A stretch of DNA of 61,918 bases from Methylotenera sp. (lineage in GTDB: Bacteria > Pseudomonadota > Gammaproteobacteria > Burkholderiales > Methylophilaceae): the NCBI RefSeq assembly GCF_030653755.1, contig NZ_JAURYU010000028.1:1-61918 (forward strand), in the 5' to 3' direction. Positions 1-61,918 of this stretch are shown in pieces. The notes below the pieces were generated by a model. The model was not told where the DNA came from and did no database searches. It was given only the letters and a program-made list of their open reading frames with translations. How positions within the stretch are numbered: position 1 is the stretch's first letter; each line of letters begins with the position of its first letter. The translations under genes were made by a program, and so were the position numbers.

Positions 1-635
1 GTTGGGTTGAGGCTGGTGCCGTTCACCGTCACGCTGTACACCAGGTTCACGCCTTCGTTTACATTGTCATCGGCGATGCCTGGGTTGCCAGGTTCAATGC
101 CGCCTATCGTTGGGGGAGGCGGAGTATCACCACCGACCTCGCTCACTTGATTAATAATATCTGCAAAACTATTACCTGATAATGCGGTATCAACAGATGC
201 TGCAGAACCAAATTCATAAGCAAACCTAAAGTTGTTAAGATCATCGTTAATTCTGACTAAATCAACAAAACCAAAACCGTAACTGTTAGAAGAACCACCA
301 GGACCTGCCGCGGTTTCTTCCAAAACATCACTAAGATCTTTACCCTCTTCAATTGCTTTAACGACAGTATCTATTGTGGCAAGATTAACCGAAGTATCTA
401 ATGATGCTGGCACGAATGCTTCTACAAGCTCGTCAGCAAAAGCGATTAGTTGCTCAGCACCAATGTGGATAACCTGACCATTGGCTAACTGCAAATCCAC
501 TTCAACTCCTGCGCCAGTTTTAATAGTGTCTGCAGTTTGAATGTTGTCACCTAATTTCAAGTCACGCTGATTACCATTATTTGAAATTAATGATGCAGCA
601 CCTGTCATTGCGATAATTTTGCCGATTAATGCCAT
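1..635 (-). CDS. LapA-type giant adhesin, N-terminal retention module (partial)
   Basis: The gene is read on the minus strand from an ATG at 635 and runs off the left edge, so only about 211 residues are visible. They begin MALIGKIIAMTGAASLI and look like the retention module of RTX/LapA adhesins, which keeps the protein plugged in its type I secretion pore. Residues 108-111 are T-A-A-G, the dialanine site that the LapG protease cuts in known LapA proteins. After about residue 165 the sequence turns rich in Pro, Gly, Asp and Asn and looks like the start of repeated extracellular domains. The divergent neighbours encode LapG and LapD, and the cognate exporter lies at 4218-7783, which supports the call. 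Family membership is confident; the repeat domains and full size cannot be seen. Confidence 0.85.
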   Translation of the reverse strand, partial: MALIGKIIAMTGAASLISNNGNQRDLKLGDNIQTADTIKTGAGVEVDLQLANGQVIHIGAEQLIAFADELVEAFVPASLDTSVNLATIDTVVKAIEEGKDLSDVLEETAAGPGGSSNSYGFGFVDLVRINDDLNNFRFAYEFGSAASVDTALSGNSFADIINQVSEVGGDTPPPPTIGGIEPGNPGIADDNVNEGVNLVYSVTVNGTSLNP

Positions 636-855
636 GTTAATATCCTAAGTAATATTAGATGTTACGGTTAAGCTTTTATACGATATACAGCATTTAACAC
701 CTTGAGATAACTAATGCATATTGTACTAATGGCCAATATGTCATTAATAGGCTAAATAAGCATTAAGCGGCCTAATAGTTTAAAAAATAAAGTTTAGTTA
801 AGGTATTATATTTGGGAGGACGAGTCTCAATTAAGCATTAAATTTTGGAGTATGA

Positions 856-1557
856 GTGGTCGCTATCTTTAATCAATCATTTAATACACGTATGTTGCGA
901 TGTTGCATCATCGTGATGATGATGTGCTTACCACTTTGCTTCACTTATCTTTTGGCAGAAGGTTATGACTTCAACAAGCTGGCAACCTTTGCTAAACAAA
1001 AGTACGGTGATGAGGCTCACGACGATTTTATAGAACTACAACAACTCGTTGCTACTCTTAAAAATTCGCCTGAGTCGGAAAAACTTTCTCAGATTAATAA
1101 TTTCTTTAATCGAAAAATCACCTTTGCAGAAGATATCCACGTTTGGGGGCAAACTGATTATTGGGCCACACCACTGGAGTTTTTGGGTTTACGTGCTGGG
1201 GATTGTGAAGATTTCAGCATTGCAAAATATGTGTTTCTAAAGGCGGCAGGAGTCTCTAACGATAAATTAAGACTCGTCTATGTAAGAGCTGAAATGTTAG
1301 AAAATAACCGAACAGTTATTCGTGCTCACATGGTATTAAGCTACTACGCTTCACCACAATCCGACCCGTTAATTTTAGATAATCTAGTTCCACATATCTC
1401 TTCCGCATCAAGCCGTAAAGATCTATCACCAGTATTTAGCTTTAATGATAAAGGACTTTGGATTGGTAACAGCACAAAACCAAAATCCAACCCAGAATCT
1501 AACCTCTCCAAATGGCGAGATGTTTTAATGCGCATGCGTGCAGATGGTATTGAATAA
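856..1557 (+). CDS. lapG: LapG-family periplasmic cysteine protease
   Basis: A 233-residue bacterial transglutaminase-like cysteine protease. In the known Lap system this enzyme cuts the N-terminus of the LapA adhesin and releases it from the cell surface when c-di-GMP falls. The expected triad is visible: Cys117 in GDCEDFSIAKY, His158 in RAHMVLSYY and Asp175 in LILDN, with the family sequence WATPLEFLGLRAGD ahead of the Cys. A hydrophobic segment at about residues 13-34 is a signal sequence or anchor. A GTG start at 856 is chosen because GGAG lies 5 bases upstream; an ATG at 892 (residue 13) is the alternative. The stop is close to the lapD start, so the two genes are probably co-transcribed. 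Confidence 0.9.
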   Translation: MVAIFNQSFNTRMLRCCIIVMMMCLPLCFTYLLAEGYDFNKLATFAKQKYGDEAHDDFIELQQLVATLKNSPESEKLSQINNFFNRKITFAEDIHVWGQTDYWATPLEFLGLRAGDCEDFSIAKYVFLKAAGVSNDKLRLVYVRAEMLENNRTVIRAHMVLSYYASPQSDPLILDNLVPHISSASSRKDLSPVFSFNDKGLWIGNSTKPKSNPESNLSKWRDVLMRMRADGIE

Positions 1558-1576
1558 TGAAAGTAAGGATGAATCT

Positions 1577-3493
1577 ATGTCTCTAATTAAGCAACTTTGG
1601 CTAGCAATTATTTTAATTTTAGCCCTAGCATCGAGTGGTAGCTTTATTTTAAGCACATTATCAGGCAAGCAATATTTAGAAAAACAGCTGCAAATGAAAA
1701 ATAATGATAATGCCGTTACGCTAGCGCTATCCATGACGCAAATGCCTAAAGACCCTATCATCTTAGATTTGCTTATTTCGGCTCAATTTGACTCGGGGCA
1801 TTACCAATACATCAAGCTAACTGACCCTAACGGAAACATATTAAGTGAGCGCGTCAATAGCAATAGCGAAAAATACGCACCCGCTTGGTTTGTCAACTTA
1901 ATCCCACTCAACGTAGATCCTGGTATTGCTGATATTCAAGATGGCTGGACACAGTTTGGTACATTAGCACTGGAAAGTAACTCAACGTTTGCTTACAGAG
2001 AACTTTGGTATGCCACTATACAGATTGCATTATGGGTCTTGTTAATTGGTCTGATTAGTTGCTACCTAGGTGGTCAGTTACTTAAAAAGATATTAAAACC
2101 ACTTAACGATGTTGTAAATCAGGCAAAGGCAATTGGCGAGAGTAGATTCATCATGATCAAAGTGCCTAAAACAAAAGAATTTAAAGATGTTGTGAAGGCA
2201 ATGAACACCCTCTCTAATAGAGTTAAAAAAACAGTCAGTGAAGAGTCTGCAAGATTAGATCAGCTAAGACTTGATAATAACTTTGACCATGTAACTGGCC
2301 TAATGAACCATGATTATTTTGTTAAAAAAGTGAATGCAAGCATCAGCCATGAAGAATATTTTAATAATGGCGTGATGGTGATTACTAGAATATTGAACAT
2401 TGCTGAAATCGATCAGAAACTGGGTTATAAAGAAACCAACCATCTATTAAAAACAATAGGTGATGCTCTACAGCATGAATGTAATCAGAATCCAGCGCTT
2501 TCAGCTAGCCGACTTAGCGGTGCTGATTTCTCAGTATTTTCGAACCAACCTGTAGACTGCTACAGCTTAGGCACCACCATTAACAGTGCTTTTGAAAAAA
2601 TGAGTAATATTACAGGCCAGGATATCTCGGTAAACTTCCTTACAATATCAACTCGCGTCACCAAATCTGATAGTGCTGAAAACCTCATTAACTCAGTGCA
2701 TCACGTACTAGATGACATTGGTGCTGAAAGCAGCAACAATTTACATGTGATTAACTCTGGCGAACTCCACCAATATCAAGATCACAACCTACAAGAGTGG
2801 AAAAACCTGCTCACTTCGGCTTTAGATAACAATAGAATCAAGCTTGAAAGCTACCCAGTGATTAATCAAGTTGGTGAGTTGATTCATTACGAATCACCAG
2901 TAAGATTACAACTCACAACCGATGGTAAATGGTTCTGCGCTGGTGAGTTTATCACGTGGGCAGACAAGTTAAATTTAATTAACCGTGTAGATGAACTCGT
3001 ATTGCAAACAGCCATCAACTCACTCGCTAATGGTGCAATGCCGATTGGCCTGAATATATCAGCCAGCGCCATTTGCAACCCTGCTTTCATTGACATTGCA
3101 ATGACTAGTATTAAAAATCAGGCACAAGTGGCTAACAAATTATATTTTGAAGTACCAGAACAAAGTGCATTTGATCACTTTCCAGAATTCCGTCAATTCT
3201 GCATTGCAGTTAAAGCATTGGGATGCAAAGTGGGAATCGAGCACGTGGGCACACGCATCTCACGCTTAGGCGAGTTACATGATATTGGCTTAGACTATAT
3301 TAAGATTGACGCTTCAGTTATTCGTGACATTAATAAGAACGAAGCTAATAAAACACTACTCAGAGGCTTATGCATGATTGCACATTCAATAGGCGTGATT
3401 GCAATTGCCGAAGGCGTGCAAAATGATGATGAGATTAGTACACTAAAATTAATTGGAATTGATGGAATGACTGGACCAGGTATTTCACTTTAG
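1577..3493 (+). CDS. lapD: LapD-type inner-membrane c-di-GMP receptor (degenerate GGDEF-EAL)
   Basis: A 638-residue protein with an N-terminal membrane helix (about 5-27), a periplasmic LapD/MoxY-type domain, a second helix (about 143-165), a HAMP linker, then GGDEF and EAL domains. Both catalytic domains look dead: the GGDEF motif is replaced by S-G-A-D-F (314-318) and the EAL motif by E-S-P-V-R-L (439-444). That is the LapD pattern, a receptor that binds c-di-GMP with its EAL fold and sequesters LapG in the periplasm so the adhesin stays attached. The ATG at 1577 has AAGGA 7 bases upstream and is preferred to an upstream in-frame ATG at 1538 that overlaps lapG. The gene lies directly downstream of lapG. 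Confidence 0.9.
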   Translation: MSLIKQLWLAIILILALASSGSFILSTLSGKQYLEKQLQMKNNDNAVTLALSMTQMPKDPIILDLLISAQFDSGHYQYIKLTDPNGNILSERVNSNSEKYAPAWFVNLIPLNVDPGIADIQDGWTQFGTLALESNSTFAYRELWYATIQIALWVLLIGLISCYLGGQLLKKILKPLNDVVNQAKAIGESRFIMIKVPKTKEFKDVVKAMNTLSNRVKKTVSEESARLDQLRLDNNFDHVTGLMNHDYFVKKVNASISHEEYFNNGVMVITRILNIAEIDQKLGYKETNHLLKTIGDALQHECNQNPALSASRLSGADFSVFSNQPVDCYSLGTTINSAFEKMSNITGQDISVNFLTISTRVTKSDSAENLINSVHHVLDDIGAESSNNLHVINSGELHQYQDHNLQEWKNLLTSALDNNRIKLESYPVINQVGELIHYESPVRLQLTTDGKWFCAGEFITWADKLNLINRVDELVLQTAINSLANGAMPIGLNISASAICNPAFIDIAMTSIKNQAQVANKLYFEVPEQSAFDHFPEFRQFCIAVKALGCKVGIEHVGTRISRLGELHDIGLDYIKIDASVIRDINKNEANKTLLRGLCMIAHSIGVIAIAEGVQNDDEISTLKLIGIDGMTGPGISL

Positions 3494-3584
3494 TCCCATA
3501 AAACCTAGACTATCTGACAATAAAACGATTAGCGCTAATTTATCCAAGAGTATTTACAACCCTTAAAAATACGAATTTGAGCAA

Positions 3585-4217
3585 TTAGCGCTTATTGAGC
3601 ATCAATGCCAATTGCAACCGATCTTTAGCGCCTAAACGCTCAAAGGTTGCAGCTAAATGGGCCTTAACTGTACGTTCTGTAATGTTGAGGACTCTGGCTA
3701 CTTCTTTGTTGCTTAATCCTTTAGCCACTTCAATAGCAACATCTCTTTCTCGGCTAGTTAATTGGGCAAGTAAGCCATCTACATAGGCAGGCTGATTACT
3801 GACTAGTTTAGTGGATGTTTCAATCAACCTTTGAAGCAACTCCTGCCCTAACCACAAACCGCCGTGACCTATCACTGTTTTAATTTCGCTCAACATTGCA
3901 GCTGATGAATAAGTATGTGCATAGCCAACAGCACCTGTGCTTAATGCAGAAAAACAATCAGCCTGATTAGGTGCATTTGCAAGCACAATAACTTTTGCGA
4001 ATTTAAACTGATTTGTAATATTGCTAATCATGTTACTTAACCAAGCAGATCCCTCTTGATTAACATGTAGCCAAAACACCAATTCATCATTACCATCCGT
4101 TGTAGCATCCAACTTCAAAGCAAGATTTGAAAAGTCTGCGACGATTTTTGATTCTGGAAAAGCATCAACCCAATGACTTAGACGTTCAGTTAAGGTACTA
4201 ACAAATATATCCTGCAT
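3585..4217 (-). CDS. LuxR-family regulator with degenerate receiver domain
   Basis: A 210-residue two-domain protein. The C-terminus (about 152-208) is a clear LuxR/NarL helix-turn-helix, with LTSRERDVAIEVAKGLSNKE followed by ITERTVKAHL. The N-terminus has receiver-like strand spacing, but the usual phosphoacceptor Asp after strand 3 is missing (the segment reads ELVFWLHVNQ), and the conserved Lys after strand 5 is replaced by His101. Control by ordinary phosphorylation is therefore unlikely. The start is immediately next to the lapC stop, so it looks like the last gene of a lapB-lapC-regulator operon and may feed back on adhesin expression. That role is an inference. Confidence 0.75.
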   Translation of the reverse strand: MQDIFVSTLTERLSHWVDAFPESKIVADFSNLALKLDATTDGNDELVFWLHVNQEGSAWLSNMISNITNQFKFAKVIVLANAPNQADCFSALSTGAVGYAHTYSSAAMLSEIKTVIGHGGLWLGQELLQRLIETSTKLVSNQPAYVDGLLAQLTSRERDVAIEVAKGLSNKEVARVLNITERTVKAHLAATFERLGAKDRLQLALMLNKR

Positions 4218-5630
4218 CTATCTCTCACTAAAAGCATATGACTTAGCTTTTAAAACTGGTTTTAATAAATAAGAAAGTATGGTTTTTTTACCAGTCATAA
4301 TATCAACTTGCGCCACCATGCCAGGAATAATCGGCAAACCTGTGCCAAGACTAGATTTAAGCGTACGTACACGCACAATGTAGTAGGCATTACCTTTTTC
4401 ATCAACAATAGAATCTGGCGCAATATTTTCAACAATTGCATCTAATGTTCCATAAACCGTATAGTCATAAGCCGTCAATTTCACTACAGCAGGTTGCAGT
4501 AAACTAATAAAAGCAATGTCTCTAATCTGGATTTTGGTTTCCAATATTAAAGCATCATCAGTCGGCACGACTTCTAGCACCTCTTTACCGGGCTGAATCA
4601 CCCCACCAACTGTATTATAAAAAAGACGACTCACCTTACCATTCACAGGAGATTTCAGCGTTGACTGGTTGACTTTATCCTTAAGTGAAACACTCACCTC
4701 AGATACGCTATTCAAACGTGCGGTAATGTCATTTAATTCGGTACGTACCTTACTCTGAAACGTTTGTTGTACCTCTGAAACTTTACGCCTAGCCTCTCCA
4801 ATAGCACTCTCAATTCGGCTAATTTGAGCACGCGACTGATCAATATCACCCTTAGCTTTATTTGTTTCTCGCTCTAGTTTTAGAATATCAATTTCAGACA
4901 CTGCGCCACTGGATAACAAAGGCTTGTTAGCAGCAAGCTCTTTCTTGGCTGACTCATAATTTTTTTCAGCAATCTCTTTACGAAACTGCACCTCAAGCAA
5001 TTCTTTCTCACGTTGAACCACCTGATCACGTGCGATCTCAATCGCAGACTGCAGCTCGTCTTTACTTGAGTTATAAAGCGCATATTCCTGGTCGTAAGTC
5101 TCGGGGACCTCTTTACGCACTTCTTCAGGCGGGTTAAAGCTGGCACCTTCAGCTAAAGCTCTTAGCCTATACTGTTTAGCCAAGTAAGCTAAATATTGCG
5201 ATTGATTCTCTCTCAGTGAGGAAATTGCGCGCGTCTCATCAATACGAATAAGTGGCGTTCCAACCGCAACAGACTGGCCTTCACTCACCAGAATTTCTGA
5301 AACAATACCACCATCTAAAGACTGAATCACCTGAACTTGCTTAGATGGAATAACACGGCCTTCGCCACGCACTACTTCATCAACTTTAGCAAAGAAAGCC
5401 CATAGTACTAACATTAGCATGGTCACGGCAATCGTATACAGTAGCAACCTAGCTTTCACTGGCGTTTGCTCAAGAATCACCAAGTCAGCCTCTTCATGCC
5501 AAGGCAAATCCTCTTTAGTTTCAGTTGGCGTCCATTTATCTAAAAAGTAATAAATAGGTTTTGTTAGCCAAGATTGACTTTTAAGAAAGCGATTAATTGT
5601 CTCTAGTTTTTTGAATAGATCTTCACTCAT
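4218..5630 (-). CDS. lapC: Type I secretion membrane-fusion protein (HlyD/LapC family)
   Basis: A 470-residue HlyD-family periplasmic adaptor. It has a cytoplasmic N-terminus, one membrane helix at about 62-82, a lipoyl-like segment (GEGRVIPSKQVQVIQSLDGG), a long charged coiled-coil region (about 190-330) and the C-terminal beta-barrel ending in VAQVDIMTGKKTILSYLLKP, typical of HlyD proteins. It should bridge the ABC transporter LapB and an outer-membrane TolC-like pore to export the LapA-type adhesin; no TolC partner gene is in this window. The start overlaps the lapB stop by 4 bases (translational coupling), and the stop abuts the LuxR-type gene. Confidence 0.9.
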   Translation of the reverse strand: MSEDLFKKLETINRFLKSQSWLTKPIYYFLDKWTPTETKEDLPWHEEADLVILEQTPVKARLLLYTIAVTMLMLVLWAFFAKVDEVVRGEGRVIPSKQVQVIQSLDGGIVSEILVSEGQSVAVGTPLIRIDETRAISSLRENQSQYLAYLAKQYRLRALAEGASFNPPEEVRKEVPETYDQEYALYNSSKDELQSAIEIARDQVVQREKELLEVQFRKEIAEKNYESAKKELAANKPLLSSGAVSEIDILKLERETNKAKGDIDQSRAQISRIESAIGEARRKVSEVQQTFQSKVRTELNDITARLNSVSEVSVSLKDKVNQSTLKSPVNGKVSRLFYNTVGGVIQPGKEVLEVVPTDDALILETKIQIRDIAFISLLQPAVVKLTAYDYTVYGTLDAIVENIAPDSIVDEKGNAYYIVRVRTLKSSLGTGLPIIPGMVAQVDIMTGKKTILSYLLKPVLKAKSYAFSER

Positions 5631-7783
5631 AGCGCTTTACCAATCTTGCCATTTCTCAATGCGTCAGTAACTTGATCTTTCGGACCATCCGCAACAATTC
5701 TGCCTGAGTCAATCACGATAATTCTATTCACTAACGCATAAAGGGATGATCTGTGTGAAATTAACAACAAAGTTTTATTGTGTGTATGCTCAGCCAAACG
5801 CACTTTGATTGCGTCCTCACCTGAATGATCCATTGCGCTGGTGGGTTCATCTAGTAGCAATATGGCTGGCTTATTTATAAAAGCACGTGCGACGCCAACA
5901 CCTTGTCGCTGTCCACCAGATAAGGTTTCGCCTCGCTCACCCACTAACATATCGAAGCCTTTAGGATGTGAGTTTACAAACTCGTCAATACCGCCTACAT
6001 GCGCAGCTGCAATCACAGCAGCATCATCCACATGTGGTGCAGAAATCGTTAGGTTCTCGCGCATAGAACCATAGAACAATTGAGTATCTTGCTGCACATA
6101 ACCAACGCTTCGGCGTAACTCAGCAGGATCAATTTGACGCGCATCGATTCCATCAATCAGCACAGCACCTTCTGTTGGCTGATACAACCCCAAAATCAAT
6201 TTATGAATCGTTGACTTACCCGAACCCATACGCCCAAGTATCGCAACGTGCTCACCTGCTTTAATTTTAAACGATACTTTAGTCAGTGCATTGGTTTCGG
6301 CACCAGGGTAACTAAAAGAAACCTCTCTGAACTCAATATCTCCATTAAAAACGGGCCTAGATAGAAATGTGCTATCTGCGGGACGCTCTACTGGCCTTTG
6401 CATGATTTCATCAAGAGAGTTTAGAGATGTTGCCGCATTGTGGTACTGCGTTAATAACCCAGCGGTTTGAGCAATTGGTACCAATGCGCGCGAGGCAAGC
6501 ATTGTACAGGCTATCAAACCACCCATGGTAAGCTCACCATTGATGACCAAATAAACACCAAGAATCACCAAGCTAACAGTAATTAATTGCTGCATGGTTG
6601 TGGCGCCATTATTAATCGATGAGGATAACAAACGTAATTTACTAGAAACTTCTGTTAAGAAATGTGCACTATGCTCCCACTTACGCTGCATCTGCCCCTC
6701 AATACCTAATGCCTTAACCGTTTCTAATCCCACCAAACTTTCAATTAGCGTAGCATTTCTGATCGCACTCGCGCGATACATGGTTTCTGACAGATCATGC
6801 ATTTTGGTTTGCACACTAAATGAATAGATCAGAATGACTACCGCCCCCAACAAGACAGGAATAATCATCGGCCAAGCAATCCAACCAATCACGCCAACAA
6901 AGATTAAAGCAAACGGAATATCTATCAAGGTGGTAATCGTGGCTGAAGTAATAAAATCACGCACAGTTTCAAACGAGCGCAAATTGGATGCAAAAGATCC
7001 CACTGAGTTTGGTCTTTGCTCTAAACGAATACCCAACACTTGCTCCATAATGCGTGCAGTCAGCTTAATATCTATTCTAGTGCTGGCCCAGTCAAGAAAA
7101 TAGCCACGCATTGTACGCAAGACTAAATCACCAATAAATATCAATGAAATACCAACAGCCATGACCCATAATGTTTCAGTCGCCTGATTAGGCAAAATAC
7201 GATCATAAACATTCATCGTGAACAAAGGCATCGCTAAAGCAAACACGTTAACCACGAACGCTGCCACCATAATATCGCGATAAATACGGCTATTTTCTGC
7301 TAAAGAACCCCAAAACCAATGCCGCACAGCAACCTTGCCCACAGTAGGCGCACGTTGATCGAACGTAAATTTAAGCTTAGCGACAATAAAATATCCAGCA
7401 CTACTTGCCATTAAATCATCTAATGGTACGGAAACTTCAGCCTCACCTAACTCAGGGTAAATAACGCCAACTAACTTAGCCTCAAGATTAATGTTGGTAA
7501 TCACACAAGCTTCATCATCTTTTAACAGCAAAATAGCTGGTAAGAACTCTTGCCTTGTTTTATCTAGTGATTTTTTTAAAATGGTGGTTGCTAAATGCAC
7601 ACGGCTTGCAGACCGTTTCACCAATGCAGGCGTCATTTTGCCATCACGAAGCGGCAAGCCCGCAACAAGCGCATCACGAGAAGTCGCTACGCCGTGCATA
7701 CGACAAACTAACAGTAAACTATCTAGTAGCGTATCAACAACACTCTCGCTGGTTAACTGACTCACATCATCCTGACGCATCAA
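5627..7783 (-). CDS. lapB: Type I secretion ABC transporter (LapB family)
   Basis: A 718-residue ABC exporter that powers adhesin secretion. The N-terminal 140 residues form a C39-peptidase-like domain without a recognisable catalytic Cys, as in LapB/HlyB-type transporters that do not cleave their cargo. A six-helix membrane domain follows (about 165-440), then the nucleotide-binding domain with Walker A GRMGSGKST, signature LSGGQRQG and Walker B ILLLDEPTSAMD. It is first in a minus-strand operon with lapC and a LuxR-type regulator, divergent from the PepSY gene across a 600-base gap. Confidence 0.92.
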   Translation of the reverse strand: MMRQDDVSQLTSESVVDTLLDSLLLVCRMHGVATSRDALVAGLPLRDGKMTPALVKRSASRVHLATTILKKSLDKTRQEFLPAILLLKDDEACVITNINLEAKLVGVIYPELGEAEVSVPLDDLMASSAGYFIVAKLKFTFDQRAPTVGKVAVRHWFWGSLAENSRIYRDIMVAAFVVNVFALAMPLFTMNVYDRILPNQATETLWVMAVGISLIFIGDLVLRTMRGYFLDWASTRIDIKLTARIMEQVLGIRLEQRPNSVGSFASNLRSFETVRDFITSATITTLIDIPFALIFVGVIGWIAWPMIIPVLLGAVVILIYSFSVQTKMHDLSETMYRASAIRNATLIESLVGLETVKALGIEGQMQRKWEHSAHFLTEVSSKLRLLSSSINNGATTMQQLITVSLVILGVYLVINGELTMGGLIACTMLASRALVPIAQTAGLLTQYHNAATSLNSLDEIMQRPVERPADSTFLSRPVFNGDIEFREVSFSYPGAETNALTKVSFKIKAGEHVAILGRMGSGKSTIHKLILGLYQPTEGAVLIDGIDARQIDPAELRRSVGYVQQDTQLFYGSMRENLTISAPHVDDAAVIAAAHVGGIDEFVNSHPKGFDMLVGERGETLSGGQRQGVGVARAFINKPAILLLDEPTSAMDHSGEDAIKVRLAEHTHNKTLLLISHRSSLYALVNRIIVIDSGRIVADGPKDQVTDALRNGKIGKAL

Positions 7784-8384
7784 TTTACTTTCTTAGAATC
7801 AACTTTGACTACATTATGTTACCAATATACACAATTACTAAGCATCACGCGATTACCACAACACAAGTAACGCTTCATACTATTACTTCTTTGATAAATT
7901 AGCACCTAACCATTTGGATGATTGACAAACTTATAAAATTATTAGACTTTGCCTTATAGGTAACAAACATTGACACATGATCAACTAGACTAACGGCATA
8001 TTCTACGGTTTACCCCCTTGCAGCCTTCAAATCAGGAAGGTAACTGAAGTTAGGTAATAATATTCTCTAAAACACCATAATCAAGCGCAAAAACTTATAA
8101 ACTAATTATGATAATAAGCCTAATGATACGCAACAATAACGCATCCAAACACATTATAAAACGTCGACCTCAAGCAGAGGTAATATTAAACACCAAAAGT
8201 AAACTCCCAATAACAACAGTGCATGACAGACGATTAATTTACTATTTTCACAATATGAAAATAGTAAGCAAATTATATTCCACTCTTAATAACATTACAT
8301 GAGTGCTATAATGCACCCGCCTGTGCCTAGGCAGGTGGCTAAACTGGTTGCCAAAATCAGTGGTCATCTTAGAAAGGAAGTAAA
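7784..8384. other. Intergenic region between lapB and the PepSY gene
   Basis: No convincing gene is present; the one open frame inside it (8108-8302) has low-complexity composition and no ribosome site. The right half holds an inverted repeat and promoter elements listed separately. A lapB promoter must lie in the left half, but no clear -35/-10 pair was identified. Confidence 0.5.
8241..8340 (+). promoter_or_regulatory. PepSY promoter with upstream palindrome and leader hairpin
   Basis: A perfect 10-base inverted repeat, ACTATTTTCA and TGAAAATAGT separated by 5 bases, lies at 8241-8265. A TATAAT -10 box is at 8307-8312, with only a weak -35 (TCTTAA at 8284-8289), so an activator bound at the palindrome is plausible. 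Just downstream, CCGCCTG (8317-8323) can pair with CAGGTGG (about 8332-8338), giving a hairpin near the 5' end of the message. All elements are seen directly; the regulatory role is inferred. Confidence 0.5.
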
Positions 8385-8906
8385 ATGAAAAAACTCGCAA
8401 TGTTATCTATTATTGTTGGCGCATTTGCTGCTACCAACGCTCAAACGGCAGAGACCGTTTTCCCTAAATCAAAAGTTGGTATTGAAAAGTGCTTAAGCGC
8501 TGCGCTTGCTGCAAAACCTGGCAAGGTCGTTAAAGTAGAGTACAAACTTGAAGACAAAGTACCTGTTTATGAGTTTGATATTGAAACAGCAGACGGTAAA
8601 GCATGGGATGTAGAGTGCAACAGCAAAACTGGCAAAATCACTGAAATTGAAGAAGAAGTAGCGAATGCTGATGTTCCAGCATTTAAGGCTAAAGTTAAAG
8701 TTTCTGAAGAAGATGCTAAGAAAACAGCTCTTGCTGCTTTCCCAGGTGAAGTGGTTGAAACAGAATATGAAATTGAACCTGATGGTTCAGCTTCATACGA
8801 ATTCGACATCAAAACCAAAGATGGTGAAATGAAGGTTGAAGTGGACGCTACTAGCGGTAAAATCGTTGAAAGTAGCAAAGAGCTATATCAAATTGGTAAA
8901 GAATAA
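8385..8906 (+). CDS. Secreted PepSY-domain protein
   Basis: A 173-residue exported protein with a signal peptide (cleavage near residue 20, TNAQTA). Two PepSY-like repeats follow, the first including [17 protein letters not shown] and the second [17 protein letters not shown]. PepSY domains are small periplasmic or extracellular domains often linked to inhibition of peptidases or to sensing; the function here is unknown. The mature protein is very acidic. The ATG has a good AAAGGAAG site, and a strong terminator follows the stop, so it is probably monocistronic. Two-component genes do not flank it. Confidence 0.8.
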
Positions 8907-8945
8907 GCTTTTATATTAGCCTGTTTGAACTAGTCTCAAATTTTA

Positions 8946-8969
8946 AGCCCTCGTAATGAGGGCTTTTTT
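8946..8969 (+). terminator. Rho-independent terminator of the PepSY gene
   Basis: AGCCCTC and GAGGGCT form a 7-bp stem around a 5-base loop and are followed by six T. It lies about 40 bases after the PepSY stop. Confidence 0.9.
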
Positions 8970-9640
8970 GCATTTTAATGAGGCTGATTTATATTGATGA
9001 TACATCTTAAGTATTCTCATCTAATGGGAGGCTCATCTAGTTAACTACCTATTATCATTTGTACTGACCACTCATTTCAACTTGGATTATTTAGGCAAGT
9101 TCAATAATTTGACTCAAGAACTGACGCACCTGCCTAAAATAAGGCTCATGCAATTTACCTAAAGGATGCGGCTTTGCGTCCAGCGAATAGTGGTTTTATT
9201 ATCCCCTGTTTTTTCTATATTTGCATTTGGGGTTTTAAAACTTAATGCGTGTAAGTGTTGGTGATACTTTATTCGTGGCTAATAGCCACTCCTACAAAAA
9301 CCATGCCTAGCGACCATTTCCTAAACACTTATCGGAAACTCACGTCATCACCCATCAAAATTGGTTATAAACAACCAAGTGGTTCTTTAAAAACAACCAA
9401 CCTTATTATTAACAGAAACATCCATTGATAAATATACTCTGCGAACGTATAGATTAGCGCGTTCTTAACTAAGCAATATTAATCTTAACAATTGATGATT
9501 TCGCCAGCCTTATGAAAAGTAGATATATTTAAATCAAACAGTTATATTAATTACAGCTTTATCGAAGATGGCGGGTTTTGATACTTTAGTTAAAAACTGA
9601 GCCATATTTCACCGCTTGCAAAGCGCTCAGAGAGTAATAA
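8970..9640. other. Intergenic region, largely unassigned
   Basis: There is no intact gene. It contains a short open remnant on the minus strand (9091-9195), a small REP-like hairpin (GTGGCTAATAGCCAC near 9275) and, just before the sigma-54 promoter, dyads CTGAGC/GCTCAG (9597-9602, 9625-9630) enclosing CGCTTgcaAAGCG (9613-9625). These dyads could be activator sites. Confidence 0.4.
9091..9195 (-). pseudogene. Possible C-terminal remnant of a degraded gene
   Basis: A 34-codon frame on the minus strand reads like a protein C-terminus (it includes HPLGKLHEPYFRQVRQFLSQ) and ends in TAA at 9091-9093. It is preceded by an in-frame stop and has no start codon or ribosome site. It could be the tail of a decayed gene, perhaps a hydrolase, but it is short enough to be chance. 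Confidence 0.2.
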
Positions 9641-9647
9641 AAATATA

Positions 9648-9664
9648 TTGGCACAGCTTTTGCA
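9648..9664 (+). promoter_or_regulatory. Sigma-54 (RpoN) promoter, -24/-12
   Basis: TTGGCAC-AGCTT-TTGCA matches the RpoN consensus (TGGCAC-N5-TTGCA) at essentially every position, with GG at 9650-9651 and GC at 9662-9663. The start of transcription should be near 9675. No protein gene follows on this strand; a terminator lies about 200 bases downstream. Confidence 0.75.
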
Positions 9665-9674
9665 GTATCAAATA

Positions 9675-9877
9675 TTAGCGTTGATGTGCTTTATGGGAGG
9701 GGGCTGGACCTAGGCCATGCAAAGTATTGAAAGATATTAGCATGTTCAGTTACCTTCCCGCCCACCACTGCGCTAAGGTATTTCATGTGATGTTACTTTG
9801 TCATACCAATTCTAGGTTGAAACTTGATATATTGATTGCGAGTTAGCCCGAGGTCTAAACACCTCGGGCTTTTTTTT
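9675..9877 (+). ncRNA. Candidate sigma-54-dependent small RNA
   Basis: Between a near-perfect sigma-54 promoter (9648-9664) and a strong intrinsic terminator (9845-9877) lies about 200 bases with no convincing gene. A stem TACCTT/AAGGTA can enclose a C-rich loop (TTCCCGCCCACC, about 9755-9766), and a G-rich stretch (GGGAGGGGG, about 9696-9704) lies near the 5' end; such loops can pair with ribosome-binding sites. A 34-codon frame (ATG 9742, stop 9844-9846) lacks a clear ribosome site. The ends are inferred from the promoter and terminator. Family membership was not recognised. Confidence 0.6.
9845..9877 (+). terminator. Rho-independent terminator of the candidate small RNA
   Basis: A perfect 10-bp stem AGCCCGAGGT/ACCTCGGGCT around loop CTAAAC, followed by a run of T. 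Confidence 0.92.
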
Positions 9878-9900
9878 ACGTGTTTCTAAAATATACGGCT

Positions 9901-9928
9901 AAAAAAATAAGGCCGAAATTGGCCTTAT
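9901..9928 (-). terminator. Intrinsic terminator, minus strand
   Basis: ATAAGGCC and GGCCTTAT (8-bp stem, 6-base loop) lie next to a run of A on the plus strand, which becomes the T-tract for minus-strand transcripts. It is the likely end of the xox-cluster transcript, whose last gene stops at 10265. Confidence 0.75.
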
Positions 9929-9995
9929 CTCTATCGATTCTTACTAAATGAGTCCTTTGCACGAGTGCTTATTTAACCAAAAACCATATCGCTAT

Positions 9996-10068
9996 CGTCA
10001 TTTCAGCAAAGGCGAGAATCCAGTCAAGCTGTTGACTCACCTAGATTCCAGCCTTCGCGGGAATGTCG
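9996..10068. repeat. Dispersed palindromic repeat (REP-like)
   Basis: The left arm, beginning CGTCATTTCAGCAAAGGCG and containing GAATCC, and the right arm, containing TTCCAGCCTTCGCGGGAATG, are imperfect reverse complements. The sequence resembles the widespread proteobacterial repeat with arms like GTCATTCCCGCGAAGGC. It lies in the 3' region of the xox cluster. Confidence 0.65.
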
Positions 10069-10264
10069 GAACGCTGGTATTTTTATACAAAATTGAGCTT
10101 AATTTAGCTTCGTGCAAATATCTCTAAATATATTCCCTACTGAGTCTATTCATTACTAAGCCTATTCCATCTAGGGCTACATAATTTGCTGACTACCTTA
10201 TCGGGAGTAAGTTGGTGCCATCAAAGTTGCTGGTGGTAATTCCACCAAAATAGCTCGTTTGTGT

Positions 10265-11230
10265 TTAATGAATCACCACTCCCCAAGGCAATTGGCCAAC
10301 AGCAATGTCTTTAATATGTTTGTTTTTCTCGGTATCAATCACAGAAACACTGTTGCTGCGTCCATTAGCGACATAAAGCTTTTTACCGTCTGGTGTTATC
10401 GCCATGTTCCAAGGGCGTTTACCTACTGAAATCGTTGCAATCACTTTTTGTGTTTTAGCATCAATCACGCTTACATTACCATCACCACCGTTACTCACAT
10501 AAACACGGCTTCCGTCTGCACTGACTTTAACGCCATTTGAACGCAAACCTACTGGTATTTTTTTTATGACTTTCCAGTCGGCCACATTTACAACCTCTAA
10601 GATATTGGCAGCCTCGTTAGCAATGTATGCTAGTTTACTATCTGGTGAGAAGCCGATACCACGAGGGTGTTTGGTAGATTTAATCAGTGCGATTGATGCA
10701 TGTTTAGCGGTATCAATCACATCTACATCACCGCTCTCTTCATTGCTGGCTAGCAGCCATTTACCGTCTGGAGAATAGACACAGTGTTCAGGGTTTTTAC
10801 CTTGTGTTTTTGCCGTGTGCGTTAATTTAAATGTGGTTAAATCTACAAAAGAAACTGCATTTTCTTCCTCTAGGCATGCAGCTAATGTTTTACCATCTGG
10901 CGATACGCTAATACCTTCAGGTTCATCACCGACCTGAATACGTAATTGCTCTTTCTTTGACATTAAATCTATCATAGCGACAGCATTATCATCACGCACG
11001 ACGACATATAGTTTTTGTCCTGCTGGATCCATGGCAACTGCCTGAATTTTATTACCTAACTTCCCTTTTGCAGGTAAGTTGTACAACACTTTATCTGATT
11101 GAGTGTCTATCACAGATACGTTGCCGTCCTTCTCGTTAGGTACGTAGGCTAAGGGAGAAGCAATTGCCATTTGGGCAATACTACTTAATGTAACGAGCAA
11201 AAGACTTGGTGCTGAGATTAACTTAATCAT
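10265..11230 (-). CDS. Periplasmic YVTN/YncE-type beta-propeller protein
   Basis: A 321-residue secreted protein: signal peptide of about 24 residues, then about seven 40-residue blades carrying the YVTN-type pattern (LYVVVRDDNAVAMIDL, VYVSNGGDGNVSVID, LYVANGRSNSVSVIDT). Such seven-bladed propellers occur beside PQQ-dependent alcohol dehydrogenases in many genomes; their biochemical role is not established. It is the last gene of the enlarged xox cluster, and the window holds a second paralogue at 13915-14895. The start has AAAGG 6 bases upstream. A GGGA-N5-TCCC palindrome lies about 115 bases upstream, so it may have its own promoter. Confidence 0.85.
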   Translation of the reverse strand: MIKLISAPSLLLVTLSSIAQMAIASPLAYVPNEKDGNVSVIDTQSDKVLYNLPAKGKLGNKIQAVAMDPAGQKLYVVVRDDNAVAMIDLMSKKEQLRIQVGDEPEGISVSPDGKTLAACLEEENAVSFVDLTTFKLTHTAKTQGKNPEHCVYSPDGKWLLASNEESGDVDVIDTAKHASIALIKSTKHPRGIGFSPDSKLAYIANEAANILEVVNVADWKVIKKIPVGLRSNGVKVSADGSRVYVSNGGDGNVSVIDAKTQKVIATISVGKRPWNMAITPDGKKLYVANGRSNSVSVIDTEKNKHIKDIAVGQLPWGVVIH

Positions 11231-11325
11231 AATTTACCTTTAATAAATTGGGCTTGTAATCGCGTGAACACACGTATTACAGTAATTACGATTTTAGTTT
11301 GCACTGGACATATGCCCTATTCCTA

Positions 11326-11355
11326 AACTCCCGAATAGTATCGGGAGTTATTCCC
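11326..11355. promoter_or_regulatory. Hairpin and GGGA-N5-TCCC palindrome before the propeller gene
   Basis: AACTCCCGA (11326-11334) pairs with TCGGGAGTT (11341-11349). Overlapping it, GGGAGTTATTCCC (11343-11355) matches the near-palindrome found upstream of other xox and mxa genes. There is no good T-tract, so an operator or processed 3' end is as likely as a terminator. Confidence 0.45.
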
Positions 11356-11357
11356 GC

Positions 11358-12173
11358 TCATGGCTTTAAGTTAATCGTATAACTAAAAGATTTACGTTCA
11401 TTATCTAATAACTGAATGCGCACTTGATTCACATTGGCTTGATGATGTGTTGTTGGTAAATCAAAATTAAATGTTAAATGCGGATTCTCAGCGGTACCCA
11501 CGTTAAAATCTACCTGCATGACGCTAGACTCTTCAAACATAATGTTAGCGTGCTGTATATAAAATGCTGGCTTTAATTGCTTGGTTTTAGCATCGCTTTG
11601 CAAGCCTGTGTACATAGGATGCTTGATTTGTAAGGTGGCAGAGGCTGTTTCTTGTGGTTTATAAGGCGGGTTTAGTTGAAATTTAATTTTGCCTGCATTT
11701 TCCCTTACAATGGCTTCATCTTCAGCAACAGTGCCAGCACAACCACCACCAGCATTCACTATTGTACTTGCCATCAAAAGTGCACCACTCTCGGTTTCTG
11801 CAATGGCACGAATGTGCGAATCATTCTCCATACGGATTCTGGTACTAAGCGCTAATGTATTAAAACTGAGTGGAAATTGATAGTGAGCAACTATTGGTAC
11901 TGGGTTAGCATCGACCAGTAAATAAATGCTTTTGATAGGGTCTTGCTGCTGATTGCTGACTTTAAGCATCACTGGCACCTGTGCTGCATTTTCAGCGCCT
12001 AATGGTGCAATCACTTGTATTAAATTGGTTGGATTAATTGGCCGATGATTAAAAAAACGTTCTTTAATCATCGGCCAATTTTGCGCTGATAGCTCAGCAT
12101 TGACAGTACCAGATAGCAGCACAAGGCTACATAGCAGAACTTTTAAAATCAATGCTTTGATACGCGTAACCAT
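11358..12173 (-). CDS. Quinoprotein dehydrogenase-associated SoxYZ-like carrier
   Basis: A 271-residue exported protein resembling a fusion of SoxY-like and SoxZ-like domains, as in the family described as quinoprotein dehydrogenase-associated SoxYZ-like carriers. A signal peptide (to about residue 26) is followed by a SoxY-like half ending in an N-A-G-G-G-C-A-G motif. Its Cys is the counterpart of the SoxY swinging-arm cysteine but sits internally. The C-terminal half (about 165-271) is SoxZ-like (HPMYTGLQ and the terminal VRIQLLDNERKSFSYTI). The true role in alcohol oxidation is unknown. The ATG at 12173 is preferred to a GTG one codon upstream. It lies in the xox cluster after two MxaD-like genes. 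Confidence 0.82.
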   Translation of the reverse strand: MVTRIKALILKVLLCSLVLLSGTVNAELSAQNWPMIKERFFNHRPINPTNLIQVIAPLGAENAAQVPVMLKVSNQQQDPIKSIYLLVDANPVPIVAHYQFPLSFNTLALSTRIRMENDSHIRAIAETESGALLMASTIVNAGGGCAGTVAEDEAIVRENAGKIKFQLNPPYKPQETASATLQIKHPMYTGLQSDAKTKQLKPAFYIQHANIMFEESSVMQVDFNVGTAENPHLTFNFDLPTTHHQANVNQVRIQLLDNERKSFSYTINLKP

Positions 12174-12214
12174 CACGTTGGTAAATAGTCTCTTAAAAAA
12201 TTGATGTTCTTCAC

Positions 12215-12760
12215 CTAATTTTCTAGGGATTTTTTCAAACCTACCATGGCTGCGTCATAAAGTTCGTTAATTGCTTTGTTTGCTGTTGGGTTGTCTAGCC
12301 CTGGTGGCGCTTCCATACTGTTCGCTTTGTTATAAAAGCGCGCGGTAATGGTAAGTATAGATTCTTGTGGCGTTGCACCAGCTTTAACTTGCATCACGGT
12401 ACGATAGTTACTAACAGGAATCGTGCTTTCTTTGGATTCCAACATTTTGTAATCAACTTTCATGCTGGCATCATTTACCTCACGAAGTTTTTCTAGGAAG
12501 CCATTTCCGTTTTTTAGTATTACTTCACGGTGCAATAGCTCTGCTCCTGTTTCTGCATCTGGTCTAGTATCTGTTTTCACACTGACAACATCAGGATGCC
12601 ATTTTCCAATCGCAGCAAAGTCTTTCACTAAGCTCCAAACCTTTGCAGGCTCTGCTTGAATGACGATTTCTTTTACTACTTTTTGCGGGCTTGGCCCATG
12701 TGCGAAAGCACTCATTGGTATTAAACTCAACCCCACAAGTAACAACAAAAACTTTTTCAT
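12215..12760 (-). CDS. Secreted SRPBCC (MxaD-like) protein
   Basis: A 181-residue periplasmic protein with a signal peptide (MKKFLLLLVGLSLIPMSAFA) and one START/Bet-v1-type (SRPBCC) domain. It shares with MxaD the segment AKVWSLVKDFAAIGKWHPDV and the core VSNYRTVMQVK. MxaD is reported to aid electron transfer from methanol dehydrogenase to cytochrome cL, so this copy may serve XoxF; that is inference. The ATG at 12760 has AAGGA 7 bases upstream and is preferred to a start 8 codons earlier. It is paired with a close paralogue just upstream (12799-13335). Confidence 0.82.
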   Translation of the reverse strand: MKKFLLLLVGLSLIPMSAFAHGPSPQKVVKEIVIQAEPAKVWSLVKDFAAIGKWHPDVVSVKTDTRPDAETGAELLHREVILKNGNGFLEKLREVNDASMKVDYKMLESKESTIPVSNYRTVMQVKAGATPQESILTITARFYNKANSMEAPPGLDNPTANKAINELYDAAMVGLKKSLEN

Positions 12761-12798
12761 TGATATATCCTTAGCAATGTACAACGCTCAGTTAGCAA

Positions 12799-13335
12799 CT
12801 ACTGAGCCTCAAGTACTTTTTTTAGATTATTTAGGCCCGTGTCATAAACCCCCTCGATAGCTTTCACAGCGGTAGCGTTATCTTCACCTGCAGGCGCATC
12901 TACTTTATTGGCTTTGTTATAAAAACGACCTGTCCATGTCACTGTGGCTTCATCAGCATTAGGGCCAGCTTTTACTTGCATAATTGCACGATACCCACTG
13001 ACAGGTAGCACGCCTTCTACAATTCTGTATTCAATTTTCATGGTGCTATCGGTTACACCAATCAATTTTTCATGCAATGTGCCACCACCATTTAAGGTGA
13101 GTAAGCGGTGTTGCTCATCTGCACCAGCATCGTCTTTACGTGTTTCTAGCTTTGTTTCTGCCACGGCTGGGTGCCATTGATGAATAGCACCAAAATCTTT
13201 TACTAGGGTCCAAACTTTTTCTGGGCTTGCTTTGATCACTACTTCACGAATCACTTTTTGCTGACTTGGTGCATTGGCAGCATTAGCGGTTAATGGGATA
13301 GTACAGATTGCTAATAAAGCTAATAAATATTTCAT
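12799..13335 (-). CDS. Secreted SRPBCC (MxaD-like) protein
   Basis: A 178-residue periplasmic SRPBCC protein with signal peptide (to about residue 20) and the MxaD-like landmarks PEKVWTLVKDFGAIHQWHPA and LPVSGYRAIMQVKAG. It is closely similar to the next gene, so the pair looks like a tandem duplication. The start has AAAGGA 5 bases upstream. A role as accessory factor for XoxF or its cytochrome is inferred from position and from MxaD. Confidence 0.82.
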   Translation of the reverse strand: MKYLLALLAICTIPLTANAANAPSQQKVIREVVIKASPEKVWTLVKDFGAIHQWHPAVAETKLETRKDDAGADEQHRLLTLNGGGTLHEKLIGVTDSTMKIEYRIVEGVLPVSGYRAIMQVKAGPNADEATVTWTGRFYNKANKVDAPAGEDNATAVKAIEGVYDTGLNNLKKVLEAQ

Positions 13336-13409
13336 ATTTTTCCTTTAAAATCATATATCAACGTAAGGCGTCAATATCTTCCTTACGGTACAAAAGTATT
13401 AATGTTGTG

Positions 13410-13886
13410 TTATTTTTTGCTCGGTGTTTTTTCAGTTAACAAGTAAGCAATATAGTTAGCTTTTTCTTGTGGTGAACAATCACTGCCAACTACTTCATTA
13501 CAATGTTTAGTAAAGTTCTTCTCCACTTCACGCGTTGATTGGAAACGCTTTTTATTAGCATGTGGTGATAATGGTTTTATCGGCTTGCCAGTCACAATAT
13601 GCTTGCCAGCATCGGCTGGATTTGCGGTATGGCATGATGCACATGCTATTGCTTTACCTGGCGCGTTCACATCCCCTTTAAATTGAATCACCTCACGATT
13701 GAAAAATGCCTTACCCTCTTCCGCAGATGGGCCTGCATAGGATGGGTCAGCCGTTTTGGCTACAGCTGCATATTTATCTGCTATTTTCTGCGCAGTGGCT
13801 ACATCAGCAGATGCACTGAGAGAAAATATGCCTAATAGCGCGGCCAATAAGTAATGCCCTGATTTCATAGAATGACTTAACTTCAT
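13410..13886 (-). CDS. Periplasmic monohaem cytochrome c (SHP/DUF1924-like)
   Basis: A 158-residue exported c-type cytochrome with one haem motif, CASCH at residues 82-86, and the downstream segments GKHIVTGKPIKPLSPHANK and KHCNEVVGSDCSPQEKANYI typical of DUF1924 cytochromes related to the sphaeroides haem protein. The extra Cys pair after the haem may form a disulfide. The ATG at 13886 has AAGGAG 6 bases upstream and gives a clean signal peptide; a start 20 codons earlier is less likely. Within the xox cluster it could accept electrons downstream of XoxG, but this is not shown by sequence. Confidence 0.8.
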   Translation of the reverse strand: MKLSHSMKSGHYLLAALLGIFSLSASADVATAQKIADKYAAVAKTADPSYAGPSAEEGKAFFNREVIQFKGDVNAPGKAIACASCHTANPADAGKHIVTGKPIKPLSPHANKKRFQSTREVEKNFTKHCNEVVGSDCSPQEKANYIAYLLTEKTPSKK

Positions 13887-13914
13887 AAAGTGCTCCTTGA
13901 TTTTAAAAATATGA

Positions 13915-14895
13915 TTAATTGGTAATGTTGCCAATAAACTGACCAAAAGCGCGGCTTTGTGAGCCTGTGGGAATTGAGCTTATTTTTTTGTTGGTTTTTG
14001 CGTCAATGACAGAAACTGCGTTATCCATCCAACTTGCGACATATACACGACTACTTTTTGCATCAAAGGCAATGCCTTCAGGAAAACCATCAACTGGGAT
14101 GGTGGCGATGACTTTTCTTGCCACTGTATCAATGACGGAAACTGTGTCGGCACCAGTATTAGTGACATAAGCTAGGGTGCCATCTGCATTGGTCGTCACG
14201 CAATAGGGGTGCTCGCCTACTGATATGGTTGCAATGACGATGTCTTTTCTTGTATCAATCATGCTGACTGAGTTACTCTCAACATTGACGACATAAAGCG
14301 TTTTCCCATCTCCACCTAATGCAACCCCAAATGGATGTTTACCCACTGAAATTTTATTCACAAGCGTTTGGCTACGTATATCAATCACACCAATATCGTC
14401 ACTATCACGATTGGCTACATACAAGGTTGCGCCCTCACGGCTCACTACCATACCAGACGGTGCTTTTCCTATTGCGACTTCACCCGTCTGCTTGAGTGTA
14501 GTGGTATCGAACACAAGCACTTGATCATGAAACCAATCTGCCACAAAAAGTTGACCGCCACTTTTACTTAAAGTAATACCAACAGGGGCAATGGTCAGCT
14601 TGATTTCACTTAAGACTAGATTGGTTTTCATGTCGATGACAGAAATAGAACGACCTTCAACATTTGACACATATAGCTTATTGTCTATGTCATCAATCGC
14701 CACCCCAACTGGGGCTTTAGATGTCACGATTGTTGAAATTACCTGATTGGTCATCAGTGAGATGACAGACACTGAATTTTCGCCCTGATTAGTAATATAA
14801 GCACGAGGTTCAGCATCTGCCGTATTCATGACACATAAAAAAAGACCGCCGGTGATCACTGGCAAGCTTTTGATTAACACCCTAAAGATTGGCAT
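13915..14895 (-). CDS. Periplasmic YVTN-type beta-propeller protein
   Basis: A 326-residue secreted protein with about seven YVTN/YncE blades (ITNQGENSVSVISL, LYVANRDSDDIGVIDI, AYVTNTGADTVSVIDT). It is paralogous to the gene at 10265-11230. The ATG at 14895 is preferred; an in-frame TTG at 14910 would overlap the end of the cytochrome gene. The short gap to that gene indicates one transcript. Proteins like this sit beside PQQ dehydrogenases in other genomes, but their activity is not known. Confidence 0.82.
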   Translation of the reverse strand: MPIFRVLIKSLPVITGGLFLCVMNTADAEPRAYITNQGENSVSVISLMTNQVISTIVTSKAPVGVAIDDIDNKLYVSNVEGRSISVIDMKTNLVLSEIKLTIAPVGITLSKSGGQLFVADWFHDQVLVFDTTTLKQTGEVAIGKAPSGMVVSREGATLYVANRDSDDIGVIDIRSQTLVNKISVGKHPFGVALGGDGKTLYVVNVESNSVSMIDTRKDIVIATISVGEHPYCVTTNADGTLAYVTNTGADTVSVIDTVARKVIATIPVDGFPEGIAFDAKSSRVYVASWMDNAVSVIDAKTNKKISSIPTGSQSRAFGQFIGNITN

Positions 14896-14903
14896 GAACT
14901 CAA

Positions 14904-15470
14904 TTACCAATCAGCTCTTGATGGGTCACCGCGATAGATAGAGCGCAAGAATGTCACGATTCTCCACACTTCATCATCTGTTTTGATAATGCCGCCGAAA
15001 GCTGGCATTGGGCCAACAACGTTTTCACGGCCTTTGCGTGTTTTACCTGTTTGTTTCATATACTCATCACTACCTAATGCAATGAGGCGGAACAAGGTAT
15101 CATCATCACTACCATATACCCAAGTTTCGTTGGAGATTGGTGGGCACATACCACCGCCACCCGTGCCGCCGTGGCAGCCATTACAGCTGTTGCCCATGTA
15201 GCGCTTTTGCCCCCATTTCACCATGTCAGCATTATCTTTGTAAGGATTTTTCAACTCTCCAATCGGCGTGATCTTCACGCGCTCTAATGGTGTCATTGCA
15301 TCTGCTGGTGGAGGTGGTGCATCACCTAATTTTTTCTTCTGCTGAGGAATCGCAAAGCCATCAGCACCAATTGCCTGTTCGGCCGTTGCTGGCTCATCTG
15401 CGGCTTTGGCGGTAGCAGAGAACAGGCCAAAACTGAGGGACAGAATCAACAATAAATGATGCAACTTCAT
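14904..15470 (-). CDS. xoxG: Cytochrome c(L)-type electron acceptor of XoxF
   Basis: A 188-residue periplasmic cytochrome with signal peptide (cleavage near residue 24) and one haem motif, CNGCH at 96-100, followed by the glycine-rich G-G-T-G-G-G-G-M-C-P segment. The C-terminal half (PMPAFGGIIKTDDEVWRIVTFLRSIYRGD) matches the cytochrome cL family that takes electrons from PQQ methanol dehydrogenases. Position in the xoxF-xoxJ cluster supports XoxG. The ATG at 15470 has AAGG 6 bases upstream; a TTG two codons earlier is less likely. It is distinct from the mxaG cytochrome at 39213-39788. Confidence 0.83.
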   Translation of the reverse strand: MKLHHLLLILSLSFGLFSATAKAADEPATAEQAIGADGFAIPQQKKKLGDAPPPPADAMTPLERVKITPIGELKNPYKDNADMVKWGQKRYMGNSCNGCHGGTGGGGMCPPISNETWVYGSDDDTLFRLIALGSDEYMKQTGKTRKGRENVVGPMPAFGGIIKTDDEVWRIVTFLRSIYRGDPSRADW

Positions 15471-15554
15471 ATACAACCTTTCAAAAAATAATCTACTTCA
15501 AAATGTTCTTGCGACTAACATGCCATTTAACGATGAATAGCTAACTTTCATTCA

Positions 15555-15590
15555 CGGACTAAATCCTAATAAGCATTGGGATTTAGTCCT
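15555..15590. promoter_or_regulatory. Inverted pair of GGGA-N5-TCCY-type sites before xoxG
   Basis: CGGACTAAATCCT (15555-15567) and GGGATTTAGTCCT (15578-15590) are each near-palindromic and are also reverse complements of each other, so the region can form an 11-bp hairpin or bind two regulator dimers. It lies between the xoxJ stop and the xoxG start. There is no T-tract typical of a terminator. Confidence 0.45.
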
Positions 15591-15609
15591 TACACCTCAT
15601 CACTAAGGG

Positions 15610-17235
15610 TTAAATTGATTTTTCTAACTGCACGATGGCTTTATCCGCATCGTTTTCTTTGGCAAGCATGAGTGCTGTTTTTCCATGGTCATCTTTAAAC
15701 TTAGGGTTAGCGCCTGCCTTTAATAGCAATGACACAATCATGTCGTGATTAGAAAATGCTGCAATCATCAGTGGTGTTAATCCACCTGTATTTTTAGCAT
15801 TTGGGTTAGCTTTATATTGCAATAAGGTTTGTGCCATTTGCTGATTGCCTTTTTTTACAGCCAGCATCAATGCATTGTACTTAGCCGCGCCCATTGCAAA
15901 GTCTGGTTTTGCGCCGTTGTCTAACATAGCGACTGCTGCATTGGCTTTGTTATTCATCACAGCCATGGCTAATGCGGTCATGTCATCACTATTCACTAAG
16001 TTGTAGTTAGCTTTATATTGCCCCATTAAGCGAAATATTTTTGGCTCGTTTGAACGCACAGCATGCATGGCTGCGGTCCAACCATCATGATCTTGTGCGT
16101 TTGGATCTGCGCCATAAGCAAGTAAACCACTGATTAAACTAATATCTCCGCTTGCTACTGCGACTATTAGAGGCGTCTTGCCTTCATCATCTCTAGCATT
16201 TACTTTTGCACCACGCTTTAACAAATACTCAACCCTTGTCGCATCGCGTGCAATTGTGGCGTTATGTAGCTCTTTATCTAAGGTAGAACCCTGTTTTAAC
16301 GCTTCATCTATCAATGCTGGTAATGTTGAAATGTCAGAACTTTTAGGCACATAAGCTTTTCTTACCAATGCCTGATATGGGCCATGTGATGGAATATCAC
16401 CTGAAATGACACATTCATTGCATTCGACTAACGGTACACCGTATTCATCAAATATCTGTTTGATTTTATCTTTCTCTTTGAGCATCACTGCTTCAATTTG
16501 CGCTTTTAAATCTTTAGCGTTTTTACGCATACCAATCGCTAGCGGAAACTCCATAGGTGTTTTATCTTCTAGACGATTAAGCGGTAAAATTGTGACTGGC
16601 TCTTTTTTAATGGTTTTATACCAGCCAGCCATTGGGCCCCATATCGCTGCAACATCAAATTGACCATCAAGCATTAACTGCACATCCATGTGCGGTTGTC
16701 TTTCTGGTCTTAAATCAGCATCATGCGCAATGGTGCGCACTATTGTGTTTGCACGATTCATACCATTCTCTTGTAGCACGGTACGAATTGCAGAGTGTTG
16801 AAATACGCCCACTTTGTAATCATTTAATAACTTAGGGTCTGATAGGTCTTTTATATCGATGCCTTTGTCATTTCTGTAAGCCAACACAAAGGTACTTTTA
16901 TAAAGCGGTTTAGTGGTTAGCATGCGCTCATCGTCTGGGGTCATATCCATCAGAACATCACACTCGTTATTATCAAAAGTTTGGCGAGTTAGCCCCCTAT
17001 TTAAGTATGGTCGATAAAAGTAAGTCACACTTTTACCCATGCCTTCTGCGATGACTTTGGCAATTTTGTTAGAAAAACCTTCTCCCTTATCGTTTGACAT
17101 GGGCATATTACCTGGGTCTGCACATACTCTTAAAATGCTGTCATTGTTAGCAAATACTGTAGAGCTTGATGCCATTCCAAGCGTTAACAACGTAATGATT
17201 GGGATGACTTTTTTAGGCGCTAAATGCTTTAACAT
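15610..17235 (-). CDS. xoxJ: XoxJ-type periplasmic binding protein fused to ankyrin repeats
   Basis: A 541-residue secreted protein. After a signal peptide (to about residue 29), residues 33-275 are a solute-binding domain of the MxaJ/XoxJ family (LRVCADPGNMPMSND near the start, DEYGVPLVECNECV near the end), which is thought to help activate or mature methanol dehydrogenase. The remaining 235 residues carry about six to seven ankyrin repeats (GKTPLIVAVASGD, GLTPLMIAAFSNH, GKTALMLAKENDA) in one continuous frame. MxaJ-type proteins are usually about 280 residues, as is the mxaJ product here, so the ankyrin half is an addition. It lies directly downstream of xoxF. Confidence 0.83.
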   Translation of the reverse strand: MLKHLAPKKVIPIITLLTLGMASSSTVFANNDSILRVCADPGNMPMSNDKGEGFSNKIAKVIAEGMGKSVTYFYRPYLNRGLTRQTFDNNECDVLMDMTPDDERMLTTKPLYKSTFVLAYRNDKGIDIKDLSDPKLLNDYKVGVFQHSAIRTVLQENGMNRANTIVRTIAHDADLRPERQPHMDVQLMLDGQFDVAAIWGPMAGWYKTIKKEPVTILPLNRLEDKTPMEFPLAIGMRKNAKDLKAQIEAVMLKEKDKIKQIFDEYGVPLVECNECVISGDIPSHGPYQALVRKAYVPKSSDISTLPALIDEALKQGSTLDKELHNATIARDATRVEYLLKRGAKVNARDDEGKTPLIVAVASGDISLISGLLAYGADPNAQDHDGWTAAMHAVRSNEPKIFRLMGQYKANYNLVNSDDMTALAMAVMNNKANAAVAMLDNGAKPDFAMGAAKYNALMLAVKKGNQQMAQTLLQYKANPNAKNTGGLTPLMIAAFSNHDMIVSLLLKAGANPKFKDDHGKTALMLAKENDADKAIVQLEKSI

Positions 17236-17329
17236 TGCTTGATAACCTCTAAAATAAAATGGTATTGGAAGATATTGCTAAAATTTTGACGATGATATTG
17301 GTGATAAATACACTTGTCTGCGCAAGCTG

Positions 17330-17365
17330 GTTTGTAATGAACGTATCGTTATATTCATTACAAAC
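17330..17365 (-). other. Stem-loop between xoxF and xoxJ
   Basis: A perfect 12-bp inverted repeat, GTTTGTAATGAA and TTCATTACAAAC, around a 12-base loop. It lies beyond the xoxF terminator and may protect or cap transcripts in the xoxF-xoxJ gap. Confidence 0.5.
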
Positions 17366-17387
17366 AAACCTAAGAAACATTTGATCA

Positions 17388-17431
17388 ATGAAAAAATCAG
17401 CAGGCAATGCTTAAGCACCACCTACTGATTT
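17388..17431 (-). terminator. Intrinsic terminator after xoxF
   Basis: On the minus strand AAATCAGTAGG and CCTGCTGATTT form an 11-bp stem (one G-T pair) followed by a T-run. It begins about 30 bases after the xoxF stop. Partial read-through would make xoxF message more abundant than the downstream xox genes. Confidence 0.65.
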
Positions 17432-17460
17432 ATTTAAATCAACTTCTGTTTAACAAACCA

Positions 17461-19365
17461 TTAATCAACACGGAAAGTGAACAATGTGCCGCCTTGAGGA
17501 ATCTTATCAAGACCAGTTGCTTTAGCCATTGCTGTTGCACCAATTGCACCGTACTTGTCATCCATATCTAGGCCTGCTGTTACTGGTAAACCAATCCAGC
17601 CACCGATACCTGTCCATACAGACACATATTGTTTGCCTTTTACTTTGTAAGTGATTGGGTTGCCGATAATGCCTGATGCCAATTTACGTTGCCATAACAC
17701 TTTGCCTGTTTTACGATCAACAGCACGGAAATCACCGCCTAATGATCCGTAGAATGCTAAGCCACCATCAGTCACCAACACACCACTCCAGTTTGGATAT
17801 GGATCTGATACTTCCCAGATTGTTTTACCAGTCACTACGTCGAATTTTTTCAACTTACCAGTCACACCTGGTTTTTCAGGATACATATACACGTTTGCAA
17901 ATACATAAACAGTACCTTGTTGTGTATGTGTACGTTCTTGTGGCTCATCTTCCATACACCAGTTATTTGTTGGGACATAGAACAAGTTTGGTTCTTTTGG
18001 ATCAACTGCTGCTGGTTGTTGATCTTTACCACCCATTGCAGATGGACAAGCTTGTGTATTTACATCACGATCAAATGGTGAATGCTCTTTAACTTTAACA
18101 GGACGACCTGATTTCAAGTCAACTTTTTCAGCCCAGTTTACAGTCACAAACTTATGAGCACGTAACAATGTACCGTCTTTACGATCTAACACATACGCAA
18201 AACCATTACGGTCGAAGTTCACTAAAGCATCATGTTTTTTACCGTCAACAACCAAGTTGTCTACCAAGATGTTTTCGTTTACACCGTCATAATCCCATTG
18301 GTCAAATGGTGTTTTTTGGTATGCCCAAACCATTTCACCAGTATCTACCTTACGCGCCATAATAGTCATAGACCATTTATTGTCGTATTTACCTACATTG
18401 GTTTTTGGATCAGGTGTGTTACATTTTTCATGCGTTAAGTTTGCACCTGTTTCACCGCAGCGGTAAGCTGGAGACCAGTGACCTGGATTACCTGTACCTG
18501 CGTACATAATGCGTAATTTTGGATCATAGCTAAACCATGCCCAAGGTGCACCGCCACCAATTTTCCACTCATCGCCTGGGTAAGTTAAACCAGTGTTTTG
18601 GCCATATAAACCATAATGTGGATTCGCTTTATTGGTTTCTGGTGTCATACATAGGTCTTTATCTGAACCTGTGCTGTGACATTTCCACACTTCTTTACCT
18701 GTTTTTAGATCATAGGCAACAGTACGACCACGTGCAGCAAAATCATCACCACCAAAACCAGCAATCACTAAACCTTCAGCCACCATTGCAGGGCCTGAGT
18801 GTGTTTCACCTTTTTCTGGGAACGCATGCTTAGTTACCCAAATTTCTTTACCTGTGGCAGCATCCAGTGCAATCAAGAAGCCATCCAAGGTATGGAACAC
18901 CACTTTACCATCAGCGTAGTTCAAACCACGGTTGATCGTATCGCAACATGCACGTGGCACTGCTGATTCATCACGGTCAGTTTTTTTGGTGTAGTTCCAA
19001 ATTTGTTTTGGATGATCAGGATCAGATAAATCTAGCGCTTGCACAATATTTGGCCAACCTGAAACCATATACATCATGGTTTTACCATTATGCTCAACGA
19101 CCACTGGCTGACCTTCATGACCACGTAATGTGCCTGAAGATTGTGACCAGATCATTTGTAGGTCTTTTACGTTTTTAGTATTGATATCTTTTAACTGGCT
19201 ATGACGATGCAAAGCTAAGTTTTGGCCTGGTGCCGCCCACATATTGTGATCTTTACTGCGCTTGATGATTTCTTCATTTGCAGACGCCTGACCTACCATC
19301 CCTATAAATGCCAAAGCACCTAAAGCTAGTAAACCTGAGCGTAATGTAAAGTTTGGTTGTTTCAT
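17461..19365 (-). CDS. xoxF: Lanthanide-dependent methanol dehydrogenase XoxF
   Basis: A 634-residue periplasmic PQQ dehydrogenase oxidising methanol with a lanthanide cofactor. A signal peptide (to about residue 29) precedes an eight-bladed propeller. The adjacent Cys140-Cys141 of quinoprotein alcohol dehydrogenases is present. The active-site segment DQWDYDGVNEN gives catalytic Asp358 and the extra Asp360, the marker for lanthanide binding; MxaF has Ala there. An insert with two Cys at about 303-315 is notable. There is no MxaI-type small subunit in this cluster. The leader contains GTTACAT repeats and a GGGA-N5-TCCT palindrome. It is the first gene of the cluster that includes xoxJ and xoxG; the XoxF4 clade is likely for this family but was not tested. 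Confidence 0.95.
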   Translation of the reverse strand: MKQPNFTLRSGLLALGALAFIGMVGQASANEEIIKRSKDHNMWAAPGQNLALHRHSQLKDINTKNVKDLQMIWSQSSGTLRGHEGQPVVVEHNGKTMMYMVSGWPNIVQALDLSDPDHPKQIWNYTKKTDRDESAVPRACCDTINRGLNYADGKVVFHTLDGFLIALDAATGKEIWVTKHAFPEKGETHSGPAMVAEGLVIAGFGGDDFAARGRTVAYDLKTGKEVWKCHSTGSDKDLCMTPETNKANPHYGLYGQNTGLTYPGDEWKIGGGAPWAWFSYDPKLRIMYAGTGNPGHWSPAYRCGETGANLTHEKCNTPDPKTNVGKYDNKWSMTIMARKVDTGEMVWAYQKTPFDQWDYDGVNENILVDNLVVDGKKHDALVNFDRNGFAYVLDRKDGTLLRAHKFVTVNWAEKVDLKSGRPVKVKEHSPFDRDVNTQACPSAMGGKDQQPAAVDPKEPNLFYVPTNNWCMEDEPQERTHTQQGTVYVFANVYMYPEKPGVTGKLKKFDVVTGKTIWEVSDPYPNWSGVLVTDGGLAFYGSLGGDFRAVDRKTGKVLWQRKLASGIIGNPITYKVKGKQYVSVWTGIGGWIGLPVTAGLDMDDKYGAIGATAMAKATGLDKIPQGGTLFTFRVD

Positions 19366-19412
19366 ACATCCCCCATTGATTCGGTTATTAGGAACTACTG
19401 CATATCCAACGT

Positions 19413-19511
19413 GTTACATCTAGTTACATGTTGATTACGTGTTAGCACTATAGGCAAAGTTGCGTTGCAGTACATGAGAAGAGTTCCTGCGTATAGTCGG
19501 GATAAAATCCT
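19413..19511 (-). promoter_or_regulatory. xoxF upstream regulatory motifs
   Basis: Two direct repeats GTTACAT (19413-19419 and 19423-19429) lie about 50 bases before the xoxF ATG, and GGGATAAAATCCT (19499-19511) about 135 bases before it. Both motif types recur upstream of mxa genes. A precise -35/-10 pair was not assigned. Confidence 0.45.
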
Positions 19512-19532
19512 GCATGGACTGGGATATTAAAA

Positions 19533-19556
19533 TAAAAAAAGCCATCGTTAGATGGC
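19533..19556 (-). terminator. Intrinsic terminator after the Sel1 gene
   Basis: GCCATC and GATGGC (6-bp stem, 4-base loop) with a run of A on the plus strand, giving a T-tract for minus-strand transcripts. It separates the moxYX-Sel1 transcript from xoxF. Confidence 0.85.
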
Positions 19557-19584
19557 CTTAATATGGAGACTATAAAGATATTAA

Positions 19585-20427
19585 TTATTTTAATTTCAAT
19601 GGGTTAGCCTCTGATATTATGATGGGACTAGCTTTAACCCATTGAGAAGCAAGCAACTTACCTTGTGCAATTTGCTCTGGCGTCGCGACCTTCAGTAACG
19701 CATCACGCTCTTGAACTGCCGCGCCATGTCCATCGCGACCTGCGACATCAAACAAAGCATATGAAAGTGCATTATTCTTTATGACGCCACGGCCATCTCT
19801 ATACATTTGTGCAAGGGCATATTGCGCTTTCATGTGGCCCTGCTCTGCGGATTTTTGAGTCCATTTAGCCGCTTCTTTTTCACTTTTAGGTACACCCCGT
19901 CCTTCAGCGCATATCTGTCCATAAACCAACTGGGCTTTAAAGTGATTTTGTTCAGCCGCCTTGCGATACCACTTTGCTGCTACCTTATCATCCTTCTTTA
20001 CGCCCCGACCTATGGTATAGATTCTACCCAAGGCAAATTGGGAAAGTACATGTCCTTTTTCAGCCGCTTTGTTAAACCATGAGGCAGACTTCTCATCACT
20101 TCTTGCAACGCCCTGTCCCTGTGCGTACATCACACCCAAGTTATACTGAGAATCTAAGTCACCTTGCAACGCAGCTTTTTCATACCAAAGCGCTGCATCT
20201 ACGTAACTTTGCTTCACTCCCTGACCTTCGTCATACATCATGCCTACAATGTGTTGCGACTTAACATCACCATTTTTAGCTAATGGTAAAAACTCTTGCA
20301 TCGCTTTAGTGTAATCATGGCTTAGCATCGCAGCCTTACCTTCATCAAACCCAGCAAAGGTAAGATGACTAGACAATAAAAACAGCAATGTCAGAGGTAA
20401 TTTCCGCAACGAAAAAGATTGATTCAT
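19585..20427 (-). CDS. Secreted Sel1-repeat protein
   Basis: A 280-residue exported protein with signal peptide (to about residue 25) and about five Sel1-like 36-residue alpha-helical repeats (MYDEGQGVKQSYVDAALWYE, GRIYTIGRGVKKDDKVAAKW, AQMYRDGRGVIKN). Sel1 repeats are protein-binding scaffolds, often in signalling or envelope maturation. It lies 100 bases downstream of the moxX-like gene on the same strand and ends in a terminator before xoxF, so it may be an accessory of the regulatory system. The exact role is unknown. Confidence 0.85.
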   Translation of the reverse strand: MNQSFSLRKLPLTLLFLLSSHLTFAGFDEGKAAMLSHDYTKAMQEFLPLAKNGDVKSQHIVGMMYDEGQGVKQSYVDAALWYEKAALQGDLDSQYNLGVMYAQGQGVARSDEKSASWFNKAAEKGHVLSQFALGRIYTIGRGVKKDDKVAAKWYRKAAEQNHFKAQLVYGQICAEGRGVPKSEKEAAKWTQKSAEQGHMKAQYALAQMYRDGRGVIKNNALSYALFDVAGRDGHGAAVQERDALLKVATPEQIAQGKLLASQWVKASPIIISEANPLKLK

Positions 20428-20527
20428 ATAACGTCCTTATACAAAATTAGGGTAACTGCCGAAAATTAATCGGTAAAACTTGTGATGGTGGTGGTAACTC
20501 AAGGGATCAATCTAAAAATATCTTAGC

Positions 20528-21172
20528 TTAACTCTCTATCACGCCATGACGCATTGCCAATCTGACCAACTCTACTGGACTAGATATTCCGAGCTTTTGC
20601 TTTAATAAGGTTTGATAGTTCGCCACTGTTTTTTGGCTAATTTTGAGCGTTAACGCGATATCTTCAACATTGCTACCTTCTGCTAGCATCCGAAAAACCT
20701 CAAATTCTCTAGCAGATAAGCGCTGTGTAGGATCTTCGCCACCAGACATTGTTTGTAATACGATATTTTGTGCAACTGACGGACTTAGGTAACCTCTACC
20801 AGCAGAAGCCTCTTTAACTGCACGGACCAAATCATCAGCTGCGCCAGACTTTGCAACATAACAACGCGCACCAGCAGATAATGCCTGTGATGCAAATGCA
20901 GCGTTCTCATGCATCGAAAAAATAACAATTCGTGCTGATGGGTAACGCGTCAGAATTCTTCTTAACGACTCTAGCCCACCCATCCCTGGCATCGACATGT
21001 CCATCACTAAAACATCCGGCAAATGCTCACCATACAACTGATATGCCTGCTCCCCACTATCTGCCTCTGCTACTACATGCATGCCTGTGTTTTGCTCTAG
21101 CAAACGCCTCAGACCTGACCGTACAACGGCATGGTCATCCACCAACACAATACGAATACCAATACTCATCAC
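20528..21172 (-). CDS. NarL/LuxR-family response regulator (MoxX-like)
   Basis: A 214-residue response regulator with an intact receiver: acidic pair D12-D13, phosphoacceptor Asp58 in VLVMDMSMPGM, and Lys in ARCYVAKSGA. A LuxR-type DNA-binding domain lies at about 148-205 (LSAREFEVFRMLAEGSNVED). Its start overlaps the stop of the sensor-kinase gene by 4 bases, so the pair is co-translated. MoxYX regulators control methanol oxidation genes in Paracoccus; by analogy this one probably controls xox or mxa genes. The GGGA-N5-TCCY sites nearby are a candidate target (inference). Confidence 0.88.
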   Translation of the reverse strand: MMSIGIRIVLVDDHAVVRSGLRRLLEQNTGMHVVAEADSGEQAYQLYGEHLPDVLVMDMSMPGMGGLESLRRILTRYPSARIVIFSMHENAAFASQALSAGARCYVAKSGAADDLVRAVKEASAGRGYLSPSVAQNIVLQTMSGGEDPTQRLSAREFEVFRMLAEGSNVEDIALTLKISQKTVANYQTLLKQKLGISSPVELVRLAMRHGVIES

Positions 21173-22521
21173 ATTACTTTCTTTTTAAATGGCAACTTCG
21201 CTTGAATTTGCACACCAAAACCAACTCGGCTGTTGAGTTCAAAATGACCGCCCAGCCCCTGCACGCGCTCTCGCATACCAGCAACACCAAAGCCCGATGA
21301 AACCAATTTTGGATTAAACCCTTTGCCATTATCTTCCACACTTAATATGAGTTCGTCAGATTCTCGGTGAAGACTCACGACGACTTTAGTAGCATCTGAA
21401 TGTCGCGCAATATTCGTTAAACACTCTTGAACAATTCGATATATTGCAATCGTCACAGTCTCATCAGCACCGACAAAATCACCTGAGAGCGATACATCTA
21501 CTGCAATACTGCGGTTTCTTTGCACCCAAGTATCAATTAAATCTTGTAAGGCTGCTTTAAGTCCAAGCTCGTCTAAGCTGCCAGGTCTTAGGCGTTGCAA
21601 CATGCCGTGGACGATATTCATCATTTGCCTTGCCACCACATCAATCGCTTTGGCACTTTCACGCGCATCGTCAATCGTTTTAGCATGTAAAATTGTGGAA
21701 GCATCAATATGAATAGCGGTTAAATGCTGCCCAACTTCATCGTGCAAATCTCGAGCTAGGCTTTTTCGCTCATCCTCTTGCAAGCTAATCATTTGTTGCG
21801 TTAGTTGATGGTTACTTTTAATACTGTTTTGCAGCGTTTCGGCCATTGCATTAAATTTACCGCTTATGTCGGTCAGTTCAGGCAAGGTAAAGCTTGGCAA
21901 ACGTGAATCTAAGTTGCCTTGCTCTAGCTCCGACAATGCAACCAACACACGATTAACTGGGCGAAGCGCTCGCCCAACTGCCCAATAAATCATTGCGTTT
22001 ACCACGACGAAAAAGATGGACACCAATACCAATATCCCTAGTATGTCACTCCAGATTTCTGCAATCTCATAAGATGGGTCAGGCGTAACAACTAACTCAC
22101 CTAATATTCTTCCATTAGCAAATATTTGTCTTTTAATGGGAGGCATCGTCTCAGAAACGGCATCCATTGCGTTTAAAAACCATGGGGGGGCAGGCCACTC
22201 ATCTACTTTAGCTACAGGGCGATTACTATCTCTAAGGTTCCCTCTGGCATCAAAAAAGTCAATGCGCAAATGACGCACATTCTCAAGACTTTGCAATCTA
22301 AATATTGATGCCCTGTTAGGATTAACGCCGTTTAACCACACATAATCTGAGGTGTAGTGCAGAATCTCAGCATCTAATAGGTGCAGTGCTAACAATGCTG
22401 TTGACTCCACCTCCGCACGTACATCGTCACGTGCGTTGCGAATCATCAACAATGCACCAATCAACATGACTAACAATAGCAATGCTGTAATGATTAGATT
22501 AAGTCTGAGTTTAAGATTCAT
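21169..22521 (-). CDS. Sensor histidine kinase with LapD/MoxY periplasmic domain
   Basis: A 450-residue membrane kinase: helix at about 8-27, periplasmic domain (30-157) of the LapD/MoxY type, second helix (158-182), HAMP linker, HisKA_3 dimerisation domain with His260 in SLARDLHDEVGQH, and a HATPase domain with DNGKGFNPK and GFGVAGMRERV. This architecture fits MoxY, the methanol-oxidation sensor of Paracoccus. The periplasmic ligand is unknown; a metal, methanol or formaldehyde are possibilities. It has no close SD at its ATG. A strong terminator and a tiny reading frame precede it. Confidence 0.87.
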   Translation of the reverse strand: MNLKLRLNLIITALLLLVMLIGALLMIRNARDDVRAEVESTALLALHLLDAEILHYTSDYVWLNGVNPNRASIFRLQSLENVRHLRIDFFDARGNLRDSNRPVAKVDEWPAPPWFLNAMDAVSETMPPIKRQIFANGRILGELVVTPDPSYEIAEIWSDILGILVLVSIFFVVVNAMIYWAVGRALRPVNRVLVALSELEQGNLDSRLPSFTLPELTDISGKFNAMAETLQNSIKSNHQLTQQMISLQEDERKSLARDLHDEVGQHLTAIHIDASTILHAKTIDDARESAKAIDVVARQMMNIVHGMLQRLRPGSLDELGLKAALQDLIDTWVQRNRSIAVDVSLSGDFVGADETVTIAIYRIVQECLTNIARHSDATKVVVSLHRESDELILSVEDNGKGFNPKLVSSGFGVAGMRERVQGLGGHFELNSRVGFGVQIQAKLPFKKKVM

Positions 22522-22577
22522 ATGAGTTGAAGATTAAGTTACCGATGCATTTTAATGAGATTTTCAAAAACAGATAC

Positions 22578-22590
22578 AGGAGAAACTCCC
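22578..22590. promoter_or_regulatory. AGGA-N5-TCCC palindrome before moxY-like gene
   Basis: AGGAGAAACTCCC is a near match to the GGGA-N5-TCCY motif, 57 bases upstream of the kinase start and just beyond the terminator at 22598-22630. Possible autoregulatory site. Confidence 0.35.
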
Positions 22591-22597
22591 GAACTAT

Positions 22598-22630
22598 AAA
22601 AAAAAGCCACGTAGTTTTGGCTACATGGCT
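22598..22630 (-). terminator. Terminator/attenuator in the leader of the moxY-like gene
   Basis: On the minus strand AGCCATGTAG and CTACGTGGCT pair over 10 bp (one T-G), followed by about eight T. It faces the kinase gene that starts at 22521, and no annotated minus-strand gene lies upstream before the divergent TonB gene. It is either an attenuator or the end of a short RNA. Confidence 0.7.
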
Positions 22631-22644
22631 TAAAAGGTACTTAT

Positions 22645-22689
22645 CTAGCTAATTTGGAGATTAACTGGTGCCCAGTTTAACAATAACAA
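22645..22689 (-). CDS. Possible leader peptide (14 codons)
   Basis: On the minus strand AGGAG (22698-22702) is followed 8 bases later by TTG and 14 codons (MLLLNWAPVNLQIS), then TAG, and 14 bases later the terminator at 22598-22630. Ribosome site, short frame and terminator resemble an attenuation leader or a small RNA gene. The TTG start and small size keep confidence low. Confidence 0.25.
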   Translation of the reverse strand: MLLLNWAPVNLQIS

Positions 22690-22726
22690 TATCAATGCTC
22701 CTAGGGAGTTATACCACTTTAAACTT

Positions 22727-22864
22727 GGGATTTTATCCCTTTGTAATCAACTCATTCATCACCTATTAAAATCATCGACAAACGAAGAGTATCAAGCTAT
22801 ACAGCCGTAGCTTTAAAATGAAAAAAATACTACGGATCTGAAATTGACCACTCCTAGTATAGGA
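22727..22864. promoter_or_regulatory. Palindromes in the moxY/TonB intergenic region
   Basis: GGGATTTTATCCC (22727-22739) is a perfect copy of the shared near-palindrome. TCCTAGTATAGGA (22852-22864) is a perfect palindrome with the arms in the opposite arrangement. The 538-base gap 22522-23060 holds these plus the attenuator and the TonB promoter, and no other protein gene was seen. Confidence 0.4.
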
Positions 22865-22950
22865 CTAATCTAAAATTCAATTAGCACACTTATCATTTTA
22901 TTATTTTTATGTATTTATCTCCTTATTATCAATCTTACTAAAAACACATT

Positions 22951-22979
22951 TTGTAAACATAGGGATTTTTTCCTATATG
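22951..22979 (+). promoter_or_regulatory. TonB receptor promoter with operator in the spacer
   Basis: TTGTAA (22951-22956) and TATATG (22974-22979) are 17 bases apart, a good sigma-70 layout. GGGATTTTTTCCT (22962-22974) fills the spacer. A protein bound there would cover the promoter, so repression or MerR-like control is plausible. Confidence 0.5.
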
Positions 22980-23060
22980 TCAGCGTGAATATGTTCATCT
23001 ATTTGCATGTATTTTTAGCTGGATAATTCAACCTCTCATGTAAATCCGAGGTTTATTATT

Positions 23061-25271
23061 ATGATGTTTAAAAAGAAAGTATTAGCTACCCTAATTCCGC
23101 TTGTATTTATACAACCAGTGTACGCGGACGAAACTAAAGAAGCGATTAAGTTAGACAAAGTGGAAGTAACAGGTATTTTGCCTGAGAAATTAGAGTCAGT
23201 GCCTGGCTCTTTCGATATTGTCAGTGAAAAAGAACTTGAAGCAAGCCGCCCCTTCTCAATTAAAGAAGCACTAAGTAACGTACCAGGTGTGAATGTCGTA
23301 CAAAATGAAGACCCATTAGGTTTAGCACAAAATATTGGTATCCGCGGTATGGATCCACGCCGTACCTCACGCACACTGTTACTTGAAGATGGTATGCCCT
23401 TATTCTTAGCTCCTTATGGCGACCCTTCCTCTCACTATATTCCTATGCTAGACCGTGTTAGCCGTATTGAAGTCGTTAAAGGCTCAGGTCAAGTACTTTA
23501 TGGCCCACAAACAGTAGGCGGCATGATTAACTTTGTGACTAAACCAGTTCCTAAAGACGGCTTGGCAGGTAGCGTATCCGCAGTGGGTGGTAATAACGAC
23601 TTTTATGGCTTACATGCCAACGTAGGTTACGGCAATGAACGCGGCGGCATCATGGTCGACGCGATTAAAAAAGAAGGCGATGGTATTCGTGATAATCACG
23701 ACTTTGATGTAGAGGAATACACATTAAAAGGCCAGTTAAATCTAACGGATCGTCAAACTCTAATTGCTAAACTTGGCTATTACAAAGAAGAGTCTCACGT
23801 GTCTGAAACAGGCTTGGGTGAAGTTGATTATGCAAGAGATAAATTCCAAGCGCCATCAGGCAAGAATGACTTCTTTGAACATGAGCGTAAATCTGCACAG
23901 TTACAACATATTTTCCAAATTGATGACAAAATGAAGTTATCAACTCAAGCGTACTATGCTCATTCATACCGTAGTTCATTCCGTCAGACCGATGCACCTG
24001 GTGGTTATGACGACGATGACGCTGGCGAATCAACGGGTGTTACCGTGATGGATAGATGTAGTGGTTTAGAATTGACCGAAGCTACGGCAGAGCAGTGTGG
24101 TGGTCGCCATCGCCCTAGAAGCTATAACTACTGGGGTATTGAGCCACGTTTAGATGTGAGCCATAATTTATTTGGTGTCGACAGTGATGCAGTGCTTGGT
24201 TTCCGTTACCATGAAGAAGACATTAGAAGAAGGCAGTTCCGTGGTGCTGACCCAAGATTCCAAAGTCTATCTTATGCGCAGGCTAATTCGTTATCACGTG
24301 AAGATATCGGTATCAAAGTTGAGGCTAAATCTTATTACGCACAAAACACGTTCCACGTGAATGACTGGGCCATTACACCAGGGGTGCGTATCGAAGATAT
24401 TAAAATCAAGACCGATGTACGACGTGCTGATGGTGAAGTGCAAAACAACCCTGAATCTAAACTAACTAACAACCAAACTGAGGTGTTGCCTGGTTTAGGG
24501 GTTGCTTGGAATGGGATTGCCAATACGACTTTCTTTGGTGGTGTGCATAAAGGCTTTGCGCCACCACGTCCTGACCGTGATTTACGTGCTGATGGCCCTG
24601 ACTCTGCTGTTGTAGATAAAACCAAACCTGAAACCAGCACTAACTGGGAAATCGGTGTGCGTTCAAACTACTTCAAAGGGGTAAGCTTCGCATCTACCTT
24701 GTTCCATACTCAATTTGACGACATTGTCGTGAATAACGGTTCTGGTGAGTTTGTGAACGGTGGTGAGTCACAGATGTCTGGCTTGGAATTGGGAGGTCGT
24801 ATCGACTTTGGTACAATTTACAACACAGCGCATAATATCTATGTATTAGGTTCGTACACCAATACCTTCACAGCGAAGTTCAAGAAAGATGGTCCAGATG
24901 CTGACAGTGGTATTGTCAGTGGTGATCGTTTACCTTATGCACCACGTCATTTAGCATCTGTTAGCGTAGGTTATCAACATCCAGTAGGGTTAGACGCGCG
25001 CATTGGCGCTACTTACATCAGTAAGCAAGAAGTTGATGCTTTTGCTAGAGTGTTAGATCCAGTCGATGCTGCATTATCTGGTTTAGCTGGTGATGTGCCA
25101 TCTTATACATTGTTTAACGCTTCTGTGAACTTCAAACCAGTGGGGTCTAAAGCGACTTACTTTGTGAGCGGGTATAACTTAACTGACCGTGAATACTTAG
25201 CAAGCCGTGTAGATGGTATGTCTGTTGGCCGTGGTCGTCAGGTGTTTGGTGGGATTCGTTACGACTTCTGA
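23061..25271 (+). CDS. FecA-like TonB-dependent outer-membrane receptor
   Basis: A 736-residue outer-membrane transporter: signal peptide (to about 23), plug domain (about 45-160, including GLAQNIGIRGMDPRRTS and IEVVKGSGQVLYGPQTVGGM), and a 22-strand barrel ending in a C-terminal Phe after GRQVFGGIRYD. The overall type is FecA/siderophore receptor. One predicted loop holds an acidic stretch G-G-Y-D-D-D-D-A-G-E, which could bind a hard metal ion. The position between moxYX and the extra mxaRSACKL set suggests uptake of a metal complex, perhaps a lanthanophore; the substrate is not shown by sequence. It faces the extra mxa set and shares a terminator with it. Confidence 0.9.
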   Translation: MMFKKKVLATLIPLVFIQPVYADETKEAIKLDKVEVTGILPEKLESVPGSFDIVSEKELEASRPFSIKEALSNVPGVNVVQNEDPLGLAQNIGIRGMDPRRTSRTLLLEDGMPLFLAPYGDPSSHYIPMLDRVSRIEVVKGSGQVLYGPQTVGGMINFVTKPVPKDGLAGSVSAVGGNNDFYGLHANVGYGNERGGIMVDAIKKEGDGIRDNHDFDVEEYTLKGQLNLTDRQTLIAKLGYYKEESHVSETGLGEVDYARDKFQAPSGKNDFFEHERKSAQLQHIFQIDDKMKLSTQAYYAHSYRSSFRQTDAPGGYDDDDAGESTGVTVMDRCSGLELTEATAEQCGGRHRPRSYNYWGIEPRLDVSHNLFGVDSDAVLGFRYHEEDIRRRQFRGADPRFQSLSYAQANSLSREDIGIKVEAKSYYAQNTFHVNDWAITPGVRIEDIKIKTDVRRADGEVQNNPESKLTNNQTEVLPGLGVAWNGIANTTFFGGVHKGFAPPRPDRDLRADGPDSAVVDKTKPETSTNWEIGVRSNYFKGVSFASTLFHTQFDDIVVNNGSGEFVNGGESQMSGLELGGRIDFGTIYNTAHNIYVLGSYTNTFTAKFKKDGPDADSGIVSGDRLPYAPRHLASVSVGYQHPVGLDARIGATYISKQEVDAFARVLDPVDAALSGLAGDVPSYTLFNASVNFKPVGSKATYFVSGYNLTDREYLASRVDGMSVGRGRQVFGGIRYDF

Positions 25272-25318
25272 TAATAAAAACAAGGTCGTTAATTAACGAT
25301 TAGAAGTTTATGTTCTAA

Positions 25319-25354
25319 TGAGCGTCTAAATTTTTCTAAAGATTTAGACGCTCA
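25319..25354. terminator. Bidirectional terminator between TonB and mxaL-like genes
   Basis: A perfect 13-bp stem TGAGCGTCTAAAT/ATTTAGACGCTCA with a 10-base loop lies between the convergent genes. T-rich or A-rich sequence follows on both sides. Confidence 0.7.
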
Positions 25355-25432
25355 ATTTCCATGGTAATAATTTTACCAATTCAAATTTTTAATTTCTAAA
25401 ATAATAACTTTGAGAATAGTGGCTAATTTAAA

Positions 25433-26371
25433 TTAGCGTCTAAGCATGCTTGGTATGTACGTAGCCAATATCAACATCATCGCTAGCACTAAATATATCC
25501 ATCGCACTGAATATGCAGTCACAAAACTAGCAGCAGGTTTTTGCTCTTGCACATACTCATAAAACTGTGGCGTATTGCTACCTTCTATATAACTCGCTTT
25601 AATTTCCGCTGCTAACTCTTTAAGGTGCTCATCCTCAAGCTTCGATAAGTAACGATCATATTCTGCGGAAGCAACTTGAGGATCAGGCTCATCCTGACTA
25701 GTATCGGTGTAGTTCACACCACCACCTGTACTATTATTCTCCCCTGATGGCCAAAACCCCACCCATTTATTTAAGGAATTATAGCGTGGCACAGCGACAT
25801 GTTCTTTGCCCCCAACACCAACGAACAGCACGTGTTTACCTATTTGTACGCCATCTAGGTTCTGCCTAATGGTTACATTAAGCTTTGGCGCTTCGTCACC
25901 ATCAGTAAAGAAAAGTAGCTTTGCTGGTGTGTTTAATGAGTCAAATAAAGTAGCAGCTGCGCGCACGCCTATCGTTAATCGACTATCGCCTTTCCACGCC
26001 ATACGCCATTCAATATGGTCGATGGTGTCATTAAGCACATCATAGTTTTCACACACCTCTAAAGGGTTTATCAGTAAAGCAACATTGTCTGATGCAAAAA
26101 CTCCGACACTGATATGTGTACCACATGGTGATGATTCTACAATTTTAGTCATTAAGTGCTTCGTATATGCCATACGGCTGACATTTTGGTTGTTGAGTTT
26201 TACATCCTCAGCATTCATGCTTTGTGAAACATCTGCCAGTAACAGATAATTATGCACTTCCTGCTTTAATTGAATTTCAGGCTTAATTAAAGCAAGCAAT
26301 AATAGTGCTGATGCCACTATGTAGAGAGCCGTTTCGTAGTTACTTTTAAACCAAGTGAATAGCTTATTCAT
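25433..26371 (-). CDS. MxaL-like VWA protein (second mxaRSACKL set)
   Basis: A 312-residue membrane protein with helices at about 12-28 and near the C-terminus (about 287-310), and a periplasmic von Willebrand A domain whose metal site reads D-V-S-Q-S (YLLLADVSQSMNAEDVK). It is the counterpart of mxaL at 33192-34202, sharing KLNNQNVSRMAYTKH-like and PLEVCENYDVLND-like segments. MxaL is required for calcium insertion into MxaFI in methylotrophs; the target of this copy is unknown. The start overlaps the stop of the mxaK-like gene by 4 bases; it is the last gene of the set. Confidence 0.8.
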   Translation of the reverse strand: MNKLFTWFKSNYETALYIVASALLLLALIKPEIQLKQEVHNYLLLADVSQSMNAEDVKLNNQNVSRMAYTKHLMTKIVESSPCGTHISVGVFASDNVALLINPLEVCENYDVLNDTIDHIEWRMAWKGDSRLTIGVRAAATLFDSLNTPAKLLFFTDGDEAPKLNVTIRQNLDGVQIGKHVLFVGVGGKEHVAVPRYNSLNKWVGFWPSGENNSTGGGVNYTDTSQDEPDPQVASAEYDRYLSKLEDEHLKELAAEIKASYIEGSNTPQFYEYVQEQKPAASFVTAYSVRWIYLVLAMMLILATYIPSMLRR

Positions 26372-26904
26372 GGCAATCCAATCGGTAGGTTGCTAAGTTC
26401 CATTGCGGACTGTTCCTTAAGCGCTATTTTTGTATTCTGGGCTAAAGTGGATTGCAACAAACTAAGGTTAAACCTTACTGAGCCCAAAGTTGGATCTAAA
26501 CGTAACGATTGCTCGTAGGCCATTTTGGCTTGCGTATAGGCATACCTTGCATCATCTTGCAGCGAACCATCCTCATTCACTCGGCGAACAAGACCTAATA
26601 TAAATAAATTGTTCGCGATGTTAAATTGTATTTTGGCCTGCTCAGTCATAGAGGGGTTTGTTTCCAACAATTGCCCATAAGTCTGAACTGCATGCTTATA
26701 ATCTTGCTTACTCCCCTGATCATAAGCTGCTGCAAACTTTTGTTGATATGGGAAGGCGTTGTCATTAATTTGTTGATTAGTCGCAATTGCCTGATTGACC
26801 AATGAAATTTTTCTATATTGGTAAGCTTCATATATGGTCCCAATCAGACCTGCCATAAGAAGCAGCCCAAATATAAGGTTGCTGTTTTTTATGTATTTTG
26901 CCAT
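26368..26904 (-). CDS. MxaK-like TPR-type membrane protein (second set)
   Basis: A 178-residue protein with an N-terminal anchor (about 8-27) and a helical TPR-like region (YGQLLETNPSMTEQAKIQFN, YEQSLRLDPTLGSVRFNLSL). By order and size it matches mxaK at 34199-34765. It overlaps both neighbours. MxaK belongs to the mxaACKL group needed for active calcium-methanol dehydrogenase. The sequence is only loosely similar to the canonical copy, so this may serve another partner. Confidence 0.75.
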   Translation of the reverse strand: MAKYIKNSNLIFGLLLMAGLIGTIYEAYQYRKISLVNQAIATNQQINDNAFPYQQKFAAAYDQGSKQDYKHAVQTYGQLLETNPSMTEQAKIQFNIANNLFILGLVRRVNEDGSLQDDARYAYTQAKMAYEQSLRLDPTLGSVRFNLSLLQSTLAQNTKIALKEQSAMELSNLPIGLP

Positions 26905-27869
26905 GAGTGTACCCTTAAATTTTTAATGATTAATATAAGTAAGGCAAGTACCAATGCCATGATGATTAAGTTTTTTGAGTAGTCATGCCCTGGGACAGTC
27001 ACTGTATATTGAATGACATTTTTCTCTTTTGAATCGATATACTGCAAAGCTGCTTGCAGTGTCGTTGGGTTATCTGCCTCAAATGCCTTGTACTTAATTT
27101 TAAGGCTACTAAAGTATTTATGAAGCTCAAGGCTTGTGACCTCGCCCTCTCTAAATTTTTGCTTGGTGAAAATGCTGACTTGGTCTGGCTCATGCAACAC
27201 GATCCAATACAAATTTATTTTTTTATCCGTTAGTTGCTCTGCAATTTTTTGCTTAACACGAGGGCTAATTTTCCCTGCACCATCCGACAACAAAATCACT
27301 GCACGAGAGCCTGAGCTTTGAATCTTATCGAACATGGCAATACCCTCCGTTACTCCAGAGCCGATATTAGTTTGATTCAATGCCGAACTAGTAGCCGCTT
27401 TGATAGCAGAGTGAATGGCCTCTCGATTATTTGTGATTTTCACGTTATACAAAGCTGAGTTTGTAAAACTGACTACCCCCATCATGTCGTCTGGGCGTTC
27501 ATTAATAAACTTGGTGATAAGACGCCTAGCAGCCGCTGATTTGATTTCGGTGGCCACACCGCTAGTAGGGTCCCCAGCAAAAGGCTTATCCATACTCACG
27601 CTACGATCAATTACCAATACCGTCTGGGCACCTTTACCAATTTTTTGTATTTTTCTCTCTGCACCTTGAGGCGATGCAAGCGCAAAAATAATACTCAATA
27701 ACAGTAAAGTAATGATTGCTTTAACAATGTGATTAGCAATTTCTGAAAATCTATCTTCTGGCGCTAACGCTAGCCAAGAATACATCTGACCTTGATGACT
27801 TTTCAGCCAAAATGGCACAAATGCGAGTGGAAGTAGCAGAAGAAACCATGGGTTAAGTAATGTCATCAA
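26889..27869 (-). CDS. MxaC-like VWA protein (second set)
   Basis: A 326-residue BatA/MxaC-type protein: helices at about 5-20 and 47-65, a VWA domain with MIDAS D-R-S-V-S (TVLVIDRSVSMDKPFAGD) and LLSDGAGKIS, and a C-terminal helix (about 300-318). It shares the layout of mxaC at 34750-35745, including WIVLHEPDQVS versus WIFLRSANGAS positions. It overlaps the mxaK-like and mxaA-like genes. Probably part of an inner-membrane complex with periplasmic VWA domains. Confidence 0.8.
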   Translation of the reverse strand: MMTLLNPWFLLLLPLAFVPFWLKSHQGQMYSWLALAPEDRFSEIANHIVKAIITLLLLSIIFALASPQGAERKIQKIGKGAQTVLVIDRSVSMDKPFAGDPTSGVATEIKSAAARRLITKFINERPDDMMGVVSFTNSALYNVKITNNREAIHSAIKAATSSALNQTNIGSGVTEGIAMFDKIQSSGSRAVILLSDGAGKISPRVKQKIAEQLTDKKINLYWIVLHEPDQVSIFTKQKFREGEVTSLELHKYFSSLKIKYKAFEADNPTTLQAALQYIDSKEKNVIQYTVTVPGHDYSKNLIIMALVLALLILIIKNLRVHSWQNT

Positions 27870-28783
27870 ACGCCCCGTTCACAATCACGTAAGCGACGAC
27901 TTAATACCATTAAGTCAGCCATCAGCTGTTCACTACTTTGAGTTTTCTGTGCAAATAGCGCTTGATTAGACTGCTCAAAGAACGCTTCAATTTCTTTTGT
28001 GAGTTTCACAAATGCTGGATGTTTAGTCAAAAAGCTATTCAATTCATTTGCAAAGAGATTACTACCATGCAGTTGATTAAATGCTTGGTGCATATCACTT
28101 AGTGCTTGCTTCTCACCCTCAGCATTTTTAGGTAGTTTCTTCAGTTTTCGATGTGCTTTAGCAAAAGCGCCATTCATAAACGGCAACCAGCGCTTATCTG
28201 CGTTGATGTAAACCAAGCCTAGTAAACCAACCATTAGGATTCCAGTAAAAACAATCAGCTTATTTTTATGTTGCTGCAAATCAATTTGGGTAGGTTTAAA
28301 CTGCATATGCATGTTTTCTCTTGCTTTAGTCATCCCTTTTGGGGCTAAAGAAGAAAACCAGAATTTCCAAGCAGGAAGATTAACCGACAATGCCTGCGGA
28401 CCCCCAGTAAGTGCAAATTTTTCTGCTGGTAATTGCAACACGCTGGGCACAAATACTGCACTAAACACCTGATACCGCAAATCAATGTTGTACTGTATTC
28501 CCTCTTTAGAGGCTGACTGAGTAATGCTGATCTGACTTAACTCAACATCGTCATGTCTTACTCCCTTCATTGGCAATGTTTGTAGTGATAATTGATAAGG
28601 TGCCTTAACGTCTAATATAATTTTTCTAGACAATACATCACCGACTTGAATATTGTGGCTCTGTAATGGATTAATAACACTAATGATTTTAGCTTCAGAT
28701 ATTTTCGATTCCTGCGCGATAGCACCGTTAAAAATCGCAAACATCCCTAATAAAACATAACACTTGGTTTTAAAATTTTTCAT
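27866..28783 (-). CDS. MxaA-like protein (second set)
   Basis: A 305-residue exported protein: signal peptide (to about 23), periplasmic part with VGDVLSRKIILDVKAPYQLS near the N-terminus, one membrane helix (about 172-190), and a cytoplasmic helical tail of about 110 residues. The order RSACKL and the overall layout match mxaA at 35773-36708. MxaA is needed for calcium incorporation into methanol dehydrogenase in known methylotrophs. It overlaps the mxaC-like start by 4 bases. Confidence 0.75.
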   Translation of the reverse strand: MKNFKTKCYVLLGMFAIFNGAIAQESKISEAKIISVINPLQSHNIQVGDVLSRKIILDVKAPYQLSLQTLPMKGVRHDDVELSQISITQSASKEGIQYNIDLRYQVFSAVFVPSVLQLPAEKFALTGGPQALSVNLPAWKFWFSSLAPKGMTKARENMHMQFKPTQIDLQQHKNKLIVFTGILMVGLLGLVYINADKRWLPFMNGAFAKAHRKLKKLPKNAEGEKQALSDMHQAFNQLHGSNLFANELNSFLTKHPAFVKLTKEIEAFFEQSNQALFAQKTQSSEQLMADLMVLSRRLRDCERGV

Positions 28784-28825
28784 AGATTCTTAATATCTTT
28801 TTTAAGGTGTGTGCAAAAGCCTTAC

Positions 28826-29686
28826 TTAGCCCATAAATTGTTCAAAATACTCAGACATCAATTCAGCATTAAAGGACTCTTTCAGGTAAATTGGCTGGTA
28901 ATCAAAACTTGCGAAGATGTTTTCCAACTGTTCTTTACGTTTCATAAACACTGCTTCAAATTGCTTTCTCACTGAATCTCTAAAGAAAATGCTGCGACTC
29001 ATTCCTGTTTCGGGGTCTAGCATGTTGCCAAACCCAAACTTAGGCAGCTTTTTATACTCCTGATCATCCCAAAGCACTACTGGAACAATTTGATGCACAG
29101 ACATTGCGTTGAGTGCCTGCTCAAGCAGTTCTAATGGCATGTGAAAATCAGAAATCCAAAATACCAACCCACGATGCTGACTAAGATATTGCGGCACTTC
29201 TAGAATGCCATCAGCATCAATATGCATCTGTTTGTAATTTTTTAACTGATCAATCAATTCAAAAGATTGGTATACGTGATGACTTAAAGGCAAAGTAAAA
29301 TCTTCAAGCACTTCATGGTTGTAGCCTATGAAGCTAAATACATCCCCAGCATTAAACGCTGAATAAGCGACAGATGCAGCGACTTCCATTGCCAAATCAA
29401 GCTTACGCACATATCCCTTATACTGCATTGAGCTTGAGCAGTCGCATACGGCAAAAATAGGCGTCGTATTATCCTGATTGAACAACTTAACTTGTATCTG
29501 CTCATAAGGGTCTCGCAAGGTCTGACGTAAATCCATGCGCCTAGCATCCGGATGATCAATCAGCGAGACGTTACCCCTGTATTCAAACCCTAATCCGCGC
29601 TGGGAGCCTCGGTGATCACCAGCATGAATGCTGCTGGACTTCCAGGGGATTTGATATGAGAATGGTTTGGCGTATGCTGGAATCAT
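28826..29686 (-). CDS. MxaS-like DUF58 protein (second set)
   Basis: A 286-residue cytoplasmic DUF58/VWA-fold protein. Landmarks are DHPDARRMDLRQTLRDPYEQ, the VWA-like AVCDCSSSMQYKG and VFWISDFHMPLELLEQAL. It matches mxaS at 36711-37640 in order and key segments. DUF58 proteins act with MoxR ATPases. The start overlaps the mxaR-like stop by 4 bases. Confidence 0.82.
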   Translation of the reverse strand: MIPAYAKPFSYQIPWKSSSIHAGDHRGSQRGLGFEYRGNVSLIDHPDARRMDLRQTLRDPYEQIQVKLFNQDNTTPIFAVCDCSSSMQYKGYVRKLDLAMEVAASVAYSAFNAGDVFSFIGYNHEVLEDFTLPLSHHVYQSFELIDQLKNYKQMHIDADGILEVPQYLSQHRGLVFWISDFHMPLELLEQALNAMSVHQIVPVVLWDDQEYKKLPKFGFGNMLDPETGMSRSIFFRDSVRKQFEAVFMKRKEQLENIFASFDYQPIYLKESFNAELMSEYFEQFMG

Positions 29687-30726
29687 GCTGCTTTAGCCTG
29701 TGCTGGTACAGCAACAGTGTTTAATATCTGTGTTGTAAACTCACGCGCCAACTGAGTTCTGCGGTTCTCATACATAGAGTTAAATACTAGTCTATGTGCA
29801 ATTAACTCATGAAACACGGCATGAATATCTTCAGGATACAAACTATCTCGATTCATCAACCATGCATTGACACGAGCCGCCTTAAGTAGCATACCCATGC
29901 CACGAGGACTAGCACCTGTATGGACTAAACGATTCACATCAACGCTGTCCATTTTTATGCCAAATTTGGCTGGTGACTGAGTGGATTCCCATAAGTCGAT
30001 TGCGTAATCTTCCAGCGTTGGGCTTGATTTGATGTGGCTTTGTAGCGTATCTGAAAATTGATTGAGTTGATCAAACTGCAGTACATTAGACTCTACTTGC
30101 TTGGTCAGGTTTTCAGCGTGTTGGAACTTCACATTGAACATGAGTGATTTTCTTAATTCGCGATCCTCTGGAATCTCAATCGGTATTTCCATCATAAATC
30201 TGTCACGTGCTGCTGATGGAATTTCAAAGGTTTCATTTTTTTCAACCTGATTTCTATCTGCAAACACTACCATATGTGGCAGCCGGTATTCTTTTTTGAA
30301 GGCACTAATATGTCGCTCTGCCATCACGCGCAACATTAGGGCATGTACTTGTGGTCTGGCCCGATTGATTTCATTAAAAAAGAAAACAGATAAATTTTCA
30401 CCTGCGCGTAGTAAAGGACCTTCATCAATTTTTGGCCTACCATCTTCACCTAAATATGTGTGATAAATTAAATCGTTCGGCATTAAGTCTACCGTACCTT
30501 CAATTCGCTCATAAGCACCGCCAATACATCGTGCAATAGACTGTAACAATGTGGTTTTGCCCACACCTACGCCACCTTCCAGCAATACATGACCACGCGC
30601 AAAAATGGCAATATTCATTAACCTAATGGCTTTATCTTGGCCGACGATAACTTTTTTAACTTCATTTTCTAGCTTTAAAGCATGATTACGCCAGTCTGTT
30701 AATTGATGATCTAGTGGTGGTGACAT
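29683..30726 (-). CDS. MxaR-like MoxR AAA+ ATPase (second set)
   Basis: A 347-residue MoxR-family ATPase with Walker A GGVGVGKTT, the conserved VFFFNEINRARPQVH and an arginine-finger region (IPSAARDRFMMEIPIE). It is strongly similar to mxaR at 37610-38635. MoxR ATPases are thought to act as chaperones for metal or cofactor insertion with DUF58 and VWA partners. The ATG at 30726 has AAAGGA 6 bases upstream, better than a start 13 codons earlier. It is the first gene of the second RSACKL set and divergent from the MocR regulator. Confidence 0.87.
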   Translation of the reverse strand: MSPPLDHQLTDWRNHALKLENEVKKVIVGQDKAIRLMNIAIFARGHVLLEGGVGVGKTTLLQSIARCIGGAYERIEGTVDLMPNDLIYHTYLGEDGRPKIDEGPLLRAGENLSVFFFNEINRARPQVHALMLRVMAERHISAFKKEYRLPHMVVFADRNQVEKNETFEIPSAARDRFMMEIPIEIPEDRELRKSLMFNVKFQHAENLTKQVESNVLQFDQLNQFSDTLQSHIKSSPTLEDYAIDLWESTQSPAKFGIKMDSVDVNRLVHTGASPRGMGMLLKAARVNAWLMNRDSLYPEDIHAVFHELIAHRLVFNSMYENRRTQLAREFTTQILNTVAVPAQAKAA

Positions 30727-30785
30727 GAGTATTCCTTTACTAACCATTGTTGTTAAAAGGTTCAATGAGTGGAACCAAGTTAAGG

Positions 30786-30926
30786 GTTACAAAACTTTCA
30801 ATTTCGTTGTAACAAGTAGTGAATGCAATGTAACAGAATGTAAAAACCAAAGAACCATCCAGTTTAAATAAGCTAACTGGTCCAGTAGAATTTAGAGTTA
30901 CAATATGGTTTACATCAGCCAGTTTT
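30786..30926. promoter_or_regulatory. Operator-like repeats between MxaR-like gene and MocR regulator
   Basis: GTTACA/TGTAAC half-sites occur at 30786-30791, 30808-30813, 30829-30834 and 30897-30902; the first three are about 21 bases apart, two helical turns. A second family, CCAGT/ACTGG, occurs at 30859, 30876 (ACTGGTCCAGT palindrome) and 30919. MocR regulators often bind repeated half-sites, so these may be its operators and set both divergent promoters. Confidence 0.45.
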
Positions 30927-31007
30927 CTGTAAATTTCGGTTGATTACAGCCGTTTTTTGTTTTTCCAATGCGTTTTATCAGCTAAATAATGTTGTAAAGG
31001 ATAAGAA

Positions 31008-32474
31008 ATGCTTCGCTCATGGAGTCTCAACTTAACGATTACGCACACTTCTGGATTAGCTGTTTATTTGCAAATTGCACAACAAATTATTGATGAAATT
31101 CAAAGAGGTAGGCTTGCACCGTCAACTGCAATGCCGGGCACAAGGGATTTATCTGAAAAACTCAAGGTAAATAGAAAAACCGTTGTGCTGGCATATGATG
31201 AACTGATTGCTCAAGGCTGGCTTACCACACAAAGCAGAAGGGGTACTTTTGTTTCTGCTGACTTACCTAACTTCACTGCCTTGGAAAGTGCCAGCCAAGT
31301 AAACGACAAGATAGCTTCTAGCTCAGAAGATACAACAGGTACGCAAACTTTATATCAAACATCTTCTGCTAGTACGATTGATTTCAACGACGGGATTCCA
31401 GATACACGTTTGATTCCTTGCGATACGCTTTCGCGTGCATTTAGGCATATATTACTCGGCCCCAAAAAAGCCAATAAGCTTGGGTATGGTGACCCAAGAG
31501 GCTCCATAGCGTTACGCCAAGCCATTGCGACCATGCTCAATATGGAAAGAGGTCTTAATGTTGATGAAAATAAAGTTTGTACTACACGCGGTAGCCAAAT
31601 GGGGATTTTTTTGGCTGCTCGCGTTTTAACCAAGCATGATGATTATGTCGTTGTGGAAGATTTAAGTTACCCACCTGCAAGGGAAGCATTCCAGTCATGT
31701 GGTGCAAAAATCCTGACCGTAGGTCAGGATAAATATGGCATAGATGTGGTCGCACTTGAAAAACTGTGCAGAAAATTCCCCATTAAAGCCATTTACGTCA
31801 CTCCTCACCATCAGTTTCCTACCACCGTCATTATGACTGCAGAACGTAGACTAAAACTACTCATGCTTGCCAAGCAATATGATTTCACCATTGTAGAAGA
31901 TGACTACGACCACGAGTTTCACTTTTCGCATCGCCCAGTATTTCCACTGGCAAGCACCAATCATGGTGATAGAGTTATCTATGTAGGATCACTATCCAAG
32001 GTGCTCGCGCCTGGGCTACGCGTTGGATATCTCGTTGCATCAAAAGCATTTATTGATCAGTGTGCGCATGAGGTGATGTTAATTGATAGACAAGGCAACT
32101 CAATCACCGAGTTAGTGGTTGCAGAGTTGATGATCTCTGGCGAGATTAAACGGCATATTCGCAGAACATTTAAAATTTATAACGAACGTCGGAATGTCTT
32201 AATGAATCTAGTGAATAGCCAGTTAAGTGATTTTGTAAATTTTGATGAGCCTAGCGGAGGGCTTGCATTCTGGTTACGCCTTAATCACGGCTTAAATATA
32301 AATGAGATAGAGAAAAATGCGCTAAATAAGAACGTACGCATTCTACCTGGTACGCTTTTCTCAGCCTCATCTCAAGAAGTCCATGCAATTAGACTTGGTT
32401 TTGGTAGTCTAGATGTAAAGGAGCTATCGCTAGGTATTAGAAAATTACGTGATGCCTTTTGTGAGAAAGGCTAA
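31008..32474 (+). CDS. MocR/PdxR-type regulator (GntR-aminotransferase fusion)
   Basis: A 488-residue transcription factor: N-terminal GntR winged helix (about 10-80, LAPSTAMPGTRDLSEKLKVN) and a class I aminotransferase-like domain (about 125-480) that should bind pyridoxal phosphate. The PLP-lysine region reads VIYVGSLSKVLAPGLRVGYL. MocR proteins regulate vitamin B6, taurine or amino-acid genes. Here it sits between the two RSACKL sets, divergent from one and convergent with the other, so a link to methanol oxidation is possible but unproven. The start has AAAGGA 6 bases upstream. Confidence 0.88.
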   Translation: MLRSWSLNLTITHTSGLAVYLQIAQQIIDEIQRGRLAPSTAMPGTRDLSEKLKVNRKTVVLAYDELIAQGWLTTQSRRGTFVSADLPNFTALESASQVNDKIASSSEDTTGTQTLYQTSSASTIDFNDGIPDTRLIPCDTLSRAFRHILLGPKKANKLGYGDPRGSIALRQAIATMLNMERGLNVDENKVCTTRGSQMGIFLAARVLTKHDDYVVVEDLSYPPAREAFQSCGAKILTVGQDKYGIDVVALEKLCRKFPIKAIYVTPHHQFPTTVIMTAERRLKLLMLAKQYDFTIVEDDYDHEFHFSHRPVFPLASTNHGDRVIYVGSLSKVLAPGLRVGYLVASKAFIDQCAHEVMLIDRQGNSITELVVAELMISGEIKRHIRRTFKIYNERRNVLMNLVNSQLSDFVNFDEPSGGLAFWLRLNHGLNINEIEKNALNKNVRILPGTLFSASSQEVHAIRLGFGSLDVKELSLGIRKLRDAFCEKG

Positions 32475-32475
32475 T

Positions 32476-32506
32476 CTGATAGCCCTAAGAAATTAGAGGC
32501 TATCAG
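32476..32506. terminator. Stem-loop after the MocR gene
   Basis: A perfect 9-bp stem CTGATAGCC/GGCTATCAG with a 13-base loop begins directly after the MocR stop, between convergent genes. There is no clear T-tract. Confidence 0.45.
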
Positions 32507-32685
32507 CTCAGATGCACTAGCTAAAATTTCAGCTAATGTTAAGGAAAGATTAAATGCAGGCATCAAATTGGTAATGCGCATTTCACTCACTCATGTCACA
32601 GATAGTTTTAAACAACTTTAACTAAATAAGCGCTTAAATTTTCCCCACCAAGAATCCTGCCCTTTTGTTGATTCTTTAGGGGATT

Positions 32686-33195
32686 TCACTTTTTTGGTAC
32701 AGGCTTTTCTAAACCAACTAATGCGGCTTTAACATAAGCGTTGACAGCATTTAATGCAGATTCATCATCCAGACCTTTGGGAGGCTCGTTTGTTGTATCA
32801 GCACGATAATAACGCGCCACCCACATCACTTTAGAACCAGCACCATCAGCACTTACCTTGAGGCGCCCAGTCAATGAACTGACAGGTAAGGCTTTAATAT
32901 CAATATCACCCAAGCGATATGAAATACTCATTTCGCTAGGTAATATTTCATCAATTTCTTCGTTAATTTTGCTACCGTTTTTTAGTACTAATGTACGCTT
33001 AAGTGGAGTTATTGACTCACATCCAACGACATCAGGATGCCAATCTTTAATCGCACATGGTTCACTTAATAGTTTCCAAACCACATCAGGTGCTGCGCCA
33101 ATCAGCGCAGACTGATCAGTTTTTTGTGGGGTTGGTCCGTGTGCAATCGCTGGTGCTGCAACTGCCATCAAAATTAGTGCATATATTCTCTTCAT
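32686..33195 (-). CDS. mxaD: MxaD, periplasmic SRPBCC protein
   Basis: A 169-residue exported SRPBCC protein (signal peptide to about 18; PDVVWKLLSEPCAIKDWHPD; LPVSSLTGRLKV). By position at the end of mxaFJGIRSACKL it is MxaD, which in Methylobacterium speeds electron transfer between methanol dehydrogenase and cytochrome cL. The start overlaps the mxaL stop by 4 bases. The usual next genes mxaE and mxaH are not found here; a MocR gene on the other strand follows. Confidence 0.85.
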   Translation of the reverse strand: MKRIYALILMAVAAPAIAHGPTPQKTDQSALIGAAPDVVWKLLSEPCAIKDWHPDVVGCESITPLKRTLVLKNGSKINEEIDEILPSEMSISYRLGDIDIKALPVSSLTGRLKVSADGAGSKVMWVARYYRADTTNEPPKGLDDESALNAVNAYVKAALVGLEKPVPKK

Positions 33196-34202
33196 TTTCT
33201 CTTTCTCTTAATCACACGTTGAAATAATTGGTTTAAAAAGGTAGCTGGTATAAAAAATAAAATGATTAGGCACATCGCTGGTATAGCAAACCATGGACGT
33301 AGATCAGTATCTGCCATGCGCCATACAGACATTTTCCTGCTAGAAAATGCATCATTCAGTTGATTAACCTCTTGGAGATTTATGTAGTTAAGCCTTGTTT
33401 CGTTTGCCAATTTTTTTAAACTAGCCTGATCTTGTCCAGAAAGATTGGCATGATTAATTTCTGTAGGGGCACTACCATGAGGTGCGTTTCGCCCGTGCAT
33501 TCCATCTGCTTGCTGTTGTTCCATTTCCAATGCTGATTGCACTCTTGCCATGCCAAAAGTTGCATATCGTTGCACGTCATCTAACTCCCAATAGCCAGTA
33601 ATATTATCTTTGTCATCTAACTTAGGAATTAAACTTGGCTTTAAACCACCAACCCCTACGATTAAACCTTTTACCTGCCCGGCTTTACCTTCAAACTTAG
33701 GCATATAGTCAGGGTTTCCGGGAGGAGCCTGATGGCCGTCAGTGATGAATGCAATATTCATTTGGTCATCAATTTTTGCAGTTTTTGCAATCGCATCAAA
33801 TAAGCCATGACTAATAAAAGAGTCAGCAGCCCAAGCCATACGCCAATCTAAACGTGAAACAGTTTCATCTAATGCACTAAAATGAGTACACACCTCTAAC
33901 GGATGTGTAATGGTGGTTGTGTTTCGCTCTGTAAATAAGCCTAACGCGACCCGCGAACCACATGGTAATGCACGTAATGCCTCGCGAACACCCTCTTTAG
34001 CAAACACTAAGCGGCTTAAAGAGCGTTCACTTAGCTGCATATCGCGCACGTTCATGCTTTGTGTGATGTCAAGCACAATCAACCAGTCATATACACGTTT
34101 AGGTAACTTCATGTGTGGCTGAAATAAGCAAATCACTAACAATATGATTGCAAGCAATAATGCTTTACCTCGTATATCTAGCTTATGCCACCAACTTATC
34201 AT
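33192..34202 (-). CDS. mxaL: MxaL, VWA-domain membrane protein
   Basis: A 336-residue BatB-like protein: helix at about 12-30, periplasmic VWA domain with a DxTxS variant of the MIDAS (WLIVLDITQSMNVRD), FITDGHQAPPGN, and a C-terminal helix (about 305-325). In Methylobacterium mxaL is one of the mxaACKL genes needed for calcium insertion into methanol dehydrogenase. It overlaps mxaK and mxaD by 4 bases at each end. The Thr in the MIDAS differs from Ser in the paralogue at 25433. Confidence 0.87.
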   Translation of the reverse strand: MISWWHKLDIRGKALLLAIILLVICLFQPHMKLPKRVYDWLIVLDITQSMNVRDMQLSERSLSRLVFAKEGVREALRALPCGSRVALGLFTERNTTTITHPLEVCTHFSALDETVSRLDWRMAWAADSFISHGLFDAIAKTAKIDDQMNIAFITDGHQAPPGNPDYMPKFEGKAGQVKGLIVGVGGLKPSLIPKLDDKDNITGYWELDDVQRYATFGMARVQSALEMEQQQADGMHGRNAPHGSAPTEINHANLSGQDQASLKKLANETRLNYINLQEVNQLNDAFSSRKMSVWRMADTDLRPWFAIPAMCLIILFFIPATFLNQLFQRVIKRKRK

Positions 34203-34765
34203 GGCATACCACGTGGAAACCCAGGAATTGATGGCCAGCCATCGGGAGGAACGCCCATGTCTTTTTCTTCCTCATCTTCTTTAGATGCTTTTCTACCCTG
34301 ACTCTCTATGATGGGAGATAGCCTGAGCGCTAGTTCATAGTTGTACTTAGCATCTATCCAATCTGGTTTAAGGCGTAATGCGTCACGGTAACTTTCTTTA
34401 GCCAACGATAATAGTGGCATGGCTTTATCCCATGCTTCTAAGCCATGATCATCAAGTAGTTTAGTTGCTTGGCTTAAATAAATATTTGCGGTGTTGTAAT
34501 GCGCAGATTGACCAATATTCGTATCTTTTGAATTTGTAATACTGGCATATAAAGCTAATGACTTTTGGTCGTTTGCTTTTTGTTTCCATAGATAGGCATC
34601 TGCAAAAACAGCCTCATGTGTAGTGGTATTATGTAGTCGATTGCTATTTAGATTGTCGTTATAGCGATTGGCTAAATACAAACCTCTAGCTGTCATCACA
34701 ATGGTAACCATCGAAACAATGAGTACAACAACCATCAATGGCATGATGTTCAGGTGGCGCGCCAT
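34199..34765 (-). CDS. mxaK: MxaK, TPR-type membrane protein
   Basis: A 188-residue protein with an N-terminal anchor (about 7-29) and TPR-like helices (YRDALRLKPDWIDAKYNYEL). The C-terminus is Pro/Gly-rich (PPDGWPSIPGFPRGMP). It overlaps mxaC by 16 bases and mxaL by 4. It belongs to the mxaACKL group linked to calcium loading of methanol dehydrogenase. Confidence 0.84.
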   Translation of the reverse strand: MARHLNIMPLMVVVLIVSMVTIVMTARGLYLANRYNDNLNSNRLHNTTTHEAVFADAYLWKQKANDQKSLALYASITNSKDTNIGQSAHYNTANIYLSQATKLLDDHGLEAWDKAMPLLSLAKESYRDALRLKPDWIDAKYNYELALRLSPIIESQGRKASKEDEEEKDMGVPPDGWPSIPGFPRGMP

Positions 34766-35745
34766 TGCTTAACCTCCGTTAAATGTAATGCAAATAAGCC
34801 ACAGCCACACAACAACGCTAGCAGATAAAATAGGCTTGCTAAATTATGTCGTGGGGCTGCCTCAAAATAGCGCACAGGTTGATTTTTCAAACGTGCAATA
34901 TCCGCCATTGCTGTCTCTACAGCATGTGGGCTTTCAGCCTCATAAGCTTTGTATGGCACCCCTAATGTGCTAAAAAATTGATGTAAGTGATACTCTGGAT
35001 AAGCGTCCTCACGCCCCTCTTCTGGTGGCGCAGATAAGCTGGCACCATTCGCCGATCTCAGAAAAATCCAGTAAAGTGAAGCACCCTGCCTAACAAACAT
35101 AGTCCGTAGCATATCTTGTGTTTTCATATCCAAATGCGCACCACCATCAGAGACTAATAAAACAACGCGGGAACCTGTCATAGGTTTTCCTTCAAAATAA
35201 TCCAGCGCTAATCCCAACCCTCGCGCAATCGCAGTAAACCCCATCCCACCAGCGTCAGTTGCCTTTAAGGCAGACTTCACAGCCTCTCTGTCCCCACCTA
35301 ACGGTGCGACTAAAATGGGTGATGTGCTAAACGTAACCATGCCAATTAAATCTTCATGGCCTTTATCTACAAATGTTTGTAATACACGTCGCGCCGCAGC
35401 CATTTTAGAGACACTACCTTCTGCTGGTTTATCTGCAAAGTCATCATTCATACTCGCGCTTCTATCAAGCACCATCATGATGTGAGCGCCACGACCGACC
35501 CTTTCAACCACTGGTTCTCCCCAGTAAATGCCAGCAAGAGCAAGTACCATAAACATGATGAGTAGCGACCCGAGCAAACGCCATACGCGCTCTACCCAAA
35601 TTGAAAGCGTATCTTTAGGTAGGCTCAGCAAAGATGGATGTGGGAATGACTCATGTCCGCGTACAAACCAAGGGAATAATCCCAAAAGAAGCAGCATCAG
35701 TAGCAAAGGATACTCAATACCTGAATGATGAAAAAAATCGCTCAT
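34750..35745 (-). CDS. mxaC: MxaC, VWA-domain membrane protein
   Basis: A 331-residue BatA-like protein with helices at about 10-25, 52-70 and near 310, and a VWA domain with canonical MIDAS D-R-S-A-S (IMMVLDRSASMNDDFAD), GMGFTAIARGLGLALD and LLVSDGGAHLD. Required with MxaA, K and L for active methanol dehydrogenase in known methylotrophs. It lies 27 bases after mxaA and overlaps mxaK. Confidence 0.87.
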   Translation of the reverse strand: MSDFFHHSGIEYPLLLMLLLLGLFPWFVRGHESFPHPSLLSLPKDTLSIWVERVWRLLGSLLIMFMVLALAGIYWGEPVVERVGRGAHIMMVLDRSASMNDDFADKPAEGSVSKMAAARRVLQTFVDKGHEDLIGMVTFSTSPILVAPLGGDREAVKSALKATDAGGMGFTAIARGLGLALDYFEGKPMTGSRVVLLVSDGGAHLDMKTQDMLRTMFVRQGASLYWIFLRSANGASLSAPPEEGREDAYPEYHLHQFFSTLGVPYKAYEAESPHAVETAMADIARLKNQPVRYFEAAPRHNLASLFYLLALLCGCGLFALHLTEVKQWRAT

Positions 35746-35772
35746 TTATACAATAATCATATATTTTAAGAT

Positions 35773-36708
35773 TTAGATAGACTCTAAACGCATCAGTTGA
35801 TGACTCAATTTTTTGAGTTGTATCAGACTTAACTTTGGCTGTTCTCCTGCAAAGAATGCAAGCTCAGAAACCAAATAAAAATGCTCAATGTCCTGCTGCA
35901 TAGGTAGTAACCATGCGCAATGTTGATAAAGTAGTGACAAACGCTCTATCGTTAATGTGAATTCTGCACTGGCATCAAAAGCGCTACGCAAAATCCCCAT
36001 TGCTTTAAAGGTATTTGCAATCTCAGCGCTGTTAGCTTTGCTCAATCTTTTAATCTCACGGTAAGCTCGTCTAAATGGCTGAGCCTTGCTCACTCGCAAA
36101 TGAAACCAATCAAAGTGCCAAATAAAATAGACTAGTGTCAATAAAAACGTAAATGAGGCTAGCCCCAGCATTGCTACATAGATTGATATATTGTGAAGCT
36201 TAGGTTTAATATCCGCACGCAGCGCCATCGTTTCTTTATTCATCTGCGAAGGTAATACAGATGAAACCAACACTTGCGCTGGTTGAATATCAATCGCGAT
36301 AGCTCGTTTCTTTTGTTTAAACTGTAAATGCAATGGTCTTAAAGCGTAGTATCTTGCCTCCTGCATCACTCTAAATACCTGCCATTCCAAAGTAATGTGG
36401 TGACGAGTATCGTTAGCAAAATCGGTTTGTTTCCAATCTGCATGCCGTAACTCTATATTGGCAGCCCCCTTACCTATGGCTGGTATTGAGGTTTCATCTA
36501 AGCGATACCCTTTTGGTGTAATCACTTCAACGGTCTGATGCGCAATATCACCAACACGGTAGCCAAGTTCCTCAACGTTGGACTTCACTAAAACCGCACG
36601 ATCTTGATGTTCGATATTTTTAATTTGATCTTGCTCATCTGAGGCATTAGCGAATGAAGTGATTAAAATAAAAAGTGAGCCATATAAAGGCATACAAGCG
36701 TTCGACAT
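35773..36708 (-). CDS. mxaA: MxaA, methanol dehydrogenase maturation protein
   Basis: A 311-residue protein with signal peptide (to about 22), a periplasmic region containing ELGYRVGDIAHQTVEVITPK, a membrane helix (about 177-196) and a cytoplasmic helical tail. MxaA is implicated in calcium insertion into MxaFI. It starts 2 bases after the mxaS stop, and the gene order fixes the assignment. Confidence 0.83.
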   Translation of the reverse strand: MSNACMPLYGSLFILITSFANASDEQDQIKNIEHQDRAVLVKSNVEELGYRVGDIAHQTVEVITPKGYRLDETSIPAIGKGAANIELRHADWKQTDFANDTRHHITLEWQVFRVMQEARYYALRPLHLQFKQKKRAIAIDIQPAQVLVSSVLPSQMNKETMALRADIKPKLHNISIYVAMLGLASFTFLLTLVYFIWHFDWFHLRVSKAQPFRRAYREIKRLSKANSAEIANTFKAMGILRSAFDASAEFTLTIERLSLLYQHCAWLLPMQQDIEHFYLVSELAFFAGEQPKLSLIQLKKLSHQLMRLESI

Positions 36709-36710
36709 TG

Positions 36711-37640
36711 TTAACTAGCCTCCAACATATGACGTGTCAAAGCTTCTACATCAAAGTGATCTTCAATAAAAAATGGCATGCGTGTCCCTGCCAATAAACA
36801 GCTAGAAATAATCTCTGCACGTCGGATTGCATAAGATTCCTTAATTCGCTTCACCAAGCTTGGCCTAAGAAATAACGATTGATCATTGCCTGTCTCTAAG
36901 TCACGCACGCGTGCCCACCCCCAGTTTGGAATATCACGATACTCTGCACTATCCCATAGCACGACTGGCACAACATCATGTGGTGATAGTGAGGCTAATG
37001 TCTCTTTTAGTAAGCGCTCATCTAAATGAAAGTCTGAAATTAAAAAAACTAGAGACCGTTTTCTTCTTAACTGCGTAATTGCGCGAGGCAGAGCACTGGC
37101 TCCAACCTGCGCTAAACTACTGATGTTGATTAGTTTTTCATACACCTCGTCTGCAATGCCACGTCGATACGAAGGTGCTTCAAACAAATCACTTTTCATC
37201 TCATCATCACAAGCAACCATGCCAAATGCATCTCCATTGCGTTGTGCAGACCATGCAATGGATGCTGTGATATCAGCCATCAACTGAGTTTTATTGGAAT
37301 TGCCTGAAAACCGTATGGACGCAGACAAATCAAGTATGGCATACACAGCAATCGCACCACGCTCATAATAAGCACGCACCATCAGTTGCTGAGGAAATGT
37401 GCGTAAACTTGCACGTAAATCAATGCGCCTTGGATTAGTATTTTCTAAAAATGGTACATACCCACGAAAATCAGCACTTCCACCAGACGTGCGTGTAGCA
37501 TGGCTACCTGGCTGTACGCTTCTAGAGCGCCACACTAGCCGATAGTAAAATTCACTGGATAAAAAATGACTCAATTGAATGATGAAACCGATTGATGAAT
37601 AAAAAATACTTAAGGTGCAGATACTTGATCTAACACGCAA
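36711..37640 (-). CDS. mxaS: MxaS, DUF58 protein
   Basis: A DUF58-family cytoplasmic protein with NTNPRRIDLRASLRTFPQQL, the VWA-like AILDLSASIRFSG and LVFLISDFHLDERLLKETL. The longest frame gives 309 residues and overlaps mxaR by 31 bases, but the paralogue aligns only from about residue 20, so a later TTG start near residue 23 is possible. It should partner the MxaR ATPase. Confidence 0.83.
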   Translation of the reverse strand: MRVRSSICTLSIFYSSIGFIIQLSHFLSSEFYYRLVWRSRSVQPGSHATRTSGGSADFRGYVPFLENTNPRRIDLRASLRTFPQQLMVRAYYERGAIAVYAILDLSASIRFSGNSNKTQLMADITASIAWSAQRNGDAFGMVACDDEMKSDLFEAPSYRRGIADEVYEKLINISSLAQVGASALPRAITQLRRKRSLVFLISDFHLDERLLKETLASLSPHDVVPVVLWDSAEYRDIPNWGWARVRDLETGNDQSLFLRPSLVKRIKESYAIRRAEIISSCLLAGTRMPFFIEDHFDVEALTRHMLEAS

Positions 37641-38635
37641 TTAAGTAAGCGTGGCGCGATACTTTCACGGCGTAACTCATAAGCTGGCGTGAAAAATATG
37701 CGATGCGCTACCGTTTCATAAAACACCGCTCTAATATCATCAGGCGTTAGGTAGTCTCGACCCTCTAGCCATGCTCTGCACCTCGCAGCACGCATCAGCA
37801 TCGCCATTCCTCTGGGGCTAGCACCTCCAGCTACTAATCTAGAAACATCAACATCTTCTAAAACAATGCCTACTTCACTTGGCGCGCGTAATGCACGCCA
37901 CAAGTTAACGGCATAATCCTGCAAAGCTAACTCCGCACGAACGCTAGACTGAATTGCATCAGACACCTCATTAAGTGCAGCATATGGCACTAACCCAGCA
38001 GGTAAGCTATCAATCAAAACATCTACATTGTGAAAACGTGCGTTAAACATCAACTCACGCTGTAAGTCTCTATCATTCGGCGCTTCAACTGAGATTTCCA
38101 TAAAGAAGCGATCTCTTGCAGCGGCAGGCAGCTCAAATGTTTCTTCTCGCTCTAAGCGATTTCTATCGGCAAATACAGTGAGATGAGGAAATGAGTATTC
38201 ACGATTAAATGCCTGCGTGCTACGCTCAGCCATTAAGCGCAATAACAAGCTATGCGCTTGTGGCCTAGCACGGTTAATTTCGTTAAAGAAAAATACAGCT
38301 AAATTCTCTTCATGCTGCAATAAAGGACCTGGCGCAACTGCTGGCTGCCCCTTTTCATCAAGATACGCATGATATAAAAAGTCACTAGGCATTAAATCAA
38401 TAGCGCCTTCAATCCGCTCATACTCGCCACCAAGCAAATGCGCCGCCGCGCGTAATAAAGTTGTTTTACCGACACCAACATCCCCCTCTAGCAATACATG
38501 ACCACGGGAAAATATACTAATCGTCAACGCTCTAACTTGTTTATCTAATCCGAGCACAACGCTATTAAGTGACTGTTCAAATTGAATCGCGCGCTCACGC
38601 CACTCTGGTAAATTAATATGATTGTTAAGCATCAT
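37610..38635 (-). CDS. mxaR: MxaR, MoxR-type AAA+ ATPase
   Basis: A 341-residue MoxR ATPase with Walker A GDVGVGKTT, VFFFNEINRARPQAH and LPAAARDRFFMEIS. In methylotrophs mxaR lies in the methanol dehydrogenase operon and has been linked to control of enzyme activity and maturation. It is separated from mxaI by a terminator, so mxaRSACKLD depends on read-through or its own promoter. Confidence 0.9.
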   Translation of the reverse strand: MMLNNHINLPEWRERAIQFEQSLNSVVLGLDKQVRALTISIFSRGHVLLEGDVGVGKTTLLRAAAHLLGGEYERIEGAIDLMPSDFLYHAYLDEKGQPAVAPGPLLQHEENLAVFFFNEINRARPQAHSLLLRLMAERSTQAFNREYSFPHLTVFADRNRLEREETFELPAAARDRFFMEISVEAPNDRDLQRELMFNARFHNVDVLIDSLPAGLVPYAALNEVSDAIQSSVRAELALQDYAVNLWRALRAPSEVGIVLEDVDVSRLVAGGASPRGMAMLMRAARCRAWLEGRDYLTPDDIRAVFYETVAHRIFFTPAYELRRESIAPRLLNCVLDQVSAP

Positions 38636-38744
38636 GTTGATTGAATATCGCTCTAAAGTTAAATAATGCTATGAATAAATGCAAAGGTGATTTCGGTAGC
38701 TTCTATCATTGGTATGTTTGCTCAGGCTCTACTGAAATAACCCT

Positions 38745-38774
38745 CAAAAAAGCCGATGCCATAAGACATCGGCC
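38745..38774 (-). terminator. Intrinsic terminator after mxaI
   Basis: On the minus strand GCCGATG and CATCGGC form a 7-bp stem with an 8-base loop, followed by six T. It splits mxaFJGI from mxaRSACKLD and would favour high structural-subunit expression. Confidence 0.85.
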
Positions 38775-38789
38775 CGCAATCAATATTGA

Positions 38790-39065
38790 TTAATCTACAT
38801 CGTAATCAAATTTACCAGTGGCTTTTGCATTAGCAATCCGTTTGGCATTGCGTGCATCCATTGCCTGAATAGATGCTTGTTGTTTACCTACTTCTTTAGG
38901 GTCATGTTTTGGGTCGTATTTAGAACCAGCGATTTTTTCAGGGTAGCCAGGTTTAGCTTCCCAGCAATTGCCTGGTTCTTTACAGTTATGGCCGTCATAT
39001 GCAAAAGCTGCGCCTGATGCAACCATTGCACTTGCGATTGCTACTAAAGTCAAAATTCGTTTCAT
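38790..39065 (-). CDS. mxaI: Methanol dehydrogenase small (beta) subunit MxaI
   Basis: A 91-residue precursor: signal peptide ending AFA at residue 22, mature part beginning YDGHNCKEPGNCWEAKPGYP, rich in Lys, with the two Cys of MxaI and a long C-terminal helix. It forms the alpha2-beta2 enzyme with MxaF. The start has AAGGAG 6 bases upstream. Its presence confirms the calcium-type system. Confidence 0.94.
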   Translation of the reverse strand: MKRILTLVAIASAMVASGAAFAYDGHNCKEPGNCWEAKPGYPEKIAGSKYDPKHDPKEVGKQQASIQAMDARNAKRIANAKATGKFDYDVD

Positions 39066-39212
39066 TCAAATCTCCTTGTCATATGGTCGCTGGTGAAATT
39101 GCACTATTAACAAAACGCCACCAGTGAGCGTCTTGCTATGTTCATTTAATCTAACTATCAAGATTACTTTCCTGTACAAAATTACTTTTACACTTTAATT
39201 TTTCCATCTAAA

Positions 39213-39788
39213 TTATTTTTTCCACTTGGCTTTCTTTGGGTCACCGACATACACACTACGAATCCAACTCATGATTTGAAGAATCTCATCTTGTGAAATC
39301 AATCCTTTTTGTGGTCCCATCATGCCTTGCCCGCCGCCATAAATCGTCTCAAAAAAACCTTTGTCATAAGCATTGCCTGGGTATGTCCAATAATCGTCGG
39401 CAAGTGCAGGCCCAAGCTTTCCTTCAGCCAAATGTCCATGACACCCTGAACATGCTGTTGAAAACAATGTGTAACCATTTTTAATCACGTTTTCATTCAG
39501 GTTATATGGGTTTTTTCCAGTTCTTTTAAACTCCTGAACGGCTGGAGAGTCAGCGCCCTTTCCATCATTAAAGTCTAGTGGTTCTCCAGAAATAGTCCCT
39601 CTAAAGTCTAAAACAGGACCTAAGGACTCTGGATTTGGGTGAACTAGCGCTTCTTTTGCTACAGTGCCCTTCTGCTCATCTGACGCAGCAGATTGTGGAG
39701 AGGCATGACATGCTGATAAGAAACTTGCCATCACTGCGGCTGTACAGAATGCTGAAATTTGGCTACGTTTAAAAGATAAAACTAACAT
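39213..39788 (-). CDS. mxaG: Cytochrome c(L) MxaG
   Basis: A 191-residue cytochrome with one haem motif, CSGCH at 113-117, and downstream GGGQGMMGPQKGLISQDEIL and IRSVYVGDPKKAKW typical of cytochrome cL. It is the electron acceptor of MxaFI. The leader contains L-S-A-C (24-27), a lipobox-like site, so it may be lipid-anchored rather than soluble. It lies between mxaJ and mxaI as usual. Confidence 0.92.
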   Translation of the reverse strand: MLVLSFKRSQISAFCTAAVMASFLSACHASPQSAASDEQKGTVAKEALVHPNPESLGPVLDFRGTISGEPLDFNDGKGADSPAVQEFKRTGKNPYNLNENVIKNGYTLFSTACSGCHGHLAEGKLGPALADDYWTYPGNAYDKGFFETIYGGGQGMMGPQKGLISQDEILQIMSWIRSVYVGDPKKAKWKK

Positions 39789-39838
39789 CTTGACCTCTAC
39801 ATATTTTCTAAATGGTATTAATTAACTGCGAAACTTTG

Positions 39839-40672
39839 TTAAATAGGCAACAGCGGGATGCCTTCGCGCTTAAGTACTGACTCAATCTCACTGCGTTTTT
39901 CGTCTATGGCTTTATTAAGTGCCTGTTGTAATTGCACATCATCCTTACGCACCCCCATCACAATCTCATAGTGCATTTGTACAGATTCACCATTAGATTT
40001 TTTTGCATCATCTTTCACCAACTGTACTTTCAAAGGTTCTTTTGATTGCTTCACATAGCGTGCCGCCTCTGGCGCCCACAGCATGGCTGCATGGATATAT
40101 TTGTTAGACACATCGTTCACAACCTCTTGTGGGTCAACCCTCACATATTTATTACGTGTAGACTGGTATTTTTGCTTCTCTGCAAAATAATCAAACATGT
40201 CATCAAATCGATTAATTTGTAGCAACATCACCTTGCCTGGACTATCTGGCATGACACCAATGCGGAAATTTCTCTCTTTCAATAAATCATCGTTCCACGA
40301 AGAAATATCAATTTCACGATCTTCTCTAGTAATAAACACGTAACCAGTTTTGTAATAAGGTTTAGTCTTAAGCACGCGTGGATCTGTACTATCTACGCCA
40401 AGTACCACATCGCATTTCTTCTTATCTAAGAAAAAACCAACGGCATAGCGCGGATCATCCCAGTACACATAATTCAATTTTTTATTCAATGACTTTGCGA
40501 TTATTTCTGCAATATCATTCTCAAAACCCTCTTTCTTATCATTAGAAAAAGGCATTTCATTTTTTCCTGCACATACGTTCAAATCATCGGCATACACCTG
40601 CACTGCCCACAAACTTAAAACACCAAGTACTAAAGACTTAAAACCAGAACGCAAAAACTTTTTATTTTTCAT
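39839..40672 (-). CDS. mxaJ: MxaJ, periplasmic binding-type protein
   Basis: A 277-residue exported solute-binding-fold protein: signal peptide to about 28, NVCAGKNEMPFSNDKKEGFE, KKCDVVLGVDSTDPR and a C-terminal KREGIPLLPI. MxaJ is required for functional methanol dehydrogenase and probably acts in assembly or activation. Unlike the xoxJ product it has no ankyrin extension. It follows mxaF across a stem-loop. Confidence 0.9.
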   Translation of the reverse strand: MKNKKFLRSGFKSLVLGVLSLWAVQVYADDLNVCAGKNEMPFSNDKKEGFENDIAEIIAKSLNKKLNYVYWDDPRYAVGFFLDKKKCDVVLGVDSTDPRVLKTKPYYKTGYVFITREDREIDISSWNDDLLKERNFRIGVMPDSPGKVMLLQINRFDDMFDYFAEKQKYQSTRNKYVRVDPQEVVNDVSNKYIHAAMLWAPEAARYVKQSKEPLKVQLVKDDAKKSNGESVQMHYEIVMGVRKDDVQLQQALNKAIDEKRSEIESVLKREGIPLLPI

Positions 40673-40781
40673 GCTAAAAAATACTCCTCATGCTAAAAAA
40701 TTCAGGACACATCCAAATAAACATCATGAAACATAAACTGATAGGTGATACATGAAACTCATTTGGATAAGCCTTGGGTGA

Positions 40782-40814
40782 GTGCAGGATAGGTATCAAC
40801 CACCCATCCTGCAC
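40782..40814 (-). other. Stem-loop between mxaF and mxaJ
   Basis: A perfect 9-bp stem GTGCAGGAT/ATCCTGCAC, with an inner GGT/ACC pair in the loop. There is no T-tract. It probably stabilises the mxaF message end, allowing more mxaF than mxaJGI product. Confidence 0.6.
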
Positions 40815-40859
40815 TACCTTACTGATTCAGCTAATGACTAATTCAACTAACGTTTTGGT

Positions 40860-42659
40860 TTAAAGGCTAAACACCATCAAACCGCCACCCATGTTGGTGT
40901 GATTTTGTAGCTCTTTGAAAGCACCTACAGCACCAAGGCCAGCACTTGGATCAGTCAAGTCAAACACTAGACCAACACCAGGCCAACCACCTACGCCATA
41001 CATACTTGCAACGTATTGTTTTCCTTTAAATGCGTAAGTCATAGGAGATCCGATACCACCTGAAGGCATTTTGAATTTCCACAACTCTTTACCGTTGTTT
41101 TTATCCAATGCTTTGATATGGCCGTCTAAAGTGTTGTACCAAACTAAGCCACCTTTGGTGTACAAAGTACCACCCCAAGCCGCAAATTTTTCCCACTTAG
41201 ACCATTTCACCTTGCCTGTCACAGTATCAAAGGCACGAACAGTACCCATCTCTGTTTTAGTCGGTCCACTAGGTCCAGGATACATTGCTAGCGTTGCACC
41301 AACAAAGAACTGGCCTGCACGGTATGGCAGCATGAACGGCTCCCAATCCATACAAATATGATTCAAACCAGCGTACAAGGTACGTGATTCTGGGTCATAT
41401 GAATCGACACCTTGGTTGTGGAAACCCATCGCTGATGGACAGATATTGGTACCTTTATGATCCATACGTGTTGAAAACTCTGGGTCACGCACTGGCAAAC
41501 CAGTTTTTAGATCAACTTTCTTAAACACGTTAACCGCTGGATCAACCTTGTCAGCTAAAATTAATTTACCTGTATCACGATTGAGTGTGTACATAATGCC
41601 GTTACGGTCAATGTGCGTAAGAAGCGGTGTCATTTTTCCTTGAACAGGTTGATCAGTCAGCACCATTTGGTTTACACCTGCAAAGTCCCACTCATCATGA
41701 GGTGTTTTTTGGTAGCCCCATTTTGCTTCGCCTGTATCGACATCACGAGCCCAAATAGTCATCGTCCACTTATTATCACCAGGGCGCATGGTTTCGTTCC
41801 AAGGTGCAGGGTTACCTGATCCATAGTAGAACAAATTCAATTTAGGGTCATATGCATACCAACCCCAGTTAGTACCGCCACCAATTTTCCAAGCGTCACC
41901 TTCCCATGTTTTAGTACCTAAACCAAATTGACCATAGTGAGGGTTATGTTCGTTAAAGTTTTTAGCTAAGCGAATTTCATTATCAGGACCTGTAGCAAAT
42001 GCACGCCATTTCAATGCACCAGTTTTCAAATCAACCGCATTCACAGCACCACGCACACCCAATTCAGCACCTGAACAACCAATCAACACGGTATCTTTAA
42101 CCACATATGGCGCTTGCGTAAACGTCATACCAACTTTAGGGTCGCAAAGTTCAACTTTCCAGTTCACCTTACCAGTTTTAGCATCTAAAGCTAACAAGTG
42201 ACCATCTGCTTGTTTTTTAACAATTTGACCAGCACCATAAGCCACGCCGCGGTCAACAATATCGCAACACATGACCGCTTTAGTAGAGGCATCTTGTTTT
42301 GGCTTATGAGACCAAACAATTTTGCCCGGGTCATTTAAATTAACAGCGAACGTATTGTTTGGGAATGCAGAATGGATATACATCATGTCACCAATCACAA
42401 GTGGCGCACCTTCATGACCATGCAACACGCCGGTTGAGAACGACCATGCAGCCTTTACATTCTTGACGTTATTTTTATTAATTTGATCTAGCGTACTATT
42501 ATGCTGGCTGTTGTATCCACCAGTTTGCGTTGCCCATTGGTTTGGGTCATTCACACGTTTGGTTAAATCCTCATCTGCAAAAGCAGTTTGCACTGCTGCA
42601 AGAACAAGTAAACCGCCGATTGCTGCACTAACGCTGACGTTAGCAACTTTGCGTTTCAT
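40860..42659 (-). CDS. mxaF: Calcium-dependent methanol dehydrogenase large subunit MxaF
   Basis: A 599-residue periplasmic PQQ dehydrogenase with signal peptide (to about 28), adjacent Cys131-Cys132, and active-site segment [10 protein letters not shown]: catalytic Asp325 followed by Ala327, the calcium-type signature. Long conserved stretches such as [20 protein letters not shown] and [20 protein letters not shown] match MxaF. It oxidises methanol to formaldehyde, passing electrons to MxaG. First gene of the operon mxaFJGIRSACKLD. The divergent neighbour is a histidine kinase, with palindromes in the shared promoter region. Confidence 0.96.
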
Positions 42660-42770
42660 ATTGATCGTCTCCCTATAAATTGGTTAAACCGCATAAATCC
42701 GAAGCCATCATGATTATCAATTTGGCGAGGTGCATTATGTGCCTTGGCTATCTTCCAAATAAGATGAAAC

Positions 42771-42857
42771 ATTCCCGATGAAAAATGAAATTACTCATTA
42801 CAGTTACATCTTGTAACTAGTTATTTACTTCATTACATATCATCGGGAATTATTCCC
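42771..42857. promoter_or_regulatory. mxaF / kinase divergent control region
   Basis: ATTCCCGAT (42771-42779) and ATCGGGAAT (42842-42850) are 9-bp inverted repeats. Between them is the perfect palindrome GTTACA-TCT-TGTAAC (42803-42817), and at the right GGGAATTATTCCC (42845-42857). The same two motif types occur upstream of xoxF. The gap 42660-42896 separates mxaF from the divergent kinase. Confidence 0.55.
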
Positions 42858-42896
42858 CTATTCAAGATTCTCTATTTACAGAACAATAACTCCCTT

Positions 42897-43841
42897 ATGA
42901 AAATCAATGAATTTTGGAAAATGCGTAAAGACTCTCAACGTGATGCAGTAGCTACCGCAGTCGTGATTGCACTGATATATGTACTCATACTGTGGGTTAA
43001 CTTGGCAGAAACACTTACCAATTGGTTTGCACAATACGAAGATCTGCAACTAGATGAAATCCCATTCTTACTTTTGCTAATTGCGCTAGGGATGGCATGG
43101 TTCTCAAGACGAAGAATGGTAGAACTCAATAAGGAAATTCACTTACGCGCATTAGCAGAAGAAAAAATAATGCAATTACTAGTACAAAACAAAGCACTCA
43201 CTAGACATGTATTAAGAATACAAGAAGTTGAACGCCTACATCTTGCTAGAGATTTACATGATGATATTGGCCAATACCTATTAGCGATTCGTTTAGATGC
43301 ATCTGCATTAAATTTAAGTAAAAAAGATCAAAATCTGCATGCATCCACGTCCCTTTATGCAAAAAGAATTTTAGCCAATGCCGACCATATCCAAGCAATG
43401 ACAAGAGCATTGATGCGTCGCTTAAGGCCCGCCCCAACCAGTAGCCAAGACTGCACTGAAGCTATCAGCATACTGATTAAAGAGTGGCACGAACAACAAC
43501 CTAACATTCACTTAGATATTAATGTTGAAGCGTGTTCATCGTTATTTACAGAACAAATTAACATCACTATTTATAGATTCATCCAAGAAGCACTCACCAA
43601 TATTTCAAAACATGCTGACGCACTAAATGTAAGCATCTCGCTCAAATCAATCTCAAATGAACGTGGTCAGTTGCTATGTATAGAAATCATCGACGATGGC
43701 GTTGGGTTCAAAGCTGAAGAAACTTCACATGGAATGGGAATCATCGGGATGCGCGAACGTATAGATGCACTGAATGGTACCTTTATTGCAAAAAACAATA
43801 TCAGCAAAGGTGTAACCATCAGCGCGCAAATCCCTATTTAG
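42897..43841 (+). CDS. Sensor histidine kinase (NarX-like), divergent from mxaF
   Basis: A 314-residue kinase with two membrane helices (about 18-36 and 55-70) and almost no periplasmic part, a coiled linker, HisKA_3 with His121 in HLARDLHDDIGQY, and HATPase motifs (DDGVGFKAE, GMGIIGMRERID). The lack of a sensor domain suggests it senses via the membrane or a partner protein. With the next gene it forms a two-component pair; divergent position argues for control of mxa. The ATG lacks a good SD. Confidence 0.86.
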   Translation: MKINEFWKMRKDSQRDAVATAVVIALIYVLILWVNLAETLTNWFAQYEDLQLDEIPFLLLLIALGMAWFSRRRMVELNKEIHLRALAEEKIMQLLVQNKALTRHVLRIQEVERLHLARDLHDDIGQYLLAIRLDASALNLSKKDQNLHASTSLYAKRILANADHIQAMTRALMRRLRPAPTSSQDCTEAISILIKEWHEQQPNIHLDINVEACSSLFTEQINITIYRFIQEALTNISKHADALNVSISLKSISNERGQLLCIEIIDDGVGFKAEETSHGMGIIGMRERIDALNGTFIAKNNISKGVTISAQIPI

Positions 43842-43904
43842 AATTTTTAAAAATGAATACAGCGATTAAAAATCAATGTCACAGGAATTACTTGGGGTAA
43901 ATGA

Positions 43905-44543
43905 ATGAATAAAACAATTTTATTAGTGGATGACCACGCAGTAGTAAGACAAGGCTTAAAAAGCTTACTCGGACAATGGGGCTATCGCGTGGTGGCAGAA
44001 GCGTCCAGCGGTGAGTCCGCAATATTGTTATGGCAAGAACACCAGCCAAACTTAGTGCTCATGGACCTAGACATGCCAGGACTAGGTGGCCTAGAGGCAT
44101 TACAAAGAATTTTAGCGCGTAGCAAAGATGCAAAAGTACTCATCTACAGTATGCATGATGACAACATCTATGCAATGCGTGCAATCCAAGCTGGCGCAAA
44201 AGGCTACGTGGTTAAAACGGATGACGTCAATATTTTATTAGAAGCGGTTGATAAAATCATGAAAGGTGGCAAATTTATAGAGCAAAAACTAGCACAACAT
44301 CTCGCCATCGATTTAATCAATGAAGCTAACAAGCCTTTAGAAAAGCTTTCCCCTAGAGAGTTTGAGGTATTTAGGCAACTAGCGGCTGGTAACTCACTCA
44401 GCATCATTTCCGATAGTTTAAACATCAGCTATAAAACCGTTGCTAACATTCAAACCCAAATTAGACAAAAACTTAACGTACATACAACAGCAAACCTTGT
44501 TCATCTCGCCATTCAGTTTGGTGTCACGCAAAGTAAAACCTAA
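43905..44543 (+). CDS. NarL/LuxR-family response regulator
   Basis: A 212-residue response regulator with D9-D10, phosphoacceptor Asp54 (VLMDLDMPGL), KGYVVKTDD, and a LuxR DNA-binding domain (about 145-205, LSPREFEVFRQLAAGNS). It closely resembles the regulator at 20528-21172, so the two probably recognise similar DNA. It is the partner of the kinase just upstream and a candidate activator of mxaF. Confidence 0.88.
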   Translation: MNKTILLVDDHAVVRQGLKSLLGQWGYRVVAEASSGESAILLWQEHQPNLVLMDLDMPGLGGLEALQRILARSKDAKVLIYSMHDDNIYAMRAIQAGAKGYVVKTDDVNILLEAVDKIMKGGKFIEQKLAQHLAIDLINEANKPLEKLSPREFEVFRQLAAGNSLSIISDSLNISYKTVANIQTQIRQKLNVHTTANLVHLAIQFGVTQSKT

Positions 44544-44569
44544 TTATTAACCATCAAAGGACCACCATT

Positions 44570-44950
44570 TTGAAAAACACAAAAACATCTTTAACGCTGG
44601 CAATGACCAGTCTGATTATCGGCATTTTTTTCAGCAACGTAAGCTTTGCAGAAAACACTAAACCAAATAACACCTACCAAGAAATGGAGTTTATTCAAAC
44701 ATTCAAGGGTAAAAATAAAGCGTTTGTACTGCAAACACTAGGCCAACCAACTAAAAAAAGTAAACCTGTCAAACCATCTAATGCAGACAGTATTGTTGGC
44801 CAATCAAATGGCCCAGCTAATTTAAAGAAGGATGAAATTGAGATGTGGTACTACTTTAACCTAGTCAAATACAACTCAAAAAACACTTATAAACAAGCTG
44901 AAATTACCTTCATCAATGATGCTGCAACCAATATGATGTTTCTCAACTAA
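44570..44950 (+). CDS. Secreted BamE/SmpA-like small protein
   Basis: A 126-residue exported protein of unknown role. A signal peptide (to about 27, ending SFA) precedes a domain with FKGKNKAFVLQTLGQP and MWYYFNL, a pattern like BamE/SmpA-fold proteins. The start is TTG, with AAAGGA 8 bases upstream. It follows the response regulator by 26 bases, in the same operon. Confidence 0.6.
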   Translation: MKNTKTSLTLAMTSLIIGIFFSNVSFAENTKPNNTYQEMEFIQTFKGKNKAFVLQTLGQPTKKSKPVKPSNADSIVGQSNGPANLKKDEIEMWYYFNLVKYNSKNTYKQAEITFINDAATNMMFLN

Positions 44951-44993
44951 ACATTGAGTTCCCCAACACTAACCAATTAGGCAGCCTATCAAC

Positions 44994-45356
44994 ATGGCAA
45001 TTACTAATCTGACACAAGATAACTTCAAAACAGTGATTGAATCCAACTATTTTGTCGTTATCGACTTCTGGGCACAATGGTGCGAACCATGTTTAATGTT
45101 CAGAAATACTTTTGAAAATGTAGCTTTAAAACATCCAGATGTGATGTTCTGCATGTTGGAAACAGACACCAATGAGGAAATTGCTTCTTACTTTAATATT
45201 GAACAAATACCATGCGTACTTGCCATTAAAAATCAAATCGTGATTGATGGCATTGTTGGTGTCATGCCTAGCCAATCATTTGAAGAAAGCCTGCAACAAT
45301 GGAGAGATTTCGACACAACGGAAATCAATCGACATTTCGCAGAACAAGATGCTTGA
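44994..45356 (+). CDS. Thioredoxin-like protein
   Basis: A 120-residue thioredoxin-fold protein with active site WCEPC, the preceding FVVIDFWAQ strand, and cis-Pro in IEQIPCVLAI. It lacks a signal peptide, so it is cytoplasmic. An extra Cys precedes the Val after the cis-Pro, which is unusual. It sits in the kinase-regulator operon divergent from mxaF. Confidence 0.85.
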   Translation: MAITNLTQDNFKTVIESNYFVVIDFWAQWCEPCLMFRNTFENVALKHPDVMFCMLETDTNEEIASYFNIEQIPCVLAIKNQIVIDGIVGVMPSQSFEESLQQWRDFDTTEINRHFAEQDA

Positions 45357-45367
45357 AAATACTCACC

Positions 45368-46060
45368 ATGACCATACGCTGCTTAGCTGCACTCACCACA
45401 CTATGTCTGACTAGTCAGGTATGCCTAGCTGCAGAACACACAAAACAGGAAAACACCGCTAAAAAAGCTAAAGTACATCATTTATTGCCTATCGCACCAA
45501 AGGCTAGCGATGCATTCAAACTACAAAGTGATGACCTCAAAAAATTGATGTTACAGCTATATCAATGCAATCAAAAAGACTTATTAAAAAGCACACAAGT
45601 AAGCGCAGAGGAGCTAGTCCAATGGGTATTTGAAGGTCCTTTTGGCTGGAAATTCGATGCAATCAGACAATCACAATCTGTCGATGCATTATCATTAAGC
45701 TTCAATGAACAATATCAAGGCGACCGTATCCTTCCCTTAATCACGAGCTTGCACACTATGCTTGTTAGCGCGTATGGGGGTGAGAACGAGTTCAAGTTCA
45801 CAAAAACCATCTCACCAAAGCATTTATATGATGCCGCTCACAATATTGAAATGGCACGATTTAAACTCATCAACCCATCAAATGATACTCATCACTTCAA
45901 CGCCAATTGCACAAGCGAGCAAATAAATGAAATTGACACTACGTTTACACACATCATTAACCGTACTGATCAATATGTGCAAAGTATTGGATATACCAGC
46001 TCAATAAGAAAAAAAACTAATCCTATAGATTTAAGCTCGGCAGAGTTCATAAGATTTTAG
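45368..46060 (+). CDS. Secreted protein of unknown function
   Basis: A 230-residue protein with signal peptide (MTIRCLAALTTLCLTSQVCLA). The mature part is helical, with CNQKDLLKSTQVSAEELVQW and a second conserved-looking stretch near HLYDAAHNIEMARFKLINPS. No family was recognised. The ATG at 45368 follows the thioredoxin stop; a longer frame from 45299 would overlap that gene and lose the signal peptide. Part of the same operon. Confidence 0.6.
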   Translation: MTIRCLAALTTLCLTSQVCLAAEHTKQENTAKKAKVHHLLPIAPKASDAFKLQSDDLKKLMLQLYQCNQKDLLKSTQVSAEELVQWVFEGPFGWKFDAIRQSQSVDALSLSFNEQYQGDRILPLITSLHTMLVSAYGGENEFKFTKTISPKHLYDAAHNIEMARFKLINPSNDTHHFNANCTSEQINEIDTTFTHIINRTDQYVQSIGYTSSIRKKTNPIDLSSAEFIRF

Positions 46061-46074
46061 TTGGGGTGATCAGC

Positions 46075-46431
46075 ATGTTAACAAAAGCAACGGCTATCCT
46101 GATTAGCTGTTTAAGTATTATTCATACAACACAGTTAATTGCTGGTGAAGAAAATAAAACCACGCTGACTCAAGAGGTGCAATTTCTAGCAACAGAAACT
46201 GCCGATTGTTCAATCAGTGATGGCAAACTAATTTCTATTAAAAATACAAATACAAACTACACTTTACATGTATGGATTGATCGATGGTTTATGAGTGTTC
46301 AGACACCCGATCATACTAAACAAATACTACTACCTAATTCAGAAGCAACCCCACTAGGATGCTCAAAAGCAAAATCAGGTGGTGACCAGCATTGGACGAT
46401 ACACAGTGTCGTCATCGTGCCATTACAATAA
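46075..46431 (+). CDS. Small secreted protein of unknown function
   Basis: A 118-residue exported protein (signal peptide to about 24, QLIAG) with one Cys pair (positions near 48 and 99) and predicted beta structure (TLHVWIDRWFMSVQTPDHTK). No family was recognised. The ATG at 46075 is 8 bases after GGGG and is preferred to a GTG three codons earlier. It is the last gene of the operon. Confidence 0.55.
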   Translation: MLTKATAILISCLSIIHTTQLIAGEENKTTLTQEVQFLATETADCSISDGKLISIKNTNTNYTLHVWIDRWFMSVQTPDHTKQILLPNSEATPLGCSKAKSGGDQHWTIHSVVIVPLQ

Positions 46432-46531
46432 GAGTAATCGGCACTTTATTTGCAAACAGACGAATCGATAAAGGTGTTAACTAATGAAGGCGTAATGATT
46501 AAAATCAACTTTAAATCTGTTTCAGCAAACT

Positions 46532-46741
46532 TCAAATACTACGCTCACCTTGCTCAGACAATTCCTTTAAAAATGCTGCGACATCCCACTCACAGCCACC
46601 ACAGCCTGAGAGTGCCCCAGTCCATCTGGAGATAGCGTCCATGTCCATGCCTTGTTCGAATAGGCGTTGCATTTCAGCACGCGTCGTTCCACTACAATGG
46701 CACATCACTTCATCTGCTGGGTTGATATGTTTTTCATTCAT
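46532..46741 (-). CDS. BFD-like [2Fe-2S]-binding protein
   Basis: A 69-residue protein with the four-Cys arrangement of bacterioferritin-associated ferredoxin-type domains: MCHCSGTTRAEM and, 32 residues later, CGGC. It may be an electron carrier or iron-sulfur donor. The ATG at 46741 gives a size typical of the family, though no SD is seen; an upstream in-frame ATG at 46789 also lacks one. Confidence 0.65.
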   Translation of the reverse strand: MNEKHINPADEVMCHCSGTTRAEMQRLFEQGMDMDAISRWTGALSGCGGCEWDVAAFLKELSEQGERSI

Positions 46742-46939
46742 AGAGGAGGAGTTTAACGTTAAGACTGTTCGTAGTTTAACATTAGCCATTTTTAATGCAT
46801 ATCGACGTAGCACTAAATACATCAATCAAAAAAATGTTGTGACTGAAATATCGCGAATTTGAATAACGCCTAATAGGCTTTAACAGTCATTATTTATAAT
46901 AAAAACATTAAAAAAAAACCTAATGTTTAACTGCATAAA

Positions 46940-46973
46940 AAAACGGCGAACACATCACTGTATTCGCCGTTTT
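46940..46973. terminator. Terminator after tRNA-Gly
   Basis: AAAACGGCGAA and TTCGCCGTTTT form an 11-bp stem around a 12-base loop, flanked by A and T runs, so it can work in both directions. Confidence 0.8.
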
Positions 46974-46981
46974 TTAATATT

Positions 46982-47057
<76 letters not shown>

Positions 47058-47111
47058 CTGACTAAAACCAATTAAAACTGCCAAATTAATACAAAAACCA
47101 CTACAAAACAC

Positions 47112-47185
47112 TGGAGGCGCGAGCCGGAGTCGAACCGGCCTAAACGGCTTTGCAGGCCGCGGCATAACCGCTTTGCTATCGCGCC
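47112..47185 (-). tRNA. tRNA-Cys (GCA)
   Basis: 74 bases on the minus strand with acceptor GGCGCGA/TCGCGCC, encoded CCA and anticodon loop CTGCAAA (anticodon GCA). It lies between the two tRNA-Gly copies. Confidence 0.97.
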
Positions 47186-47261
47186 AATATTGGCATTATA
47201 TACCATACAACAGAAGTACATTCATTGATGATAAAACCAAAGAGGCATACTTTTTAAAACT

Positions 47262-47293
47262 AAAACGGCGAAGCATTTAAGCATTCGCCGTTT
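47262..47293. terminator. Terminator-like hairpin after tRNA-Gly copy
   Basis: AAACGGCGAA and TTCGCCGTTT form a stem nearly identical to the one at 46940-46973. It lies just downstream (minus strand) of the second tRNA-Gly. Confidence 0.6.
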
Positions 47294-47299
47294 ATTATT

Positions 47300-47375
<76 letters not shown>

Positions 47376-47449
47376 GTGTCGTTAAGACAGGCGCCATTAT
47401 AGAGGGTTTGAGGATATCGTCAAGTACTTGATGCGCATTTTTCATTAAA

Positions 47450-48046
47450 TTATTGTCGGTTTATTTTTGGCATTGCGGCGCGCAAATAATAAGCCATTGA
47501 TAGCAATGTTAAAAATGCAGCGATGACAATTAACACCTGCCCAAATAATTTTGTGGGGAACGTGCCGACATTCGCCACCACAATACCATCCCAATACAAT
47601 AGAAATAAAATTGCTATCATTTGCACGGCTGTTTTCACTTTACCGATCATGGCAACACCTACGCTGCTACGCTGCCCTTCACCTGCCATCCACTCACGCA
47701 ATGCACTAATCGCAATTTCACGGCCAATAATAATTAAGGCGATAACAGCACCTACGCGCTCAAACTCGACCAATACTATCAATGCCGCCGCTACCATTAA
47801 CTTATCAGCAACTGGGTCTAAAAAAGCCCCGAACGAAGAGGTTTGGTTTAGTTTCCGCGCCAAGTAGCCATCAAGCCAATCCGTGAACGCAGCGACTGCA
47901 AAAATAACAGTCGCCGTTAAATTAACCCAATGTGCGGGTATAGCGCCAAAATCTTGCGGATTTGTGGGTAAATAAAAAATAATGACAAATACTGGTATCA
48001 ACAAGATACGAAGCCATGTCAGCATTGTTGGGATATTACAAGTCAT
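47450..48046 (-). CDS. pgsA: CDP-diacylglycerol-glycerol-3-phosphate 3-phosphatidyltransferase
   Basis: A 198-residue inner-membrane enzyme making phosphatidylglycerol phosphate. The CDP-alcohol phosphotransferase signature is visible as DWLDGYLARKLNQTSSFGAF followed by LDPVADK. It has four to five membrane helices. It lies downstream of uvrC and upstream of the tRNA cluster. Confidence 0.95.
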   Translation of the reverse strand: MTCNIPTMLTWLRILLIPVFVIIFYLPTNPQDFGAIPAHWVNLTATVIFAVAAFTDWLDGYLARKLNQTSSFGAFLDPVADKLMVAAALIVLVEFERVGAVIALIIIGREIAISALREWMAGEGQRSSVGVAMIGKVKTAVQMIAILFLLYWDGIVVANVGTFPTKLFGQVLIVIAAFLTLLSMAYYLRAAMPKINRQ

Positions 48047-48106
48047 ATAGTTAATCTCAAAAAATACTAATTCTCATCAATTGCCAATTACTAATTACCA
48101 ACTACT

Positions 48107-49906
48107 TTAATGCAATTCACCATATATTTTCTCAGCCAAACTTTGGCTAATACCTTCAACATTGGCAAGTTCGTCAATACTAGCATTTTTTACGCCATCT
48201 AAACCGCCAAAACGCGTTAAAAGCGCTTTACGGCGCTTAGCACCAATCCCTTCAATATCTTCTAAGCTCGAGTGCAATCTCGCTTTAGCGCGCTTAGCAC
48301 GGTGGCCTGTAATGGCAAATCGATGAGCTTCATCTCGTATCTGTTGCAACAAATGTAAACCTTTGTTGTCTTTTTCCAAGTTAATCATTTCACCAGTATC
48401 TGAAAATATCATGGTTTCTAAACCTGGTTTACGATCTTCACCTTTAGCAATACCTACTAGTAAAATATCATCCAGCCCGACTTCAGCCATGACGTCAATC
48501 GCCACGCCTAGCTGACCTTTACCACCATCGATAAACACCAAGTCTGGACGCTTACCTTCACCCGCCGCTACTTTCTTATAACGTCTAGTCAGTACGTCTC
48601 GCATCGCTGCGTAATCATCACCAGGGGTGATGCCTGTGATGTTATAGCGTCGATATTCACTATTCTGCATATCTCCACGGTCAAATACAACGCAACTGGC
48701 GACGGTGGCTTCACCCATGGTGTGGCTAATATCAAAACATTCCATACGCTCTGTACTGTCAGGCAGGTTCAGTGCCTCTCGCAACGCAATCAGCTTAGCA
48801 GCCTGATTAGCAGAGGTTGCAGCGCGTTGACTTAGTGCTAACTCTGCATTTGTTTGTGCCATTTTCAGCCATACGCGTTTATCGCCAATCGGATTAGTAT
48901 TGATTTTTACTTTACGCTCCGCTTGCTCGCTCAACACTTCTTCAATCAGGTCTGTTTCAATTTTAATGCCAACCACAATAAGTGGCGGTGTATTTTGCGC
49001 AACATAATGCTGCGTTAAAAAGGCTTCCATGCTGGTTTCCAAAGTTTCACCTTCGGAATTCTTTGGCATATAGCTTCTATCACCCAAATGCCGCCCGCCA
49101 CGTATCATCACCAAATTAATACAATGCTGCCCTTGAAGCTCAGTACAAGCAATCACATCAGCATCTGATACATTAAAATCACTGACAAACTGTTTAGCCT
49201 GCACTTGACGTAACGCCTGAATACGATCTCTAAACACGGCAGCTAGCTCATAATCTTGATTAGTTGCGGCTACATTCATTTGTTCTGCGATGGTATCCAT
49301 TACTTCTGTTGTTTTACCCTGCAAGAACATCGCGGCCTGATGCACATCATTGCGATAATCATCTGCCGAGATAAAACCTACACAGGGGGCCGTGCAACGC
49401 TCTATCTGATGCTGTAGACATGGACGGCTACGATTGGCAAATACGGTATTTTCACAAGTGCGTAACTTAAACACCTTTTGCAGTAGTTGAATACTTTCAC
49501 GCACGGCGACTGAGTTGGGAAATGGTCCGAAATACTGATTACCCTTTCGTTGCGAGCCACGATGAAATGCTAACCGTGAATACTCATCTCCTGTCAGGGT
49601 AATGTAGGGGTACGATTTATCATCACGAAACAACACGTTGTACCGTGGCATCAAGCCCTTAATCAGGTTGTTTTCTAGTAGCAGAGCTTCAGCTTCACTG
49701 CGCGTCACTGTTGTTTCTATGCGTACGATATTGCTGACCATCATCCGCGTACGCGGGCTTGGCAGGTTCTTATTAAAATAAGAGGAAACGCGTTTCTTGA
49801 TATCTTTGGCTTTACCGACGTAAATGACCTCGTCACTCGCGTTAATCATGCGATAAACGCCCGGCAAATTAGGTAAGTTCTTTAAGATGGGTTTAGGGTC
49901 GAACAT
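48107..49906 (-). CDS. uvrC: Excinuclease ABC subunit C
   Basis: A 599-residue nucleotide-excision-repair nuclease. Domains in order: GIY-YIG (about 15-92, LPGVYRMINASDEVIYVGKA), the Cys region CENTVFANRSRPCLQHQIER, UVR motif (about 205-240), the RNase H-like nuclease domain (MECFDISHTMGEATVASCVV, FIDGGKGQL) and C-terminal helix-hairpin-helix pairs. Length matches the family. Confidence 0.96.
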   Translation of the reverse strand: MFDPKPILKNLPNLPGVYRMINASDEVIYVGKAKDIKKRVSSYFNKNLPSPRTRMMVSNIVRIETTVTRSEAEALLLENNLIKGLMPRYNVLFRDDKSYPYITLTGDEYSRLAFHRGSQRKGNQYFGPFPNSVAVRESIQLLQKVFKLRTCENTVFANRSRPCLQHQIERCTAPCVGFISADDYRNDVHQAAMFLQGKTTEVMDTIAEQMNVAATNQDYELAAVFRDRIQALRQVQAKQFVSDFNVSDADVIACTELQGQHCINLVMIRGGRHLGDRSYMPKNSEGETLETSMEAFLTQHYVAQNTPPLIVVGIKIETDLIEEVLSEQAERKVKINTNPIGDKRVWLKMAQTNAELALSQRAATSANQAAKLIALREALNLPDSTERMECFDISHTMGEATVASCVVFDRGDMQNSEYRRYNITGITPGDDYAAMRDVLTRRYKKVAAGEGKRPDLVFIDGGKGQLGVAIDVMAEVGLDDILLVGIAKGEDRKPGLETMIFSDTGEMINLEKDNKGLHLLQQIRDEAHRFAITGHRAKRAKARLHSSLEDIEGIGAKRRKALLTRFGGLDGVKNASIDELANVEGISQSLAEKIYGELH

Positions 49907-50004
49907 GAGCGTATTTTAACAGCCCATTAATTGAATTGGCTTAAACCAGTGACGGTATATATAACAAGATGAATATTAACCGTCACTGTTACTACTGAAG
50001 CGAG

Positions 50005-50526
50005 TTATTCTGAGATTTTTTTAATATTTTCTAAACCTGATTTGAAAATACCCAAAATTGCCGCTTTAGCTGCAGCATCATCTTGACCAGCCGCGCCTGG
50101 GTTAGCTGGGTCTTTACGTTTAAAGTTTGCGCTCCAAACAACGCTCGTTTTACCGTCAGCACTTTCTTTAATCTTTAAAGTAGCACCATACTCACGCACT
50201 GGTAATACGCTCTCTGTGATTTCGTATTTCATTGTTTTACTTCCAGCATCAAAACTAGTGAGCACTTCATTAATTTTGCCACCATCTTGTGTAGTTAATA
50301 CACGCGTAGCGCCAACTTCATCGGCTTTACCGCTAGTGATTTCAGTTTTAGCAATCGCTGGGTGCCAGCTCATATCGGCAAAACTACCAATTTTTTCCCA
50401 TACTTTGTCAGCTGGCGCATTAATTTCAATGGTTTCTTTCAAACGGATTGTTTCGTCAATCGCAGCAGATGCTTGGTTGGTAAACGCAAACAATGAAACC
50501 AACATTGCTGTAAAAAATTTACTCAT
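50005..50526 (-). CDS. Orphan secreted SRPBCC (MxaD-like) protein
   Basis: A 173-residue periplasmic SRPBCC protein with signal peptide (to about 21) and MxaD-like landmarks ADKVWEKIGSFADMSWHPAI and VLPVREYGATLKIKE. It is the fourth protein of this type in the window but lies far from the dehydrogenase genes. Its role is unknown. Confidence 0.78.
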   Translation of the reverse strand: MSKFFTAMLVSLFAFTNQASAAIDETIRLKETIEINAPADKVWEKIGSFADMSWHPAIAKTEITSGKADEVGATRVLTTQDGGKINEVLTSFDAGSKTMKYEITESVLPVREYGATLKIKESADGKTSVVWSANFKRKDPANPGAAGQDDAAAKAAILGIFKSGLENIKKISE

Positions 50527-50664
50527 AAAAACCTCAAAATGTTAATCATTAAAAAAATATGCCCATTTCATTTGAGCGGGTAAGAATATACATGATAATT
50601 TAAACAAGATGTATGCAAACTAAAGTACATTTCTCAATAAACCTCTAATATCTTGGCTTAAAAT

Positions 50665-50847
50665 CTAGGCATCCAACAACTCGCCTGCTATCGCCCAATC
50701 TTCATAAGCAACTTCTTCAAAGGTGATGTAGGTGTAAGATTTTGGTTTATGTGCAACACGCTCTAATGTCTCGGTAATTTCTTTAGCGATTTGCGCTTTT
50801 TGCTCGCGGCTTACTTCCCCTGCTAATTTAATATTCACGTATGGCAT
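50665..50847 (-). CDS. 4-oxalocrotonate tautomerase-family protein
   Basis: A 60-residue tautomerase-fold protein beginning MPYVNIKLAGEVSREQK, giving the catalytic N-terminal Pro after Met removal, and Lys/Arg near QIAKEITETLER. Family members assemble as hexamers. The physiological substrate is not known. Confidence 0.85.
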   Translation of the reverse strand: MPYVNIKLAGEVSREQKAQIAKEITETLERVAHKPKSYTYITFEEVAYEDWAIAGELLDA

Positions 50848-51005
50848 GGTTTATTCTCCTTTAGTTTACAAAAATTTAGTGCATCTCTCAGACACTTGAT
50901 ACGCACCACAGATTTTCTTAATGATCACTTCATCCAGTCTACTATAAGTGCGATACCCAACGCTGCTTACAAAGCCAACCAGCCGACTATCTGCAATTAA
51001 TCAGC

Positions 51006-51710
51006 CTAATGAACATGGTCGTGCTGATGACCATGCTCGTGGTGATGGTCGTGCGCATGTTGGTGATATTTAGTCAGTTGACCTTTTAGTGTTAACAAAA
51101 TGTCGCGCATTAAATTAAATGTCAGCATCAATAACAATAATGAAATGAATAATGACAAAATAGGATCAATCAGCATCCAGCCTGTAAAGTAAATCACTAA
51201 TCCAGCCACTACTGCGGCTACAGAACCCAATAAATCACCTAACACATGGAGAAAAGCCGCACTATTATTTAAGCTTTCACCATGCTCATGTGCTTGGTGA
51301 TGTAATTGCTTAGCAACAACTAGATTAACAATTAGCCCGATACTTGCGATAACAATTAAACCAAAGCCTTGCACATGATGAGGCTGTTTAAACCTAGAAA
51401 TTGCCTCTATCACGATAAAAATAATCACCAGCAACATGGTCATCGCATTGATGACTGAAACGACCAACTCAGCATAACTGACTCCAGAGTGATGTCGCGC
51501 AACGTTAGGCTTTTTGCTCATGACAGATGCCATCCATGCCAGCCCTAGCGCGGCAACATCAGAGAACATATGCCCAGCATCACTTAAAAGTGCTAGCGAA
51601 CCCGTGTACCAACTACCAACGGCTTCTACAATAGCAAAAATCAGAATGAGTAAAAATGGAATAAAATAATGATCGTGATCATCATGGTTGTTTTGAGTGG
51701 ATGTATTCAT
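51006..51710 (-). CDS. Short cation diffusion facilitator with His-rich tail
   Basis: A 234-residue CDF-family metal exporter with six membrane helices. The metal-site motifs SDAGHMFSDVAALG (helix II) and HVLGDLLGS (helix V) are present. The usual cytoplasmic C-terminal dimerisation domain is missing, replaced by a His-rich tail (HQHAHDHHHEHGHQHDHVH). Both ends are His-rich, suggesting zinc, cobalt or nickel. It is divergent from rlmJ. Confidence 0.88.
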   Translation of the reverse strand: MNTSTQNNHDDHDHYFIPFLLILIFAIVEAVGSWYTGSLALLSDAGHMFSDVAALGLAWMASVMSKKPNVARHHSGVSYAELVVSVINAMTMLLVIIFIVIEAISRFKQPHHVQGFGLIVIASIGLIVNLVVAKQLHHQAHEHGESLNNSAAFLHVLGDLLGSVAAVVAGLVIYFTGWMLIDPILSLFISLLLLMLTFNLMRDILLTLKGQLTKYHQHAHDHHHEHGHQHDHVH

Positions 51711-51772
51711 AAGCTAAATGCTAACCCAAAAATCTGGGATAATGTCGGCTTATCACTATTTTTAATCATTCT

Positions 51773-52618
51773 ATGCTCAGTTATCGCCACGCATTTCATG
51801 CAGGCAACCATGCCGATGTGCTTAAGCACTACGTATTAGGCCTAGTGCTTGCCCACACCAAACAAAAAGACAAACCATTCTGGTACATTGATACACATGC
51901 TGGTGCTGGCATGTATAGCCTGCAAGATGGCTACGCGACACAAAACCAAGAGTTTGAAGAAGGGATTAGCAAACTATTATCGGCTAAAAACTTACCACAA
52001 TCTTTAGCAGATTACGTTGCACAGATTCAGTCATTTAACACTGCTAGTGCGCTGAGTTTGTACCCTGGCTCACCTATGGTTGCTGAATCATATATGCGTG
52101 CAGATGACAGAATGCGCCTATTTGAGTTGCACCCTAACGATCACACACTGCTATCAGAAAACTTTGAGGGCTTTGGCAAACAAGTTAAAGTTGAAATGCA
52201 AAATGGCTTTAAAGGTCTAAAGTCGTGCTTACCTCCACCACCGCGGCGTGCAGTGGTATTGATAGACCCACCTTATGAAGATAAACAAGATTATCTATAT
52301 GTAGTAGAAGCCATTAAAGATAGTTTAAAACGATTTTCTACTGGCACCTATATCGTTTGGTATCCGTTACTACAGCGCCCAGAACCAGCTGAAATGTTAG
52401 ATGACTTATTAGCACTAGGTGTAGCAGACTGGCTACATGTGACCTTATCTATTGAAGCGCCTTCAGAAGAAGGCTTTGGCATGTATGGCAGCGGATTATT
52501 TATCATCAACCCGCCATGGACCTTACCTAAAACCTTAGCTGAAGCGATGCCAATTTTAACAGACCTACTTGCGCTTGATGAAACGGCAAATTTCACTTTA
52601 GACAGCCAGATTGAATAA
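51773..52618 (+). CDS. rlmJ: 23S rRNA (adenine-2030-N6)-methyltransferase RlmJ
   Basis: A 281-residue methyltransferase. The N-terminal LSYRHAFHAGNHADVLKHYV and the catalytic VVLIDPPYEDKQDY are diagnostic of RlmJ, with GSGLFIINPPWTL near the end. Length matches the family. Divergent from the CDF transporter. Confidence 0.94.
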   Translation: MLSYRHAFHAGNHADVLKHYVLGLVLAHTKQKDKPFWYIDTHAGAGMYSLQDGYATQNQEFEEGISKLLSAKNLPQSLADYVAQIQSFNTASALSLYPGSPMVAESYMRADDRMRLFELHPNDHTLLSENFEGFGKQVKVEMQNGFKGLKSCLPPPPRRAVVLIDPPYEDKQDYLYVVEAIKDSLKRFSTGTYIVWYPLLQRPEPAEMLDDLLALGVADWLHVTLSIEAPSEEGFGMYGSGLFIINPPWTLPKTLAEAMPILTDLLALDETANFTLDSQIE

Positions 52619-52657
52619 AAAAATACGCATTCAAACTGCTACAATACACACGTTTTA

Positions 52658-52757
52658 TTCCAAATTCTAAATCATTCGTGTCTAGGCGACGAGGCGAAGA
52701 CACTGCTGTACCAAGGCAAGCCGAAGGTAACAACGTACGAATGGTTTAGAATTGGAA
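52658..52757. repeat. Inverted-repeat element (MITE/REP-like), about 100 bp
   Basis: Ends TTCCAAATTCTAAATCATTC and the reverse complement of GAATGGTTTAGAATTGGAA match except for one base and one gap. The core includes GGCGACGAGGCGAAGACACT and CAAGGCAAGCCGAAGG. It resembles non-coding dispersed repeats of betaproteobacteria and lies in the rlmJ-UPF0114 gap. Confidence 0.7.
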
Positions 52758-52789
52758 TTATGTTATTTATTTAAAGGCTTTTACATACT

Positions 52790-53338
52790 ATGCAAGAAAA
52801 AACTAAACAACATGCGACCGTGTATAAACAAGGTAGCATTATGACCAATATTTTATTTGGTAGCCGCTGGTTACAACTACCGCTTTATTTAGGCTTGATT
52901 GTAGCGCAGGCTGTCTATGTGTTCTTTTTTGGCGTTGAACTAATTCATTTAGTATCAACTGCACACAAGATTGTTGAAGCGGATATTATGCTGATTGTAT
53001 TAGGCTTAATTGACGTAGTGATGATTTCAAACTTGCTGATTATGGTGATAGTTGGCGGGTATGAGACCTTTGTTTCACGCTTGAACTTAGAAGGCCACCC
53101 TGATGAACCAGATTGGCTCTCTCACGTTAATGCCAACCTGTTGAAAGTAAAGCTTGCTACAGCTATTATCGGCATCTCTTCAATTCATTTGCTGAAAACT
53201 TTTATTAATGCACAAAACTTGTCCGATAAAGTATTGATTTGGCAAACAATCATTCATATGACCTTTGTGCTTTCTGCTGTGGCCATTGCTTATATTGATA
53301 AGCTTATGTCACACTCTTCTCAGCCAAGAGAGCACTAA
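52790..53338 (+). CDS. UPF0114 (YqhA-like) membrane protein
   Basis: A 182-residue inner-membrane protein of the UPF0114/TIGR00645 family with three to four helices. Shared landmarks are GYETFVSRLNLEGHPDEPDW, LLKVKLATAIIGISSIHLLK and MTFVLSAVAIAYIDKL. Function is unknown. An ATG at residue 18 (52841) is also possible and nearer E. coli YqhA in length. Confidence 0.88.
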   Translation: MQEKTKQHATVYKQGSIMTNILFGSRWLQLPLYLGLIVAQAVYVFFFGVELIHLVSTAHKIVEADIMLIVLGLIDVVMISNLLIMVIVGGYETFVSRLNLEGHPDEPDWLSHVNANLLKVKLATAIIGISSIHLLKTFINAQNLSDKVLIWQTIIHMTFVLSAVAIAYIDKLMSHSSQPREH

Positions 53339-53342
53339 CTCA

Positions 53343-54452
53343 CTAATAAAGCAGCACCACACGCTGTGGTGCTGTTTCTACATATTGAACAGTGAACTTG
53401 TGCACGGTAATCGTCTTTTCGTTTTCAGTTTCTACACTGACGCGCCAATCACCCTCAGCTAAATTATTTTTGTAAGTGTATCCTCTAAACCCAGCATAAC
53501 GGCCACCAGATAAATCAAAACCAATGCGTGATTGCGTTACCCAGCCTTGCTTTTTATTGTAATACTGCCAGCGATGATACAGTTTTGCTTCAAGGCCAGG
53601 TGGTGCGAATATCGAAGAAAAACAATAGACTCGCTGACCCGTCACCATTGCCAAATGATTACTGGTGTTACGCCAAACCATCCACCAAGGTGATGCTTGC
53701 TGCGTTAACCGATATTGTCCATTAGCTTTTTCTAATTCAAATGCGACCACCACATCACGCTTGACCAAAGGCACAGGCGGAATCATATCAACCGCATAAG
53801 CGATCATGAGAAATGCCGCAATTACCGCCACAGGTTTAATACTACCTAAATGATTAGGCGTTTTTTTATAGAGCCAAAAAGCGAGGCTAGCTCCGAGCAA
53901 AGTGCTTAAATAAAACCATACGGGATGAATGCTACCGAGTATGAATGGCAATGCAAAGTTAAACAGTAACATTGCACACAAACCGAACATAGACCAACTT
54001 AGCGTAAAGCGCTTATATTCACTCTCTAAAAACTCATTGGCGACCAGCAACATCGCCAAAAACAGAGACATTATCCATGCAAGCCAATGGCTGGAACTCT
54101 TAAAATATAAGATAAATAAGGCGCTGAAAAGGCTACCAAACAAGAACTGAAGTAAAAAATAAGGTAGCCGTGGTGTGTAATGCCTTTTAAGAACCGACAC
54201 TAACTTACGCTCACTATTTACGATTGCTATAGGTCGGCCGATTAAATAGAGAATCAATGCCGCGCAAAGTAAGTACCCAGCAAATATCCATAAATCCAAG
54301 GCGGCAACGTTGCGACCTATCGTCAAAGCATCCCACACAAAACCTGCCACAAAGAACACCGCAGGTAAAAAGTCAGTGAGTCTGCGTACGCGTTGTAGCC
54401 CTGCTTGCATCCAAGACGCATTCATTAATATGTTCATACGATTAACAATCAA
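53343..54452 (-). CDS. Multi-helix membrane protein with DUF2914-like C-terminus
   Basis: A 369-residue protein: about eight membrane helices (residues 25-240), then an extracytoplasmic domain of about 120 residues with QRVYCFSSIFAPPGLEAKLY, YHRWQYYNKKQG and YKNNLAEGDWRVSVETENEK, the pattern of DUF2914. Function is unknown. It lies next to another small membrane protein on the same strand. Confidence 0.68.
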   Translation of the reverse strand: MIVNRMNILMNASWMQAGLQRVRRLTDFLPAVFFVAGFVWDALTIGRNVAALDLWIFAGYLLCAALILYLIGRPIAIVNSERKLVSVLKRHYTPRLPYFLLQFLFGSLFSALFILYFKSSSHWLAWIMSLFLAMLLVANEFLESEYKRFTLSWSMFGLCAMLLFNFALPFILGSIHPVWFYLSTLLGASLAFWLYKKTPNHLGSIKPVAVIAAFLMIAYAVDMIPPVPLVKRDVVVAFELEKANGQYRLTQQASPWWMVWRNTSNHLAMVTGQRVYCFSSIFAPPGLEAKLYHRWQYYNKKQGWVTQSRIGFDLSGGRYAGFRGYTYKNNLAEGDWRVSVETENEKTITVHKFTVQYVETAPQRVVLLY

Positions 54453-54454
54453 GC

Positions 54455-54859
54455 CTATAAAAAATGGCCAAGCACATAACCGATGATAATGCCGATAATT
54501 AATGCAATGGTAAGCCCACGGTAGGTGAGCACATCTTTTGAATAACCGCGCTTAATGGCGACAAATGAAACAATGTAACCTATCGCATTTAACAACCAAA
54601 TGATGGATAGGCTTAGCACCTTCACTACCAATGGACCGATGACAGGCACTAAGCCAATCACACCTAGCAACCAGACAAATACATTAGAGACAACGCCAAA
54701 TAACAAAATGCCCGCGGTAACTGCTTTTGCATCCCAGCCGAAGTGCCAAGCGGCGAAAACCACCACGACCAACACAATGCTAAGCGGCAGCATCCATTTC
54801 CATGCGTCACGCTTCGGCGGCTTAATGATATCACTATCAAAAATGTGTTTTTCGTCCAT
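54455..54859 (-). CDS. Small membrane protein, unknown
   Basis: A 134-residue protein with about four hydrophobic helices and a charged N-terminus. No family was recognised. It starts 2 bases after the frame of its neighbour ends and probably forms an operon with the DUF2914-like gene. Confidence 0.6.
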   Translation of the reverse strand: MDEKHIFDSDIIKPPKRDAWKWMLPLSIVLVVVVFAAWHFGWDAKAVTAGILLFGVVSNVFVWLLGVIGLVPVIGPLVVKVLSLSIIWLLNAIGYIVSFVAIKRGYSKDVLTYRGLTIALIIGIIIGYVLGHFL

Positions 54860-55086
54860 GAGATAATCAAGGTAGTTTAGGATGGAATGATTTTAGCATT
54901 GAACCGTGTTTTCGATAATTGCTAAACCCAAAGTAATCAGCCATGCTCACCTACGACTTTGCAAGTGCGTTAGCAATAGCAAATCGAAATAGCTTGTGAT
55001 GCGATAGTGGTAATTCACTTATGACTAGATAATTTACGGTGCAACCGCGTGGGTCACAAGTGACAGACCCTACAGGGCTACAGGCT

Positions 55087-55227
55087 TACCCCAGCCATTC
55101 CCCTGTTGCAGCGCCTTCGTTGCTTAGGTTTAATGGGGGTTTTCAGCTAGCGGCTGTTTGAGCAAAGCGAGTTTCCGCTTGCTGCCCATTAAATCTAAGC
55201 AACGAAGGAATCAAGCTGCATGGGGTA
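55087..55227. repeat. Long imperfect palindrome (MITE-like), 141 bp
   Basis: 24-base arms at 55114-55137 and 55185-55208 (CCTTCGTTGCTTAGG and its complement) match at 23 of 24 positions. The pairing extends outward through TGCAGC/GCTGCA and TACCCC/GGGGTA. The centre holds AGCGAG/CTTGCT-like sequence. No gene is inside. It could be a non-autonomous mobile element or strong RNA hairpin. It is part of a 549-base gap (54860-55408) with no gene. Confidence 0.65.
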
Positions 55228-55239
55228 GCCTTTTCTTTG

Positions 55240-55289
55240 GTTTCTTTCTTTTGGCTACACAAAAGAAAGAAACTCGCCTGTCGGGCGAG
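55240..55289. repeat. Perfect 14-bp palindrome and adjacent hairpin
   Basis: GTTTCTTTCTTTTG and CAAAAGAAAGAAAC (55240-55253, 55260-55273) are exact reverse complements across 6 bases. CTCGCC/GGCGAG (55273-55278, 55284-55289) forms a second stem. Similar strings are common in proteobacterial intergenic repeats. Confidence 0.65.
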
Positions 55290-55320
55290 ACCGACAAGCT
55301 AGCTAGTGCGGATTAGAGTT

Positions 55321-55404
55321 GCGTGGGCAAACAACTTGCCCACCCTACAGGGCTAGCGAGGGGGTACGTGGGCAAAAAAGTTGCCACTCTACAAGGCTAC
55401 GGGG
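55321..55404. repeat. Tandem imperfect repeats with GTGGGCAA/CTTGCC
   Basis: Two units (starting CGTGGGCAAACAACTTGCC and CGTGGGCAAAAAAGTTGCC) each end in a CTACA-rGGCTA string, and a third, weaker copy of the ending lies near 55068. They adjoin the HNH gene stop. Confidence 0.55.
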
Positions 55405-55408
55405 CTTG

Positions 55409-56173
55409 TTAGCTAATCAGTTTGATGAGTTCTTGAATGGTGAGATATTTGCCATTAATTTGCCTGTGAAGCATTGCATGGCAATTTGTACAAACTGGTA
55501 TTAAGTCATTCACATAGTCAATTTTGTAGTTTTTTCCAATACTGTGAATCGGGGTGATATGGTGTACGTGTATGAAATCTTTACCAAGTTCTCCATAAAT
55601 TTCTTCAAAACTAAAATTACATATTTTGCATGAATGACCGTGTGCCTCTATACACTTTGCTCTTGCAATAGAACTGCGTTCGTATTTGTTGACAGAAACT
55701 TGCTTTTTTATTCCTTCAAATATTTCGGGAGAAGATTCAATTGTTTCTGGGAAAAATTCATCGTTTGCTGTGCTAAAAATTGATGAAATATATGACTCAA
55801 GAGCTTCATTTACCTTTATCGGGCCTTGAGGCGCAGCTTTTAGGCCATGTTCTTGGAGAAAAGGAAGAGATAACTTTTCTGAGTCCACCTCTTCAATTAG
55901 TTCAAGATTGAGAAACTTACCATCTAAGGACTTTTCATATTCTTCTTTGTTAATCCAATAGTCTTTATCATCTCGAATTTCTGATGAGTTTTTGTCAATT
56001 GCCGTTACTCGGCACTTGTATCTAACTCTTTGAATTGGCGATGTACAGTATATGTAAACAATATCGCCAATGCTGTATTTGGAATTGCCTTGACGCCAAT
56101 CAATCGACCCGTAATGAGCGAATGAGCCTGCGTGGTCGTACATTTTTCCATTTGCTGAAATCAACCAAATCAT
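55409..56173 (-). CDS. HNH endonuclease with EVE/PUA-like N-terminus
   Basis: A 254-residue protein. The C-terminal 90 residues are a complete HNH nuclease with zinc Cys pairs (CKIC and CTNC) and HVHHITPI plus NDLIPVCTNCHAMLH. The first 95 residues (MIWLISANGKMYDH, GDIVYIYCTSPIQRV) resemble an EVE/PUA-like modified-base-binding domain. Together this suggests a type IV-like restriction enzyme that cuts modified DNA, a defence role inferred from architecture. It has no SD and lies beside dispersed repeats, downstream of acnB. Confidence 0.75.
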   Translation of the reverse strand: MIWLISANGKMYDHAGSFAHYGSIDWRQGNSKYSIGDIVYIYCTSPIQRVRYKCRVTAIDKNSSEIRDDKDYWINKEEYEKSLDGKFLNLELIEEVDSEKLSLPFLQEHGLKAAPQGPIKVNEALESYISSIFSTANDEFFPETIESSPEIFEGIKKQVSVNKYERSSIARAKCIEAHGHSCKICNFSFEEIYGELGKDFIHVHHITPIHSIGKNYKIDYVNDLIPVCTNCHAMLHRQINGKYLTIQELIKLIS

Positions 56174-56281
56174 ACCGTTACTTTATTTGAGCCTAACGTA
56201 AATCGGCCATACTATTTGACCAATATCCTTGTGTCAAACTAGCATGGCTAATGATTTCAAATGTAATTAAAGATTAATACT

Positions 56282-58885
56282 TCAAACAGCCTCAGCAATC
56301 GGAATGACTTTTTTACCATTAGAAAGTGCTTCCAAAGATGGCGTGTAATCCGTCATTTGATCAAAATTCAGGTATTTGTAGATTTCAGCCGTATTAGCAA
56401 GTTTATTGCCTACAGTCTCCAAATACTCTGCATGCGTCGGCATACGACCCAATTTAGCACAAACCGCCGCCAACTCAGCTGAGCCCAAATAAACGCGCGC
56501 ATCTTTACCCATACGGTTATCAAAGTTACGCGTACTGGTTGAAAACACGGTCGCCTTATCTGCCACACGCGCTTGGTTACCCATGCATAGTGAGCAACCT
56601 GGCACTTCTGTTCTGGCACCAGCTACGCCGAATACAGAATAGACACCTTCATCACGCAATTGCGCTTCATCCATACGGGTCGGTGGTGCAATCCATAAAC
56701 GTGTTGGAATGCCACCAGAACCCTCTAACACTTTAGCTGCTGCGCGATAATGGCCGATATTCGTCATACAACTGCCGATAAATACTTCGTCAATTTTATC
56801 GCCCACCACTGCTGTTAATGGTTTGATGTCATCTGGGTCATTCGGGCAAGCGACTAATGGCTCAGTAATCGTATTGAGATCAATTTCAATCACATGTGCG
56901 TACTCAGCATCTTTATCAGCCTCTAATAACTCAGGCTTAGCCAACCAAGCTTGCATGCTGGCGATACGGCGTTGCAATGTGCGTGGATCTTGGTAGCCGT
57001 TATCAATCATGTTTTGTAACAACACGATATTTGAAGTTAGGAACTCAATCACTGGCTCTTTATTCAATTTTACAGTACAGCCGTTAGCGGAGCGCTCAGC
57101 TGAAGCATCTGCAAATTCAAACGCTTGCTCTACTTTTAAATCTGGCAAGCCTTCAATCTCTAGGATTCGACCGTTAAATACGTTCTTTTTACCTTGTTTA
57201 CCAACGGTTAAAGTACCTTCTTGGATAGCAGCGTAAGGAATTGCATTTACTAAGTCACGCAAGGTAATGCCGGGTTGCATTTCACCTTTAAAACGCACTA
57301 AGACAGATTCTGGCATATCAAGCGGCATTACACCCATGGCGGCGGCAAAAGCCACTAAGCCAGAACCAGCAGGGAATGAAATACCGATTGGGAAACGTGT
57401 ATGTGAGTCACCGCCAGTGCCAACAGTATCAGGCAACACCATGCGATTTAACCATGAGTGAATCACACCATCACCTGGGCGCAAGCTAACGCCACCACGG
57501 CTGCTCATAAACTCTGGCAAGCTGTGTTGTAGTTTAATGTCCACTGGTTTTGGATAAGCGGCTGTGTGGCAGAAGCTTTGCATCACTAAATCAGCACTGA
57601 AACCTAAACACGCCAACTCTTTAAGCTCATCACGCGTCATGCCGCCAGTCGTATCTTGTGAACCAACCGTTGTGGCCTTAGGCTCACAATAGGCACCTGG
57701 GCGCACGCCAGTACCTTCAGGCAAACCACAAGCTCTACCCACCATTTTTTGCGCCAGCGTGTAGCCTTTACCAGTGTCTTTTGGTGCGATGGATTGAATA
57801 AATAAATCTGATGCTGGCAAACCTAGCGCATGACGCGCATTAGTGGTTAAACCACGCCCAATAATCAATGGAATACGGCCGCCAGCACGTACTTCGTCTG
57901 GCATGGTGGTTGGTGCTAGTTCAAACGTGCTAATCACCTCGCCTTGTGCATTTAATACCTGTCCTGCATAAGGTTTAATCGTGATCACGTCACCCATTTG
58001 CATTTTTGACACATCACATTGAATCGGCATCGCGCCTGAGTCTTCTGCGGTGTTAAAGAAAATTGGCGCTATTTTGGTGCCTAAAATGACCCCGCCAGTG
58101 CGTTTATTTGGAATATTAGGAATGTCATTACCCATAAACCATTGCACTGAGTTGATGGCTGACTTACGTGAAGAACCAGTACCGACCACGTCACCTACAT
58201 AGGCAATTGGCAAGCCTTTTTGTTTGAGTATTTCAATGGTTTTTAAACCTTCTGGCATTTTATTCACCAGCATTGCTTTTGCATGCAATGGAATATCTGG
58301 GCGGCTCCACGCTTCTTGCGCTGGGCTCAAATCATCAGTATTGGTTTCACCATCTACTTTAAACACAACAACTTTAATTTCGTCTGCCAAGATTGGCGCA
58401 TTGGTAAACCATTCAGCATTTGACCAAGACTCGATGAGTTTTTTAGCATGCACATTGCCTGCTTTCATTTTTTCATCGACATCATGGAAGGCATCAAACA
58501 TGAGAATCGTTTGAGATAAGGCTTTAACAGCGGCGTCCGCCATGGGTGGGTTAGTCGCAGATAAATCTAACAACCCTACCAATGCTTGCACATTGTAGCC
58601 ACCAAGCATGGTACCTAATAATGCAACCGCTTTTTCAGCACTGACTAATGGTGATACTGCTTTGCCATTCGCAATGTCTGATAAAAAGGCCGCTTTCACA
58701 TAGGCAGCTTGGTCCACACCCGCTGGGACGCGATTTTCGAGCAAATCTACCAGTGTTTTTTCTTCACCTGCTGGTGGATTTTTAAGCAGCTCTACAAGTT
58801 GTGCAACTTGTTCTGCTGATAATGGTAGTGGAGGAAGTTGTTGTGAAGCACGTTCTTGCACGTGCGCTGCATAGGCTTTTAACAT
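56282..58885 (-). CDS. acnB: Aconitate hydratase B
   Basis: An 867-residue aconitase B of normal length, interconverting citrate and isocitrate in the TCA cycle. The N-terminal HEAT-like domain precedes the swivel domain. Iron-sulfur Cys are visible in [19 protein letters not shown] and [12 protein letters not shown] housekeeping gene. Confidence 0.96.
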
Positions 58886-59036
58886 AACGATTTTCTGCTT
58901 AGATTTCTAGTTAAATAAAATTGTGTTTATTATAAACCAGCTTAACTTAATGATGATTCATACATGAGTAAGGATTCACGCATTTACATGATGTGACCAT
59001 GCTACGATGCGCTCATCCTACAAAATCAAAAGTCAG

Positions 59037-59345
59037 CTAGTTCGTTAAATGTAATGTGCTTGCAAAAGGCGTGCCACAGCTAGTGCCTTTAATCGAAGCT
59101 TCAAATCTTTCTAAGATTTCACTCTCGTAGCCCTTGCCATGTTTTAGCTCTAAAAAGGCGCGCACTTCGCTGGCATCCGCAAATCCGTTTTTATCGGTAT
59201 CCATTGATACTACGTTATCTTCAACCGTTGGGCCAGTATATCTGCCCTGCGTGTCGGTCAATACATCAAGCACAGTGGCGGCATGTACATGCGATGCCAA
59301 CATTAAGCTTATCAACATTAAAAGTTTTGTCATTTGTGACCTCAT
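59037..59345 (-). CDS. Secreted EF-hand protein
   Basis: A 102-residue exported protein with signal peptide (to about 23) and one canonical EF-hand loop at 49-60: D-T-D-K-N-G-F-A-D-A-S-E, with Asp at 1, 3 and 9 and Glu at 12. It should bind calcium or a lanthanide. It has one loop and no Pro at position 2, so it is not lanmodulin. The ATG at 59345 has AAGGAG 7 bases upstream. Function is unknown. Confidence 0.68.
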   Translation of the reverse strand: MRSQMTKLLMLISLMLASHVHAATVLDVLTDTQGRYTGPTVEDNVVSMDTDKNGFADASEVRAFLELKHGKGYESEILERFEASIKGTSCGTPFASTLHLTN

Positions 59346-59452
59346 CAACTTACTCCTTAGTATGAGTTAAGAGTGATAATCCCAGCAATAATTCATTGTA
59401 ATAATTCATAAAGCATCGCTCATAAAACATAATACATTCAGTCTATCACTTA

Positions 59453-60994
59453 TTAACTCACTGGATGAATCACCATCACCTCGTCTGACGCTTTACGTTG
59501 TGCGATTTTATGCTTCCACTCCGCAGGGCCAGTGGTATGTACTGAGCTACCGCGACTATCCACTGCGACTGTGACTGGCATATCCTGCACGGTAAACTCA
59601 TAAATCGCTTCCATGCCTAAGTCTGCAAACGCTAACACTTCAGCTTTTTTAATGGCTTTGCTCACCAAGTAAGCTGCTCCACCCACCGCGGTTAAATAAA
59701 CAGATTTGTATTTAGCAATCGTTGCTATCGTTTCTTCACCACGTTCAGCTTTGCCGACCATGCCTAACAAGCCAGTTTGGCTCAACATGGTTTCTGTAAA
59801 ATCATCCATACGTGTTGCTGTGGTCGGGCCTGCTGGACCAACCGCTTCAGCGCCGACCGCATCTACTGGGCCTACGTAATAAATAAAACGGTTAGTAAAA
59901 TCTATTGGCAGCTTTTCGCCTTTTTGCAGCATGGTGACCATACGCTTATGTGCAGCATCTCGACCTGTCAACAGCTTGCCATTGAGTAGCAAGGTCTGCC
60001 CTGGCTGCCAAGCTTGTATTTCTTGCTGGGTAATCGTATCAAGATTTACCCGTAAAGACTGCTCGCTAGGTGCCCAATTCACATCAGGCCAATCCGCTAA
60101 ACTCGGTGCCTCCAACACAGCTGGGCCACTGCCATCTAACTCAAAATGCACATGTCTAGTGGCAGCACAGTTAGGAATAATCGCTACAGGCAAGCTGGCG
60201 GCATGGGTCGGATAGTCTAATATTTTCACATCCAACACAGTAGTTAGGCCGCCTAAGCCCTGCGCGCCTACACCTAGATTATTGACCTTCTCAAATATCT
60301 CAAGCCTTAATGCTTCAATCTTATTTTGTGCGCCTTTTGCTTTCAGTTCATGCATATCAATAGGCGCCATCAATGACTCTTTCGCTAACAGCATGGCTTT
60401 CTCGGCCGTACCGCCGATGCCAATACCCAGCATACCAGGCGGGCACCAGCCAGCGCCCATGGTTGGTACTACTTCTAATATCCAATCAACAATGCTGTCA
60501 TTCGGGTTAAGCATGGCAAGTTTTGCTTTATTTTCACTACCGCCACCTTTAGCCGCAATGCTTACTTCAACTTTATCGCCTGCCACCAACTCAACATGTA
60601 CTACAGCAGGCGTATTGTCTTTGGTATTTACACGCTTACCCGCTGGGTCACTCACAATCGAAGCGCGCAGCTTATTTTCAGGTAACAAATAAGCACGACG
60701 TACGCCTTCATTCACCATCTGTTCCAATGAAAGCTCAGTATCGAAATGCACACCCATACCTACTTTTACAAATGCCACCACAATGCCAGTATCCTGACAT
60801 AATGGACGCTTACCTTCTGCACACATACGTGAGTTGGTTAATATCTGCGCAATCGCATCTTTTGCCGCTGGCGACTCTTCCTGCGCGTAAGCGGCTGCTA
60901 ATGCTTGGATAAAATCGGCTGGGTGATAGTAAGAAATATATTGCAAAGCATCTGCAATGCTCGCAATAAAATCCTCTTGTTTAATCTTAGTCAT
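59453..60994 (-). CDS. Fumarate hydratase class I (iron-sulfur)
   Basis: A 513-residue class I fumarase converting fumarate and malate. Landmarks are RPLCQDTGIVVAFVKVG, PPGMLGIGIGGTAEKAM, IIPNCAATRHVHFEL and AVGPAGPTTATRMDDF. Length matches single-chain FumA-type enzymes. It starts 8 bases after the stop of the acyl-CoA synthetase gene, so they share a transcript. Confidence 0.94.
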   Translation of the reverse strand: MTKIKQEDFIASIADALQYISYYHPADFIQALAAAYAQEESPAAKDAIAQILTNSRMCAEGKRPLCQDTGIVVAFVKVGMGVHFDTELSLEQMVNEGVRRAYLLPENKLRASIVSDPAGKRVNTKDNTPAVVHVELVAGDKVEVSIAAKGGGSENKAKLAMLNPNDSIVDWILEVVPTMGAGWCPPGMLGIGIGGTAEKAMLLAKESLMAPIDMHELKAKGAQNKIEALRLEIFEKVNNLGVGAQGLGGLTTVLDVKILDYPTHAASLPVAIIPNCAATRHVHFELDGSGPAVLEAPSLADWPDVNWAPSEQSLRVNLDTITQQEIQAWQPGQTLLLNGKLLTGRDAAHKRMVTMLQKGEKLPIDFTNRFIYYVGPVDAVGAEAVGPAGPTTATRMDDFTETMLSQTGLLGMVGKAERGEETIATIAKYKSVYLTAVGGAAYLVSKAIKKAEVLAFADLGMEAIYEFTVQDMPVTVAVDSRGSSVHTTGPAEWKHKIAQRKASDEVMVIHPVS

Positions 60995-61002
60995 CGTATG
61001 AT

Positions 61003-61918
61003 TTATCGTGTTGATTTTGCTATCGCAATGGTTGAGTTAATATCTTTACGTAAGATTTTACCATTCTTAGTACGTGGGAAATCTTTTGCGAGATAAACCG
61101 TTTTTGGCGATTTATAAGCCGCAAGATGCTGTTTACCAAACTGCAATAAATCATCTGGGGTGACGCTTACTTCTGGTTTCAAAATCACATAGATCACCAC
61201 GAGTAGTTTATCTTTTTCGATTTCCTCACCAATTGCCGCGCAATCTGCCACATCAGGGTGCCCTTTGTACACACGCTCAATTTCATAGGGCGATACACGA
61301 TACCCAAAGCTTTTAATGATGTCGTCTTTGCGACCTAGAAACCAAATGTAGCCATCAGCATCGTATTTTGCATAATCTCCTGTGAAAAAATAGCCATCAT
61401 GCTTATATTTTGCTGTTTCTTCATCTAAATTCCAATAGCGCAAAAACAAGCCTGGGTCTGTATCTGTCACGCAAATCATGCCCTCTTCGCCTGTTGCAAC
61501 GGGCTCACGCGTATCTGGATTTAACAACTGAATGTCGTGCCCAGGTTGCGGAAATCCAGCTGAACCTGCACGAATTGGGCGGAATTTACTTTGTGACAAG
61601 TAGTATGAAAACTCACTCATGCCTACTGCTTCGTAGATATCTAAACCAAAACGTTCGCGCCATTGGTTTAGCACTTCATCTGACAAGTGTTCACCCGCGC
61701 TCATGTAGTGGCGCATGCTGGGTAATTGTTCTTTTGAGGTGGTCGTTTTTTGTAAAATCTGACGATAGATGGTTGGTACACCAATAAAAATAGTCGCCTG
61801 ATGCTTTTGAATCAAATCTAACCACTTTTGCGCATCATTTTTGCCCTCATGCACAATCACAGTTGGTCCCAAATACAAAGCGTCCATCACTCCTGAACCG
61901 AACACATAGGTCCAGTTG
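61003..61918 (-). CDS. AMP-forming acyl-CoA synthetase (partial, C-terminal part)
   Basis: The gene runs off the right edge, and about 305 C-terminal residues are visible. They contain the adenylate-forming signatures GVPTIYRQIL, TGDYAKYDADGYIWFLGRKD, FGYRVSPYEIE and the catalytic-Lys region KNGKILRKDI. Closest in style to benzoate-CoA/acetyl-CoA ligase-type enzymes. The substrate cannot be told. It lies just upstream of fumarase. Confidence 0.88.
   Translation of the reverse strand, partial: NWTYVFGSGVMDALYLGPTVIVHEGKNDAQKWLDLIQKHQATIFIGVPTIYRQILQKTTTSKEQLPSMRHYMSAGEHLSDEVLNQWRERFGLDIYEAVGMSEFSYYLSQSKFRPIRAGSAGFPQPGHDIQLLNPDTREPVATGEEGMICVTDTDPGLFLRYWNLDEETAKYKHDGYFFTGDYAKYDADGYIWFLGRKDDIIKSFGYRVSPYEIERVYKGHPDVADCAAIGEEIEKDKLLVVIYVILKPEVSVTPDDLLQFGKQHLAAYKSPKTVYLAKDFPRTKNGKILRKDINSTIAIAKSTR

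Follow-up and report, generated by a model that had tools for sequence, protein, structure and literature searches.

The window analysed here, a 61,918-nucleotide stretch of a Methylotenera sp. contig, carries at positions 25433-30726 of the minus strand six genes in the one-strand order R-S-A-C-K-L (Table 1), and no mxaF, J, G, I or D lies between these positions. The products comprise a MoxR AAA+ ATPase with Walker motifs, a DUF58 protein and two VWA proteins with the DxSxS motif, as expected of an MxaRSACKL cluster. The open frame of mxaR2 reaches back to a TTG at 30765, but the ATG at 30726 is the likely start, a reasonable choice since two relatives begin at the corresponding ATG. The first-pass annotation of this DNA had described the gene order, the absence of the dehydrogenase genes and overlapping ends. 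The order and the absence are as described, and the overlaps are present at four of the five junctions (R/S, 4 bp; A/C, 4 bp; C/K, 16 bp; K/L, 4 bp), whereas S and A are separated by a 42-bp gap.

Table 1. Features of the set and of its surroundings in the window.
Feature	Position	Strand	Description
xoxF (island)	17461..19365	-	next along the strand; QWDYDG; nearest solved sequence 7o6z; no MocR operator upstream
moxYX-like pair	20528-22521		neighbour of the set
TonB receptor	23061-25271		neighbour of the set
mxaL2	25433..26371	-	VWA protein, PF13519, DxSxS present
mxaK2	26368..26904	-	small TPR-like protein; PF24575 under cut-off; 28% to core MxaK
mxaC2	26889..27869	-	VWA protein, PF13519, DxSxS present
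mxaA2	27866..28783	-	homologous to MxaA (core set 33%, canonical 21%)
mxaS2	28826..29686	-	DUF58 protein, PF01882, E 1.4e-20
mxaR2	29683..30726	-	MoxR-family AAA+ ATPase; Walker motifs; MxaR identity 65% (core set), 53% (canonical)
operator CTGGACCA-N15-CTGGA	30858..30885	-	between the MocR gene and mxaR2; sole exact match in this genome
MocR-type regulator gene	31008..32474	+	divergent from mxaR2; scores as PdxR, 374 bits (NCBIfam cut-off 320)
canonical mxaRSACKL set	33192..38635	-	downstream of mxaFJGI; for comparison
mxaF	40860..42659	-	EWDFAG; for comparison; no MocR operator upstream

MxaA2 matched no family in the Pfam search, MxaC2 scored far under the cut-off of the BatA-like family NF047508, and a search of PDB sequences with MxaS2 gave no match at E 1. 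Across the accessory sets, the P-loop is kept in 57 of 58 MxaR proteins and DxSxS in all 58 of each of MxaS, MxaC and MxaL. The dN/dS values of the six genes range from 0.013 to 0.087 in comparisons with G140 and G060, and from 0 to 0.231 against G112, whose near-identity leaves few changes to count. The six-gene set is kept under purifying selection. Decay is ruled out by the unbroken motifs together with the low dN/dS, in agreement with the earlier statement that the key sites are intact.

The genome contains three RSACKL sets, the third of which, the core set, is encoded elsewhere. The six proteins are one-to-one homologues of those of the canonical set, as had been proposed, with identities of 53% (R), 30% (S), 21% (A), 28% (C), 22% (K) and 26% (L). 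Identity to the core set, which is also found in mxaF-less genomes, is higher for all six proteins (R, 65%; S, 43%; A, 33%; C, 44%; K, 28%; L, 37%). In a FastTree tree of R, S, C and L, for which a long-branch warning applies to a three-row fourth set type, the set falls within an accessory clade of 58 rows with 100% local support, separate from 20 mxaF-linked and 20 core sets. It is thus distinct from a canonical mxa-operon set, lying outside the mxaFJGI operon and the mxaF-linked clade and having no mxaD after it. Neither the third RSACKL set nor the divergent MocR/PdxR-type regulator had appeared in the first-pass annotation.

The TonB receptor, the moxYX-like pair and xoxF are present beside the set as previously stated. 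The EWDFAG motif of mxaF is presumably the signature of a calcium-type enzyme, and we take 7o6z, the solved sequence nearest to the island xoxF, to be a XoxF1-type enzyme. The adjacency itself had been offered as a reason for linking the set to XoxF, but these neighbours adjoin an accessory set in only three of 60 loci (the window, Methylotenera mobilis 13 (G112) and G060), some of the other 57 being cut by contig ends. Relatives of the TonB and moxYX genes also adjoin mxa clusters that lack set 2 (L097 and L106). In G140, the set is present (96% for MxaS) with no mxaF match and with no island or TonB receptor within the 20 kb examined. As the adjacency is not conserved, the TonB receptor and the neighbouring xoxF were rejected as functional partners by synteny.

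A homologue of the MocR gene is found near 23 of the 60 accessory-set loci. The copy in the window is flanked by mxaR2 and mxaD, and no vitamin B6 genes adjoin it, as they would a PdxR gene. The exact operator occurs at 41 sites in 35 of 150 family genomes, 24 of them at accessory mxaR, 8 at extra xoxF4 genes and 9 elsewhere, while a reversed control pattern gave 5 sites. Extra xoxF4 genes are preceded by relatives of the regulator together with this operator, and in G051 and G107 a xoxF4 gene separates mxaR2 from the MocR gene, with one operator copy at xoxF4 and one at mxaR2. A matrix built from 20 accessory mxaR sites alone, with the 99% background limit as threshold, was passed by 11 of 37 xoxF4 genes, five of the 37 having been chosen for carrying the operator, and by none of 19 mxaF and 19 canonical mxaR genes; the other 26 xoxF4 genes lacked the operator. 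Background scores were obtained for both xoxF4-like genes of the window's genome, for its island xoxF and for its mxaF, so that a MocR operator at the xoxF4-like genes of this genome was rejected. The regulator and operator are shared with xoxF in relatives, but the operator is not shared with a xoxF of the window's genome.

A second regulatory module, p250+TetR, lies near 27 of the 60 accessory loci and adjoins xoxF4 in three further loci, and its palindrome occurs as exact sites upstream of xoxF4 in G010 and G030. Neither p250 nor p144 matched a Pfam family. At the 99% background limit, the TetR matrix was passed by 7 of 23 core-like mxaR, 2 of 19 canonical mxaR, 2 of 37 xoxF4 and 0 of 21 mxaF-labelled genes; it is less clean than the MocR matrix and does not separate xoxF4 from core or canonical mxaR. 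The link between TetR and xoxF4 consequently rests on the adjacency in three loci and the two exact sites. Like MocR, p250+TetR appears to be shared by accessory sets and xoxF4, on weaker evidence.

The distribution of the sets points in the same direction. Among 109 good genomes, at least two xoxF4-like genes were found in 46 of 55 with an accessory set versus 2 of 54 without; among the 34 mxaF-less genomes of at least 2 Mb, the corresponding figures were 13 of 19 and 1 of 15; none of the co-occurrence counts given here takes relatedness into account. An accessory set is present in 36 of 40 mxaF genomes, more often than in genomes without mxaF. A strict dependence on mxaF was nevertheless rejected, since mxaF was without a match in 22 of the 58 carrier genomes. 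In the genus itself, 14 of 17 mxaF-less genomes carry an accessory set. Outside it, the lanthanide-dependent Novimethylophilus kurashikiensis La2-4, with no mxaF match, also has an accessory set. Accessory sets follow extra xoxF4 copies more closely than they follow mxaF. The first-pass annotation had named co-occurrence only with mxaF as an outcome that would refute its reading; this was not observed, although accessory sets are commoner in genomes with mxaF. Small genomes with no mxaF match, such as G013, G032 and G044 (1.3 Mb), encode XoxF4 with one MxaS match, in keeping with a role for XoxF. Against such a role, XoxF4 is present with no MxaS match in G122 (98% complete), and G021 combines mxaF and XoxF4 with the canonical set only.

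To our knowledge, how lanthanides enter a periplasmic PQQ enzyme is not settled. On the comparative sequence data, we consider it reasonably probable that the six genes form an accessory MxaRSACKL maturation module, serving in Methylophilaceae mainly XoxF-type methanol dehydrogenase (lanthanide- and PQQ-dependent), above all XoxF4, rather than MxaFI. The earlier suggestion that the set may serve XoxF thus stands in its direction, through the shared regulators and operators, the co-occurrence with extra xoxF4 and the carriers lacking mxaF, but not in its reasons, which were the unconserved neighbours. In the proposed scheme, MocR would act at the CTGGACCA-N15-CTGGA operator. The two VWA proteins, MxaC and MxaL, would join MxaA, MxaK and MxaS in a membrane complex, as they do in the known system, and remodelling of this complex by the MxaR ATPase would let the folded periplasmic dehydrogenase acquire its metal-PQQ centre. 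With a second set under separate control, the cell could mature extra XoxF upon induction of that enzyme. For the genome of the window, the candidates for the client are its XoxF4-like enzymes and the island XoxF. We propose more tentatively that XoxF4 may have its own inducible machinery, in which accessory MxaRSACKL sets, controlled jointly with extra xoxF4 genes by a MocR or a TetR regulator, insert the lanthanide, or lanthanide-PQQ, into XoxF4.

Several published observations bear on a role in XoxF maturation. According to the accessible text of PMC6028718, expression of XoxF4 in E. coli yielded inactive enzyme that Ln and PQQ failed to reconstitute, which we count in favour of such a role. 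On the other side, La lowers the RSACKL genes together with mxaF in M. extorquens (PMC6414531), the MxaR and MxaS proteins fall in M. silvestris (PMC9291206), and a review considers neither mxaACKLD nor mxaRSEH necessary for XoxF (PMC11845868). From the sequence data, the background scores of the xoxF genes in the window's genome, the 26 xoxF4 genes without the operator, the poor separation by the TetR matrix and the frequency of accessory sets in mxaF genomes likewise weigh against this role.

Alternatively, the set could load calcium into MxaFI as a second system, serving for dosage or as a back-up under another signal. In the window, 2 kb separate it from the mxa cluster, accessory sets are frequent in mxaF genomes, and the available part of PMC6028718 names MxaFI as the client of MxaACKL. 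We regard this as unlikely in view of the carriers without mxaF, the failure of every mxaF and canonical mxaR gene to pass the operator matrix, and the closer relationship of the set to the core set than to the mxaF-linked set. A shade less probable is a chaperone of the MoxR-VWA kind acting in some other envelope process (cytochromes, other quinoproteins or stress), with xoxF4 co-regulated by a common nutrient signal through MocR or TetR. Genes under joint control need not act on the same protein, and common operators prove common control only. Furthermore, MoxR, DUF58 and VWA are broad families, and RSACKL-like clusters without mxaF nearby are present in other families of the order. However, two unrelated regulator modules each pair with both accessory sets and xoxF4, and L285, one of five outside clusters examined, adjoins xox-type genes. 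A more specific form of the first-pass suggestion, in which the set loads the neighbouring island XoxF with a lanthanide imported by the adjacent TonB receptor, matches the three loci where these genes adjoin but is very improbable given the TonB receptor unseen at the other loci, the arrangement in G140 and the island xoxF lacking the operator.

In metatranscriptomes of Lake Washington sediment, over half of the xoxF transcripts were assigned to XoxF4, as reported in the accessible text of PMC12482762. If accessory RSACKL sets mature XoxF4, the published view that XoxF can do without the Mxa accessory proteins would be overturned for a whole family. The inducible XoxF4 machinery proposed above would, in addition, name dedicated regulator genes for XoxF4; our literature searches found no such genes and, among the papers searched, none with both xoxF and MocR. 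Maturation of XoxF4 by the accessory RSACKL would also offer a simple explanation for the inactive enzyme made in E. coli, and the operator would provide direct access to the signal, be it metal, nitrogen or PLP-related, by which extra XoxF genes are switched.

The mxaRSACKL of the mxa operon, as in Methylorubrum extorquens and Paracoccus, has the same six genes, order and domains as the set, whose proteins are one-to-one homologous with those of this genome's canonical set. The accessory set differs in lacking mxaFJGI and mxaD, in forming a separate clade, in having its own MocR gene and operator, and in its identity of 21-53% to the canonical set. The observation of a stand-alone set is not in itself new: such sets and the M. 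mobilis 13 island were published in 2014, with 2 to 4 mxaRSACKL copies per Methylophilaceae genome (PMC4109929, accessible text). That island reads mxaFJGIRSACKLD, one gene, RSACKL, one gene, RSACKL, three genes and xoxFJG; it contains the same kind of set, and the window lacks its third cluster. The accessible text of that paper gives the extra clusters no function or regulator, the mentions of GntR or a regulator in its main text concerning other genes; in two Methylophilaceae papers, GntR is mentioned in connection with the methylcitrate cycle. What is new here is the link of the accessory sets to XoxF. The main text of PMC5320631, on the MocR regulons TauR and PdxR, does not contain the terms mxa, moxR, quinoprotein or Methylophil. 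As far as its accessible text describes them, those regulons likewise involve a GntR-aminotransferase regulator and direct repeats with CTGGAC (TauR consensus CTGGACYTAA), whereas the putative targets here are RSACKL and xoxF4.

The stand-alone mxaRSACKL set of the window comprises six open reading frames in that order, with intact Walker and DxSxS motifs. The first-pass annotation had reported as much, but the overlapping gene ends that it described hold for four of the five junctions, the fifth having a 42-bp gap. Comparison with genomes G140 and G060 gives dN/dS values of 0.013-0.087; with G112 (M. mobilis 13), which is nearly identical, the range is 0-0.231. The suggested one-to-one homology with the canonical, mxaF-linked set was borne out (R 53, S 30, A 21, C 28, K 22 and L 26% identity); all six proteins are nearer to the third, core set (R 65, S 43, A 33, C 44, K 28 and L 37%), which lies on a separate contig of the same genome, with neighbours that we take to resemble fabA and fabB. 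In the canonical region, the gap preceding mxaG contains an open mxaI-like frame.

Coordinates of the sets and associated features
Feature	Sequence	Position	Strand	Content or context
Stand-alone set (set 2)	window	25433-30726	minus	MxaR (AAA+ MoxR), MxaS (DUF58), MxaA, MxaC (VWA), MxaK, MxaL (VWA)
Canonical set	window	33192-38635		downstream of mxaFJGI
xoxF cluster of another kind	window	10265-19365		XoxF nearest in sequence to 7o6z (XoxF1 type); fusion of a XoxJ-like protein with ankyrin repeats; SRPBCC (MxaD-like) proteins, two; SoxY-SoxZ fusion; two beta-propeller proteins
Fourth-type set, G078 and G127	L094; L095	13014 on; 12971 on		right after mxaD
Fourth-type set, G112	L034	32 on		between TonB and moxY
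p250 + TetR-type gene pair	L040 (example)	12929-14287		26 loci, L040 included, beside accessory sets or xoxF4
p144	L063	13922-14356		also L226, L048, L046
Core mxaR palindrome	L004	upstream of 8641		also ahead of other core sets

A FastTree phylogeny was built from 103 clusters that have R, S, C and L; the remaining five of the 108 in the loci are cut or broken. Three groups were resolved: the mxaF-linked sets (20), the core sets (20) and the accessory rows (60). Of the last, 58, including that of the window, form one clade with 100% local support. Three sets of a fourth, very divergent type join the mxaF-linked group on a long branch, a placement that carries a long-branch warning.

The distribution was surveyed in 150 family genomes, picked evenly out of a larger group. 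Any MxaS was found in 141, the core set in 122 (E 1e-105), the accessory set (MxaS identity at least 51%) in 58 and mxaF in 40. The accessory set is present in 36 of the 40 mxaF genomes, the exceptions being G021, G055, G057 and G133 (the set of G055, at 49%, falls immediately outside the clade), while 22 of its 58 carriers have no mxaF match; in the window's own genus, it occurs in 14 of 17 mxaF-less genomes. The lanthanide-dependent strains named in the available text of PMC7104280 include Novimethylophilus kurashikiensis La2-4, whose genome (G018) carries the accessory set and gave no mxaF match. Among the 109 genomes of good quality (completeness 90% or more, contamination 5% or less), at least two xoxF4-like genes, counted as matches to one XoxF4 query at E 1e-245, were found in 46 of 55 with the accessory set versus 2 of 54 without, and mxaF in 36 of 55 versus 2 of 54. 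The xoxF4 contrast persists when only the 34 good genomes that lack mxaF and have at least 2 Mb are counted (13/19 versus 1/15; Fisher p 3.6e-4, a statistic that ignores relatedness).

We read 60 accessory-type loci, window included, out of 75 places with MxaS identity of at least 49%, some of them truncated where a contig ends. Of the 60, 23 have a PdxR/MocR gene nearby and 27 a gene pair for p250, a protein of 250 residues, and a regulator of TetR type; a few have both. The TonB receptor, earlier regarded as a meaningful neighbour, adjoins the set in just three loci (the window, G112 and G060), and TonB and moxYX relatives stand together beside mxa clusters lacking set 2 in L097 and L106. 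The proposed link to XoxF was right in direction, on evidence that the first-pass annotation lacked, but wrong in the neighbours on which it relied. In G134, G127 and G131 (L058, L063 and L067), an extra mxaL-like gene lies directly upstream of mxaR, with the MocR operator between them.

This operator is a repeat between the MocR gene and the divergent mxaR2; in 20 aligned intergenic regions, it is exact in 16 and variant in four (L043, L076, L078 and L082), among the matches listed. According to the available text of PMC5320631, direct repeats of CTGGACYTAA are the binding site of TauR, which is also a MocR protein. The pattern CTGGACCA-N13 to 17-CTGGA occurs 23 times in 102 larger loci, 21 times upstream of accessory mxaR and twice upstream of xoxF4. 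In G051 and G107, xoxF4 sits between MocR and mxaR2, with the operator at xoxF4 and mxaR2 keeping its own copy. The N15 form has 41 sites in 35 of the 150 family genomes, against five for the reversed pattern: 24 at accessory mxaR, eight at xoxF4 (G041, G051, G061, G090, G107, G110, G134 and G149) and nine elsewhere (G011, G014, G030, G055, G064, G073 twice, G121 and G142), that of G014 being at the end of a contig, next to a MocR homologue of 44% identity. The xoxF4-adjacent MocR genes share 38-69% identity with the window's MocR. In the loci read, G061, G041, G090 and G047 have a MocR-xoxF4 pair without an accessory set linked to MocR. On the MocR tree, which has several long branches, the xoxF4-linked (11 rows) and set-linked (25 rows, one a distant 25% homologue) labels need three changes.

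With a matrix built from 20 accessory mxaR sites and a limit of 99% background, 11 of 37 xoxF4 genes passed, which is not an unbiased rate since five of the 37 regions were fetched for carrying the site. Nine of the 11 adjoin a MocR gene, one has its site at a contig end and one has no MocR gene. None of 19 mxaF, 19 canonical mxaR or four xoxF genes of the window's kind exceeded the limit. Three of 23 core-like-labelled mxaR did, two being the fourth-type genes of G078 and G127, where a MocR-like operator is present. In the window's genome the operator occurs at mxaR2 alone, and the link to XoxF there is therefore by descent, not by shared control.

The p250-TetR pair adjoins xoxF4 in G110, G050 and G030, and one core set (G005); p250 matched no Pfam family in four examples scanned. 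Most type-2b mxaR have the palindrome ACAGACCTGTCTG ahead of them (core 8-mers in 22/27), and it has 51 sites in 39 of the 150 family genomes (control, 8), which we assign as 32 at mxaR of a set, two directly upstream of xoxF4 (G010 and G030), two in the G050 xoxF4 cluster, five adjoining p144, one near a TetR gene and nine elsewhere. The TetR link to xoxF4 is the weaker of the two, since the matrix derived from this palindrome also scores above its limit at 7 of 23 core-like and 2 of 19 canonical mxaR. The TetR palindrome also stands ahead of the gene for p144, a small membrane-like protein with no Pfam family; this gene lies close to accessory sets and xoxF4. A TATACAGATCTGTTTACA-like palindrome ahead of core mxaR resembles the type-2b one; it is perhaps a site of the fatty-acid gene that diverges from mxaR.

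Our inference is that XoxF, and XoxF4 in the main, is the client of the accessory RSACKL sets. A strict XoxF4 need for such a set is opposed by two genomes: G021 has XoxF4 and the canonical set only, and G122 (own genus, 98% complete) has XoxF4 at 88% and no MxaS match at E 1e-20, which may offer a natural test of whether XoxF4 can do without RSACKL, or else reflect a gap in the assembly. The main XoxF of M. extorquens and M. silvestris is XoxF5, and these species therefore do not settle the matter for XoxF4. In the available texts, the XoxF reading is favoured by the inactivity of E. coli-made XoxF4, which lanthanide plus PQQ did not reconstitute (PMC6028718), and by XoxF and MxaRSACKL both being family core genes (PMC4109929). 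Against it count the lowering of mxaRSACKL by La in M. extorquens (PMC6414531), the fall of MxaR and MxaS in M. silvestris (PMC9291206) and the statement of a review (PMC11845868) that XoxF does not need the mxaRSACKL genes.

Order-wide, an MxaS-like protein (E 1e-30) was found in 31 of 349 genomes, 11 of them Methylophilaceae and 20 from other families. With three first-look candidates scored per genome, none of these 20 had MxaF at E 1e-230. Five outside loci were read; R, S, C and L are in order in all five, A and K were also recognised in four, and no mxaF was present within the surrounding 12-14 kb. In L285, whose genome comes from a different family of the same order, a stand-alone set adjoins xoxJ-like and other xox-type genes, and the pairing of such sets with xox genes may thus extend past Methylophilaceae. 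The set there, at a contig end, converges on genes for SRPBCC, xoxJ-like and beta-propeller proteins.

Our literature search, within the portions of the sources available, found no published report of regulators or operators linking accessory RSACKL sets to XoxF4. The stand-alone set itself, though rightly observed, is an already known kind of object: as given in the available text of PMC4109929, Methylophilaceae genomes carry 2 to 4 mxaRSACKL copies each, strains without mxaFJGI still have 2, and M. mobilis 13 has the island mxaFJGIRSACKLD - 1 gene - RSACKL - 1 gene - RSACKL - 3 genes - xoxFJG. The MxaS of M. mobilis 13 is 99% identical, and the window has the same island, minus the cluster between the TonB and moxY genes of that strain (L034, L112).
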